This document shows positions 1 to 42,711 of a stretch of 42,711 bases of DNA, piece after piece. A model generated the notes under the pieces. It was not told where the DNA came from, did not search any database, and saw only the letters and a list, made by a program, of their open reading frames with translations. A program made the position numbers and the translations under genes. Every line of letters starts with the position of its first letter. The stretch's first letter is position 1. The stretch is from a virus: the IMG/VR virus record IMGVR_UViG_3300028840_000725, positions 1 through 42,711 of that record; one strand, written 5' to 3'.

Positions 1-104
1 TGGGCTCTGGCTTTCTCTGCTCTCTCCGGCCACTCTCGGAGCAGTCTTTCGATGCCTTTCGTCTCGTCAGACTTCAGCGTCACCTTCATCGAGACTTTCG
101 ACAT
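1..104 (-). CDS. Partial gene, possible HK97-gp10-like head-tail component (C-terminus beyond window)
   Basis: An ATG at 102-104 is preceded by a good ribosome site (AGGAG), and the frame stays open for 34 codons to the window edge. The start overlaps the end of the upstream gene by 38 bases. The visible N-terminus contains LLREWPERAEKARA, a short amphipathic helix that resembles the beginning of HK97 gp10-type tail-completion proteins. Its place just after the neck-type genes fits that role. The functional guess is weak because most of the protein is outside the window. Confidence 0.5.
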   Translation of the reverse strand, partial: MSKVSMKVTLKSDETKGIERLLREWPERAEKARA

Positions 105-597
105 CCTTCTCCTCGGCGTCGCCGCCCTTCAAGAACTCCTTGGGGTCGAACTCGTAGCCGCCTTCATTCGCCCATTCGATCTCCGTTCGAACGATCTTAC
201 CTATGAGCGATTCCTCCGGGGGCAGCTCGAACTTCTTGCCGTTCGGCGGAGCACCTACGTAGGGGCGACGCTGCGGGCGCCGCATCTGGGCGTCCTTCAT
301 CCACCCCACATGATCCCTACACACCCCAATGACCCGCGGCCACGTCGGGTGGTCCAGCTGATGCGTAGCGTCGGCGCCGCACACGAAGCAGAACTTCCGA
401 AAGGCGTCAGCCGTCATGATGCCGCGGTACTCGTGGAAGCAGTCGCCCGCCAGCGGGGAGCCGCAACCGTTAGTCGCTAGGCACTGGTCCCCCACGAGGC
501 CCTTGTCTCGCGCCTCCCAATACAGCTCGCACGACGCACACACGATCGACAGCCCCGCCTTCGAAGCCGCCTTCATCATCTCGACAGTGATCGGCAT
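67..597 (-). CDS. Cysteine-rich hypothetical protein in the head/neck block
   Basis: This 176-residue protein starts at an ATG behind GAGGGGACT, a good ribosome site. The first half is rich in Cys and His: CASC at 20-23, further Cys near 39, 45 and 53, and CFVC at 70-73, with His pairs nearby. That suggests one or two structural zinc sites. The second half is charged and ends in an acidic tail (GGDAEEKDVESLDEGDAEV). No family was recognised. It lies between two probable neck or head-completion genes and is probably expressed late with them; a virion role is inferred from position only. Confidence 0.75.
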   Translation of the reverse strand: MPITVEMMKAASKAGLSIVCASCELYWEARDKGLVGDQCLATNGCGSPLAGDCFHEYRGIMTADAFRKFCFVCGADATHQLDHPTWPRVIGVCRDHVGWMKDAQMRRPQRRPYVGAPPNGKKFELPPEESLIGKIVRTEIEWANEGGYEFDPKEFLKGGDAEEKDVESLDEGDAEV

Positions 598-613
598 AGT
601 CCCCTCAGTTGGC

Positions 614-1201
614 CTACGTCTCGTTCAACACACGACGCTCTGGAGTGAACCACGTGCGCCGCTTGATGGTGCACGAGAACCCGGTGAACTCGGCGTTGTC
701 GTGCACATGTCCGTCCTCTTCCACCCCGATCACATCGAAATAGTAACCGGCCCCCGGAATGTTCGTGTCCGCCCCCTGAGAGAAGTTGTCGAAGTGAGGT
801 ATCTGCCAGATCCTCACGACATCCCCCTCCTTGGGAGACGCTGGCATTTCGGCGTCCTCTACGGCGCGCCGAGGAATCCACATCATAGCTTCCCAAGAGA
901 TCGCATTCCCCTCTTCGCGAACCTCGAAAGTCTGTGGAGGAAACTCCACGAAAGCCTTGAAACGGTACGGCCCAAACCAGTTCCGCTCGGAGGGCTCGTT
1001 GTAGACAGGATCCAATGTGGAGCCCTGTAGATCCTCCCCCCAATAGTCTACCGTTGTCCCTCCACCCTGCACCTGCTCCTGAGCCCAAATCGACTGTAGC
1101 TCGTCGTTCTCGCTCTCTAGGTCGAACTCACCAGCGGGCTCTACCTTCCGCCTCGTGTCGAGACGGATGGGCTCTACCTTCTTGCTGGTGTTGATGGCCA
1201 T
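614..1201 (-). CDS. Probable neck or head-completion protein (unknown family)
   Basis: This 195-residue protein starts at an ATG with a modest AGGT ribosome site. The N-terminal 60 residues are charged and probably disordered. The rest is rich in aromatic residues and predicted beta strands (WFGPYRFKAFVEFPPQTF, then a GDVVRIWQIPHFDNF stretch and a final ADVVGVEEDGH-like strand region). It follows the gp13-like neck gene by 29 bases, the position where T4-type phages carry gp14 or other connector proteins. No diagnostic motif was seen, so the assignment rests on gene order and size. Confidence 0.65.
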   Translation of the reverse strand: MAINTSKKVEPIRLDTRRKVEPAGEFDLESENDELQSIWAQEQVQGGGTTVDYWGEDLQGSTLDPVYNEPSERNWFGPYRFKAFVEFPPQTFEVREEGNAISWEAMMWIPRRAVEDAEMPASPKEGDVVRIWQIPHFDNFSQGADTNIPGAGYYFDVIGVEEDGHVHDNAEFTGFSCTIKRRTWFTPERRVLNET

Positions 1202-1230
1202 TACCTAGGTCATCCCATGCTTTTGAAAGT

Positions 1231-1977
1231 TCAGCCAGTGAGAAAAAGCATTGGATAGCCAGCGAGGATGATCTCTTCATCCAACTTCTCGATGGCGTCT
1301 CGTGCCTCGTCTAGAAGCACAGATCCATCCATCGACTGCTGCCCCTGCGCCCCCTGAAACCCATCGTACTTGGAACGGATGCGACCGAGGTCCCGCTTGG
1401 CGCACGCCAGCGCGTACTTCTTGATGAAGTTGTGGTCGCGCTCCGACAGCTGGTCGATAGCAAACACGGAGGTCTTGTACACGTAGATGATCTTCTTGCT
1501 GTTCGCCGGGGTGGGGGCAACGTAGAGATGACGGTTCTGCTGCCACCACTCCATCTCCGACCCGGTGATACGCTGCGCCATCTCGATGTACGATAGGGAC
1601 TGAACGTAGGTCGAGTAGAGACCGAGGCTCTGCGGAGCCGCAAACACATCGTAGGGGATCTCTTCCTCCATCAGCAGAAAGGGAGAGAAGATACTTCCCA
1701 TGTCCGAAGGCGACTGCTCGAAGGCCACGTCGATGATGAAGTCCACTTCGTCGGGAAGCGGGTAGCAAGGCTGCCCACTCACCACATCGAGGGAGCCGAG
1801 CTTGAGTAGCCCCTTCTTCTCGGCGAACCATCTCTTCGCGTCCTCAATGGCGTCGTCGATGTGCTCCTGTGTCAGCTCGACCTTCCAGATGGGCGCGCCA
1901 AGGCGACGGAGAATCCACTTCCCAAGAGCCTCTTTGTCCTTGGTCTGGGACTTGAACGCTGGATTCTCCGCCGTCAT
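1231..1977 (-). CDS. Neck/head-completion protein, T4 gp13-like
   Basis: The 248-residue product begins behind GAGGTG with six bases to the ATG. Its N-terminal third has the pattern typical of T4-type neck adaptors: a helix with WILRRLGAPIWKVELT, followed by HIDDAIEDAKRWFAEKKG. The middle has a YPLPDEVDFIIDV segment and the C-terminal half has long helices (YALACAKRDLGRIRSKY). These proteins sit on the portal after packaging and receive the tail. The order after the capsid gene (small acidic genes, then this) fits a neck module. The family match is by eye and distant, so it may be a general head-tail adaptor rather than a strict gp13 orthologue. Confidence 0.65.
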   Translation of the reverse strand: MTAENPAFKSQTKDKEALGKWILRRLGAPIWKVELTQEHIDDAIEDAKRWFAEKKGLLKLGSLDVVSGQPCYPLPDEVDFIIDVAFEQSPSDMGSIFSPFLLMEEEIPYDVFAAPQSLGLYSTYVQSLSYIEMAQRITGSEMEWWQQNRHLYVAPTPANSKKIIYVYKTSVFAIDQLSERDHNFIKKYALACAKRDLGRIRSKYDGFQGAQGQQSMDGSVLLDEARDAIEKLDEEIILAGYPMLFLTG

Positions 1978-1987
1978 TGGTCACACC

Positions 1988-2158
1988 TCAGCCGTAGATC
2001 GGCGTCTGGGGGTGAGGAACTACCTCGGTGAGCAGCTTCCTGCCCTGATGATCCTTCACCTCGGTGAAACCGCACTTCTGGCACCTGATCTTCTGGGTCT
2101 TGCCGTCCGGAGACGCTTCGACCAGAAGCCCTGGAGCGTTGCACTTGGGACAGTTCAT
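1988..2158 (-). CDS. Small zinc-ribbon protein (56 aa)
   Basis: A short gene with a strong ribosome site (GGAGG, then ACGAC, then ATG). Its start overlaps the stop of the upstream gene (ATGA), which suggests translational coupling. The protein opens MNCPKCNAPG and has a second knuckle CQKCGF at 26-31, giving a Cys4 zinc ribbon with a two-strand spacer. The tail is basic to neutral. Such mini-ribbons occur in transcription factors of the TFIIS/RPB9 style and in many phage proteins. The specific role is unknown. It lies 10 bases upstream of the neck gene. Confidence 0.8.
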   Translation of the reverse strand: MNCPKCNAPGLLVEASPDGKTQKIRCQKCGFTEVKDHQGRKLLTEVVPHPQTPIYG

Positions 2159-2589
2159 GTCGTCCTCCGCTTCCTGCGAGCTGCAGCTCGCCTCTTCATT
2201 TTAGCCGAGGTCTGACCTGCAGTCTCGGACTCCGCGGACTCGGAGAGATCTGACTGCTCCTCAACCTCCCCCACAGGCTCCGGCTCCTCGAAATCCTCGG
2301 GGGACTCCACCACGGAGGGTCCTACGGGGGCTGGTGGGGGCTCAGAAGCCACTTCTGGCTCCCGAGGGGGCTCGGGCTCCTTGATCTCCTCGGCGGCCTT
2401 CACGGGGCTCTCAGGGGCCTTAGCGGCCCCGTTGTCGCCGGGGTCTTCGATCCTCTCCAGCAGCTCGGGGCAGAACTGCTTGAACTCGGGGCCTTCCAAG
2501 ATCTGACCTGGGGCTACCCGCCCCACGCCGGGAAGGAACACGAGATCCTTGTCCGCGCGCTTCCGGAACCTAAACCGCTTCCTCGCCAT
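2155..2589 (-). CDS. Small head-region protein with Pro/Glu-rich tail
   Basis: The start is placed at ATG 2587-2589 (an adjacent ATG at 2590-2592 is equally possible), behind GGTGAGGA. The longer in-frame extension upstream only shadows the preceding gene. The 144-residue product has a basic N-terminus (MARKRFRFRKRADKD) and a compact motif, VFLPGVGRVAPGQILEGPEF, which looks like a small SH3-like beta fold seen in phage connector-region proteins. A long disordered Pro/Glu segment and a basic C-terminus (KMKRRAAARRKRRTT) follow. Function unknown; position suggests head completion. Confidence 0.7.
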   Translation of the reverse strand: MARKRFRFRKRADKDLVFLPGVGRVAPGQILEGPEFKQFCPELLERIEDPGDNGAAKAPESPVKAAEEIKEPEPPREPEVASEPPPAPVGPSVVESPEDFEEPEPVGEVEEQSDLSESAESETAGQTSAKMKRRAAARRKRRTT

Positions 2590-2956
2590 CATCTTCCTCA
2601 CCGTCCTTCTCTTGCTCACCACCGTCCACTGTGACCGAGACCTCGGGGTCCTCCCCCGCATCGGCATCCTCTTCCACCAGGGCGTTCGGCCGAGGCTCCA
2701 GCGCCTCACAGAGCGCGTGGGCGGCCTGCCGCACCTGTTCGAACGACGCGGCCATCTGATCGACAGCTCGCGCTAGGGCCTGAGCCGTCTTGGCGGCGTG
2801 CTCGCGGTCGGTGTCGTCCGGCTCGTCTGCGGGGTCGTCTACCCCTACAGGCTCGTCCGCGGCCTCGGGCGGAATATCCGGCTCCACCGGCGGCTCCTCG
2901 TCGTCCATTCCCAAACTAGCCAGCTCGCTTTCGATCTGCAGCGCTGCGCCTTTCAT
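2570..2956 (-). CDS. Acidic hypothetical protein downstream of the capsid gene
   Basis: The start is taken at ATG 2954-2956 because GGAGGG lies just upstream; a more distal ATG at 2971 has no ribosome site. The 128-residue product is strongly acidic at both ends (DDEEPPVEPDIPPEAADEP near the N-terminus; GEDPEVSVTV then GGEQEKDGEEDDGEEAV at the end). A central amphipathic helix (ALARAVDQMAASFEQVRQAA, about 60-80) lies between. It is the first gene after the capsid terminator and overlaps the next gene by 20 bases. No family recognised; a head decoration or chaperone-like role would be speculation. Confidence 0.7.
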   Translation of the reverse strand: MKGAALQIESELASLGMDDEEPPVEPDIPPEAADEPVGVDDPADEPDDTDREHAAKTAQALARAVDQMAASFEQVRQAAHALCEALEPRPNALVEEDADAGEDPEVSVTVDGGEQEKDGEEDDGEEAV

Positions 2957-2972
2957 GGTCCCTCCGTCCATT

Positions 2973-2994
2973 CATACGTCCACATGGACGTATG
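2973..2994. repeat. Perfect 10-bp inverted repeat upstream of the acidic gene
   Basis: CATACGTCCA and TGGACGTATG are exact inverted copies separated by two bases. The repeat lies between the capsid terminator and the ribosome site of the next gene. It could be a dimeric protein-binding site or a hairpin in the leader of the downstream transcript. No convincing -35/-10 pair was found around it. Confidence 0.6.
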
Positions 2995-3007
2995 CATGAA
3001 TAACACA

Positions 3008-3042
3008 AAGCCCCCCACCCCGCAGCGGGGATGAGGGGCCTT
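3008..3042 (-). terminator. Rho-independent-type terminator after the capsid gene
   Basis: Read on the minus strand, the 3' flank of the capsid gene forms a GC-rich hairpin (arms around AAGGCCCC...TCCCCGC and GCGGGG...GGGGGCTT). It is followed by TTTGTGTTA, a mediocre T tract. It starts about 24 bases after the capsid stop codon. Termination or attenuation here would allow the capsid message to be made in excess of the genes downstream. Confidence 0.65.
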
Positions 3043-3065
3043 GCGGCGAGAACGAGGAAGGGGAC

Positions 3066-4565
3066 TCAGAGGTTCTGAATCCTGACGGATCCGTAGAACT
3101 CGCTGCGCAGCATCTTCGACGCGTAGCGCGTGCGGAGACCCTTGCGGAACGAGAAGTCGTTCGGATCGAGGAAGGTCGGGGTGACCTGCAGCGGGATGTA
3201 GGGAGCCCACACGAAACCGCTGTCCAGGTAGCTCGCGCCCTTCAGGCCGATGAGCATCTGGTCAGAGGTGAAGAATGGATCCTCGTACACGAGCCACTTG
3301 TTCATGAGCGTCCCGACCTTGTAGATCGAGAACTGCCCGTGCTGCGTGAGCGGACGCGGTGCGTCCACCGGGCCGTAGGGGCTCTCGCCGCCCGAGACCC
3401 ACAGCGGTCGGAAGTCGCCGTGCGTGGTGAGCTGGGTCAGCAGGGCCGAGACCTCGGGGGAGGTGACGATCCAGTTGGCCGGCGCGCGCAGCGTCTTCTT
3501 GTGGATGAGGTTGGACACGGTGCTGATCGTGGTGATCAGCGCCCGCAGGTGATCCAGCTCGTTGATGCCGGCCGGGGGAACCCGGTCGAACGTGCCGGTC
3601 GTGCCTGTGGAGGACGCGAACAGCTGCTGGATGATCTCGCGGTCGATCTCCAGTGCGATCTCCTGCGCGATGGCGGAGACCATCTCGGTCTCGGCATCGA
3701 CGCCGTGGAAAGCGCGGAGGTCTTCCGCGGCCTCGGCGGACCACAGAGCCTTCAGACGCCGCGGCACTGCCTCGACGGGAGCCTTCTTGACATCCAGGTT
3801 GATCTGCGGAACCTGGGTGTTCAGCTCGCCGTCGTAGTAGTAGTACGCCTTGACCTGATTGCCCGTGGCGGGCGGGTTGGTGAACAGGAAGCCGGTGATG
3901 GCGCCGTTCGAGTAGTTGATCGTTCCGGCCGAGACCGCACCGGTGAAGCCACCCGCGCCGTCATCGGTCGCCGTCTGAACGACCGCGCCCGTGGTCGCGT
4001 TGATCTCGCTGACGACCACGCTGTAGCCCCGAGAGGCATCCAGCGGACGAACCGGCGTGAACGCCAGGGTCGCCGTCAGAGCGGTTCCACCACCACCGTA
4101 GTTGGTGGCGTCGCCGGTGACCAGCGCCTCCCCGTTGATGTACTCCGAGGAGTAGTCGCGATCGAAATCGCGGGGGAAGAGGTTGCCGGCCGTCGTCGCA
4201 CCCTTGGTGGTGCCGTAGACGTAGTCCAGGAAGAAGACCGCACCGACCGGAGCCGTCATCGGCTGAACCGAGACGATCTCGTTGGCGATCAGGTTCGGGA
4301 AAACGCGGCGCAGAACCGGAAAGATGAACTTCGTGAAGCTGCCGACGTTGACCGTCCGCGTCTCTTCGTTGAGGTTCTGCAGGTACTGCGACTCGTTCTC
4401 CATGAGAACGGCCGTGACGCCGAGCGTGTAGCGGTCTTGCTCGGTGCGCTCCGGAAGTCCCTCCAGGAACTCCCGCCACTTCCGTACCAGCGCGCCGACG
4501 TAGCTCTTGTCGGCCACGGTTCGCCGCGCGTCTTCGTTGAGGATCTGTCGAGCTTCGGTGCCCAT
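3066..4565 (-). CDS. Major capsid protein, T4 gp23-like
   Basis: The 499-residue protein has the best ribosome site in the window (AAGGAG, six bases, ATG), as expected for the most abundant virion protein. The gp23-type core is recognisable: LGVTAVLMENESQYLQNLNE (48-67), IFPVLRRVFPNLIANEIVSVQPM (split around 81-103), the FFLDYVYGTTKG segment, and LKALWSAEAAEDLRAFHGVDA (271-291), a hallmark of gp23-like capsids. Residues about 150-245 form a Gly/Thr/Ala-rich inserted beta domain absent from the minimal fold. An N-terminal propeptide is expected, since a gp21-like protease is encoded next door, but no clear cleavage site was found. The gene is 48 bases downstream of the protease-scaffold gene and is followed by a terminator. 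Confidence 0.93.
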   Translation of the reverse strand: MGTEARQILNEDARRTVADKSYVGALVRKWREFLEGLPERTEQDRYTLGVTAVLMENESQYLQNLNEETRTVNVGSFTKFIFPVLRRVFPNLIANEIVSVQPMTAPVGAVFFLDYVYGTTKGATTAGNLFPRDFDRDYSSEYINGEALVTGDATNYGGGGTALTATLAFTPVRPLDASRGYSVVVSEINATTGAVVQTATDDGAGGFTGAVSAGTINYSNGAITGFLFTNPPATGNQVKAYYYYDGELNTQVPQINLDVKKAPVEAVPRRLKALWSAEAAEDLRAFHGVDAETEMVSAIAQEIALEIDREIIQQLFASSTGTTGTFDRVPPAGINELDHLRALITTISTVSNLIHKKTLRAPANWIVTSPEVSALLTQLTTHGDFRPLWVSGGESPYGPVDAPRPLTQHGQFSIYKVGTLMNKWLVYEDPFFTSDQMLIGLKGASYLDSGFVWAPYIPLQVTPTFLDPNDFSFRKGLRTRYASKMLRSEFYGSVRIQNL

Positions 4566-4613
4566 TGTTATCTCCTTGGTATCTCTCGTTCTCGCTGTGC
4601 CCGTCCGTCGACC

Positions 4614-6224
4614 TCAGTTGTCCCTACGCATGCCCGAAAGCTGCTGCAGAGTGCTGATGTCCACCCCGAGCCCGTTGTAGTTGTCCTCCTGCAGTGCACG
4701 ACGCGCGGCCGGCCTAGGAGTCTCTTCCTCTGCGGGGGTAGAGCCGCGCCCGCCTTGCGTCACACGACGCACCCGAGCCCGAATGGACTCCAAGTCGTCG
4801 GTGTCGCGGGGGACCTCGCGGTTCTCTGCAATGATCTCTTCCACCTGATCTTTGGTCTCAGCCCCCGCGGCTTCGACCAGACGCATGATGGTCTTCTTCT
4901 GAGGATGCCCGGCCAAGCGCTGCTCGGCGTAGAGCTGAAGGCCCATGACCTTGTTCGCCTCCAACGCCTTCTCCAGCGCCTCGGTCAGCTTGTTGACGTT
5001 GTCCTTCAGCTCGGACTCCACCTGCTGCGACCGGCTCCGCTCTGCCTCGGCAGCCTTGCGGATCTCCTCTTCCCGCTGCTCGACCTCGGCTTGCCTGGCA
5101 GCCTCTTCCTCGCGTCGCGCCTTCATCTCGCCGAGGATGCCCTCCAGCTTCGACTTCAGCGCGTCCGCGTTCTCGTACTGCTTGAGATCGCCGATGAGCT
5201 TCATCACCAGGGGGCGGTCCGGGTTCTCCGACAGCGCCCTCTCCAGGTAGAACTTGTATCCCGCCTCGCGCGCCAGGCCCGACAGCTGCTCGATCTCCTG
5301 ATGTGCCTCGGCGAGCTTCAGCTCCTGCTCCTTGACCTGCTTCCGAAGGGACTCGATCTCCTCGCCGCCTTCTTCGTCGTCGCCGTCCTCCCCCTCACAC
5401 TTCTCGGAGAGGAAAGGCTTCAGCAAGCCAATGATCTTCTCGACGACGTCCTTCGCCCCGGCCACCGCCGGGTCCGACATCATCTCGGACTTGATCTTCT
5501 CTCGCTGCTCCGCGGAGAGTTTGCCGAGATTCGCCAGGATGTCCTGCTCGAACTGCCTCTTCAAGTCCTCAGCCCCGGCTTGCGCCTGCGCTTCCTGCTC
5601 CACCTTGGCAGCGAATGCCTTGGCCTTGGCCTGGTCGTCTTCCCTCTGAGCTTGAGTGCCCATGCCCGTCTCCTTGTCCTCGCTGAATACGTCAGGGTAC
5701 GCAGTGCTGTCTGCCGGTTCGGCAACGAAATCGAAAGTCACGAGGTTGTAGTCTTCCTGGACCACTTCCTCGCCCTTGTCGTTGGTGCGCGTGGATCCGT
5801 AGCCCCGAGAGCTGACACCGACCTTGCAGCCAGCCTTCAGCATCGCTTTGAGATCCTTGCCACGCGCAGTGTCAAGAACCTCAGCCTCCCCCATCACGTG
5901 CCCGGAGTCGGTGATCGACATCCCGGTAACGATGTGAGACACCCGAGTGAGTTGGGTCCGCCCGTCGTTGGGGTGGTCCAACTCACCGAAGAGCTTCTTC
6001 TCCGTCATCATGGGAGCGAGACGTCGAACCTCCCTCTCCCACAACGACTCGGGGTAGATGCGCTTGTTCTCGGTCGCCTGACCCGACCTGGCAAACTCCC
6101 CACGGACGACGACTCGGCCGCCGTCCGTGCCATCTTCCACCAATTGGAGAGCGATGGGAAGGGAGTCCACCAGCCACGTCTGGCCCGGTCCGGGTTGTGC
6201 TTCTTCTGTCAGCTCGATGCGCAT
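4614..6224 (-). CDS. Prohead protease (T4 gp21-like, S77) fused to a scaffold/core domain
   Basis: The ATG at 6222-6224 gives 536 residues; a TTG 45 bases upstream is the alternative. The N-terminal 190 residues are a gp21-type serine protease: GEFARSGQATENKRIYP, then LFGELDHPNDGR with catalytic His 84, then GVSSRGYG with catalytic Ser about 138, spaced as in T4 gp21. From about residue 200 the protein is a long charged coiled coil (roughly 200-460) that ends in a basic/Gln-rich tail, which looks like a T4 gp22-type scaffold. T4 encodes these as separate genes. The protease would cleave the scaffold and capsid propeptide inside the prohead. A strong internal ribosome site could also make the scaffold alone. 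Confidence 0.88.
   Translation of the reverse strand: MRIELTEEAQPGPGQTWLVDSLPIALQLVEDGTDGGRVVVRGEFARSGQATENKRIYPESLWEREVRRLAPMMTEKKLFGELDHPNDGRTQLTRVSHIVTGMSITDSGHVMGEAEVLDTARGKDLKAMLKAGCKVGVSSRGYGSTRTNDKGEEVVQEDYNLVTFDFVAEPADSTAYPDVFSEDKETGMGTQAQREDDQAKAKAFAAKVEQEAQAQAGAEDLKRQFEQDILANLGKLSAEQREKIKSEMMSDPAVAGAKDVVEKIIGLLKPFLSEKCEGEDGDDEEGGEEIESLRKQVKEQELKLAEAHQEIEQLSGLAREAGYKFYLERALSENPDRPLVMKLIGDLKQYENADALKSKLEGILGEMKARREEEAARQAEVEQREEEIRKAAEAERSRSQQVESELKDNVNKLTEALEKALEANKVMGLQLYAEQRLAGHPQKKTIMRLVEAAGAETKDQVEEIIAENREVPRDTDDLESIRARVRRVTQGGRGSTPAEEETPRPAARRALQEDNYNGLGVDISTLQQLSGMRRDN
5661..5675 (-). promoter_or_regulatory. Internal ribosome-binding site and ATG for a separate scaffold product
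   Basis: Inside the protease-scaffold gene, AAGGAG at 5670-5675 is followed six bases later by an in-frame ATG (5661-5663, opening MGTQAQRED). This is the same core and spacing as the capsid gene's ribosome site. The predicted product (4614-5663, 349 residues) would contain only the coiled-coil scaffold region, right after the protease domain ends. The arrangement parallels lambda C/Nu3. Confidence 0.65.
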
Positions 6225-6405
6225 CAGTGAACTCGCCAGCGAAAGTTGCTCCGGAAAGGGGTGGCCCAAATCGCGGAGCGGTTCCTCAGTCCCTTGGTCA
6301 GTCGGTGCTTCCTCTTGTTCGGCGGATCTTTGACGTCCTTCTCGAAGCCTATCAGCTCCAGGCGGCCCGACCGGTACGCAGTCCGGCGAGCACGCCAGGC
6401 TTCAT
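6224..6405 (-). other. Start-less open frame between two core genes (possible hidden gene or frameshift extension)
   Basis: After the stop of the acidic core protein, the -1 frame is open for about 60 codons and ends exactly at TGATG, overlapping the protease ATG. This is the coupling style used elsewhere in this genome. It reads AWRARRTAYRSGRLELIGFE and then a Lys/Arg-rich stretch ending FRSNFRWRVH, and most codons end in G or C. No ATG, GTG or TTG was found in frame over the stretch examined back into the upstream gene (about 100 bases), and no canonical slippery heptamer was seen. It may be a C-terminal extension made by frameshift, a small gp67-like gene with an unusual start, a sequencing error, or chance. 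Confidence 0.35.
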
Positions 6406-7800
6406 CTACTTCCTCTTCTTCTTCGCCCCCGGCTTGCCCTTCGTCGTGTGCACGAAAGGGAGTCCGTCCTGCAGCTTGCCCTTGCCACCCTTCAGGACCT
6501 TCTTGCCTTTGCCCTTCTTCTTGGCCGTGAGCTTCTTCTTCATCGCCGTCAGGCGCTTGCGGGCCTCGGAAATGGCTGACTCCTCGGCACCCACGCCGTA
6601 GGGAGGGTCCTTCTCGTCGCCTCCCTCGTCATCGCCTTCCTCGTCATCGCCTTCCTGCTCGCCCATGGGTTCTTCGTCCTCGTCATCGTCCCCCTCAGGG
6701 TCGGTCTCGGAGGTCTTGATGCCCGGAGGGATCTCGCCGGACTCCATGTCGGGGTCGTCGGGCTCGTCGTCGAGCGCGGGCTCGTCGTCCATCTCGCCCA
6801 TGTCGGCGTCGTCGATCTCGGGGTCGTTCTCGGCCGCGTCATCGTCGTCGTCCATGTCGGCGTCGTCCACGCTGTCTTCCTTGTCGTCGCCAGGAAGCTC
6901 TTCGTCGCTCTCGGACTTGCCGGTCACGTCGTTGTAGAGCTGCAGCGCGTCGAGCAGCTTGGCCATGAACTTCTTGAACAGCTCATCGACCTTCGCGTCG
7001 TCGCCACCTTCCTGCTCCATGGCGGCGGCATCTTCGGGCTCGTCGTCCATCGGAGGCTCGTCCATCTCCATCTCGGGGTCTTCTTCACCCGGAGGAGTGT
7101 CGAGCTTGACGGCCATGTCGGCCGACTGCTCGGAGAGCTTCTTCATCATGGCGCCGACGCGGTAGAGGTTGCCCTCGCTCAGCGCCATGCCCCAATCACT
7201 GAACCGCGAGGCCAGCGTGTCGGCAATCACGGCGATGTTCGCGAAGCCCTTGATCTGCTCCTCCTTGCGAGAGCGGTGGATGTCACCGACGATGTCGGAA
7301 ACTTCCTCCAGCAGAGCCGTCACCCGATTGGTGGGCTCGGGAGCGCGCTTCGGAGAACCACCGAACAGGTTGCCCGTCGCGAGACGCTGCACCCTCTGCG
7401 CCTTGGACTCGTGCAGGGGGCGACCGCGCTGCGCGGGCTTGCCCTCAGCCACGGCGCCGGCAGGCTTCGGGCCGATCGCCTGATGCTGCGCGAGGAAGTG
7501 GCCCGCCAACGTGCCGATGGCCTCCACGGCGGCGTCCTCGTCGTCCTCGTCGTCCTCTCCCTCTTCCTCGGTGGCATAGCCGCCCTCGGGGTCAGGCTCA
7601 GGCGCAGGCTCTTCGTCATCAGCCTGCTCACCCATGGGCTTGTCCGGCTCGTCTTCCGGAGTCTCGTCGCCCATCTCGGCGTAGCCGCCCTCGGGATCGG
7701 GCTCGGGGGCGGGCTCTTCATCGTCTTGCTCCCGTAGGAGACCGATCCTCTTCAGATCTTCTTCCAGCGGGGTGATCACAACAGGGTGCCTGAGTGCCAT
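6406..7800 (-). CDS. Highly acidic probable prohead core/internal head protein
   Basis: This 464-residue protein starts behind TAGGAG, eight bases before the ATG. It is dominated by Asp/Glu. An N-terminal repeat (EEPAPEPDPEGGYA occurs twice near residues 28 and 64) is followed by a helical middle (about 160-235, with VTALLEEVSDIVGDIHRSRK) and a very acidic stretch (290-410). A strongly basic C-terminus follows (KKKLTAKKKGKGKKVLKGGK). Acid-rich proteins between portal and protease genes are typical of scaffold or internal core proteins (T4 gp67/gp68/IP types). The charge split suggests assembly or DNA contacts. No sequence family was recognised. Confidence 0.72.
   Translation of the reverse strand: MALRHPVVITPLEEDLKRIGLLREQDDEEPAPEPDPEGGYAEMGDETPEDEPDKPMGEQADDEEPAPEPDPEGGYATEEEGEDDEDDEDAAVEAIGTLAGHFLAQHQAIGPKPAGAVAEGKPAQRGRPLHESKAQRVQRLATGNLFGGSPKRAPEPTNRVTALLEEVSDIVGDIHRSRKEEQIKGFANIAVIADTLASRFSDWGMALSEGNLYRVGAMMKKLSEQSADMAVKLDTPPGEEDPEMEMDEPPMDDEPEDAAAMEQEGGDDAKVDELFKKFMAKLLDALQLYNDVTGKSESDEELPGDDKEDSVDDADMDDDDDAAENDPEIDDADMGEMDDEPALDDEPDDPDMESGEIPPGIKTSETDPEGDDDEDEEPMGEQEGDDEEGDDEGGDEKDPPYGVGAEESAISEARKRLTAMKKKLTAKKKGKGKKVLKGGKGKLQDGLPFVHTTKGKPGAKKKRK
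7574..7725. repeat. Imperfect direct repeat within the acidic core gene
   Basis: Two copies of about 48 bases (near 7574-7621 and 7678-7725) encode the duplicated DDEEPAPEPDPEGGYA segment. They differ mainly at silent or conservative positions, which suggests an old in-frame duplication kept under protein-level selection. Confidence 0.7.
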
Positions 7801-7810
7801 CTTCGTTCTC

Positions 7811-8746
7811 CTAGGTGCTGGCTTCGCAAAGTCTCGTCGACATGGCCGAAACGAAACGGCCGGCGATCTCGTATTCGTACATCCCCTCGGCTACGACGTC
7901 GTACAGTTTGCCGAGGCAATCGGTCCTGGTTAGCTTTCTCGCTGACTCAGTGATCACGGTGTGAAGTCTTCGGAGATCGGAAACAAGATCTTCGGCGAAC
8001 AAGGCCAAGGTGGAGACCGCGGCCTCCGCCAAGTCCTCGGACCTTATCACAGATCTTAGGGCCTCGTAACTGGACGAAGCAAGATCTCTTAGCGACTCTA
8101 CTCGGGCCGTGAGGTAAGCGAGGTCTGATCTCACAACCTCGTCGTACCGAGCCATTCGGTCCTCCGAGATCGTGCCGTTGTACAGCGCCGCGAACTTCTT
8201 TTCCATTCGCGACTCGTCCAACCGCGTCAGCTCCTCAGCCGCCAGCGCCTTGCGGAAGTTCTCGGATCTCTCCTTGAACATCTGCTTCCATGGCCGCTCG
8301 GCCTGGAAAGCTGACACCAACGACTCCACCACGTCCTCGTCCTGAGACCGGGGCAGCTTCTCCCCGATGTAAGGCGACACCGCGGCTAGAATCTGACGAG
8401 CCTCTTCCACGCGCCCGGCGTGCCAAGCCTCCACTGCCTGGCGCACTTGACTTCGAGCGTAGTCCTCCAGACGATCTTTCTCGAAGCTCGGAAGCTCCAG
8501 CTCCTCGTGCTTCGAGATACGAACGGAGCCGTCGTCAGATCGCTCGAACTGGATCCTCGCCAAACTCCCTTCCTCAGAAAGAGCAATGGCGAACCCAGGA
8601 AAGGTTCCTAGCAACCGAACTCCGATCGCCTTCCCGAAGATCCCCTCTGAGTTCTCCTGTACGACCTTCTCGACAACGGCGATGACATGCTCGTAGCTGC
8701 CTGCCGTCAGCTTCTTGATCTCTTCGAGGGGGATATAGCGATTCAT
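7811..8746 (-). CDS. Helical unknown protein between portal and core genes
   Basis: The start is placed at ATG 8744-8746 (opening MNRYIPLEEIKKLTAG) because GGGAGG lies upstream; an in-frame ATG at 8788 is possible but has a poor site. The product of about 311 residues is mostly alpha-helical and charged, with no membrane segment, signal peptide or known catalytic motif. The N-terminal 90 residues have alternating hydrophobic strands (VRLLGTFPGFAIALSEEGSL). The rest reads as long helices (RLEDYARSQVRQAVEAWHAG; VESLRDLASSSYEALRSVIR). Position directly after the portal makes a role in prohead core or portal vertex assembly likely but unproven. Confidence 0.72.
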   Translation of the reverse strand: MNRYIPLEEIKKLTAGSYEHVIAVVEKVVQENSEGIFGKAIGVRLLGTFPGFAIALSEEGSLARIQFERSDDGSVRISKHEELELPSFEKDRLEDYARSQVRQAVEAWHAGRVEEARQILAAVSPYIGEKLPRSQDEDVVESLVSAFQAERPWKQMFKERSENFRKALAAEELTRLDESRMEKKFAALYNGTISEDRMARYDEVVRSDLAYLTARVESLRDLASSSYEALRSVIRSEDLAEAAVSTLALFAEDLVSDLRRLHTVITESARKLTRTDCLGKLYDVVAEGMYEYEIAGRFVSAMSTRLCEAST

Positions 8747-8808
8747 GGGCTCAATGCCTCCCAACCCTACCTGCACCATCTGAACCATGTCAATAAGACG
8801 GATCCCTA

Positions 8809-10641
8809 CTAACGCCTTGGGGATCGAGCGAGATCACGCACCAACGACCCCAATTCGTTCAAAGACCTTTTCAGGGCCACGTCGTTGCGAAGAAGACGCT
8901 CCAACTTGTCCGCCGCCCTCTTCTCCGCCTCGGTGTTCCTGCCCGCCATCAGTTCCCTTTCGGATCCTCGTCGAACAGGGCTCAGAAGAGACGAGCGTCG
9001 GCCCCCGTTCAAACGTCGGGCGAGCTGGCGAGAGTCGCGAATGAGCTTCATCTCGGCGCCAGTCGGGGGCTCGGACCCCGCAAACATCCCTGGGGGGGCT
9101 CCCCCACCTCCGCCCTCGCCTTCGCCCTCGGCGCCCCCCTGTTCCTTCTGAGCTGCCATCTCGGCACGGGCTCCCCACACCGCCTCGTTCTCCTGATCGC
9201 TTTCCCGCTGAGCCTCGATGGCTTTGATCTCCTCGTCGCTTAGGTCGAACACATTCTTGTAGACCCAGTACAACGACATGAACTCCCGCATCCGAGAAGC
9301 TAGGTCGGCGCGAGCATTCCGAACTTCCAACTGCGCTAGCTCGAAGATCGACGAGGGAACAGTCATGTTCACCTCGTACTCTTGCTGATGCGGGTCGACG
9401 CCGATGGCCGCCAAGTGAACGCGGCACATCTTCCGCATCCCGTTGCGAAGTTCGCGCTGGATGCGCATCACGGTACGGGCGAACCGAACGTCCTCCGAAG
9501 ACAGCACAGACCGAGCCGTGTTGTCGTCCTGAGCCAAGTACGCCTTCGGGATCTTGATCGAAGAGAACAGCTTGTTCTGGAAATACTCGATGTCGTCCAT
9601 GTGCTGCCACTGGGGCGAGCTGATGACATCGATCCTCGTTCCTTCCTGCCCCTGCCTCGTAGGCAAGAAGAAGTCCTCGTCCGGAGACAGCGCGTCGTAC
9701 CGCAGGTCGAGCTTGTTCGTGGACGGGTTGACGTACTTCCTCTTTCGGTACTGCTGCCGAACGCGGTTGACGTAAGCCAAGGCTTCAGGAGCCGGAAGAT
9801 TGCCCACGTCCACGTAAAAAGCGTAGCGCTCAGGCGCCCGCTGCAGGCGGTAGATGAGTGCCGAGTCCTCCAGAAGCATGAGCCGCTTCCAGATCCATCG
9901 GGCCGCTTCCAGTACCGAGTAGCCGTAGATGCTCCGGCGGTGCTTGCCGCGCAGGCGGAAGTGCACCACCTCCCAGTCCTCCAACGCCGCCACAGCCGGC
10001 ATGGATGCGGCGTCAATGGCGCCCTGGAACTGGCTCGCCTGGATAGCGGCCGTGCGCTTGGCAAGGATCGTCTTGAAGTCCTCGGGGGACCAGCCGAAGC
10101 GGCCCTCGAAGTCCTGGATGAAGCCGTACAGCTCGCCGCGAGGGCCTTCGATGCGCCGCACGGTAGGAGGCGGAAGGTAGTTCAAACCGACCACGCCCTC
10201 GCCCGTGACCAACAGCTCCTCGAAGTCGTTGCCGTACTTGACGATGGTCCTAGCGATCTCCCAAATCTCCTCGTCGATCCTCAGACGCTTGTTGAGCATG
10301 TCGTCCAGCGTCGTCTGAATGTTCTGGTTGGGAGAGGTCACCCACACCGTTCGGTTGAGCTGCGTGTCCGGCTGAGTCGCGTCGTCCGCGAAGATGTCGA
10401 TGGCCGCGCTGATCTCCGGGTAGTCGTCCATCTCCTCGTAGTCGACGTACCTCGCGAGCAGGTCTTGCTCCAGCCGAAGGTAGTCGGCCACGACCTCATA
10501 GCCGTAAGCCTGAAGAATGTCGTAGCCCGTCGCCGGGTAGCCTGCGGCCGTGGCTCCCTTGGCGAGTTGGATCGCAACCTGTTCCTTGTCTTTGGTCCAG
10601 GCTGATCTGATCCTGTTGGCTATGTTGGAGAAGAATCCCAC
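8809..10641 (-). CDS. Portal protein, T4 gp20-like
   Basis: The 610-residue protein starts at GTG behind AAGGGG. Gp20-type features include DYPEISAAIDIFADDATQPD (75-94), a NEWVHFRLRGKHRRSIYGYS-like segment (VVHFRLRGKHRRSIYGYSVL, around 225-245), and YFQNKLFSSIKIPKAYLAQD (about 360-380), the most conserved part of this portal family. The C-terminal 130 residues are low-complexity (a Gly/Glu-rich run near 515) followed by a basic tail. The portal forms the dodecameric ring at the packaging vertex, nucleates the prohead, docks terminase and later carries the neck. It lies between the terminase genes and the core/protease/capsid genes, as in T4-type clusters. Confidence 0.92.
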   Translation of the reverse strand: MGFFSNIANRIRSAWTKDKEQVAIQLAKGATAAGYPATGYDILQAYGYEVVADYLRLEQDLLARYVDYEEMDDYPEISAAIDIFADDATQPDTQLNRTVWVTSPNQNIQTTLDDMLNKRLRIDEEIWEIARTIVKYGNDFEELLVTGEGVVGLNYLPPPTVRRIEGPRGELYGFIQDFEGRFGWSPEDFKTILAKRTAAIQASQFQGAIDAASMPAVAALEDWEVVHFRLRGKHRRSIYGYSVLEAARWIWKRLMLLEDSALIYRLQRAPERYAFYVDVGNLPAPEALAYVNRVRQQYRKRKYVNPSTNKLDLRYDALSPDEDFFLPTRQGQEGTRIDVISSPQWQHMDDIEYFQNKLFSSIKIPKAYLAQDDNTARSVLSSEDVRFARTVMRIQRELRNGMRKMCRVHLAAIGVDPHQQEYEVNMTVPSSIFELAQLEVRNARADLASRMREFMSLYWVYKNVFDLSDEEIKAIEAQRESDQENEAVWGARAEMAAQKEQGGAEGEGEGGGGGAPPGMFAGSEPPTGAEMKLIRDSRQLARRLNGGRRSSLLSPVRRGSERELMAGRNTEAEKRAADKLERLLRNDVALKRSLNELGSLVRDLARSPRR

Positions 10642-10673
10642 GGCGTCCCCTTGAATGCGCTAACGTCCCGCCG

Positions 10674-11009
10674 CTAGCCACGCCCCCGTAGAGCCATGGC
10701 TAGGGCCTCGTCGAACTCTCTACACCCGCGGGCGAGGCGCTGCACTAGACGTTCACGAACCCTGACGCTCAGCTCGTGCCACTCCGAGTAGTCTGCGGGG
10801 CGCAGTTGCTCGACCTCCAGCTCATCGGCCAACGCTCGACCTGCCAGCGTGCCCATGTCCCGCAGGACGCCGTTCAGCTTGACCCCCTCCGCAGCAGCAA
10901 GAGCTTCGCGCTGGGACATGGCGTCCGGAGTAGTCAGCACGACTCCGGTGCTGATCGGCCCTTCCCGAAGCACCCGCTCAACGAGCCGCTTGCGCCGTGT
11001 ATGCCTCAC
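10674..11009 (-). CDS. Small basic hypothetical protein upstream of portal
   Basis: The start is assigned to GTG 11007-11009 because it overlaps the stop of the preceding gene (GTGA), a coupling used repeatedly here. Upstream in-frame sequence shadows that gene. The product of 111 residues is helical and basic (RHTRRKRLVERVLREG at the start, VRVRERLVQRLARGCREF near the end). No motif recognised. It ends 32 bases before the portal start. A packaging or portal-accessory role is possible from position only. Confidence 0.62.
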   Translation of the reverse strand: MRHTRRKRLVERVLREGPISTGVVLTTPDAMSQREALAAAEGVKLNGVLRDMGTLAGRALADELEVEQLRPADYSEWHELSVRVRERLVQRLARGCREFDEALAMALRGRG

Positions 11010-11353
11010 GTCAACATCCCGTGCGTCACGCCGCCGCCCGAGTAACCCATCATGTCGTCCATGACCTTGACGGCCTCCGACCCGATGGGGAGCTTCCGAA
11101 CGGCCTGTTCCACCGTCCCGAGCCAATGCGCAGCGACGTGCTTGAGCATCGTCTCGGGCTCCATGGTGGCGGCGCGATGCAACGTGATGCGGAACCCCTT
11201 GAAGGAACGCAGCTCGTCGTTTGTCAGCCGCTCCAGCTCCGGCGACTCGTCCATCGAGTCGACCATGCGAAGCAGCTTCACGAAGTGAGACCACGGGGGT
11301 TCGAGCATGAGGATTCTCAAATCCTCGATCAGCTTGTTGAGCGGTTTGGACAT
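11006..11353 (-). CDS. Small hypothetical protein between terminase and portal
   Basis: This 115-residue protein has a strong ribosome site (GGGAGG, then TAAGG, then ATG). It is mostly helical (SKPLNKLIEDLRILMLEPPW at the start; TMLKHVAAHWLGTVEQAVRK at about 68-87) and ends in a Gly-rich, probably flexible tail. No known family or catalytic motif. It follows the large terminase by 33 bases and is coupled to the next small gene. Confidence 0.72.
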   Translation of the reverse strand: MSKPLNKLIEDLRILMLEPPWSHFVKLLRMVDSMDESPELERLTNDELRSFKGFRITLHRAATMEPETMLKHVAAHWLGTVEQAVRKLPIGSEAVKVMDDMMGYSGGGVTHGMLT

Positions 11354-11386
11354 CCTTACCTCCCTACACGACCCTCCGGTCTACGA

Positions 11387-14300
11387 CTACAGAGATGAAG
11401 GGTTCCAGCCGCCGCCCCAATCAGGGCCGCCTCCGCCCGGCGAACCGTTCGGTCCACCCCCCAACACCGGAGGCAGTACCTGGAGCGGGTAACCGCCCCC
11501 TGCACCAGCTTGGGGGTTCTCGGGGTAGAACCGGTTTCCCGGCGCTCCCTGGGATCCTCGCTGGTGCGCTGCGGCGGCATGTAGCTGTTCCTCCATCCAA
11601 GCATCGGGAGAATACGACAGCCCCGATAAGATCGGAAGGGGCTGCGTCGCCTGATGCTTGGCCAGAGTGTACAAGCAACCGGCCAAAGCATCTGCAATAT
11701 CTTTGCTGCCACGAGGTGGGTGATCGACTTTCTTCTTCTTCTCGTCTTTCTCCAGCTCCCGCAGCTCCTTGAATAGCCTGGGGTAGTTGTAGAGGTCGAC
11801 CCGATCCTCGTAGAAAGCGGACTTCAGATGCTCGTAAGGGTCCATCTTGGTGTCCACCGACAGGTGCTCCGCGGCGTACCCCTTCTGTTTGAGCTGCTGC
11901 AACGAATCGACGGACTGCCAGGTGTCCATCGTAACCAAGGTGATCATGTAGCCATGGTCGCTCAGGGAGTAGACCAGACGCCTCAGATCTCCCAGGACGA
12001 TCTCGTCCCCCACCGGAGGAACGACCTGCAAAATGAGATCGACGAAGAACCGTGGCTGGCGCTCCTGGAAAACAGAGCCGTCCTCAGCTCGCCGCACAAC
12101 GTCCGTCCACCCCGAGATGTGCGACATGCAAATACCTACCGCGTCCTTCCGGTATGCAGGGTCGATGTGGATGTGCCGGGGGGCCTTCGGGTTCACGATC
12201 GGCTTCAGAGCCTCGTGCACATGACCGGAGAAGTCCTTCATCTGCATCTTGCGGACCATCAGATCCCACAAGAAGGTTCCCGGTCGCGAGGGGTCGTAGA
12301 TCTCAACACTGAAGGGGTGGCGGCGCTCGGCGTTGAAGACCAGCTTCTCGCGACGCTGGATGAACGGGCTGATGGCCACAGTGGCCACGCCCGCAATGTC
12401 CCGAATGGAATTGTGGACCACCACCCCTGCCGACAACGCAAAGTTGTGTACTCCTTCAACAGTGATGTCGTACACGTCAGCCCGACCGGCTGGTTCCACA
12501 CTGACCACCTTGTGGTTGTTACCATCCGCCCGGAGGGACTCCTGACAACGAGGGCAAGTCTCAAACGGTCCGGTGTGCCAACGTGTGTGCAATCCTTTGA
12601 TACGGCCTACACGCATTCTAGGATCTGATCGAACCGCCTCTGCCAGACGTGCCGCCGACGCGGCCCTGTTGGCGGGTTTACGTGCCGGGTTCTGATCTGA
12701 CTTGTTCAACCTCGTGATGTTCTTGGTTCCATTCCGGCTACGCGCCTCCACAATCGCCGCAGACGGATTTTCGGCCCCCCACCCATACGTCTTCCCGACC
12801 TTCCTAGCTACCTCCGAATGATCGTAGGCGTCGCTGTTGTAGACCTCACTAGCCTTCTTCAACGCCGCCAACGACTTCGCCCGTGCTTCTTCCGGATTCG
12901 CCTCACGCCGAGCCTTCCGCCCTGCACGCGCCCGCGCTTTCGACTCTTCAGAGAGCATCCCCTCATGCAAGTACCTCCGATGCAACTCGGCGTGCTCAGC
13001 TTCCGTCATCACCTCCAAATTCCACGGAGAGTTGTCCAGGCGGTCGAAATTGCGATGATGGACAACCAGAGCGCTGCTCAGTGCTCCCCCCTCGTTCAAC
13101 GCCTCCCTGGCTACCAACCGATGCGTATGGATCCACTTACCACCCGCATTTGACTTGATCAGCTCATAGCCATACCTGTCCCTGCGCCAGTACAAAGGCA
13201 TCAAAGAGTCGTCAGGCTGTAGTTCTCCGGCCTCCTTGTACTCCCCGGAACGAAGCATGAACGGGTGGTTGGATGTACAACGGACGACCTCGCCGTTGTC
13301 CAAGGTCACCTGAACCAATTTCGCGTTCTTCCTGGTCAACCTAGCATCGCTACCTCTACCCGGACAAAACCGTCCGTCCGGGGTGTAGGAGTACGTCCAG
13401 AACTCCTCCCGACCTACCAAGTCTTCGATCCGTGCCTCCGTTCCATCCAACAACGGAATAAGAGTGTCTCCAGTCAAGCAACCTTCCAGATCGTGTTCGA
13501 AGTCGAACCGGAAGTCCTCGGGGACTTCGATGAGCGTCACGTCGTCGGGTAGTTGGCTCTTGACCTGCTGCTCCTCGTCCTTCTGAAGAATGCGCGAAGG
13601 GGTCTGCTCGTTGCCGCAGATGACAAAGAACTTCTTGCTGCTGTAGTACGCCGAAGGCTTGACGTCCCATAGCGCGTAGTCTCGGACGAACACGTGAGGG
13701 TCGTTGCGGGACTCCCGGATGCGCCGGGCCGTGAAATCGTCTCGGGTCTTCTTCGACGAGACCAAGAAGATCATTCCGGGCAGCTTCCCGCTGCGGCCGA
13801 AACGGGACTTCATACGACGCATGATACCGGTGTAAAGCATCTCCGCGTGGTCGACGGCGCCGTGGCGCGGGTCTACCTTGCGACCGCGGTCCATGAAGTT
13901 GGTCTCATCGAGCAAAGATCCGATCACGTTGAGACCCAAGGCGGAGGAATCCGTGGTCGCCCTCGCGGCCAACCACACATTGTGCGGGAAGCGGAACTCC
14001 TTCTTCGTGCTCTTGAAGGGGAAGTGCTCCTCGAAGTACGGGCTAGCCTTCAGCTTGGTGGCCACGTTGTCGAACGCGACCTTCATGGCCAAAGCCTCGT
14101 TGACGCTCAAGCACACGATCGAAATGTCGGTGTCCGGTGCGAGTCCGAGAGACCGATGCGGGTCGTTCATGCACGACAGCTCGTAAAGGATGCGGCAGAT
14201 CCCAATCGACGCGAAGAAGGTGTTGTGGATCACGATGCCGTTGGCTACGAAGTTGGTGTCGCCAGGAACCGACAAGTCCACCACGGGCCGCGCCTCAAGC

Positions 14301-15820
14301 TGCTTCAGCTCCCGCACCCGCTCCCACAAGATGTCCGTGTCGGCCAACCACGCGTACTTGCCGCTGTAGTCGCGCTCCTGCACCAAGCGACGAAACCTCT
14401 CACGACTGAGACGCTGCCCTGCGGGACAACCAAAGTCTTGGGTGAGTCGCGCGCCTTGAGCCCCCAACTCTCCTCGGATCTCCCGAAGTTCTTCAATACC
14501 CACCGGCACGATGTCGACGTTGGTGTTCGACTTGGTGCTCACCGCCCGGTCCATGGCAACAGCACACGCCTCTTCCTTCGAGAAGACAGGACCGACCGCT
14601 TCGAGGAAAGCACGCACGTTGTCAGCGCCGCTGATCGAAAGGGTCCACGCGTCGTACTTCTTCTTCTCGATCTTCTTCGGGTTGAAGCACTTCCGAGAAA
14701 GCACCCCCAACCGGAGCAGCAAGAACCGAAGGTCGTCTACCAAACCCTCCGACGCCAACGTCGTCTCGACGGTCCAGGGACCCTGCACACCAATGGACCC
14801 ATCACAGGCCCAGAAACGGTTCAAGAAGAGCGCCACCTGACGATCGGGCAGTAGGTAGAACTCTGCGGGGACGCGTTTCTCCTTGGCGCGAGAATCCATC
14901 CCGTGGCGCTTCACGAGGTGTCGAATACCCTTCACCTGAAGCGTCGTCGCCTGCCCACTATTCGCGCCTTCCGCAACCGTCACCTCGGGCTCGATGTGCC
15001 GGTGAAAACGATCGTACTGAGAAGTGTCAGCGCACACCAGAGCGACTTCGGAGAACTCCTGGAGGACGCCCGGATCCATGTTCGTGAAGGTGGTGTTCCC
15101 GGTACAGCCGCCATCCCCAGCAAGGTACGCCACGAGCTTTACCTCGTCGTCAGAGATCTCAAGGGGCGTGGTTGGCCCCGGCAACCGGCGCGGCGTCGCC
15201 ACGAGGTCGTCCAACCGAAGTTTCGCGGCTGGAACCCAACCACGAGCAGTGAACACCGGGTGGTCGTAACTGAGATCGATGCGTTGCCCTCCGGCGAGCC
15301 GAAGCTGGATGCATTCCTTGGTCCCGGAAGCGAAAGCTGACGCAGACGACACGCACAGCTTCCCGGTGTCCTGATCCATCGACACCACGGACCAATCCTC
15401 TCCGAGGTCACCAGCTCGGCGTCGGCCGCGGGCAGGGTCGAAGATCTCCGTGTCCGGGTCCACGCACTTGCCGTAACCGATGCTGCCGGTGAGCACCGCT
15501 TCCTGGTACTCGCCCCCCTCAAACAGCTCCTTCATGTCCTCCAGAAGCTGCGGATAGAGCACCGCACAGGTGTTGCCGAGGTAGTACTCGTCTTTGACGA
15601 ACGTCTCGATGTCGACCGGGACCCTCTTCCACTCGGCCTCACTGACGAGCTGGATGAGCTGCTTCTCGCCTTCTTCGGGCTCTTCCTCCAACTCGGCGAG
15701 CATGAGCATCAGAGCCTCGCGCTCGTCAGGAGACAGCCCTGCCAGCTCCTTGCGTAGCGTATCCTCGTCCTCTTCGGCCGTTCGTTTGCTGAGGGACCGG
15801 CCGTCCTGGTCGACGATCAC
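11387..15820 (-). CDS. Terminase large subunit with two inteins
   Basis: The 1,477-residue precursor starts at GTG, overlapping the stop of the small-terminase gene (GTGA), with AGGAG upstream. Removing two inteins (residues 119-533 and 781-1137) leaves a 705-residue motor, a normal TerL size. The ATPase domain has the P-loop GSIGYGK/T, split by intein 1 directly before its Thr, and a Walker B region SLLDETNF (about 635-642). The nuclease domain (after about residue 1138) has an RNase H-like Asp set: HIHIDPAYRK, LVTMDTWQS and GSKDIADALAG. The last 60 residues are Gly/Pro-rich. The enzyme translocates DNA into proheads and cuts it. Both inteins must splice for activity, because one breaks the ATP site and the other lies between the two domains. 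Confidence 0.95.
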   Translation of the reverse strand: MIVDQDGRSLSKRTAEEDEDTLRKELAGLSPDEREALMLMLAELEEEPEEGEKQLIQLVSEAEWKRVPVDIETFVKDEYYLGNTCAVLYPQLLEDMKELFEGGEYQEAVLTGSIGYGKCVDPDTEIFDPARGRRRAGDLGEDWSVVSMDQDTGKLCVSSASAFASGTKECIQLRLAGGQRIDLSYDHPVFTARGWVPAAKLRLDDLVATPRRLPGPTTPLEISDDEVKLVAYLAGDGGCTGNTTFTNMDPGVLQEFSEVALVCADTSQYDRFHRHIEPEVTVAEGANSGQATTLQVKGIRHLVKRHGMDSRAKEKRVPAEFYLLPDRQVALFLNRFWACDGSIGVQGPWTVETTLASEGLVDDLRFLLLRLGVLSRKCFNPKKIEKKKYDAWTLSISGADNVRAFLEAVGPVFSKEEACAVAMDRAVSTKSNTNVDIVPVGIEELREIRGELGAQGARLTQDFGCPAGQRLSRERFRRLVQERDYSGKYAWLADTDILWERVRELKQLEARPVVDLSVPGDTNFVANGIVIHNTFFASIGICRILYELSCMNDPHRSLGLAPDTDISIVCLSVNEALAMKVAFDNVATKLKASPYFEEHFPFKSTKKEFRFPHNVWLAARATTDSSALGLNVIGSLLDETNFMDRGRKVDPRHGAVDHAEMLYTGIMRRMKSRFGRSGKLPGMIFLVSSKKTRDDFTARRIRESRNDPHVFVRDYALWDVKPSAYYSSKKFFVICGNEQTPSRILQKDEEQQVKSQLPDDVTLIEVPEDFRFDFEHDLEGCLTGDTLIPLLDGTEARIEDLVGREEFWTYSYTPDGRFCPGRGSDARLTRKNAKLVQVTLDNGEVVRCTSNHPFMLRSGEYKEAGELQPDDSLMPLYWRRDRYGYELIKSNAGGKWIHTHRLVAREALNEGGALSSALVVHHRNFDRLDNSPWNLEVMTEAEHAELHRRYLHEGMLSEESKARARAGRKARREANPEEARAKSLAALKKASEVYNSDAYDHSEVARKVGKTYGWGAENPSAAIVEARSRNGTKNITRLNKSDQNPARKPANRAASAARLAEAVRSDPRMRVGRIKGLHTRWHTGPFETCPRCQESLRADGNNHKVVSVEPAGRADVYDITVEGVHNFALSAGVVVHNSIRDIAGVATVAISPFIQRREKLVFNAERRHPFSVEIYDPSRPGTFLWDLMVRKMQMKDFSGHVHEALKPIVNPKAPRHIHIDPAYRKDAVGICMSHISGWTDVVRRAEDGSVFQERQPRFFVDLILQVVPPVGDEIVLGDLRRLVYSLSDHGYMITLVTMDTWQSVDSLQQLKQKGYAAEHLSVDTKMDPYEHLKSAFYEDRVDLYNYPRLFKELRELEKDEKKKKVDHPPRGSKDIADALAGCLYTLAKHQATQPLPILSGLSYSPDAWMEEQLHAAAAHQRGSQGAPGNRFYPENPQAGAGGGYPLQVLPPVLGGGPNGSPGGGGPDWGGGWNPSSL
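12410..13480 (-). other. Intein 2 of the large terminase, with HNH-type homing endonuclease
   Basis: This intein covers precursor residues 781-1137 (357 aa). It begins Cys (CLTGDTLIPLLDG, block A), has TSNHPF in block B, and ends in a block F/G region DVYDITVEGVHNF with the terminal VVVHN followed by Ser in the extein. The insert carries an HNH-like nuclease (HTHRLVAREAL, then LVVHHRNFDRLDNSPWNLEV), a basic helical stretch, and a CPRC knuckle near the end. It sits at EHDLEG/SIRDIAG, between the ATPase and nuclease domains. All splice-site residues (Cys1, His-Asn at the end, Ser +1) are present, so splicing is expected. Confidence 0.92.
14222..15466 (-). other. Intein 1 of the large terminase, with LAGLIDADG homing endonuclease
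   Basis: This intein covers precursor residues 119-533 (415 aa) and interrupts the Walker A motif between Lys and Thr (GSIGYGK / TFFAS). It starts CVDPDTEIFDPARG (block A), has SYDHPVF in place of the usual TxxH block B, and ends with VVDLSVPGDTNFVANG and the terminal IVIHN. Two dodecapeptide-like motifs, LVAYLAGDGG (about 229-238) and LFLNRFWACDGSI (about 331-343), mark a LAGLIDADG endonuclease. The +1 extein residue is Thr. Insertion at the catalytic loop of an essential ATPase is a classic conserved target. Confidence 0.93.
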
Positions 15821-16572
15821 GAGCCCGTCTCCTGCAGCTCGGATGGGGGCTCAGGCGAACCGGGACCGGACTCGGGCGGAGCCTCCTTGGCCTCCACCGT
15901 CTCCGCTTCCGCGTCGATGACCACCGGCGCATCGGCCTTCTTGGCAAGCTGCTTGGCAATCCCCAACAGCTTCCGGCGCTTCTCAGGGCTGGCAAGAACC
16001 TGCGCCACCCTCGGATTGGAGAAACGCTCGGCTACATGCGCCGTGATGTGCGCGTCGATGTCGACCGTTCCGATCTGCCGATTGTTGAGCCCGAGGTCCA
16101 TCTTCAACTCAGCGATGGTGCTCAAGATCTCTCGGGTCGTCCGAATCTCCTGCGTCATCGACGGGAAGAGCTTCTTGATGGTGCGCTCGTTCTGCAACTC
16201 GATGCCCAAACGCTCCATCTGGAGCTGGTACAGGTTCCACAGCTCCTGCAGCTCGTCGAGTCCTTCGTCCACCTGCTCCTGCGCACTGGCAAACTTCGAA
16301 GGGATGCGCTTCTGAATGAGCTGGGCCGGAGGAATGGTGTCGCGGTAGCGCCGCAATACGGAGATCAAACCCTGCGCCGAAACCTCCGTGTACTCGTCGC
16401 ACTCCTCCTGGATGTACTGCGCCAGGGCCGGCATCCCCCAACCTTCGAGAATCCGCCGGTGGACCTCGTCGAAGCACTTGAGAGCCCGCAACTTCTGGAA
16501 GCCCCGCTCCCTGCCTACAGGACGCTTGCTCGTGAACGCCGGGGATCGACGCTTCTTGCCCTTCTTCGCCAC
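15817..16572 (-). CDS. Probable terminase small subunit
   Basis: This 251-residue protein is encoded directly before, and coupled (GTGA) to, the large terminase. The N-terminus is very basic (MAKKGKKRRSPAFTSKRPVG). A helical region with a possible helix-turn-helix follows (FDEVHRRILEGWGMPALAQY, 34-53). A long central helix pair (EQVDEGLDELQELWNLYQLQ, about 98-117, and on to about 155) could oligomerise. The C-terminus is acidic and Pro-rich. DNA-binding N-terminus, coiled-coil middle and position fit a TerS, which recognises viral DNA and recruits TerL. No sequence match is obvious, as is usual for this fast-evolving subunit. It starts at GTG with a weak ribosome site and a possible leaderless promoter. 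Confidence 0.68.
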   Translation of the reverse strand: MAKKGKKRRSPAFTSKRPVGRERGFQKLRALKCFDEVHRRILEGWGMPALAQYIQEECDEYTEVSAQGLISVLRRYRDTIPPAQLIQKRIPSKFASAQEQVDEGLDELQELWNLYQLQMERLGIELQNERTIKKLFPSMTQEIRTTREILSTIAELKMDLGLNNRQIGTVDIDAHITAHVAERFSNPRVAQVLASPEKRRKLLGIAKQLAKKADAPVVIDAEAETVEAKEAPPESGPGSPEPPSELQETGS

Positions 16573-16578
16573 GAAGTC

Positions 16579-16606
16579 AGTCTACCACAGAGCAGCGGAT
16601 AGTCAG
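16579..16606 (-). promoter_or_regulatory. Candidate promoter before the terminase genes
   Basis: CTGACT at 16601-16606 lies 16 bases from TAGACT (16579-16584), which is directly preceded by TGG, an extended -10. The GTG start of the small terminase begins six bases after the -10, so the message would be leaderless. It resembles three clearer promoters in the window but deviates at the -35 first base and spacer, so it is less certain. Confidence 0.45.
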
Positions 16607-16659
16607 GAGTTACGGGAGTTTTCCCTCGCGCGCCGCCGACTCCACAGCCCTGGAGTGTC

Positions 16660-17304
16660 CTACCGCTTCGTGTGCTTGTGGTGGACTCTCTCCACCTTGT
16701 CCAACCGTTCGGCGATGGCCGCGTTGATGGAACGGTTGAGATCAGAAAGGTTGGCCGACACCTTCTTGTAGTAAGGGTGCTTCAGCCACTCGTCGTAAGG
16801 GAGGTTGCCGCGCTTCTTATTGCACTTGCGGCACGACGCCAGAAGGTTGTCCTCCGTCGATGGACCTCCCAGTTCCCAGAGAACAAGGTGGTCTACAGTC
16901 AGCGGGACGTCGTCCTTCCCGCAGTAACGGCAGGCGTAGCGGTCCCGCTTGAAGACCTTCCACGAGACGCCCTGCGAGATCTGCCGAGCGCTCTTACGCA
17001 AGATGATCTTCGACAGCTTCCCGTCCTTCGCTTGCGCCAGCACCTCAGTCTCCATGACGTCGGTCTGCCGGACGAACTTCTGCCACTCCTCCAACGACAT
17101 GGCCAACGTCTCAACCTCGTCCGGAAGCTCAGGACCATCAAACAAGATCGGCTCCCCCTTCCCGAACTCGGTAGTCCCGACATACAGCTCGGCGTCGTCC
17201 TCGGGGAAGAAGCACAACAGCACCTTCCCCTCCCCGCGCCAAATGGCGCCCACGAGCTGGATGGTGTTGCCCACGGAGAGCAGATTCAACTCTGAGAACT
17301 TCAT
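16660..17304 (-). CDS. HNH endonuclease with Cys4 zinc site
   Basis: This 214-residue protein has an HNH domain in its second half: WKVFKRDRYACRYCGK (115-130), LTVDHLVLWELGG with Asp138-His139, EDNLLASCRKCNKKRGN with Asn153, and zinc cysteines 125, 128, 158 and 161. This is the McrA/phage-type ββα-metal nuclease. The N-terminal half is a separate unknown domain. The start (ATG) overlaps the stop of the VanW-like gene (ATGA). It lies just upstream of the terminase genes, where HNH proteins often assist packaging (HK97 gp74 type); a free-standing homing nuclease is the alternative. Confidence 0.85.
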   Translation of the reverse strand: MKFSELNLLSVGNTIQLVGAIWRGEGKVLLCFFPEDDAELYVGTTEFGKGEPILFDGPELPDEVETLAMSLEEWQKFVRQTDVMETEVLAQAKDGKLSKIILRKSARQISQGVSWKVFKRDRYACRYCGKDDVPLTVDHLVLWELGGPSTEDNLLASCRKCNKKRGNLPYDEWLKHPYYKKVSANLSDLNRSINAAIAERLDKVERVHHKHTKR

Positions 17305-18263
17305 GGCTCCTCCGGATACGGATCGTCTTCTGTCTCTTCTTCCCAGTCGGTCGGGACGTACCAGATCTCGTCCACCGGCTTGTACCGACTGATGAACCTC
17401 TTCTCCTCGCCGTTGATCTTCACGACGAGCACGCCTTCCACGCCGAGGGCCGGCTTCTGCTTCTGGCAGCTGTTCGCCCCCTTGTGCAGCACCTTGCGGA
17501 ATCGCTTCTCCGGGTCAGTGGTCTTCCACGAGCGCCACTTCATCGTGACCTTCGGGGGCTCGCCCTCCCCCATGATGACCACCTCCAGCGCGCCCTTCCC
17601 CTCGGGCACTCGTCCGCCGTCTGGACCCTCCACGCCTCCGAGCCCCTTGATGGCTATCGGGGAGTCGTAGGGGTTCTTGATCTTCAGGTCAGGGCAGATG
17701 CGAATGTCCGGCTTCTCCACCCAGCACTCCTCGGGGTAGCTCACCGTGGCGTCCATCCCCTTCGGGATGTAGCTCGACGGGCGTGAGTGGGGTCTACGCT
17801 CGACCACCTCCAGCCCAGCACGCAGCGCCGCCACGAACAGCGTCGAGCTGACCTGGCAGGTGCCGCCGCCGTAGCTCTCCGTCATCTCCCCGAGCACGAT
17901 GGTTGGTGCAGGCAGGTATCCGCGCTCCTTGGTCCGCGGCCCCAAAGCCTCGTTGAAGCTCCACACCTCGCCGGGGGCTACGACGAAGTTGAGCGCCAGC
18001 GCCAGCTTCGTGATGTTGTGGACGCGCCCGTCGTCGAGCCCATCCTTGTAGTAGGTCGTGTAGGCCCCTAGGATCACCTCTCCGTGCTCTTTGGGGGCGG
18101 GAGCGACCTCAGGGACCCCAGCGTCTTCCGGCGCCTCAGAGGCCGTCTGAAGGGCCGTAGCGGGCGGGGCCTCTGGGGCCTCGTGCTGCGTGCCCGAGGA
18201 CGTCAGGACCCCCACCAAGGCGGCAGCGACCGCCACCGCCAGGAACTTCCAGCGCGCCTTCAT
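17301..18263 (-). CDS. VanW-domain protein with N-terminal signal/anchor segment
   Basis: The start is ATG 18261-18263, overlapping the previous stop (ATGA). The 320-residue protein begins MKARWKFLAVAVAAALVGVL, a typical export signal or membrane anchor, followed by an Ala/Pro/Glu-rich linker to about residue 65. Residues about 70-235 match the VanW family closely: RVHNITKLALAL, APGEVWSFNEALGPRTKERG, YGGGTCQVSSTLF and GMDATVSYPE. The C-terminal 80 residues are a beta-rich extension. VanW proteins are found in vancomycin-resistance operons and in many envelope proteins; their biochemical role is not settled. In a phage it may act at the host envelope (lysis, superinfection exclusion, wall modification). 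It is embedded between polymerase and terminase genes. Confidence 0.85.
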   Translation of the reverse strand: MKARWKFLAVAVAAALVGVLTSSGTQHEAPEAPPATALQTASEAPEDAGVPEVAPAPKEHGEVILGAYTTYYKDGLDDGRVHNITKLALALNFVVAPGEVWSFNEALGPRTKERGYLPAPTIVLGEMTESYGGGTCQVSSTLFVAALRAGLEVVERRPHSRPSSYIPKGMDATVSYPEECWVEKPDIRICPDLKIKNPYDSPIAIKGLGGVEGPDGGRVPEGKGALEVVIMGEGEPPKVTMKWRSWKTTDPEKRFRKVLHKGANSCQKQKPALGVEGVLVVKINGEEKRFISRYKPVDEIWYVPTDWEEETEDDPYPEEP

Positions 18264-18739
18264 GGCACCTCGAACGTGGGCCTGGGGTCCCCGTCGCACC
18301 ACAGCACCGGACCGGTGTCCTTCTTGGAAGGCTCCAAGGTAGGCGAGTAGAAAAGCGGCCGGCGAGGAATGATCCGAACGGCCCCGTGAGGAAGCTGCCG
18401 GCGCTCGTACACCGACACGATGATGCCGTTGTGGCACCGCTCGAACTTGTAGCGGGACCGCTTGGTCCACTGGGGGCGGTCGGCCCCTGCAGGCAGACAG
18501 TAGCCTCCCTCCCGTCCGGGGGAGGGGTACTGACGACACAGCTCCCAGTAGGAGGGCTCTCGATTGCGCACGTCATCACGCACAGCTTCGCTCAACCAGT
18601 AGTCAGGATTCTCGGGAAGCTGCTCGGGGGTGTCAGCCGAAGGCCCCACGTAGACCACCACGCCGACCTTCTCCGCCCAACGCCCCCACGAAGCGGAGCG
18701 CCAGACCACCCTGTCCCCGATCTTTAATGCGCTGCCCAC
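18260..18739 (-). CDS. Hypothetical protein following the DNA polymerase gene
   Basis: This 159-residue product starts at GTG, overlapping the polymerase stop by 16 bases, with GGAAG just upstream. The N-terminus has a KOW/SH3-like strand pattern (LKIGDRVVWRSASWGRWAEK, then VGVVVYVG), and the middle is rich in Tyr, Trp and Arg (SRYKFERCHNGIIVSVYERR). There is no signal peptide. The beta-barrel-like start hints at a nucleic-acid or protein-binding domain, but no family is recognised. It is coupled to the VanW-like gene. Confidence 0.7.
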   Translation of the reverse strand: MGSALKIGDRVVWRSASWGRWAEKVGVVVYVGPSADTPEQLPENPDYWLSEAVRDDVRNREPSYWELCRQYPSPGREGGYCLPAGADRPQWTKRSRYKFERCHNGIIVSVYERRQLPHGAVRIIPRRPLFYSPTLEPSKKDTGPVLWCDGDPRPTFEVP

Positions 18740-20472
18740 GATCTTCCAATATCTGCTTCGGCTACCACCGGCACGTCAGGAAGCATTGGCTGGATGCCAT
18801 CCACCATGCATTGCTCGATGGTCTGCTTGACCTGCGGAACCAGCTCGGGGTCGTCGTCACACTCGACTACGATCTCGTCGTGCACCATGTGGATCATCTT
18901 CGCCCTGCCCTCGAACTGCTTCAGACCGAAGTAGACGTTGCGCAACGCGCGCTTCAGGCCATCTGCCCCAGTCCCTTGGATCGGGGTGTTTAGAAATTCA
19001 TTGCGGGCCTTTTTAGGATCCAAAAAACGCCTGCGCCCCCATAGAGTGCGAGCCGTAGCGGTACGCTCGCCGTCGCGCAGTGCTCGGTCCTGCCAAGACC
19101 GAATGCGTGGGTAGCCGTCGAAGTACCGCTTGATGAACTGCTTCGCCTGCCGAAGCGTGATCGCCACACCGTAGTTCGACATCGAGTAGACGACCAACCT
19201 CTCAGCACCGAGTCCGTAGATGAGCCCGAAGTTCACGGGCTTCGCGGCCTGGCGCTGCGCCTTGGTCACCTTGTCTATGGGCACGCCCGAGACGATGCTC
19301 GCGGTGCGCCGATGCGCGTCCTCACCCTTCAGGTAGATACCGCGCAGCGTCGGATCTCCGGTGATCTGCGCCGCGATGCGCAGCTCGATTTGCCCGTAGT
19401 CACAGACGATGATGATCTTCCCATCCCCAGGTCGGAAGCAGTCCCGGTACTCGAACACCCGAGGAATCTGCTGGAGGTTCGGCGCTCGCGAGGCATACCG
19501 TCCAGCCCCCGTCAGCGGCCAGAAGTCGGTGTGCACCCGGTCCGTCTCGGGGTCGAGATGCTTCAGGTAATCCGCACCGAAGGCACTCAGCAGCTTGGCG
19601 ACCTTGCGGTACTCCATGAATAGAGGGATCGCCTCGTGCTTGGTGGCGATCATCGCCATCGTATCCTCACGAGTGTCCGGAAGGTCGATACCCAGCTTCT
19701 TGAAGGACTCCTTCACCTGCATCGGGGAGTTGAGGTTGAACCCCACCTCGATACCCGGAAGAAACAAGAGCCCCTTGGGGTGGGGCAGCATGCGGTCGAG
19801 CTTCAACCGCAGCTCCTTGACACGCTCCTCGTTCTTGCGCGCGAGAGCTACCCATCGATCCTTGTCTACGCGAAAACCGTTCAGCTCGATGCGGGACTCG
19901 GGAAGGATGGCCCCGAACTCCAGCAGGGCGATCTTGTTCAACCCCGCCTTCGCGAGCTGCGGCTTCAAGCTGTCGCGCAGCGGGTGGAGGTACGTGACGT
20001 CCTCCGCAGCGTAGTCGAGCTGCTTCTGCGTCAGGGAGCCGGTCCAGTCCGACCCGCCCTGATCGTCAACACCGGGCGCAACCTGCAGCTCTCGGTTGTA
20101 GAGATCATACAGGTTGTGCCCCAGGTGCTTGCCGTTGTGAATGAGGGCGCTAGCGCGAAACGTGTCGAACAGCGGCCACAGCTCCACGTCGTGCTTGTGA
20201 AGGAACCACTTCTGCTCGAACTTCGCGTTCTGGACCACCTTGACGGACGACTGGGACCCCAGAGCATCCGCTACCGGTCCAAGTGTTCCGGTCTCAAAGA
20301 GGTCAACGACATACGTACCTTGACCGGTGTTCAGCTGTACCAGTCGAATATCGCCATGGAGAGGCGACAGGTGCGTCGTCTCGATGTCTAGCCCTACGAC
20401 CTGAGCGCTGTCGACCTCGTTCGCGATGGGGCCTAGGCGCTCAGCGTCGCGGACTACCTCGTACTGGGTCAC
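18724..20472 (-). CDS. DNA polymerase, family A, with 3'-5' exonuclease
   Basis: This 582-residue enzyme lacks the 5' nuclease domain of bacterial Pol I. The exonuclease domain shows Exo I GLDIETT (Asp29, Glu31), Exo II QNAKFE (Asn82, with Glu86 where Asp is usual) and Exo III YAAEDVTYL (Tyr154, Asp158). The polymerase domain has motif A VCDYGQIELRIAA (Asp358), motif B RQAAKPVNFGLIYG (Arg407, Lys411, Phe415) and motif C MVHDEIVVE (Asp532). Phe415 corresponds to E. coli Phe762. It presumably acts as the replicative or gap-filling polymerase with the helicase, primase and SSBs upstream. The GTG start overlaps the stop of the H1-like gene. Confidence 0.96.
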   Translation of the reverse strand: MTQYEVVRDAERLGPIANEVDSAQVVGLDIETTHLSPLHGDIRLVQLNTGQGTYVVDLFETGTLGPVADALGSQSSVKVVQNAKFEQKWFLHKHDVELWPLFDTFRASALIHNGKHLGHNLYDLYNRELQVAPGVDDQGGSDWTGSLTQKQLDYAAEDVTYLHPLRDSLKPQLAKAGLNKIALLEFGAILPESRIELNGFRVDKDRWVALARKNEERVKELRLKLDRMLPHPKGLLFLPGIEVGFNLNSPMQVKESFKKLGIDLPDTREDTMAMIATKHEAIPLFMEYRKVAKLLSAFGADYLKHLDPETDRVHTDFWPLTGAGRYASRAPNLQQIPRVFEYRDCFRPGDGKIIIVCDYGQIELRIAAQITGDPTLRGIYLKGEDAHRRTASIVSGVPIDKVTKAQRQAAKPVNFGLIYGLGAERLVVYSMSNYGVAITLRQAKQFIKRYFDGYPRIRSWQDRALRDGERTATARTLWGRRRFLDPKKARNEFLNTPIQGTGADGLKRALRNVYFGLKQFEGRAKMIHMVHDEIVVECDDDPELVPQVKQTIEQCMVDGIQPMLPDVPVVAEADIGRSWAAH

Positions 20473-21311
20473 TTCTTGGCGTCAGCTGCGTGCTTCTTGC
20501 CCTTCGCGGTGGCCTTGTAGGTCCCGCGCTCGACCTGCTCGATGAGCCCAGCTCGGGCCGGCCTCCGGAGCGAGTTCCGCACCCAGCTGTTTGCCTGCGC
20601 CTTGGCTTTGCCCTTGAAGCACGCCGACGCCAGCTCCTTGATCGTCATGGTGCCCTGCCCGTTGCAGAGAGCACTCAAGATCTTCAGCTCCTTGGCGTTG
20701 AGCGCCTTCTCGCTCATGTCGATGGGCGGTCCGCTCTGCCCGCTAGCAGGAGCGGTCTTCGGAGCGCCGTTGCTCTTCGGAGCGGCCTTCTTGCCGTTGC
20801 TCTTCGAAGCCGCCTTCTTCTTCGGCGCCGCCTTCTTCTTCGGCGCCGCCTTCTTCTTCGGCGCCGCCTTGGCCTTGGTTGTGGTCTTCTTCTTGGCCGC
20901 AGCCTTCGCTTTGGCCGCGCCCTTCTTTGCTACTGCCTTTGCCATGTCGTCCTCTTCACTTTTCCCTACGTCCGCGGCTTGAGCCGCCGAAGGTTCCTGA
21001 GCAGGTGAAGCAACCTTGGGTTGCTCCTCTGCCGGCTCTTCCGCCGGCTGCTCCTGAACCGAAACCGCCTGCGACTCTGTAGCCTCCACCAACGAAAGAA
21101 CCTCGAAGGTGTCGGCATCCATCAGCTGGACGGAAGCCTTCTCTTTCTGCTCGGCCGCCCGAAGGAGCCTCCCCTCAGTCCGGCTCTTCTCCTCCGTCTT
21201 GACGAGCTTCTTCGTGTTGTCGTGGTAGTGCTGCTCCATCTCGATGGTGGTCTCTCGAAAGAGCCCCTTGCCGAGAGGGACAGCGACCTTCTTCGTCGAA
21301 GTCCGAATCAT
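20469..21311 (-). CDS. Histone H1-like Lys/Ala-rich protein with C-terminal winged-helix-like domain
   Basis: The start is placed at ATG 21309-21311 behind GTGAGG (280 residues). A promoter geometry with almost no leader also makes ATG 21372-21374 possible, adding 21 residues. An N-terminal domain of about 100 residues is unknown. An acidic Gln/Glu/Pro linker leads to a Lys/Ala-rich region with KKKAAP repeats, like the tails of histone H1 and bacterial H1-like proteins. The last 80 residues read as a winged-helix-like unit (ALNAKELKILSALCNGQGTM, then a KELASACFKG helix and RAGLIEQVERGTYKAT). DNA compaction or transcription control is likely. It heads the polymerase gene group. Confidence 0.82.
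   Translation of the reverse strand: MIRTSTKKVAVPLGKGLFRETTIEMEQHYHDNTKKLVKTEEKSRTEGRLLRAAEQKEKASVQLMDADTFEVLSLVEATESQAVSVQEQPAEEPAEEQPKVASPAQEPSAAQAADVGKSEEDDMAKAVAKKGAAKAKAAAKKKTTTKAKAAPKKKAAPKKKAAPKKKAASKSNGKKAAPKSNGAPKTAPASGQSGPPIDMSEKALNAKELKILSALCNGQGTMTIKELASACFKGKAKAQANSWVRNSLRRPARAGLIEQVERGTYKATAKGKKHAADAKK
20811..20864. repeat. Three perfect tandem copies of an 18-base unit in the H1-like gene
   Basis: The unit CGCCTTCTTCTTCGGCGC occurs three times head to tail, with a partial fourth copy to 20870. It encodes the KKKAAP repeats in the basic tail. Exact DNA identity suggests recent expansion by slippage, so copy number could vary between isolates. Confidence 0.9.
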
Positions 21312-21374
21312 ACGCCTCACTTCTCCATGCAGCTCTACCTGATGGGGTCGATCGCCAAGGGGGTCGTCCTCCAT

Positions 21375-21390
21375 CTAGGCACCAGCCTAG
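21375..21390. repeat. Dyad overlapping the -10 and start of the H1-like gene promoter
   Basis: CTAGGC and GCCTAG flank a four-base centre. The symmetric element covers the -10 box and the expected transcription start of the promoter at 21384-21412 and ends next to the first ATG. It looks like a repressor or autoregulator site, or a hairpin at the extreme 5' end of the message. Confidence 0.5.
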
Positions 21391-21412
21391 CAACAAGGAG
21401 ATCGATTGTCAA
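21384..21412 (-). promoter_or_regulatory. Sigma70-type promoter before the H1-like/polymerase genes
   Basis: The -35 is TTGACA (21407-21412), the spacer is 17 bases, and the -10 is TAGGCT (21384-21389) preceded by TGC, an extended -10. It lies in the 120-base gap after the 142-residue gene. Nine bases separate the -10 from an ATG at 21372-21374, the same distance as in the promoter at 38170-38198. Confidence 0.7.
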
Positions 21413-21431
21413 GGGAAAGAAGATCTGTCGA

Positions 21432-21860
21432 TCACCAGACGTCCTCGGGCTCTTCGACCCACCACTCTTCCAACACGTCTTGAATGAGCGCATTCTTCAG
21501 AATGCCTATATCCGTAATAGCTGCCAGGGAATCCGAAGCTCGGATGAACCCTCCATCTAGCAGCTTCTTCCACAGGCTCATAGTCAAAGGCTCGAAGCGA
21601 AAGACTTCGCCTTCCTCGATGCTGGTGTCCTGCACCTCGGTGATGTCGTTCTCCGCCTTGACCACGTCCCCGAAAAGAGTGTGGCCCCCCTGGAAGCTGC
21701 CGTCCGCAGCTAGCCACTCGATGGACCTCTCCTTCTGCTTAGTACCGGGGTTGACGTGGCCCTCCACCACCCGCACCCCAACGGCGATGTCGATGCCGTT
21801 GTAGTCCCCCGGAGGAGCGGTAACCACGTAGACGTCCCGGAACCTGAACTTAGGCTGCAT
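21432..21860 (-). CDS. Hypothetical protein downstream of the giant protein
   Basis: The 142-residue product has a good ribosome site (GAGAGG, then CGAA, then ATG) and overlaps the end of the giant gene by 11 bases. The N-terminal half is beta-rich (FRDVYVVTAPPGDYNGIDIA; GVRVVEGHVNP) with an EWLAADGSFQGG stretch. The C-terminal half is acidic and helical, with two Trp near the end (VLEEWWVEEPEDVW). No family recognised. Coupling to the giant gene suggests a functional partner, for example an immunity, chaperone or accessory protein; this is inference. Confidence 0.72.
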   Translation of the reverse strand: MQPKFRFRDVYVVTAPPGDYNGIDIAVGVRVVEGHVNPGTKQKERSIEWLAADGSFQGGHTLFGDVVKAENDITEVQDTSIEEGEVFRFEPLTMSLWKKLLDGGFIRASDSLAAITDIGILKNALIQDVLEEWWVEEPEDVW

Positions 21861-24800
21861 TTCGCCTCTCCGTCATCATGGGCTCGACGTACTTCTTGTA
21901 GATCTCCTCGTTGGAGCCGCCCACGACGACGAGATCTTCCACCGGCAGCCCGTTCACTTCCTCGATGCCTGCAGCTCGAAGGTCTTTGATGACCTTCTTC
22001 CGCGTCGTCTCGTTCGCTACGTTGAGCCGAAGGATGCTTGTGGGAGAGATGCCTCGGCGGAACGAGATCTCGTGCGAGCTGCCCTGGCTAGCCAGCCCCT
22101 CTACACGCTTCTCCAAAGACTGCCTCTTGTTCCACACCGACCCCGACTTCGTGCCGTTGTTGTAAGGCGTGCAAGTGCCGTAGCAATCGCCGTAATGCAT
22201 GTAGGCGTCGAGGCGTTCCAGCTCGCGCGGGTCGAAGATGACCTGAACCTGCTTACTGAAGCTGTAGGACCCAGGGCTCTTCCCGCCTTGGGCCGAGTGC
22301 GCCACGTAACCCAACACGCCATCGCCTGAACCCGTCTTCACGTCCTGGCTGTACGATACGCCAGTCTTGGGAACGCCGGCCGCGTTGCGCTCATTGATGC
22401 CCAGCGCCCCGCGCTGGACGATGGAAACGATCGACCCCAGGTCGGCGCCGTGGAAAACGAAACGTGCGCCCTTCTCGCGCAGCTTCTTCCAGCGACCCTT
22501 CTCCACATGTGTCGAAAACCCCGGAAGCACCTCACGCAGCTCAGTGTTTTCGATCTCTTCCTGAGACACACCCTTGGACTTCAGCTTCTTGCGAAGGTTC
22601 TTGACGGTCCGATCCTTCTCCTCCAGCTTGTCTGCCATCTGCGGTGCCCGCGCCCACAGGAGTTGGCTGAGCTTCCAGATCTCCTTCTCCTCGGGCGTCG
22701 CGGTCCGAAGCACGTCCTTCGCCAACCCAGGCTTCATCTCCTCCAACAACTCCGCCAGCGCATCGTAAGGTGACTGTCCTGGCTTGGGGCGAACCTTCGC
22801 CTGAACCATGCCCACGTAGGAGTACTTGTCGGAGGACTTGTTATCCTCACTGCCAGGAACCAAATGGATGTCCGAGGATCCCACCGCCCAACGTCGAGCA
22901 TTGGCGGTGTCGATGGTCGAGCCCGTTTCGACGTAGGCGTCCTTTGCCTCGATGTACTCCGACTGCTTGAACTTTAGCGTGGAGGGCTCGCCAGTCCCCG
23001 AGTCCCGCAGAGCTTCCCAGATCTCCGGGCGCAGCTTGAACTGGAAACCGAAGTACGATCCGTTCTTGTCCTCGTAACGGCGTGCCCGCAGAGAACTTCC
23101 CTCCACCGCTGTACCATCCGACTCGTAGCGCTTCCCTCCACGTCCCGTCGAGATGTTCTGAAGGTTCTTGATCTCTTCGGTGTTCGAAGAGGCCACCGCG
23201 TGCTCGTAGTCGTCTGGGAAGTAACGGGGGGTCTTGGGCGTCGGAGCGATGTCGCCCGGCTTGACCGGCTGCTGGATCTCCTCGTAGTCCACCGTGGCGT
23301 TGTTGAACTCCTCGGCGTTCACGAAGAGCATCGTGTAGTAGCCGCCCTTGACTGGCGTAGTGTTCAGAGGGGACACCCCCGTCTTCGCCAGCATCTTCTC
23401 CAGCTTCTTCTGCCCGTTGGTGTCGCTGTTGGCTACCTTCACCGTGAGCTTGGAGGGGTCCTTACCTGTCTGAGGGTCGTCGAACTCCTCCCACTTCATC
23501 GTGGTGTCGTGCTCGGACGCAAAGACCTTGATGTAGTCCTTGGCCGAGACAGTGTGCTTGATGACCTTGGGTCCTTCTTCACTCGGCTTGTCTCCGGACC
23601 ATCCGGCGTCGAAGGTGAAATTGCCGTCGTCTCCGGTCTTCTTCCGATACAGCTCGGTGAAGAACCTCTCGAAGTCCTTCCGGATGTCGAGCTTGCGGCG
23701 CCGCGCGGCCTTCAAGAACTCAAGCTGCTTGTCCGGCTTCCCCGGCCACATGGTCTCCGCGTAGGGCTTCATCATATCGATGTATTCCTTCACGGGGATG
23801 GCATCGATCTTTTCGACCGTCTCCTGAAGTCCCTTCGGGTCCATGTCGTAGTCACCCTTGACCCAGCCGCTCCAAACCTTGTTGTAGAAGGGCGGGTTCT
23901 CGCCGTAGAGATCGGAGTTCGGCGCGTAGTCGATGCTCAGCTTGTCCGAGCCGAAGAAGCGAAAGCCCTGCTCCTTGTCGACCGAGAAGATCTTCCCATC
24001 CTCAGCTCGACGGATGAAGTTGGCCGCGTGGCTGTCGTGCTGACTCATCAGCCAGTCGAGCACATGCTCCTTGGCGATGGTCGAACGGTCCTCGTCGGAC
24101 AGCGTCTTTGGATCCACCCCGCGAAGGTCAGGCTGCTTGGCGTCTCGTTCCACCAGCGGCTGCAACGTACCGAGGGCCTTCTTGCCACCAGGGCCTGATA
24201 CCTCCATCGCCGCAATGGGTAGATGCTCCCCGCGCGCGCGAAGTGCTACCTGGGACCACACTTGCTGCGCCATCATGGCGTAGGGCTTTGCCGCACTGCT
24301 GCTGCCCTTGGCGTAGGCATGCTTGTGAAGCCACTTGTTCCCGTCCTTGTCCGTGTACGTGTACTTCGTTCCAGCGCCTCCAAGGTGATTGGCGCTCCCC
24401 TCCAACGTGAGGTCTTCGGGGCTCGGAACACCCTTCGGTAGCGGCGTCGCCTTGATGACGTCCACAGCATCCTTAGCCGAAGACGGAACTGGCGTAGGCG
24501 GGGCAGGCGGAGGGGCCGGCTCGGGCATGGGGAAGTTTTCCGTGGGGCCTGAAGGAGCGGCTTCTGCGGGCTCCCCTTCGACAGACTTCCCCGTCTCCAC
24601 GATGTTGAACTTGCCCTTGCCCTTGATGGGCTTTCCGGTCTTCTTGTCGTAGACAATGCCGTCGTTGGGGTCGATGTACTCATTCTCGATGATCCCCACG
24701 ACCTTCCACACCTCCTTGGACACGGGATGCACGAACTCGTCCACCGCCAGGCCCAAGGTGCCCTGCGCTGAAGCGGCTTGTGCCGCGGTCGGGTGCTCCT

Positions 24801-27800
24801 TACCCTTCGCAGGCTTGGCGTTCCACGGAAGAACCAGAACGCCGCTCGCTTCCATCTCCTCCAGAGTGGGGGCCGGCTCGGCGGCCTTGGGCTTGTACGG
24901 ATCCTCCGGCTTCTTCTCCGCTAGATCCTTGTGGTAAGCCGCAGACTCGGCCCACTTCTCCGCCGTCGCTTCATTGCCCTTGTCCTTGTGGATCTTAGAT
25001 AGCGCCTCCGCAACCTGCGCCGCCTTCCCGTGGTCCTCGTCCTCCAAAGCCTGCTGGAATACCTCTTCCAGCTTCATCACCTGAGAGTCGGACAGATCCT
25101 TCTCTGCCAGTTCGGTTACCTTCCCGATGGACAAAGAGGCATCGAACAGCTCGTCGCCGATCTTCTTCGACTCCTCTGCGTCAGGGGAAACAGCCGAGGC
25201 GATCACGTTCTTGCCGACATCGTCCGAGAGCTTCCCCCACAGCTCCGCTCCTGCCGCGTCGCCCTTGGCCGCTAGGGCTCCCGACAGCTTCTTGGCGACG
25301 TTTGCAGCCTGTACGAAGTCGTTGGCCTTGTGCGCGGCCGAGTACTGCTCCGCCAGCTTGTCGACGTCAGCGTTGGAAGGAACCTCGCCCGCCTCTGCGC
25401 CTCCCGCTTCCGCTGCGTACTCGTCTTGGATCTCCTTCCAGTACGTAGCCTTCTTGCCGTTCTTCTTGAACTGGTAGTGGGCCACCATGACCGCCGCGAA
25501 CTTGGCGGCATCGCCCGGCTTGCCTGTGTGCAGAGATACCTCGAACCCGTCCCTCACCTTCCCCAAAGACGCCTTCCCCATCTTCGAGGCGTTCTCCATC
25601 AGAAAGTCGAAGTCGCCGTTCTGCGCAGCCTTGTCCGCCACGGCTGCCTTGACGTAGCCGTACTTGGTGTAGGCGGACTCTCCCTGCGCTTCAGCAGCAG
25701 CCTTCGCCGATGGAGGAGCTTCCTTCCCCATCTTCTCCGCCGCGAAAGCCTGCTCGCCCTGCCAGTTTCCCAAAACCGCCTGGTACGTGTCCGCCAGCGA
25801 CTCGGGCAGCTCCTCTCCAGCGAGCTTGGACTCATAGTGCGCCACCATGACCCCAGCTATCTTGGCGGCTTTCCCCCAGTCCCCAAAAGACTGCGCGTCG
25901 GTGTATGCCTCCAGCACTCCTGACTTGTCCTGCAACTTGCCGGCGTGCGCAGCTAGGAAGTCCAAGTCCCCCTTGTCCAAGGCTGCGTTAACAGCCATAG
26001 GCGTCAGATTCCCCGCAGCGTTGAACGGCTCTGGCACGGGCGAAGAGACTTCCTTCCCCGCGAGCTTGGCGTACTTCTTCGATTCGTTCTCCCAGAACGG
26101 GGCCGCGGGGGAGTCCTCGTGCTTGTACGACTCGGCAATGGCCTCGGCGATCTTCGCGGCGTTGCCCCAATCCTGGTCGGACTCCAGCTTCGTGAGAGCT
26201 TCCCCGAGGGTGCCGCGCTGTTGCGCCGACAACTTCTCGGCGTTAGCCACCATGTAGTCGGCGTCGCCCTGCGCCAGCGCTTCGGAGAACGCCTCCCCGT
26301 GATCGGCCTGCGCCTGGAAGTTCTTGGCCTTGGCCTTCAGCTTCTGCGCGGACTTCTCCTCACCCTTCTGCTCCTGAACCTCCGCGAGAGCCGTGAGAAG
26401 GTTCGCCGCCTTCTCGTACTCGCCCGCTTCTGCCGCTTCCTCTGCTCCATTCGCGATGAGGTACTTCTCGTCCAGCCCCAACGAGTCCGCGTTTTTCTTG
26501 ATCGCCTCGGTGTCCCCCGAAGCGATGGCGCTGCTCAACTCGTTCTGCGCGAATCCTGGTCCGAGCTGCTGGGCCTTCTTCGCCCACTGCGTGGCGGCGT
26601 AGTCATCCTTCAGCTGGGTCTCTACCTCAGAGATCGCCTTAGCTAGATCAGACGCCTTTTCGTACTCGCCCACATCGAACAGCTTCTCGTGCGCGTCCTT
26701 TACGTTGTCGATCTGGTCCGCGCTCAGCTTCGTGGCGTTGTTGATGAGCTTCTGGTAGTTGCCGTCAGAGACCGCTTGATCGATCTCTGAGTCGTCCATC
26801 GGCGAAGGCTGCGCCTCCTTTGCTTTGGTCTCCCACTTCTCCGCTTCGACCCCCATGGCTTCCGCCATGGTGTCCTCGCCCAGCGCCTCGTAGGTCTTCT
26901 TCAGCGCACCACACCCCTCCGCCACCTTCTGCGCCTTCTCCGCGGTGGGGTCCTTCTCGGCCGCGACCATCATGTCCGCCACGTGCCCGCAGAACTTGCT
27001 CTTCTGGTGAGGCGTCAGCTTGGTGGCGTTATCCACGATCGCATCGTAGTTGCCGGAGCTGAGGGCGTCGTCTACCTGGACGTCGCTGACCGCATCCTTC
27101 GCCGCCGCCTGATCCTCTGCCTTCTTCTTGTAGCTCTCCGCGGCCTGAGCATAGGACTCAACCATGCTCGGAATGCCGTGCTCCTTGTAGGAGTCCGAGA
27201 GAATCGAAGCCAGCTCGGACGCCTTGCTCCAGTTGCCGTCCTGAATGGCGAACTCCATGTCAGCGGCCACGAACTTTCGCGCGGCCCCGAGCTTCGTGGC
27301 GTTCTGCTTCAGCGTGGCGATGTCTCCGGCCTCAACAGCGTCTTTGACCTGAGGAACCGACATCTCGACGGGTAGGCCCGCGAGCTTCTTGGCCTCTTCG
27401 GCGTCCTCCTTCCAGAACTTGGCCGAAATATCCTCCCCACGCGCCTGCTGGATCTCCGCCATGGCCTCGGCCACGCTTGCGGCCTTCTTGTGATCGTCTC
27501 CAGCCGATGCGGCGTTGAACGCGTTGGTGACGGTATTGATCTGCTCTGGAGTAAGCTCCTTGGCACTCGCTACGACCTGGCTCCAATCACCGGAAACAGA
27601 CGCAGCCTGAATAGCATCGTCCCCAATCGGCCCCCCAGGCTCCGCAGCCTTGGGCTTCTCGGGCTCTGGAGGCGCCGGCTCTTCCCCGCTCGCCTTCTTC
27701 GCAAACTCCTGCGCCTTGTCCGCCCACGCCTTGGTGAACGCGTGGCTAGCACCCTTCGTCTTCTCGAATGCCTTCGCCAACACCCCAGCGAGCTTGGCCG

Positions 27801-28584
27801 CCTTCTCGTAGTCCCCCGAGTCATGGGCGCCGAGGGCCGCCTTCTTCAGCTCCTCGCGCCCCTTGATCCCCAACTTCTCAGCGTTCTGATCCAACTTGTC
27901 GATGTCCCCAGCCTTGGCGGCCTGCGCCACCTCGTCCGGAGTCATCACGAGAGCAGGCTTTGCGGGCTCCGCAGGGGCCTCTGGAGGCGCTTCTGGCTCT
28001 GCCGGGGGCTCGGGGGCCTCGGGCTCCTTCGGCGCCTCTGGAGGCGTCTCAGGGGCCTTGGCGGGCTCGTCCGCCTTGGGGAGCCCGGACAGGCCGACAG
28101 CCTTCGGGATCTCCTTCGGGATGGGCTCGCCGGCAGCAACCGCCTTCTGGAAGGTGTCCTGAGGCTTCAGGCCCATGGCCTTGACCTTCTTGGCAAGGTT
28201 CTTCAGCGCAACGGAAGGCACCCACACGTCGGCCCCCATCTCGGGAACTGTCTCCTTGCCTGGCAGGGGCTTGATGTCGGTGGTGCTTCCGGTGAAGCTC
28301 GCAGGGTCGGAGATGTCCCCCACCGGGGGGTACTCATCCGTGGTCCCCTCTGGGGGGTCCATCAGGTCGCTCGCGTGCTTGTGGAGGTTCTTCGACGAAA
28401 TCCACGCGGGCTTGGGGCCGGACTTGTAGTTCTTCCAGACCAAGATCTTCTTGTTGCCGGAGTCGTCCGTCTTGACTCCGATGATCTTGACCTCATTGAC
28501 GAAGCCGGTGCTTTCGAGCAGGACGCCTGCGGCGTCCTCCCACAGAGCCAGTCCCGCGGGGCGCGCGAAGAAGATCTCGTCCAT
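21850..28584 (-). CDS. Giant multidomain protein: helical repeats, kinase-like domain, ART-like C-terminus
   Basis: This 2,244-residue protein has an ATG that overlaps the previous stop (TGATG). Order: a unique N-terminal domain (1-165); a Pro/Glu/Ala linker (170-212); about eleven helical repeats of 75-95 residues (about 215-1225), each with a GDYEKAAKLA-like core; a spacer domain (1240-1335); a Pro linker; then a kinase-like domain (about 1390-1640) with GGAGTKYTY, a Lys in KWLHKHA, catalytic-loop DWLMSQHDSHAANF (Asp1517, Asn1522) and SVDKEQGF (Asp1536). Two further unknown regions follow. A C-terminal domain (about 2040-2190) with FVFHGADLGSIVSIVQRG, GVSYSQD and SSHEISFRRG (Glu2172) is reminiscent of ADP-ribosyltransferases. 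Similar kinase and ART modules occur in phage minor head proteins and injected effectors (T4 Alt). Virion or host-attack roles are inferred; activity is not established. Confidence 0.88.
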   Translation of the reverse strand: MDEIFFARPAGLALWEDAAGVLLESTGFVNEVKIIGVKTDDSGNKKILVWKNYKSGPKPAWISSKNLHKHASDLMDPPEGTTDEYPPVGDISDPASFTGSTTDIKPLPGKETVPEMGADVWVPSVALKNLAKKVKAMGLKPQDTFQKAVAAGEPIPKEIPKAVGLSGLPKADEPAKAPETPPEAPKEPEAPEPPAEPEAPPEAPAEPAKPALVMTPDEVAQAAKAGDIDKLDQNAEKLGIKGREELKKAALGAHDSGDYEKAAKLAGVLAKAFEKTKGASHAFTKAWADKAQEFAKKASGEEPAPPEPEKPKAAEPGGPIGDDAIQAASVSGDWSQVVASAKELTPEQINTVTNAFNAASAGDDHKKAASVAEAMAEIQQARGEDISAKFWKEDAEEAKKLAGLPVEMSVPQVKDAVEAGDIATLKQNATKLGAARKFVAADMEFAIQDGNWSKASELASILSDSYKEHGIPSMVESYAQAAESYKKKAEDQAAAKDAVSDVQVDDALSSGNYDAIVDNATKLTPHQKSKFCGHVADMMVAAEKDPTAEKAQKVAEGCGALKKTYEALGEDTMAEAMGVEAEKWETKAKEAQPSPMDDSEIDQAVSDGNYQKLINNATKLSADQIDNVKDAHEKLFDVGEYEKASDLAKAISEVETQLKDDYAATQWAKKAQQLGPGFAQNELSSAIASGDTEAIKKNADSLGLDEKYLIANGAEEAAEAGEYEKAANLLTALAEVQEQKGEEKSAQKLKAKAKNFQAQADHGEAFSEALAQGDADYMVANAEKLSAQQRGTLGEALTKLESDQDWGNAAKIAEAIAESYKHEDSPAAPFWENESKKYAKLAGKEVSSPVPEPFNAAGNLTPMAVNAALDKGDLDFLAAHAGKLQDKSGVLEAYTDAQSFGDWGKAAKIAGVMVAHYESKLAGEELPESLADTYQAVLGNWQGEQAFAAEKMGKEAPPSAKAAAEAQGESAYTKYGYVKAAVADKAAQNGDFDFLMENASKMGKASLGKVRDGFEVSLHTGKPGDAAKFAAVMVAHYQFKKNGKKATYWKEIQDEYAAEAGGAEAGEVPSNADVDKLAEQYSAAHKANDFVQAANVAKKLSGALAAKGDAAGAELWGKLSDDVGKNVIASAVSPDAEESKKIGDELFDASLSIGKVTELAEKDLSDSQVMKLEEVFQQALEDEDHGKAAQVAEALSKIHKDKGNEATAEKWAESAAYHKDLAEKKPEDPYKPKAAEPAPTLEEMEASGVLVLPWNAKPAKGKEHPTAAQAASAQGTLGLAVDEFVHPVSKEVWKVVGIIENEYIDPNDGIVYDKKTGKPIKGKGKFNIVETGKSVEGEPAEAAPSGPTENFPMPEPAPPPAPPTPVPSSAKDAVDVIKATPLPKGVPSPEDLTLEGSANHLGGAGTKYTYTDKDGNKWLHKHAYAKGSSSAAKPYAMMAQQVWSQVALRARGEHLPIAAMEVSGPGGKKALGTLQPLVERDAKQPDLRGVDPKTLSDEDRSTIAKEHVLDWLMSQHDSHAANFIRRAEDGKIFSVDKEQGFRFFGSDKLSIDYAPNSDLYGENPPFYNKVWSGWVKGDYDMDPKGLQETVEKIDAIPVKEYIDMMKPYAETMWPGKPDKQLEFLKAARRRKLDIRKDFERFFTELYRKKTGDDGNFTFDAGWSGDKPSEEGPKVIKHTVSAKDYIKVFASEHDTTMKWEEFDDPQTGKDPSKLTVKVANSDTNGQKKLEKMLAKTGVSPLNTTPVKGGYYTMLFVNAEEFNNATVDYEEIQQPVKPGDIAPTPKTPRYFPDDYEHAVASSNTEEIKNLQNISTGRGGKRYESDGTAVEGSSLRARRYEDKNGSYFGFQFKLRPEIWEALRDSGTGEPSTLKFKQSEYIEAKDAYVETGSTIDTANARRWAVGSSDIHLVPGSEDNKSSDKYSYVGMVQAKVRPKPGQSPYDALAELLEEMKPGLAKDVLRTATPEEKEIWKLSQLLWARAPQMADKLEEKDRTVKNLRKKLKSKGVSQEEIENTELREVLPGFSTHVEKGRWKKLREKGARFVFHGADLGSIVSIVQRGALGINERNAAGVPKTGVSYSQDVKTGSGDGVLGYVAHSAQGGKSPGSYSFSKQVQVIFDPRELERLDAYMHYGDCYGTCTPYNNGTKSGSVWNKRQSLEKRVEGLASQGSSHEISFRRGISPTSILRLNVANETTRKKVIKDLRAAGIEEVNGLPVEDLVVVGGSNEEIYKKYVEPMMTERRNAA

Positions 28585-29309
28585 CAGATGACCTCGGCGT
28601 CGCCAATCTCACCACGCCACGGCGGGTTCCACCGGAGCATCGAGCCCTCGTCCAACCGTGCTTCCAGCGCCATGGCCTCCCAAGCGCGGTTGGACAGCTC
28701 GACCACCCTTCGGATGATCCCGTTCGTCCGTGCGTAGACGTTGATGCCCACCGAGTCCCTGAAGTTCAGCCCGTCCTGGATGATCTCCGATACAAACTCG
28801 TTGCTCGGCGTCTCCTTGCTCTTGGCGGCCTCCCGGAACATCCGGGACGCAGAGGCGCCCTTCTCCAACATGTCTCGCCACCCGCCGATGGCGTTCCTCG
28901 CGGCCTTCTCCAACTGCTTCCTGATCTCATCGTCCGACATCGACGTGAGGTTAGCAGGGGACTTCAATTTCTTGGGCCACGGACGGTACGTCGGAAGGTC
29001 CAACTGCTCGCCCAGCTTGTCCATGAAAAGCATGGCATCCTTGTGCGACGAGTAGAACTTGTTGGTCAGAGGAACGAACTTCGTCATGACCCCCGAGACG
29101 TCCGAGTTGGCACGCCTGGAGGCCACCGGGTCATCGGCCTTCGCCGCCTTCGAAGCCGCCTGCGCCGCCTGTGTCAGAAGTTCCAAGTACTGATCGCCCA
29201 TTCGGATGGTCTTGCGCCAGGCGTCAGCGACGCGAACCGAGGGGGTTCGGATGGCGTTCGACTCCATCAGAGCCCGAGCAACGGCGATGTTCTCCTGTAG
29301 AGAGCGCAT
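28584..29309 (-). CDS. Helical hypothetical protein coupled to the giant gene
   Basis: The start is ATG 29307-29309 behind TAGGAG, eight bases away; an in-frame ATG at 29348 has a weaker site. The product of 241 residues is almost entirely helical, with no signal, membrane or catalytic motif visible. Segments include YLELLTQAAQAASKAAKADD, a WPKKLKSPANLTS hinge, and RKQLEKAARNAIGGWRDMLE. The stop overlaps the giant gene's ATG by one base. It may be a chaperone or structural partner of the giant protein, inferred from coupling only. Confidence 0.75.
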   Translation of the reverse strand: MRSLQENIAVARALMESNAIRTPSVRVADAWRKTIRMGDQYLELLTQAAQAASKAAKADDPVASRRANSDVSGVMTKFVPLTNKFYSSHKDAMLFMDKLGEQLDLPTYRPWPKKLKSPANLTSMSDDEIRKQLEKAARNAIGGWRDMLEKGASASRMFREAAKSKETPSNEFVSEIIQDGLNFRDSVGINVYARTNGIIRRVVELSNRAWEAMALEARLDEGSMLRWNPPWRGEIGDAEVI

Positions 29310-29374
29310 GGGAGATCTCCTAGCTAGCGGATTCCGGGGGACTCCCATCTTCTACCACACAACAGGAGATCCGG

Positions 29375-30196
29375 TCAGCTGGCGTCTATCTCTGCGTCGA
29401 TCTCTTCGTCCTCGATCTGCTCGGCTTTCTTTAGCCACTCTTCGGTGACCTCCCCGACGACCTCGTTCACATCGCGACCCCAGCTCCGGCAGACCTCCAT
29501 CACCCGATCCATCACCCGCTTGGTCTTCTTGCTCATGGCAATGTACAGGTGTTCCTTGCCTCCGTAGTCGAACACCATGAACGAGTACTCCAACGTGTCG
29601 CCGTACTCGTTGAACAGGTGGTTCAAGACGTGCCCCAAGTCGTTGACGGTCTTGGCGTCCTTCGTGGCTTCCTCGAACTTGTCCTGCGCCTGCTTAGGCA
29701 TGCCGGCTGACTTCATGCCCTTCTTCATCTGCTTGACGATCTTCTGCCACCCCGCCTTGTCCGTGTAGGCGAACATCCGACGCATCGCCTTGTCGCCGTA
29801 CTTGGCGGCCATCTCCCGATGAAGCGCCACCATCTTCTCGGGGTTGATGCGACCGTGCAGCGTGTTGAGCCGGACCGTGACGAACTTCTGCAAGTCCTCG
29901 TCCGTCCAGCGCTCGTGAGACAACAGGACGCAAGGGATCTTCTTCAGCCCCAGCACCTTGGCGGCCTGCCACCGATGTGCCCCACCGATGATCCGGTAGG
30001 AGCCGTCCACCATCGGGACGACCTGTGGGTAGTCGATGAAGCCCACCTCCTTGATGTTCTCAACGAGCATGTCGAACTCCTCGGAGTTCATCTCGTTGGG
30101 ATTCCAAGCGACCGGCTCCATGTCGTCCACGTCGATCGTCGCGGAGTCCGCGATGTTGACGTCAACCGACCCTTCTTGTTCAGCAGCCTCAGTCAC
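29375..30196 (-). CDS. ParB-like N-terminal domain protein
   Basis: The GTG start overlaps the previous stop (GTGA). The 273-residue protein has a ParB/Srx-type domain in its first 110 residues: WNPNEMNSEEFDMLVENIKE, then IDYPQVVPMVDGSYRIIGGA and the signature GGAHRWQAAKVLG (71-83). That signature is the nucleotide-binding part in ParB CTPases and in related nucleases and kinases. The rest is unlike plasmid ParB (no clear HTH) and ends in a very acidic tail (EDEEIDAEIDAS). It may be a DNA-binding regulator, nuclease or modification accessory. Neighbours are a small helical gene and a 313-residue gene that may belong to the same system. Confidence 0.82.
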   Translation of the reverse strand: MTEAAEQEGSVDVNIADSATIDVDDMEPVAWNPNEMNSEEFDMLVENIKEVGFIDYPQVVPMVDGSYRIIGGAHRWQAAKVLGLKKIPCVLLSHERWTDEDLQKFVTVRLNTLHGRINPEKMVALHREMAAKYGDKAMRRMFAYTDKAGWQKIVKQMKKGMKSAGMPKQAQDKFEEATKDAKTVNDLGHVLNHLFNEYGDTLEYSFMVFDYGGKEHLYIAMSKKTKRVMDRVMEVCRSWGRDVNEVVGEVTEEWLKKAEQIEDEEIDAEIDAS

Positions 30197-30414
30197 GGCA
30201 ACGACCCCGAAAGCGCTTCAGCCAACGTGTCGCACTTGCCAGAGACAACCTGCAGCTCGCCGATGAACTCGCGCATGTAGTTGTCGAAAGCCGCCGGGTC
30301 CCCCGCAGGAACATTCACGCCTGGCAGCATCTCGATCTTCTCCTGCCACTTCTCGATGATCTTCTTCGCCGTCTCCAGCTCGTTCTGGATCACTGGTGTC
30401 GATACAGTCAGCAT
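30193..30414 (-). CDS. Small helical protein before the ParB-like gene
   Basis: The 73-residue product starts one base after the previous stop, and its stop overlaps the ParB-like GTG. It reads as two helices (NELETAKKIIEKWQEKIEML and AAFDNYMREFIGELQVVSGK) with a short Pro/Gly loop between. No family recognised. Tight packing suggests it is made together with the ParB-like protein. Confidence 0.68.
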   Translation of the reverse strand: MLTVSTPVIQNELETAKKIIEKWQEKIEMLPGVNVPAGDPAAFDNYMREFIGELQVVSGKCDTLAEALSGSLP

Positions 30415-30415
30415 G

Positions 30416-31357
30416 TCACTTGTCCGCTATCTTCTTGAGCGTCTTGAAGCCGTAGAACACATCGGCCTTGTTGTTGACCGCTATGATCTTACACCCAAGG
30501 AAATTCTCCAGCTTCTTGAGAAACGCAACGCGAGACTTGGGGTCGTGCGGCTTACCGAACGTGTTGGTCGCGAGAAAGTCCGTGCAAATTAGCGCGAGAC
30601 GAGAGGACTTGCTGAGGTTGTCAGCGCCCATCTCCTCGGCGCGCTGCAAAGCCGCAGCCACCACATCGATCTGCTCGTCGATGCACATGAAGTTGAACAT
30701 CTTCGTTCGCGCAGGAGAAGGTAGCGCGTCGGCAGCGTCCTTCACCGTCATCTTTCCGGCCCCGTAGAATCCGTCGTCCTCGCCGCTGTCCTCCAAAACA
30801 CTCTCGTCCTCTTCTTCAGCGTCCTCGTCGACCACGCTCTCCGTCACGTCGTCCACGACCTCTCCGTTCTTGACACCCATCTTGTCCAGGGCCTTCCCCA
30901 CAGCACGCCAAAGCTGCTCGTAGCTGTTCTCTTCAGCGAACTCGACCCACTTCTCGACCGTCTTGCGGTCGTGCTTGTTCATGAGAATCCGAACAAGCTC
31001 GGTCAGCTTGGTCCAACCTAGCTCCGTGAGGCGCTTCTTCAACGCCGGGTCCAGCCCGGCCAGCTCGATATTGAGAAGCCTCCCAATGCTACGCAGGCGC
31101 TCCGCCTTTCGGCGCTGCAACCCAAGAGCACCCTCCGCGTAGGAGCCAAACGTCGTGTATCCCCACCGAGTGTAGGTCGGAGGCCCCTTGGGGTCGTTGT
31201 CCACCGGAATGTCGTGCGCAAGGTGAAGAAGGTCCGCCAGCTCCACATACGCGACATCCATCTGCTCTACGATCTCCTTGGACCGCTTCTTTAGCCTGTC
31301 CGCCCACTTTTTCGAACCGACACCGATACTCACCACGGCAGCTGCCTTGGCTCCCAT
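30416..31357 (-). CDS. Hypothetical protein with HTH-like middle, upstream of ParB-like gene
   Basis: The ATG follows GGGGAACT. The 313-residue protein has a segment TTFGSYAEGALGLQRRKAER (about 68-87), followed by LRSIGRLLNIELAGLDPALK. This resembles the 'FxxYxxxxLGLS.R' helix-turn-helix-type region common in plasmid and bacterial proteins of unknown role. An acidic linker (about 170-195) follows. The C-terminal part is mixed alpha/beta (SRLALICTDFLATNTFG; FLGCKIIAVNNKADVFYGF). A DNA-binding role next to ParB-like and SSB genes is plausible but inferred. Confidence 0.7.
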   Translation of the reverse strand: MGAKAAAVVSIGVGSKKWADRLKKRSKEIVEQMDVAYVELADLLHLAHDIPVDNDPKGPPTYTRWGYTTFGSYAEGALGLQRRKAERLRSIGRLLNIELAGLDPALKKRLTELGWTKLTELVRILMNKHDRKTVEKWVEFAEENSYEQLWRAVGKALDKMGVKNGEVVDDVTESVVDEDAEEEDESVLEDSGEDDGFYGAGKMTVKDAADALPSPARTKMFNFMCIDEQIDVVAAALQRAEEMGADNLSKSSRLALICTDFLATNTFGKPHDPKSRVAFLKKLENFLGCKIIAVNNKADVFYGFKTLKKIADK

Positions 31358-31373
31358 AGTTCCCCGCGCTCCT

Positions 31374-31679
31374 TCAACTCTCGTTGTTGTTGTTCGGGAA
31401 GTCGATCCGCCGAGCCCGGACTTCTAGCAACTCGCCCATCCTACCGTCCCGGTTCATCAGCTCGCCTTCCACCACCACGTATCTTCCCTTGGCGAGCCTC
31501 TGGCGGCAAGCCTCAACGAGCCCCGCCCCGTAAGCGTTGACTTTCACCCAGGCGGTAATGACCGTGTCGCGGGTGTGGCGGTCGGAAGCCATCTGGAACG
31601 TGCAGACGGGGGTTCCCCCTCCGGTCCTCGCAAACTCGATCTTGGCTGATACATTTCCTGAGATCGCGACGACATTCAT
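31374..31679 (-). CDS. ssb: Single-stranded DNA-binding protein, bacterial SSB type
   Basis: The 101-residue protein has the OB-fold pattern of bacterial SSB: MNVVAISGNVSAKIEFARTG, TPVCTFQMASDRH, TAWVKVNAYGAGLVEACRQR, LAKGRYVVVEGELMNRDG and LEVRARRIDF. It is shorter than host SSBs (about 170) and ends in Asn-rich NNNNES, without the usual acidic DDDIPF tip. The ATG overlaps the RuvC-like stop (ATGA). It probably protects ssDNA in recombination. The phage also has a gp32-like protein, so the two may divide replication and repair roles. Confidence 0.9.
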   Translation of the reverse strand: MNVVAISGNVSAKIEFARTGGGTPVCTFQMASDRHTRDTVITAWVKVNAYGAGLVEACRQRLAKGRYVVVEGELMNRDGRMGELLEVRARRIDFPNNNNES

Positions 31680-32224
31680 GGCATCCTCCGGACCATCCGA
31701 ATGATCTCTGCGTCGAGACTGGAGATCACGGCCCCGATCGAGTCGTAGGCGTGCTCGTGCGCGCCCTTCGGGATACCACCTTGTATCAGCTCAGCCCCGA
31801 AATCGCGACCGAATCGCTGATCGAGTGCCTGCGCGACGTCGTCCTTCGACGCCTGAGGGTTGCCACAGACCCCCTTCTTCAGCTCCTGGGGGCTCACCAT
31901 GACCACTGGCACGGCGAGCACTTCGGTCAGACAGCACAGGATGCCGTAGCAGATCCCGAGCTTGAACGACGTGCTCGCGTTGCGCGGTAGCGAGGGGGCT
32001 TCCACACACAGAGCGTCCACTCCCTCACCGACCGGGATGAGCACCTGCGCTATCTCACGGCCCCTGCGGATGTTGTCGTCCGCAGCCTTGAAGCCCCGCT
32101 TGTTGGGAGACTTGGCCGTCCGCACCACTCCCAGAGCCAGCACCTCTTCGGAGTCGAGCCCCAGCTCGATGCGGCTGTACCCACAGGCCGCGAACCCGGT
32201 GTCGATCCCGAGTACCGTGGCCAT
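31676..32224 (-). CDS. ruvC: RuvC-like Holliday junction resolvase
   Basis: The 182-residue protein follows the RuvC layout: TVLGIDTGFAACGYS (Asp8), LCVEAPSLPRN (Glu75), the SPQELKKGVCG segment, ASKDDVAQAL, and HAYDSIGAVISSL (His158, Asp161). These acidic residues bind the metals that cut four-way junctions. Size is close to E. coli RuvC (173). Phages use such enzymes to clear branches before packaging. The ATG overlaps the preceding stop (TAATG), and its own stop overlaps ssb. Confidence 0.93.
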   Translation of the reverse strand: MATVLGIDTGFAACGYSRIELGLDSEEVLALGVVRTAKSPNKRGFKAADDNIRRGREIAQVLIPVGEGVDALCVEAPSLPRNASTSFKLGICYGILCCLTEVLAVPVVMVSPQELKKGVCGNPQASKDDVAQALDQRFGRDFGAELIQGGIPKGAHEHAYDSIGAVISSLDAEIIRMVRRMP

Positions 32225-32676
32225 TAGGTCCCCCCTTTGGCTCCTCCGCGTACCGCCTCGATGGTGTCGTGAACCTGGAACATGCGGGAGGTGAGCGCGA
32301 CAGAAGCCAGGATCTGATCAGCGTCCTGGCACCGAAGCAGCGACGTACCGTCCACAGATCGAAGGAACTTCTGCCCCCTCTCCTTCTCCACTTCGTCGAC
32401 CAGAATGTCGATCTGGTCCCGCCGAGCCTCGCCCCACTTCGACTCGTAAAGGAAGCAGAGCGAACACACAAACACGCAGCGATCCGTATTCGCCGGCCCC
32501 ATCTCCCACCGGGACTGGCGCTTGTCGCAGTTGCTACACGCCGCGTCGTAGAGAGACTGAGGAAGAGGGCGCAGCATCCTGGTGTCCAACACCAGCGGCA
32601 CCATCCTCGGTCGTTCCTGCGTCCCCGATACCGGCTCCTGGTCCGGAACCTCGATCAACTTCTCGTCGTCCGTCAT
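32224..32676 (-). CDS. Zinc-ribbon hypothetical protein
   Basis: The start is ATG 32674-32676, overlapping the stop of the Cas4-like gene (ATGA). An in-frame extension upstream shadows that gene. The 150-residue product carries ACSNCDKRQSRW and then CVFVCSLCF, two cysteine pairs that could hold one zinc. The C-terminal half is helical (RRDQIDILVDEVEKERGQKF) and ends in a Gly/Lys tail. No family recognised. It lies between two recombination nucleases, which suggests a DNA-related role. Confidence 0.72.
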   Translation of the reverse strand: MTDDEKLIEVPDQEPVSGTQERPRMVPLVLDTRMLRPLPQSLYDAACSNCDKRQSRWEMGPANTDRCVFVCSLCFLYESKWGEARRDQIDILVDEVEKERGQKFLRSVDGTSLLRCQDADQILASVALTSRMFQVHDTIEAVRGGAKGGT

Positions 32677-33533
32677 TTCACCCTCAGCTCGTATTCGAAG
32701 CACGGCTTCGCCACCGGGCACTCTTCCGCGCGATTGCAGTCCACCGAAGTACAGATGCGATCTGGGAGTTCACCCGTCTCGATGCCCTCCCAAACACTTC
32801 GTAGCATCGACTTGATCTCCTCGATAGCTTCTTCATCCCGCTCGACGAAGTGCTCCGTAAGAGGCCCACGAAACGTCCCCTTGTCCCAGTAGAGAAGCAA
32901 AGCCCACCGCGTGTTGGTGAGCCACATGTACGACTGCGCCTGCGCCACGTGACCCATGTCAGGCACGTCTTTGATCTGCTTGGCCTTGTACGCGCTACAG
33001 CTCTTCAGCTCGAAAACTCCGTCCCCGTCAGCTTCGGGCAGTCTCAAGAACCCATCGTTGTGCCCCGTGAATTGGTACTCGACGTTGATGAACTCCTGCT
33101 CCATGAACTCGAAGCGGAAGTCGCCGTCGAAGATCGGGCTCTCTCCCAACTCCTCGCACATCGTGCATGAGTCCGGCATCGGGATGTTGCCGTCCTCTGT
33201 GTCGAGACCACCGTAGACCTCCCCGCACACCTTGCACTGCCACTTGCCTACGAGCACCTTGCCGAGCACAGGCAAGACCTCGTTCTGCATGACCCAGTGC
33301 ATACCGGTGCCCTGCGCGAAGGTGAGGTTCAGGTCGGCGTCCACATCGTCCCGCCGGGTGATCTCCAGCTGGGCCGCCAGCACTTCCTCGCGAGCGCAGA
33401 GGTTGGGAAGGGAGGAAGCTCGTATCGTGCCCCCCGCAGTCAGCGGCGGAACCTCGCGCTCCCTTATGAACTCCTTTTCGATCCTCCGAACAATCGACGG
33501 AGTATCCGGAAGAACCAGTTTTCTTCGCCCCAT
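32673..33533 (-). CDS. Cas4/RecB-like PD-(D/E)XK nuclease with probable Fe-S cluster
   Basis: The 286-residue protein has the Cas4-like layout. SSLPNLCAREEVLAA gives the first cluster Cys (46), and GTGMHWVMQNEVLP gives the conserved His (79). GHNDGFLRL (Asp160) and FELKSC (Glu175, Lys177) form the nuclease core, followed by QAQSYMW. C-terminal Cys 261, 266, 272 and 278 (CTSVDCNRAEECPVAKPCFE) can supply the other ligands. An inserted zinc ribbon (CKVC at 100-103, CTMC at 123-126) is unusual. Cas4/AddB-type enzymes resect DNA ends; with RuvC, SSB and RecA nearby, recombination is the likely role, not CRISPR. The start overlaps the upstream gene by 70 bases; no better start is visible. Confidence 0.87.
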   Translation of the reverse strand: MGRRKLVLPDTPSIVRRIEKEFIREREVPPLTAGGTIRASSLPNLCAREEVLAAQLEITRRDDVDADLNLTFAQGTGMHWVMQNEVLPVLGKVLVGKWQCKVCGEVYGGLDTEDGNIPMPDSCTMCEELGESPIFDGDFRFEFMEQEFINVEYQFTGHNDGFLRLPEADGDGVFELKSCSAYKAKQIKDVPDMGHVAQAQSYMWLTNTRWALLLYWDKGTFRGPLTEHFVERDEEAIEEIKSMLRSVWEGIETGELPDRICTSVDCNRAEECPVAKPCFEYELRVK

Positions 33534-33823
33534 TTCCCATCGTCCTTTCCCTGCTTGCGCCTAACGTCCGTCAAAATGATCTGTAGTCGGCGAATGGCCA
33601 AGTCTACCAGCTCCTCGGCTTCCGTAGGAGTCAGTTCGTAGGTGCAACTCGGGCACTCCCACCAGCCCTTCTCCTCCGACCAGCGGAGCAACGTCTCACA
33701 GGGAAAGCACTCAAAGAGCGGAACGCGCTCGTCCCCCTCGAAGACCATGCGCACCTGCTCGTCCGACGACAGGTGCAAGTCGCTTCGGACCTTGACCAGC
33801 GCAGGTAGGGGGCGAGAGGGCAT
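33464..33823 (-). CDS. Small zinc-ribbon hypothetical protein
   Basis: TAGGAG lies eight bases before the ATG. The 119-residue product has FECFPCETLLRWSEEKGWWE followed by CPSC, a Cys4 zinc ribbon around a Trp-rich turn. A helix follows (EAEELVDLAIRRLQIILTDV), then a basic C-terminus. The last 23 codons overlap the Cas4-like gene in another frame. That overlap is long for this genome, so the true end or the neighbour's start may differ. Function unknown. Confidence 0.68.
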   Translation of the reverse strand: MPSRPLPALVKVRSDLHLSSDEQVRMVFEGDERVPLFECFPCETLLRWSEEKGWWECPSCTYELTPTEAEELVDLAIRRLQIILTDVRRKQGKDDGKWGEENWFFRILRRLFGGSKRSS

Positions 33824-33832
33824 GGGCAGCTC

Positions 33833-34150
33833 CTAGTTGGCGAACAGCTCCAGACGTAGCTCCTCGGACGCCCGGCACCCCTCACACGGCCCCTCGTCGT
33901 GGTTGGCTAGAGCTTCCTCCATCCCCTGGCGCCGCGAGCTGGCTCGCGCCGCCGCCCGGTCCTCCTTCGAATTACCCAACAGCGCGGCCATCCCCTCCAC
34001 GTGTCCCTGCTCGTGAGCCACCGCGTGCAACAAGGCCACCACAACGTCCGGAGCGTCTTCGTCGTCCAGCGCCTCCAAAAATTCGAGCGTTACCTCCCGG
34101 TACTGCTCGACGGCCTCGTTGATGAACTCTGCCATCTCCTCGTCATTCAT
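33833..34150 (-). CDS. Small acidic protein with His-rich helix and CxxC
   Basis: The 105-residue product starts behind GAGG. It is acidic and helical, with ALLHAVAHEQGHVEGMAALL (about 39-58), whose spaced His residues could bind metal, and a C-terminal CEGC pair. A catalytic role is not evident. It sits in a run of small genes between recA and the recombination nucleases. Confidence 0.68.
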   Translation of the reverse strand: MNDEEMAEFINEAVEQYREVTLEFLEALDDEDAPDVVVALLHAVAHEQGHVEGMAALLGNSKEDRAAARASSRRQGMEEALANHDEGPCEGCRASEELRLELFAN

Positions 34151-34159
34151 GGTGCATCC

Positions 34160-34318
34160 TCACGACAAATTCTTCTTGGCGATCTCCTCGCACTCCTTCT
34201 TGCCCCGCCGAAGCGGATCTCCTGTGGAGAACCCCTCCCACCAGGCGTCGTCCAGAGCTGCGCGGAACAGCGGGTCGTTCTTGAAATCGGCCGCCTCCCA
34301 GTAGAAGGCTCGGATCAC
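34160..34318 (-). CDS. Small hypothetical protein (52 aa) coupled to Hjc-like nuclease
   Basis: A GTG overlaps the stop of the Hjc-like gene (GTGA) and opens a 52-codon frame beginning VIRAFYWEAADFKNDPLFRA and ending in a Lys-rich helix (KKECEEIAKKNL). Codon usage and coupling match neighbouring genes. No motif recognised; the small size lowers confidence. Confidence 0.58.
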   Translation of the reverse strand: MIRAFYWEAADFKNDPLFRAALDDAWWEGFSTGDPLRRGKKECEEIAKKNLS

Positions 34319-34734
34319 CTCTCGGAATCGAGTCCGCAGGCGGCCCGTAAACGCTCGAATACCTCCAAAGGGAGAATGACGTACTCTTCGTCCCCTTCCC
34401 CAACGGGCCTCACGAACTTCATCACCAGTCCGGGATCCTTCATCGTCCTTCGCGCTCCGGCCTCCACCTTGTGCAGCCATTCCCTCTTCAACCCGATCGA
34501 CTCGTTCTCGGTCTCCTTGTGCTCCAGATGAAACCCGGCGACCCCCACATCCCCCTGCGCCGTCGTCTTGTCGTGCTTTGACCATGACTTGTTTCCCGAC
34601 CCCGGAAGCCTACGACCACCCAAGCGCCCTGCTAGCTTCTCCTCGCTCTTCTTCGATCGCCTCGTCCGCGCTCCTCGGTCGCCGCCATCCTCCAGCCACT
34701 TGGGGCTAGGCTTCTTGATCCTACCTTCCCCCAC
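34315..34734 (-). CDS. Hjc-like PD-(D/E)XK nuclease (possible Holliday junction resolvase)
   Basis: The 139-residue protein starts at GTG shortly after the recA stop. After a basic N-terminus, it has a nuclease core: SEEKLAGRLGGRRLPGSGNK (Glu32 region), then QGDVGVAGFHLEHKET with Asp62 and the E-x-K pair Glu71/Lys73, then a basic helix SIGLKREWLHKVEAGARR. This order (Glu, Ser/Gly loop, Asp, ExK) is that of archaeal-type Hjc and many phage resolvase-like nucleases. It may act on branched DNA together with RecA. The phage also has a RuvC-like enzyme, so substrates may differ. Confidence 0.75.
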   Translation of the reverse strand: MGEGRIKKPSPKWLEDGGDRGARTRRSKKSEEKLAGRLGGRRLPGSGNKSWSKHDKTTAQGDVGVAGFHLEHKETENESIGLKREWLHKVEAGARRTMKDPGLVMKFVRPVGEGDEEYVILPLEVFERLRAACGLDSER

Positions 34735-34737
34735 GAG

Positions 34738-36978
34738 CTAGTCATCCGACAGCAGCACAGCCATCAAAGCGCTGTGCATGCGCAGGTAGAAGTCGGGGCT
34801 CTGGATCATTGCTTCCTCGATGGCGGTCTTGGACTTGAACTTCTCTCCGAGCGCCTTCCACGAGGAACCGCCGCCTTCCACGAGCCCGACCTTCTGCGCC
34901 ATGTCGACCATGAAGGGCTCGTTGACCGCATCCCCAACACGCCGGTGCTCCGTGCTCATCAGCAGCAGCTTGAAGTCGCCCTCCATCTTAGGCACGCCGG
35001 CCTTGTTCTTCTCGACGCGAAACGCGAAGCCCGCAGTAAGAGGCTTTCCTAGCACCTCGTCCATCTCGAACTTGCCCGCCCTGGTCTTGATCTCCAGCGA
35101 AGAAGCAAAGCCGGTCGACAGACCGCCGGGCTGCGTCTCGGGCGAATTGTGGACGATGGCATCTCCAACAACGTAGGTGGCGTTATCCTCCACCTCCAAG
35201 TTGTACCGGACTCCAGAAGATCCCTCTCGCATAGACCTTCGGATCTCAACAACAGGACACGGATGAGCAACAACCTCAGTGCACCACCCAAATTCGAGTC
35301 GAGGCAGCAGCTGACCCACACCGGCAGTTGTCCGCAGCTTGTGCGACATGCTGGGATGAACCCAACCAGCCACTATCTTCTCGAATTTGTCCGCTACCTC
35401 CCCGTTGAACTGGATATCAGTGCGATGGCCGCCGGAGCACACTGCGACCTGCAGTCCGAATAGCCCCTCGATCAATTTCTTGATGTGATCCTTTTCATCC
35501 GGCGTAGTCTCGTGGAGGCAAATCACGTTGCGCTTTCTCGTGCCGCCTTCGTCTGCCAGCCAACCATCGTCCTGATACCAAATGGCCAGAGCAAACGGAG
35601 AAAGAACCATCGGCCACGACCGAGGAATCCGCTTGTACCTACCGGACTCCCCGTAGAACAACCGCTTGTACTGAGAAAAGGAAGACAGAGCCCTCGTCTC
35701 GAAACCTACCTCTGATCTCTCGTCGTCTCTGTCGGTCAGGCTCTCGCGAACCAAGTCGCCAAAGCATTCGCGCTTCCACATCAAGTACTGGCGCTCTTTC
35801 TGAGCGTGGGACTCTCGGAAGTACGAAGTATGCCTTCCCGATTTCCTGATCGACCCGTCGCCGAGCAGCGAGCCGAAGATCAACTGCTCCAAGTCGTGGC
35901 TGAATACCACACGCTCATGTCGGCAATATACCTCGTCGTCCAAGTCGAGCGTGTCGGCAGAAACGAACCCACGCGGCGTCGATATCTCATGATTCGGAGT
36001 AGCGGTGATCTTGGTGTGACCGCTGCCATCCGGATACGACACAACAAGAGTGCGGTACTCCTGACGTAGCGCCCCGATGTCGTTGTCCGACAGACAGCAT
36101 TCGTCTACATCAACCCCTTGCTTCCACCAGCGGACCACCCGCTTGGGCTCAAATCTCTTTTCGTGTGCATTCCAACTCAGTACCTCCACAGGCTGCTTCT
36201 GATTGACGATCTGACCGATACTTCGTTTGGTTCCGTCTGCCAGTAGGACGGGAGCCTGGTAGGGGAAGCAGCCGAACATGACACCAACCTTCATGCGAAC
36301 CTGATTGGTGAAGAACAACGTGGGGCCGATACCACGAGCGTTGGACACAGTGTTGACGGCCGCAACGAACTTGCGCGTGCCCTTGCCGAGCTGGCGCGCT
36401 TGCAGTCCCACTGTGTCCTCGCTCGTCGACTTCATGATCTCTGCTGCAGGCGCTAGGAACGCGAGCGAGTCGATGACCATGATGTCGGCACCGTTGCGTA
36501 TGATGGCCTCCGCAATGTCGAGCGTCTGCTCGGCGTACTCCGGTTTGGAGTAGAGCATCCGGTCCAGATCTACACCGAGCACCTTGGCCCACCGAAGGTC
36601 GAGTGTTCCCTCCACATCGAGGAACGCGATGACGGGATCCCTGTAGTTCCCGCAGTTGCACGTTTCCTGAAATTGCCAGCAGCTCGCGCACATCTTCTGC
36701 GCGTTGGCGATGGTCTTCAGATAGGTGGTCGTCTTGGCACTCGACTTGTGCCCCCAAATCACCGTGACGCGCCCCACGGGGAGGCCGCCTCCGGTGGCGT
36801 AGTCCATCCTGAAAACCCCCGTTGGGATCCGAGGGATAGCCGAGTCATGCTCGGACGCCTTCATGAAGATGGCGTCCCCGTGATCCTTGTGGATGGATGC
36901 CATGGCCTTGCTGGCAAGCAGCTTGTCCAACGAGGACGCGAGTTCCACGCCGGGCTTGTTGTCCTTCTTCTTGGCCAT
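34738..36978 (-). CDS. recA: RecA-like recombinase with intein
   Basis: This is a 746-residue precursor; removal of the intein (237-611) gives 371 residues. RecA features: Walker A WGHKSSAKTT (75-84, a GPESSGKT variant), VIAFLDVEGTLD, Walker B ADIMVIDSLAFL, ARQLGKGTRKFVAAV, and loop L2 FFTNQVRMKVGVMFG, where the intein enters just before SPETQPGG. A Cys cluster CASCWQFQETCNCG (97-110) is inserted after Walker A and may bind zinc. The protein drives strand exchange in phage recombination and replication restart. The ATG overlaps the previous stop (TGATG). Splicing is required, since the break lies in the DNA-binding loop. Confidence 0.95.
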   Translation of the reverse strand: MAKKKDNKPGVELASSLDKLLASKAMASIHKDHGDAIFMKASEHDSAIPRIPTGVFRMDYATGGGLPVGRVTVIWGHKSSAKTTTYLKTIANAQKMCASCWQFQETCNCGNYRDPVIAFLDVEGTLDLRWAKVLGVDLDRMLYSKPEYAEQTLDIAEAIIRNGADIMVIDSLAFLAPAAEIMKSTSEDTVGLQARQLGKGTRKFVAAVNTVSNARGIGPTLFFTNQVRMKVGVMFGCFPYQAPVLLADGTKRSIGQIVNQKQPVEVLSWNAHEKRFEPKRVVRWWKQGVDVDECCLSDNDIGALRQEYRTLVVSYPDGSGHTKITATPNHEISTPRGFVSADTLDLDDEVYCRHERVVFSHDLEQLIFGSLLGDGSIRKSGRHTSYFRESHAQKERQYLMWKRECFGDLVRESLTDRDDERSEVGFETRALSSFSQYKRLFYGESGRYKRIPRSWPMVLSPFALAIWYQDDGWLADEGGTRKRNVICLHETTPDEKDHIKKLIEGLFGLQVAVCSGGHRTDIQFNGEVADKFEKIVAGWVHPSMSHKLRTTAGVGQLLPRLEFGWCTEVVAHPCPVVEIRRSMREGSSGVRYNLEVEDNATYVVGDAIVHNSPETQPGGLSTGFASSLEIKTRAGKFEMDEVLGKPLTAGFAFRVEKNKAGVPKMEGDFKLLLMSTEHRRVGDAVNEPFMVDMAQKVGLVEGGGSSWKALGEKFKSKTAIEEAMIQSPDFYLRMHSALMAVLLSDD
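35146..36270 (-). other. Intein in RecA, with LAGLIDADG homing endonuclease
   Basis: The intein is 375 residues (precursor 237-611). It begins CFPYQAPVLLADGTKRS, has block B ITATPNHEISTP, and ends GVRYNLEVEDNATYVVGDAI followed by the terminal VHN and Ser in the extein. DOD motifs LIFGSLLGDGSI (about 366-377) and ALAIWYQDDGWL (about 463-474) indicate a LAGLIDADG nuclease. It sits in the highly conserved L2 loop of RecA. All splice residues are intact. Confidence 0.93.
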
Positions 36979-37328
36979 CAGAACGGGTTCTCCTCCGACC
37001 CAGACTTCTTCTTGTCAACGTGCCCCTTGATCGACTTGTGCTCCTCACCGATACGCTTCTCGACCCAGCGGCGCGCCCACTCGTAAGCAGAGTCGACTTC
37101 TTCGACGTAGCAGGGGACCTCGATGCCCACATCCAAGCGAGCAGACTCGTAGTTGCCCATGTTCAAGGTAAGGCCCCGACCGACCTGGACCTTCGCGGGT
37201 TCGACGACGAAGCGGTGGACTTCGATCACTTCGGTCTTCTCTTCAGGAAGGCTCGCGGGCTCCCCACCCTCCAGAAACTGACGCCTCACCGTTACGACGG
37301 TGGGCTGCACCGCGTTCTTCTTCGACAT
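36978..37328 (-). CDS. Conserved small protein with SSB-like acidic C-terminal tip
   Basis: The 116-residue protein starts behind GAGGGG. Its core reads VGRGLTLNMGNYESARLDVG, then VDSAYEWARRWVEKRIGEEH. The pattern (a beta strand with a 'GNYES' turn, then a 'YEWA..WVE' helix) recurs in many phage proteins of unknown function found near recombination genes. It ends KKKSGSEENPF, an acidic tip with terminal Pro-Phe like those of ssDNA-binding proteins. It is coupled to recA (TGATG). A role in binding ssDNA or in docking replication partners is inferred. Confidence 0.78.
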   Translation of the reverse strand: MSKKNAVQPTVVTVRRQFLEGGEPASLPEEKTEVIEVHRFVVEPAKVQVGRGLTLNMGNYESARLDVGIEVPCYVEEVDSAYEWARRWVEKRIGEEHKSIKGHVDKKKSGSEENPF

Positions 37329-37338
37329 GTCGTCCCCT

Positions 37339-38160
37339 CTACCCTGCGAGCGATGCTTCCATCACCCCCAGGCGATTCCACGCGTCCAAAATCTCATCGT
37401 GGAAAGCCTGCCAGCGGGCCTTCCCCCTAATTGTCCCGCCCCGAGCATCCATAGCCTTCGCTACGGCCTCGATCATCTCGCCGGTATAGAGACGATACCG
37501 GGTGCTCGCAGCTCGGAACGGGGTCTCGGGAAGCGCACCCCGGCTCTCCATCTGCTCGACCGTCAGCACCGTGCGCCCAATGGCCTGCGCAAGCACGCCA
37601 ATGCGGAATAGAGGTATCTCCTCCACCTGCCCACCCCCGAAGTCGACGTCGCGGAAGAAGGGCCGGGGCTCGTCTCGCTTGCGAGGCTTGTTAGCCTGCT
37701 TCTCGTTGAGCCTCCCCTGCTGCTTCATCAGCTCGTAGATCATCTCCACTTGCTGAGCAGTGTACAGCCGATCGCCCTTCTCGTTCCGAATCTCTGTGGG
37801 AGGTAGCACACCCTGCTTCTCCCACAGGCGAATGGCCTGCACCGAACACCCCACCGTCCGAGCCAGCGCTCCGATGGTGAACAGCTGTTCCTCCCCCTCT
37901 TTGCCATCCGCGGTCTCCACCACGGCCCGCACTGTCTTGAAGGGTAACGGCCGCGTCTTGACCTTGGACGCGCTCCGCTCCTTGCGCCGCTTTGTCTCCT
38001 GCTCTTTGCGCCGACGCTCGCGGGAGACTCGGTTCATCTCCAGCACGCGCTCGCGGTACTCCGGATCATCCTGGTAGCGCCTGCGTCGTTTCTTGTTCAG
38101 GCGCTTGCCGTTCTCGGCGTACCAGTCCCTGAAACTAAAGCCTGAGTCGCCGTTTCCCAT
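37339..38160 (-). CDS. Regulator with two MerR-like helix-turn-helix domains
   Basis: The 273-residue protein has a basic N-terminus (RLNKKRRRRYQDDPEYRERV) and two MerR-type units: LFTIGALARTVGCSVQAIRL (93-112, continuing RLYTAQQVEMIYELM) and LFRIGVLAQAIGRTVLTVEQ (184-203, continuing RYRLYTGEMIEAVAKAM). Two tandem units in one chain could bind an operator without dimerising. It is the first gene behind the clearest promoter in the window. The ATG lies only nine bases from the -10 and has no ribosome site, so translation would be leaderless. It probably controls phage transcription. Confidence 0.85.
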   Translation of the reverse strand: MGNGDSGFSFRDWYAENGKRLNKKRRRRYQDDPEYRERVLEMNRVSRERRRKEQETKRRKERSASKVKTRPLPFKTVRAVVETADGKEGEEQLFTIGALARTVGCSVQAIRLWEKQGVLPPTEIRNEKGDRLYTAQQVEMIYELMKQQGRLNEKQANKPRKRDEPRPFFRDVDFGGGQVEEIPLFRIGVLAQAIGRTVLTVEQMESRGALPETPFRAASTRYRLYTGEMIEAVAKAMDARGGTIRGKARWQAFHDEILDAWNRLGVMEASLAG

Positions 38161-38169
38161 ATTATCAAT

Positions 38170-38198
38170 AACTTAGCAGGTGGTTTCTGAATTGTCAA
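38170..38198 (-). promoter_or_regulatory. Sigma70-type promoter for the MerR-like/recA operon
   Basis: TTGACA (38193-38198, perfect -35), a 17-base spacer, and TAAGTT (38170-38175) preceded by TGC, an extended -10. The -35 overlaps the last codons of the SF2 helicase gene. TTATTGATAA, a small dyad, lies between the -10 and the ATG. The expected start of transcription falls within about three bases of the ATG. Confidence 0.8.
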
Positions 38199-39541
38199 GT
38201 CACCCGGAGGTAGAACTTGTCCCGAGTCTGTCCGGAGAACTTGAAGGGCCGGACGTAGTCGTCCCGAATGTCCACTACGATGGGCTCCTTCTTGTCCGGG
38301 TGGGGGCGTTGGATCCGACCAACAGCCTGCTCCACATCCCCCATAGGAGTAGCGATGACGAGCGTATCCAGAGCCGGAATATCGAGACCTTCAGAAGCGT
38401 ACTGTTTCGTGGCGAAGATGACCTGCGCCTGAGCGGACTCCTTGCGCTCATCTTCCTCCATACCGCCCACGTAGTAGCCCACCGAGGGCACGTCGTCCTT
38501 CGGGTGCTTCTCTCGCCACCCTTCCCGGAAACATCCGTCCAGCAGGTCCAGGTGGTTCAGGCGCTCACTGAGCACCAAGATCTTCCGGCCTGCTTCCGCC
38601 GCGCTGATGATCTGCCCGGCGATGCGCCGGTTGCGCTGCTTGCTCGCCACCAGGAACTTCAGGATGAGCGAGCGGGGGGCCAACGACGGGTTGAACCGCG
38701 AGGTTTTGACGAGCTTGAAGTCAGTCCACACCCGCTTGATCTTCACCTTCAGGCGCTGCTCGTGCGCCGTGAAGAAGATCGAACCGATGTGGTACTTGAA
38801 CACGTTGTCCGCGCGGTCCTTCCGCCGTGGCGTCGCCGTGACACCCAAGCGCCACCGAGCTGCGAACTTGGCGGGGACCGCGGACCACGTTTCGGCCCCG
38901 ATGCGATGCACCTCGTCGGTAACCACCAGACCGAAGTAGGAGTAAAGATCATCAGGATAGGACTTCTGCGCCAGCGAGTGAACCATGGCCAAGACGACGT
39001 GGCGGCCCTTGAAGTCGCAGGTGTCCTGCTGCACGTGGCCGATCTCCGCATCCGGCAAAAACTGCTGAATGCGCTCGCGCCACTGGTTCATCAGGAACTC
39101 CTTGTGCACCACGACCAGCGTCGGGACGTTCAGAGTCGCGATGGCCGCACAGCACCAGACCGTCTTGCCCCATCCGGGCGCGGCCCTCACGAGACCTCCG
39201 GTGCATGCCTCATCGGGAAACGTGTCCAACAGGCAGTGCAGCGCCTCGTTCTGCTCCTCACGCAGCTCGCCCTCGAACGCGAGAACGCTCGGGAGCTTCG
39301 CTCCCATCGTGTACTCGTAAACGACCTCGTGATCGTCCTTCTTGTTCTCGCGGTAGTACTCGCGAGGGATCCCCATGTGAGTCTCTGTCTCAACCCACAG
39401 CTTGATGGGGCTCGGGGGGTCCCCTGGATAGTCCCCGACCTTGCGGGGAGTCACGGTGAGCTGTCGACGAAGCACCTGCTCCTTGGCAGGTTCGAGGTCG
39501 GCCTTCGAGATCCAGGCGAGCTTGTCGATTACGACCCGCAA
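38195..39541 (-). CDS. SF2 helicase (UvsW/XPB-like)
   Basis: A TTG at 39539-39541, four bases after the previous stop and behind GGGGT, is the most likely start (448 residues); longer versions shadow the upstream gene. Helicase motifs, numbered from that TTG: a Q-like region LREEQNEAL, I RAAPGWGKT (121-127), II VVTDEVHRIG (DEVH 209-212), III GVTATPRR (235-238), then the second RecA-like domain with KILVLSERL, FATKQYASEGLDIP and VI EQAVGRIQRP (405-412). The N-terminal 90 residues are family-specific. T4 UvsW and related enzymes unwind branched DNA and R-loops and act in recombination-dependent replication. It lies among replication genes. Confidence 0.92.
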   Translation of the reverse strand: MRVVIDKLAWISKADLEPAKEQVLRRQLTVTPRKVGDYPGDPPSPIKLWVETETHMGIPREYYRENKKDDHEVVYEYTMGAKLPSVLAFEGELREEQNEALHCLLDTFPDEACTGGLVRAAPGWGKTVWCCAAIATLNVPTLVVVHKEFLMNQWRERIQQFLPDAEIGHVQQDTCDFKGRHVVLAMVHSLAQKSYPDDLYSYFGLVVTDEVHRIGAETWSAVPAKFAARWRLGVTATPRRKDRADNVFKYHIGSIFFTAHEQRLKVKIKRVWTDFKLVKTSRFNPSLAPRSLILKFLVASKQRNRRIAGQIISAAEAGRKILVLSERLNHLDLLDGCFREGWREKHPKDDVPSVGYYVGGMEEDERKESAQAQVIFATKQYASEGLDIPALDTLVIATPMGDVEQAVGRIQRPHPDKKEPIVVDIRDDYVRPFKFSGQTRDKFYLRVT

Positions 39542-39545
39542 CAGA

Positions 39546-39755
39546 TTACCCCATGTCCGGCATACGATCAGAGTCCTGGAAATCCTGCTCTTTGCTGACC
39601 TGATTCGCCCAGTCTTCGGGAGGAGCGTCAGAGACATCCTTCCGGTGCCAGGTGATGTTCACCTTGCGCTTCCTGCCTCCACGTTCGCTCACCACCTCCA
39701 TGCCGCTTCGCCCCAAGTGCAGTACAGCGAACACCACCCGACTCCGCTCACTCAT
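39546..39755 (-). CDS. Small hypothetical protein before the SF2 helicase
   Basis: The 69-residue product has GGGAG seven bases before its ATG, directly after the terminator of the ssDNA-binding protein gene. It opens with a basic beta-like stretch (SRVVFAVLHLGRSGMEVVSE, RKRKVNITW) and ends in an acidic Asp/Gln tail. No family recognised. Confidence 0.7.
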   Translation of the reverse strand: MSERSRVVFAVLHLGRSGMEVVSERGGRKRKVNITWHRKDVSDAPPEDWANQVSKEQDFQDSDRMPDMG

Positions 39756-39770
39756 GCCCGTCTCCCAATG

Positions 39771-39817
39771 AAAAAGCCCCGCCGACCACCAAGGGGGGAA
39801 TAGGCAGCCGGCGGGGC
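39771..39817 (-). terminator. Strong Rho-independent terminator after the ssDNA-binding protein gene
   Basis: On the minus strand, GCCCCGCCG and CGGCGGGGC form a perfect nine-pair stem around a loop of 24 bases, followed at once by TTTTT. It begins 19 bases after the stop codon of the gp32-like gene. Together with the promoter at 40718-40746 it makes that gene a single-cistron unit. Confidence 0.9.
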
Positions 39818-39835
39818 AGAGCCTCAGCTACGCCC

Positions 39836-40639
39836 CTAGAACGGAACGTCGTCCTCCGACCCTCCAGCGCCACCAGACTTATCGCTGTTGGTGTCGTCGT
39901 CCGTCGAAGCTCCGCGAAGCATGTCCTTCACGAACTGGTTGCCCCTCGGCTTCAGGACTTCCATGTAGTTGAACGGGACAACCTTGCGCACGAGATTGCC
40001 GTCGTCGTCGAACTCCAGCTGGAAAATCTTCTTGAGAGCCACCATCTTGGGCTCCTCTTTTTCCGCCTCGTCCCACATCTCGGACAGCAGCTTCCCGCGG
40101 TAGTTGGCGACCTCGAACAGCTTTTCCGGCTTCGTTACCTCGCCGTCAGCTTCCCACTCATCGCCCGTAGACGCCTTCGTGTCGTCCTCCCGGAAGACCT
40201 TCCACTTGGTCATCGCCAGGCCGCCCTTGCCGTCCTCTTCCCGCGACTCCTGCTTGCGCTTCCACTTCTTGAGCTGCCCCAGCTTGCCGCCGATGAGCTT
40301 CACCTCGAACTGGTACTTGTTGCCCTTCTTGTCCTCCCAGAGCGAGCAGTCCACCGCAGTAAGGTAGCCGCAGTAGTACCGGCTCTTGGCCCCCAGCGTC
40401 TCACACGACAGGCAGGGATCCTCGAACCCCCGCATACAAGTGTGATGGTTGCGCCAGTTGCCGTCGATCTTCGCATTGTGCTCGTAGATGCAGAACGGTT
40501 CCCCGTCGACAAGGACGAGGTCTTTCCCCGTCCCCCCTTTGATCCACACGCGGCTCGGGCCGCGCGATGCCTGGATGCGCGCCTCTTCCTTCGAGACGCC
40601 GTCGTACCCAGTGTTGTACCAAGACTGTTCTTCGCTCAT
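39836..40639 (-). CDS. ssDNA-binding protein, T4 gp32-like
   Basis: The start is ATG 40637-40639 behind CCAGGAG (267 residues). The core shows PSRVWIKGGTGKDLVLVDGE and a zinc motif with His54, Cys68, Cys76 and Cys79 (HHTCMRGFEDPCLSCETLG), similar to the His-Cys3 zinc site of T4 gp32. A central OB-type region and a basic Lys/Arg stretch follow. The C-terminus is disordered and acidic, ending GGSEDDVPF, the tip used by SSBs to recruit partners. It would coat ssDNA at the fork. Its own promoter, a leader hairpin just before the ribosome site and a terminator fit strong, possibly autoregulated expression as for gp32. Confidence 0.85.
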   Translation of the reverse strand: MSEEQSWYNTGYDGVSKEEARIQASRGPSRVWIKGGTGKDLVLVDGEPFCIYEHNAKIDGNWRNHHTCMRGFEDPCLSCETLGAKSRYYCGYLTAVDCSLWEDKKGNKYQFEVKLIGGKLGQLKKWKRKQESREEDGKGGLAMTKWKVFREDDTKASTGDEWEADGEVTKPEKLFEVANYRGKLLSEMWDEAEKEEPKMVALKKIFQLEFDDDGNLVRKVVPFNYMEVLKPRGNQFVKDMLRGASTDDDTNSDKSGGAGGSEDDVPF

Positions 40640-40651
40640 TTCTATCTCCTG

Positions 40652-40665
40652 GCGTGCTTTCACGC
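40652..40665 (-). promoter_or_regulatory. Leader hairpin before the ssDNA-binding protein ribosome site
   Basis: On the minus strand, GCGTG and CACGC pair around AAAG immediately before the AGGAG site. The leader (about 70 bases) is otherwise A/T-rich near the start. T4 gene 32 is repressed by its own product through a leader structure, so a similar loop is possible here. The stem is short and the role is inferred. Confidence 0.4.
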
Positions 40666-40717
40666 TACGCGCTGATGTTGAAAAACGAACGACCCTTTAC
40701 GGAGTCGCAGGGGGAAA

Positions 40718-40746
40718 ACTCTAGCAGGGTGCGTCCTGATAGTCAA
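40718..40746 (-). promoter_or_regulatory. Sigma70-type promoter for the ssDNA-binding protein gene
   Basis: TTGACT (40741-40746), a 17-base spacer, and TAGAGT (40718-40723) preceded by TGC. The -35 and spacer lie in the last codons of the primase gene, whose TGC-TAG end forms part of the extended -10. Unlike the promoter at 38170, it leaves a leader of about 70 bases with a normal ribosome site. Confidence 0.72.
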
Positions 40747-41830
40747 AGCCCATCAGCTCCAACAACTCCTCGTCGTCGTAATCGTCAGGATCGCGGCCCG
40801 TGTGTACCGTGAGCACCTTGACATCGACCCGGCCTTTCAGCGCGTGCTCCCACTTCTCGGCAGCGATTCCGCCAGCCTCGTCACCGTCCGGGAAGATGGT
40901 GACCTCGCTGAACATCGACACGATCTTCTCGACCTGTACCTTGCTCAAATAGGAGCCCATCACCGCCACCGTGTTGGGGTAACCCATCTGCCGGAGGTAC
41001 ATGGCGTCGAAGTGACCCTCCACGAGAATGCCGGGTTCTCCCTGCTCCACCAAGTGCTCGCCGAACAGAAAGTAGTCCCGCTTGAAACCTTTGCTGTGAA
41101 GGAACTTGGGCTCCTGCTCGTGCCACCACTTGTCGTCCTTGGCGTCGTACTGGTCGAGACAGCGCCCGGTGAGAGCTACGAGGTTCCCATCCCAGTCTCG
41201 AATAGGGATCACCACTCGGCGCTTGTGTGGGTGCCACCCCAGATCCCACAACGCGATAGCGGTGTGCTGCAATTTACGCCTTGGGCCTGTCAGGTAGTCC
41301 AGCACCTCGGGAGGAATGGAGTGGAAAGGATCCAGATGCTCCTCTGGAATCTTCACGTATTCGAGGTGGTCTAGCTTCAGCGCCTTCCGCCCGTCGCTCT
41401 TCTGATCGAACGCGAAGCTAGGCTTCTTCGCCTCCGAGTACGCCCAACCCGAAGGCGCCCGAGCCAGTCGGTCGGCAATCGTCTTCTCCGGGTCCTCGGC
41501 GAAAGCAATACGAGCTTCGATCTCCCGAAGCGATGGATGCTCGTGGTCCATGAGGATCTTGGAAGCCCTCTCGAACCAGGGGCCGTCGCCCTTCAGCTTC
41601 TGCAACGCCCACAAAAACGTGGGAAGGTCCCCCGAAGTCGAACACGCGAAGCACCGATACCGACTCACGCAGCCGGGCGCTATCGAGATGCCGAAGCTCG
41701 GACGGGAGTCGCGGCCCTTCTTGTGCTTCCACGCAGCGAAGGGGCACGAGGCGTTCAGCCACGTGCCGCTGTACCGCGTCTCTAGGCACCCCAAGACCTT
41801 GAACAACTTCTCTATCTGCTCCAAGTCCAT
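40721..41830 (-). CDS. DnaG-type DNA primase
   Basis: The start is ATG 41828-41830, six bases after the previous stop (369 residues); longer versions shadow that gene. The N-terminal zinc site is Cys29, His36, Cys60 and Cys63 (ASCPFAAWKHKKG and CVSRYRCFAC), as in CHC2 primases. The core has VVIPIRDWDGNLVALTGR, PKFLHSKGFKRDYFLFGEH, then the TOPRIM acidic residues in GILVEGHFDAMYL (Glu271) and TIFPDGDEAG (Asp315, Asp317). No C-terminal helicase-binding domain is obvious. It lays RNA primers and is placed next to the DnaB-like helicase. Confidence 0.93.
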   Translation of the reverse strand: MDLEQIEKLFKVLGCLETRYSGTWLNASCPFAAWKHKKGRDSRPSFGISIAPGCVSRYRCFACSTSGDLPTFLWALQKLKGDGPWFERASKILMDHEHPSLREIEARIAFAEDPEKTIADRLARAPSGWAYSEAKKPSFAFDQKSDGRKALKLDHLEYVKIPEEHLDPFHSIPPEVLDYLTGPRRKLQHTAIALWDLGWHPHKRRVVIPIRDWDGNLVALTGRCLDQYDAKDDKWWHEQEPKFLHSKGFKRDYFLFGEHLVEQGEPGILVEGHFDAMYLRQMGYPNTVAVMGSYLSKVQVEKIVSMFSEVTIFPDGDEAGGIAAEKWEHALKGRVDVKVLTVHTGRDPDDYDDEELLELMGFDYQDAPC

Positions 41831-41835
41831 CCGGT

Positions 41836-42156
41836 CTAGTCCTCTGATTTTGAACCCGCCTCCCGCTCGCTCAAGTCCTTCCCGCCCCACTTGGACTTCT
41901 GATACGCCCGATCGAACTCCAAAAGCATGCGCATCGGGCGGCGAGCGAACTCCCTGTTCTTCTTCCTGCCCTCCGCCGTCAGCTTGATTCTCGCAGGGGG
42001 TCCCTTGTCCGAGCCCGCCGCGAGGTAGCCGAACTTGGTGAGCTGAGCCCTAGCAATGTCGAGAGCAGCCTCGAACGAATGGATTCCTCTCTTCTTGAGA
42101 ATGGCCATCGTGACGTGTTTCACGTACCGGGGAATCTGTCCTACCTGCGCCATCAT
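41836..42156 (-). CDS. Small basic hypothetical protein between helicase and primase
   Basis: The 106-residue product starts at one of two adjacent ATGs behind AGGGTGAG. It has a winged-helix-like layout: HVTMAILKKRGIHSFEAALD, AQLTKFGYLA, then GPPARIKLTAEGRKKNREFA, with 'KLTAEGRKKN' resembling the wing of small DNA-binding proteins. A basic C-terminal half follows. It could be a helicase loader or DNA-binding accessory by position; no family is recognised with confidence. Confidence 0.7.
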   Translation of the reverse strand: MMAQVGQIPRYVKHVTMAILKKRGIHSFEAALDIARAQLTKFGYLAAGSDKGPPARIKLTAEGRKKNREFARRPMRMLLEFDRAYQKSKWGGKDLSEREAGSKSED

Positions 42157-42162
42157 CTCACC

Positions 42163-42711
42163 CTAGAAAGGCACCTCGTCCGAACCGCCCGAGCTGGCGC
42201 CCGTGCCGTTCACTCCAGCACCGAACGGATCGTCATCATCATCGGCTCCACCCCCGCCGCCACCCAGCTTCGGCAGCTCGGTGAAGTTCACCTTGTCGAT
42301 GTCCCAATTGACCTCGAACTCCTCGCCCTCGCCTTCACGGACCTTCAAGGGCTTGAAGATCATACGGCGGTCCTTCTTCATGTCCTCGGACTGGATCAGT
42401 CCGTAGGCGAGATCGGCGTTCCAGCCAGCGACGTCGGTCAGCGCGATGTTGCCGGCGTCTGCCGTGGCCTTGGAGCCTGCCTTCACCTCGCGGTTGAACT
42501 GCATGGTGACGATGCTCGGGCACTTCGTGCGCTTGCAAATTCGCTTCAGCTCGTCGAAGGCGTTGGCAGCGCGCTCGGTCCTGGTTTGCCCCTGCGTCTT
42601 GAGCAAATAGGCTCCGTCCAAGATCGACAGCTCGGGCGCCACCTCTTCGACGGCGTTCTCGTAGGACTCCACGCGGAAGTCGAAGTCCCCGCCGATGACG
42701 TAAGATCGGAA
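42163..42711 (-). CDS. DnaB-like (SF4) helicase, C-terminal part (N-terminus beyond window)
   Basis: The frame is open through the right edge, so the gene begins outside the window. The visible 182 residues have RecA-fold signs of replicative helicases: LSILDGAYLL (Walker B type), a helix DELKRICKRTKCPSIVTMQF leading to NREVKAG (the 'Q..R' sensor strand), and DVAGWNADLAYGL. A Gly-rich linker and acidic tail end GGSDEVPF, similar to the ssDNA-binding protein's tip. The missing N-terminal half should hold Walker A. Given the primase next door it is probably the fork helicase; a RecA-like or RadA-like ATPase is the alternative. Confidence 0.75.
   Translation of the reverse strand, partial: FRSYVIGGDFDFRVESYENAVEEVAPELSILDGAYLLKTQGQTRTERAANAFDELKRICKRTKCPSIVTMQFNREVKAGSKATADAGNIALTDVAGWNADLAYGLIQSEDMKKDRRMIFKPLKVREGEGEEFEVNWDIDKVNFTELPKLGGGGGGADDDDDPFGAGVNGTGASSGGSDEVPF

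What the first reader, a model, noticed from the sequence alone, without database searches (positions are those of the whole stretch)
21850..28584. A 2,244-residue protein combining helical repeats, kinase-like and ART-like domains in the DNA-metabolism half
Seen: one uninterrupted 6.7-kb gene with a repeat array, two Pro-rich linkers, a kinase-like module and a C-terminal module with an H...SYS...E pattern. Known: kinase-like and ADP-ribosyltransferase modules occur in phage minor head proteins and in injected effectors such as T4 Alt. Inferred: this is a virion-carried or early host-takeover effector. Its place is unusual, coupled to ParB-like/SSB/RuvC-side genes and far from the head cluster. 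The combination with about eleven helical repeats may be undescribed.
Basis: partly seen in the sequence, partly recalled or inferred. Interest (0 to 1): 0.82.

Follow-up and report, generated by a model that had tools for sequence, protein, structure and literature searches.

The report
Giant phage protein, kinase plus ADP-ribosyltransferase
A large tailed phage carries one 2,244-residue protein that joins a variable helical repeat arm to a kinase and an ADP-ribosyltransferase-like enzyme, a pairing that recurs in phage proteins, some of them head proteins, and so looks like a cargo injected into bacteria at infection.

Summary
One 2,244-codon ORF (minus strand, 21850-28584) encodes a lineage-specific N-terminal domain, a Pro-rich stretch, 11 helical repeats (10 full, 1 partial), a second Pro-rich stretch, a kinase and a C-terminal ART-like domain. 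Predicted structures match the kinase to PI4KII-alpha, CtkA and HipT (best Z 14.0) and the C-terminus to DarT ADP-ribosyltransferases (best Z 11.5). Family libraries name neither in this protein.

The kinase is a recurrent phage module. Of 33 other IMG/VR loci, 25 have an ART C-terminal to it: 16 DarT-like, 9 of the ADPrib_exo_Tox type. Ten carry an N-terminal minor-head domain (MuF or VG15). The window protein has no detectable MuF. Its block (ParB, 254-aa gene, giant, small gene) is conserved; TerL lies 6 kb away, so 'far from the head cluster' is overstated. Repeat number varies: one (borderline), three to four, eleven.

Best reading: a head-packaged, injected two-enzyme effector of the polyvalent/MuF-ART kind. 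Packaging is inferred from relatives, not shown. New variant of a known kind.

The parts
21850..28584 (-). giant ORF, 2,244 aa
   Evidence: relatives in the same gene order in two other contigs
28075..28584 (-). N-terminal domain, aa 1-170; seen only in this phage lineage (L013, L070)
   Evidence: about 55% identity in L013 and L070; no match in the phage collection
27946..28074 (-). Pro/Ala/Glu-rich linker 1, aa 171-213
24922..27945 (-). array of 11 helical repeats (10 full, 1 partial), aa 214-1221
   Evidence: own HMM; identities; helical in the model, which starts at aa 901
24550..24909 (-). small beta-containing module, aa 1226-1345; also in L070, where it lies before the repeats
24460..24549 (-). 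Pro-rich linker 2, aa 1346-1375
23611..24441 (-). kinase domain of PI4KII/CtkA/HipT type, aa 1382-1658; K1421, D1517 and D1536 conserved
23296..23550 (-). alpha-beta module, aa 1679-1763 (common arrangement, best Z about 6, not diagnostic)
22507..23187 (-). region between kinase and ART, aa 1800-2026, unidentified
21880..22506 (-). DarT-fold ART-like domain, aa 2027-2235; invariant S2077, D2081, R2124, D2126, D2133, E2172
28584..29348 (-). 254-aa gene directly upstream, overlapping by one base; precedes the giant gene in L013 and L070 too
   Evidence: no Pfam or PHROG match
21432..21860 (-). 142-aa gene directly downstream, overlapping the giant's end by 11 bases; divergent homologues in the same place in L013 and L070; candidate immunity or partner protein
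   Evidence: no Pfam match
29375..30196 (-). ParB-like nuclease gene of the same conserved block
11387..15820 (-). terminase large subunit with two inteins, 6 kb downstream of the giant gene
   Evidence: intein-free L013 counterpart 36% identical to annotated terminases

Best explanation
The gene encodes a two-enzyme, injected-type effector. Shown computationally: a kinase of the PI4KII/CtkA/HipT fold with its catalytic lysine and aspartates, followed by a C-terminal ADP-ribosyltransferase fold closest to DarT with an invariant glutamate, both behind an expandable helical-repeat arm. Inferred: the protein is made late or together with the packaging genes, enters the head (relatives would do so through a fused MuF or VG15 minor-head domain; here through the N-terminal domain and/or the 254-aa partner), is ejected with the DNA, and in the host phosphorylates and ADP-ribosylates host components at the start of infection. 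The small downstream gene would protect the producing cell or hold the enzyme inactive until packaging. The repeat arm would be a spacer or binding scaffold whose length changes fast.
For: Folds: kinase PI4KII-alpha Z 14.0 over 241 aa, CtkA 13.9, actin-fragmin kinase 11.2, HipT 9.6, Foldseek E down to 1.5e-4, 71 matches at E 0.001 or better; ART DarT1 Z 11.5 over 162 aa, other DarTs 8.9-10.8, Tpt1 7.6, Foldseek best E 2.3e-3.
Catalytic residues: D1517 and D1536 invariant in 27 of 27 aligned kinases, K1421 in at least 90%; E2172 in 13 of 13 ARTs.
Architecture: ART C-terminal to the kinase in 25 of 33 other loci (24 of the 27 whose frame ends inside the contig; six of these, L018-L021, L023 and L026, differ by at most 2 residues; collapsed, 19 of 22). 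MuF N-terminus in 5 and VG15 in 5 of 33 (one, L040, partial); L014, L015 and L017 are MuF-kinase-DarT-like ART.
Context: ParB, 254-aa gene, giant and small gene together in 3 of 3 contigs of this lineage; PolA-TerL-portal beyond it in window and L013. A terminase was found on the locus in L013, L028, L029, L035 and L040 (5 of 28 loci tested, few query proteins).
Phage: tail sheath and tube genes, head protease, portal and major head genes. Published survey: phage ARTs enriched in myoviruses and about 44% in head-packaging contexts (PMC9503650, section read).
Against: No MuF found in the protein or its contig. The gene sits beside replication genes in its lineage, which also fits a non-packaged early or middle protein. 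ART: no Foldseek match below E 0.001 in the PDB; comparison with DarT by profile is not significant (hhalign probability 1.4%); no Pfam ART or NCBIfam match; first-strand His in 2 of 13; model mean pLDDT only 68. Kinase: Pfam hits in relatives are all below cut-off and HipA in the PDB by sequence only E 0.76. Three relatives with intact 3' ends lack a detected ART (L022, L024, L036). In 23 of 28 loci no terminase was seen with the queries used. Targets are unknown.
Confidence: 0.55

Rival explanations
1. A host-takeover enzyme made inside the infected cell with the replication genes and never packaged: kinase and ART act on host or phage replication proteins or DNA during early or middle infection.
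For: Place after RuvC/SSB/ParB in three contigs and before PolA in two; no MuF found; closest ART fold is DarT, which acts on DNA (DarT activity as told in PMC9503650 passages).
Against: MuF or VG15 fusions in 10 of 33 relatives; same strand as TerL and portal, 6 kb away; very long repeat arm is unusual for a plain cytosolic enzyme (inference).
Confidence: 0.25
2. A polymorphic-toxin-like weapon: the C-terminal ART is a toxin and the small downstream gene its immunity protein, used in superinfection exclusion or killing of competitors rather than takeover. (Not exclusive of packaging.)
For: A small gene overlaps or abuts the giant's 3' end in 3 of 3 own-lineage contigs (homologous, E 1e-6 to 4e-10) and in 6 of 6 of the L033/L034/L037/L039/L042/L043 group, there with a different small protein; two kinds of C-terminal ART are exchanged behind the same kinase; MuF toxins are published (PMC5576092, abstract and one section read).
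Against: Small genes have no Pfam match and could be ordinary packaging or assembly proteins; integrases were not sought; no toxicity data.
Confidence: 0.25
3. A structural head or tail protein in which kinase and ART folds are dead relics.
For: Repeat arm and Pro-rich linkers would suit a structural protein (inference); first-strand His absent in 11 of 13 ARTs.
Against: Kinase Asp residues invariant in 27 of 27 and Lys in at least 90%; ART Glu invariant in 13 of 13 while flanking sequence drifts.
Confidence: 0.08

Closest known systems
MuF/VG15 minor-head proteins fused to an ADP-ribosyltransferase (Mycobacterium phage McProf gp54; the related Onyinye gp16; Microbacterium phages Percival and Goodman in PMC7302621)
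   Same: Same kinase domain (31% identity) followed by an ART at the C-terminus in McProf and Onyinye; gene near TerL and portal
   Different: Their ART is of the ADPrib_exo_Tox type; McProf has VG15 at the N-terminus, Onyinye no detected head domain; no match to the repeat HMM. Their annotation names the ART or minor capsid part only. For the Microbacterium phages the kinase was not looked for.
Polyvalent proteins of phages and conjugative elements (Iyer et al. 2017, PMC5512222; passages read)
   Same: Several effector domains in one very long polypeptide, ARTs and kinases among them; phage members often thought to be packaged
   Different: The kinases described there lack the C-terminal lobe and the ART family described there is H-Y-D; its other named domain families were not searched for here
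DarT (PF14487) DNA ADP-ribosyltransferases
   Same: Best solved-structure match of the C-terminus, Z 11.5; conserved Glu falls on a conserved Glu of DarT in a weak, non-significant profile alignment
   Different: No Pfam match, other invariant residues (S, D, R-x-D, D); a DarG partner was not looked for
CtkA, HipT/HipA and PI4KII kinases
   Same: Same fold, catalytic Lys and Asp residues by motif
   Different: About 10% identity; fused to an ART
Phage T4 Alt (head-packaged ART; recalled and in passages of PMC5512222)
   Same: Proposed logic: ART delivered with phage DNA
   Different: No sequence comparison made here; Alt has no such kinase or repeats (recalled)

Membership tests
PI4KII/CtkA/HipA-type kinases | kinase fold of this group | tested here: met
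   Z 14.0 PI4KII-alpha, 13.9 CtkA, 9.6 HipT; kinase part of model pLDDT mostly above 90
PI4KII/CtkA/HipA-type kinases | ATP-binding Lys and catalytic/metal Asp residues | tested here: met
   K1421 at least 90%, D1517 and D1536 27 of 27; the role of each residue is by analogy (recalled)
PI4KII/CtkA/HipA-type kinases | curated family score (Pfam HipA_C, PI3_PI4_kinase) | tested here: not met
   no hit in the window protein; sub-threshold hits in some relatives
ART superfamily | ART fold | tested here: met
   DarT, Tpt1 and KptA matches; best Foldseek E 2.3e-3 and moderate model confidence
ART superfamily | active-site triad (H-Y-[EDQ], H-H-h or R-S-E) | tested here: inconclusive
   E invariant, H in 2 of 13, Y in 2 of 13; S, D and R-x-D invariant instead
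DarT (PF14487) | match to the family profile | tested here: not met
   no hit; profile comparison not significant
MuF toxins (Jamet 2017) | N-terminal MuF domain | tested here: not met
   no hit in the protein or its contig; present in relatives L014-L017 and L031
Polyvalent proteins (Iyer 2017) | two or more effector domains in one long phage or mobile-element protein | tested here: met
   kinase and ART folds, 2,244 aa
Polyvalent proteins (Iyer 2017) | sign of capsid packaging | tested here: inconclusive
   6 kb from TerL; relatives with MuF or VG15; no direct sign in this protein
Kinase family of polyvalent proteins (Iyer 2017) | loss of the C-terminal kinase lobe | tested here: not met
   helices continue to model residue 750 and align with PI4KII-alpha to model residue 742
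Polymorphic toxin systems | downstream immunity gene | tested here: inconclusive
   small gene in place in 3 of 3 and 6 of 6 contigs of two groups, function unknown

The most novel reading that the evidence does not exclude
Kinase and ART form one functional cartridge that phages pass between different delivery domains, and the two steps are coupled: the kinase phosphorylates a target and the ART, whose fold family includes enzymes that act on phosphates (Tpt1/KptA) and on DNA (DarT), then ADP-ribosylates the same target. The ART would be a new clade with an unorthodox S/D/R-x-D/E active site, and the repeat arm a length-variable tether.
Probability: 0.1. Interest if true: 0.88.

Novelty: new variant of a known kind. 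Interest (0 to 1): 0.6.

Why it matters
Phages deliver enzymes with their DNA, but few such cargoes are known. Here a kinase that family profiles do not name in this protein proves to be a frequent companion of ARTs in giant and head-associated phage proteins, while the ART type, the N-terminal domain and the repeat arm are exchanged. That gives a testable set of candidate injected two-enzyme effectors in cultivated phages (Onyinye was isolated on the laboratory strain M. smegmatis mc2 155), a DarT-fold ART group with an unusual conserved residue set, and a candidate immunity gene beside it.

Tried and rejected
Sequence-only family calls: Pfam, PHROGs, NCBIfam and the PDB sequences name neither enzyme in P0001. 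The one Pfam hit at E up to 1, RecX_HTH1 at aa 1987-2013 (E 4e-4), is below its cut-off and was rejected; four PHROG hits at E 0.06-0.72 were taken as chance. PDB profile searches with the kinase alignment gave only E above 0.1, HipA at 0.76; with the ART alignments one chance match each.

DNA-level and protein searches: no nucleotide match in phages; ART alone no match in phages; N-terminal domain no match in phages; 254-aa gene no match in phages and only E 0.54 in the PDB; genome-contig scan with the kinase alignment gave only two small MAG contigs.

Capsid-targeting idea: a conserved N-terminal 'RPxGxxLWE' stretch resembles a T4-type L-x-E cleavage site (recalled). A pattern scan of the contig showed no second clear case beside the giants, so it is left as an idea only. 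The xxE list printed by that call was not used.

Rejected: sequencing chimera (same gene order in L013 and L070). TerL label: PHROG hits of the window gene were intein-driven; PHROG and PDB searches of the L013 counterpart or its pieces gave nothing; settled. A first reading of L014 as carrying a related TerL was wrong: the match is to the first intein only, and L014 was dropped from the terminase count.

Not excluded: families not listed by the structure searches. The repeat array before aa 901 and the N-terminal domain were not modelled. Only part of most relative contigs was read.
Full report
OBSERVATION. The ORF at 21850-28584 is on the minus strand, 2,244 aa, uninterrupted. The window (an IMG/VR record of 42,711 bases) corresponds to positions 74908-117618, reverse strand, of a 126,260-base contig IMGVR_UViG_3300017971_000214; the stretches compared, window 1-8000 and 13853-36584, are 100% identical. 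The contig's first and last 15-30 bases do not recur at its other end. So the phage is larger than the window, and 'half of the genome' statements drawn from the window are unsafe. The contig holds tail sheath and tail tube genes; the window holds major head, head protease and portal genes, the capsid protein being of the kind found in T4-like and related large myoviruses ('T4-like' is recalled). It is a myovirus-like phage; host unknown.

ANATOMY. N-terminal domain (aa 1-170), Pro-rich linker, 11 repeats (aa 214-1221), small beta-containing module, Pro-rich linker, kinase (1382-1658), alpha-beta module (1679-1763), an unidentified region, ART-like domain (2027-2235). The repeat HMM was seeded with 7 units; the other 4 were found by it (first-round E 6e-11 to 3e-3), and 5 shuffles gave none. 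The model of aa 901-1665 shows helices across the repeats it covers.

KINASE. A four-sequence alignment (window and three Mycobacterium phage proteins found by tblastn) was extended to 27 rows; it contains closely related rows. The model (aa 901-1665, mean pLDDT 76.8, kinase part mostly above 90) matches protein kinases by Foldseek (best E 1.5e-4; the first 50 rows are ordinary protein kinases). Re-aligned, it ranks PI4KII-alpha first (Z 14.0, 4.2 A, 241 aa), then CtkA 13.9, actin-fragmin kinase 11.2, LepB 10.5, two entries of a bacterial Ser/Thr kinase 10.1-10.2, VPS34 10.0, HipT 9.6; receptor-type protein kinases begin at 7.9. This is a re-ranking of Foldseek's own list.

ART. The model of aa 1665-2244 (9 sequences, mean pLDDT 68.2, pTM 0.59) gives DarT1 8baq as best PDB match (E 2.3e-3, probability 1.00; no match below 0.001). 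Re-aligned: Z 11.5 over 162 aa, five further DarT entries at 9.3-10.8 and one at 8.9, Tpt1 7.6, then a small permuted ribosomal protein at 6.3, an effector ART (8htc; that it is an ART is recalled) at 6.2 and KptA at 6.0. In viral predicted structures the best is a Bacillus phage SP-15 protein (E 3.1e-4), with a minor capsid protein at rank 9. Across 13 distinct domains, S2077, D2081, R2124, D2126, D2133 and E2172 never vary, whereas H2045 (also in L070) and Y2078 (also in L013) are in 2 of 13 each (five loci differing by at most 2 residues in the whole protein from L018 were left out). So the fold is well supported; catalysis with NAD+ is likely but unproven.

RELATIVES. The kinase alignment found 34 loci in IMG/VR, one being this phage. 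With my own HMMs, of the 33 others: DarT-like ART in 16 (six of them near-identical), ADPrib_exo_Tox-type ART in 9, none in 8. Of those 8, five are cut at the contig end (L016, L032, L038, L044, L045) and three are not (L022 of 293 aa, L024 of 431 aa, and L036, whose contig has phage Phrappuccino's length and whose protein by eye carries ART-like repeats that I did not test). MuF N-terminus in 5 (L014-L017, L031), VG15 in 5 (L029, L030, L035, L040, L041; L040 partial). The MuF, VG15 and exo-type ART models were built from regions that Pfam reports in L014, L017, L027, L029, L031, McProf and Onyinye, so those are not independent. L018 has a weak head-morphogenesis hit (E 0.0022). The DarT-like HMM was trained on part of these loci; L014, L015 and L017 were not in the training set and score E 2e-29, 4e-22 and 1e-30. 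In plasmids, 28 records match, 25 of them Streptomyces, the listed matches lying in the kinase; in the two looked at it ends a protein of about 800-900 aa, with ParB/relaxation or phage-like genes nearby.

LINEAGE AND SYNTENY. L013 and L070 keep the block RuvC-SSB-313-aa gene-ParB-254-aa gene-giant-small gene-g20469; L013 continues to PolA-TerL-portal. L070's locus ends soon after the giant, so its TerL side was not seen. Repeat units: 11 in the window, 3 clear and 1 very weak in L070, one at borderline score in L013 (E 0.04). The neighbours of the giant are tightly packed: one-base overlap upstream, 11-base overlap downstream. The downstream gene has divergent homologues in the same place in L013 and L070 (27-35% identity); a different 111-114-aa gene takes that place in six other relatives. 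Elsewhere a terminase was found on the locus in L028, L029, L035 and L040; in all, L013 included, 5 of 28 loci tested (three of the 28 are second cuts of the same contigs).

MECHANISM. Best reading: head-packaged, injected two-enzyme effector (0.55). Steps shown: folds, conserved catalytic residues, recurrent order, head-domain fusions in relatives. Steps inferred: packaging of this protein, host targets, role of repeats and of the two neighbours. The odds of the toxin-immunity rival overlap with this one, as the two do not exclude each other.

LITERATURE. PMC5512222: passages on ARTs, kinases and contexts read. PMC9503650: two sections and passages. PMC5576092: abstract and one section. PMC7302621: passages. 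PMC11699363: abstract, start of the introduction and outline. Other papers were seen in search listings only. No paper linking this kinase type to ARTs or MuF was seen in eight searches (three of them returned nothing, and searches listed only the best part of their hits), in a library without most subscription journals.

VERDICT. A sound and useful first-stage call, with three corrections (strand and place, motif, novelty). New variant of a known kind; interest 0.6.

Noticed in passing
11387-15820 (-) and 34738-36978 (-): TerL carries two inteins (two Intein_splicing stretches; inserts absent in L013), and the RecA-like gene carries a LAGLIDADG_2 insert with a sub-threshold Intein_splicing hit, so probably a third.
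   Followed up: partly
L014:2739-3950: A stretch related to the first TerL intein of the window (26% identity, E 2e-25) in a phage whose giant protein is MuF-kinase-ART.
   Followed up: no
17301-18539 (-) and 16660-17304 (-): A VanW-domain protein (Pfam E 8.5e-38) and an HNH endonuclease gene lie between PolA and TerL; neither was found in the syntenic L013 at E 1e-8.
   Followed up: no
L033, L034, L037, L039, L042, L043: Giant proteins of 2.1-2.8 kaa with the kinase near the N-terminus and DarT-like ART at the end, and a conserved 111-114-aa gene overlapping or abutting the 3' end.
   Followed up: partly
L038 aa 173-452 and 493-774: Two kinase domains in tandem in one phage protein.
   Followed up: no
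L078, L079 (Streptomyces and Mycolicibacterium plasmids): The same kinase type matches in 28 plasmid records; in the two viewed it ends a hypothetical protein with ParB/replication-relaxation or phage-like genes nearby.
   Followed up: partly
L006:7938-14027 (Phrappuccino gp195): Kinase at the N-terminus followed by what looks by eye like three ART-type modules; Pfam gives no ART hit.
   Followed up: no
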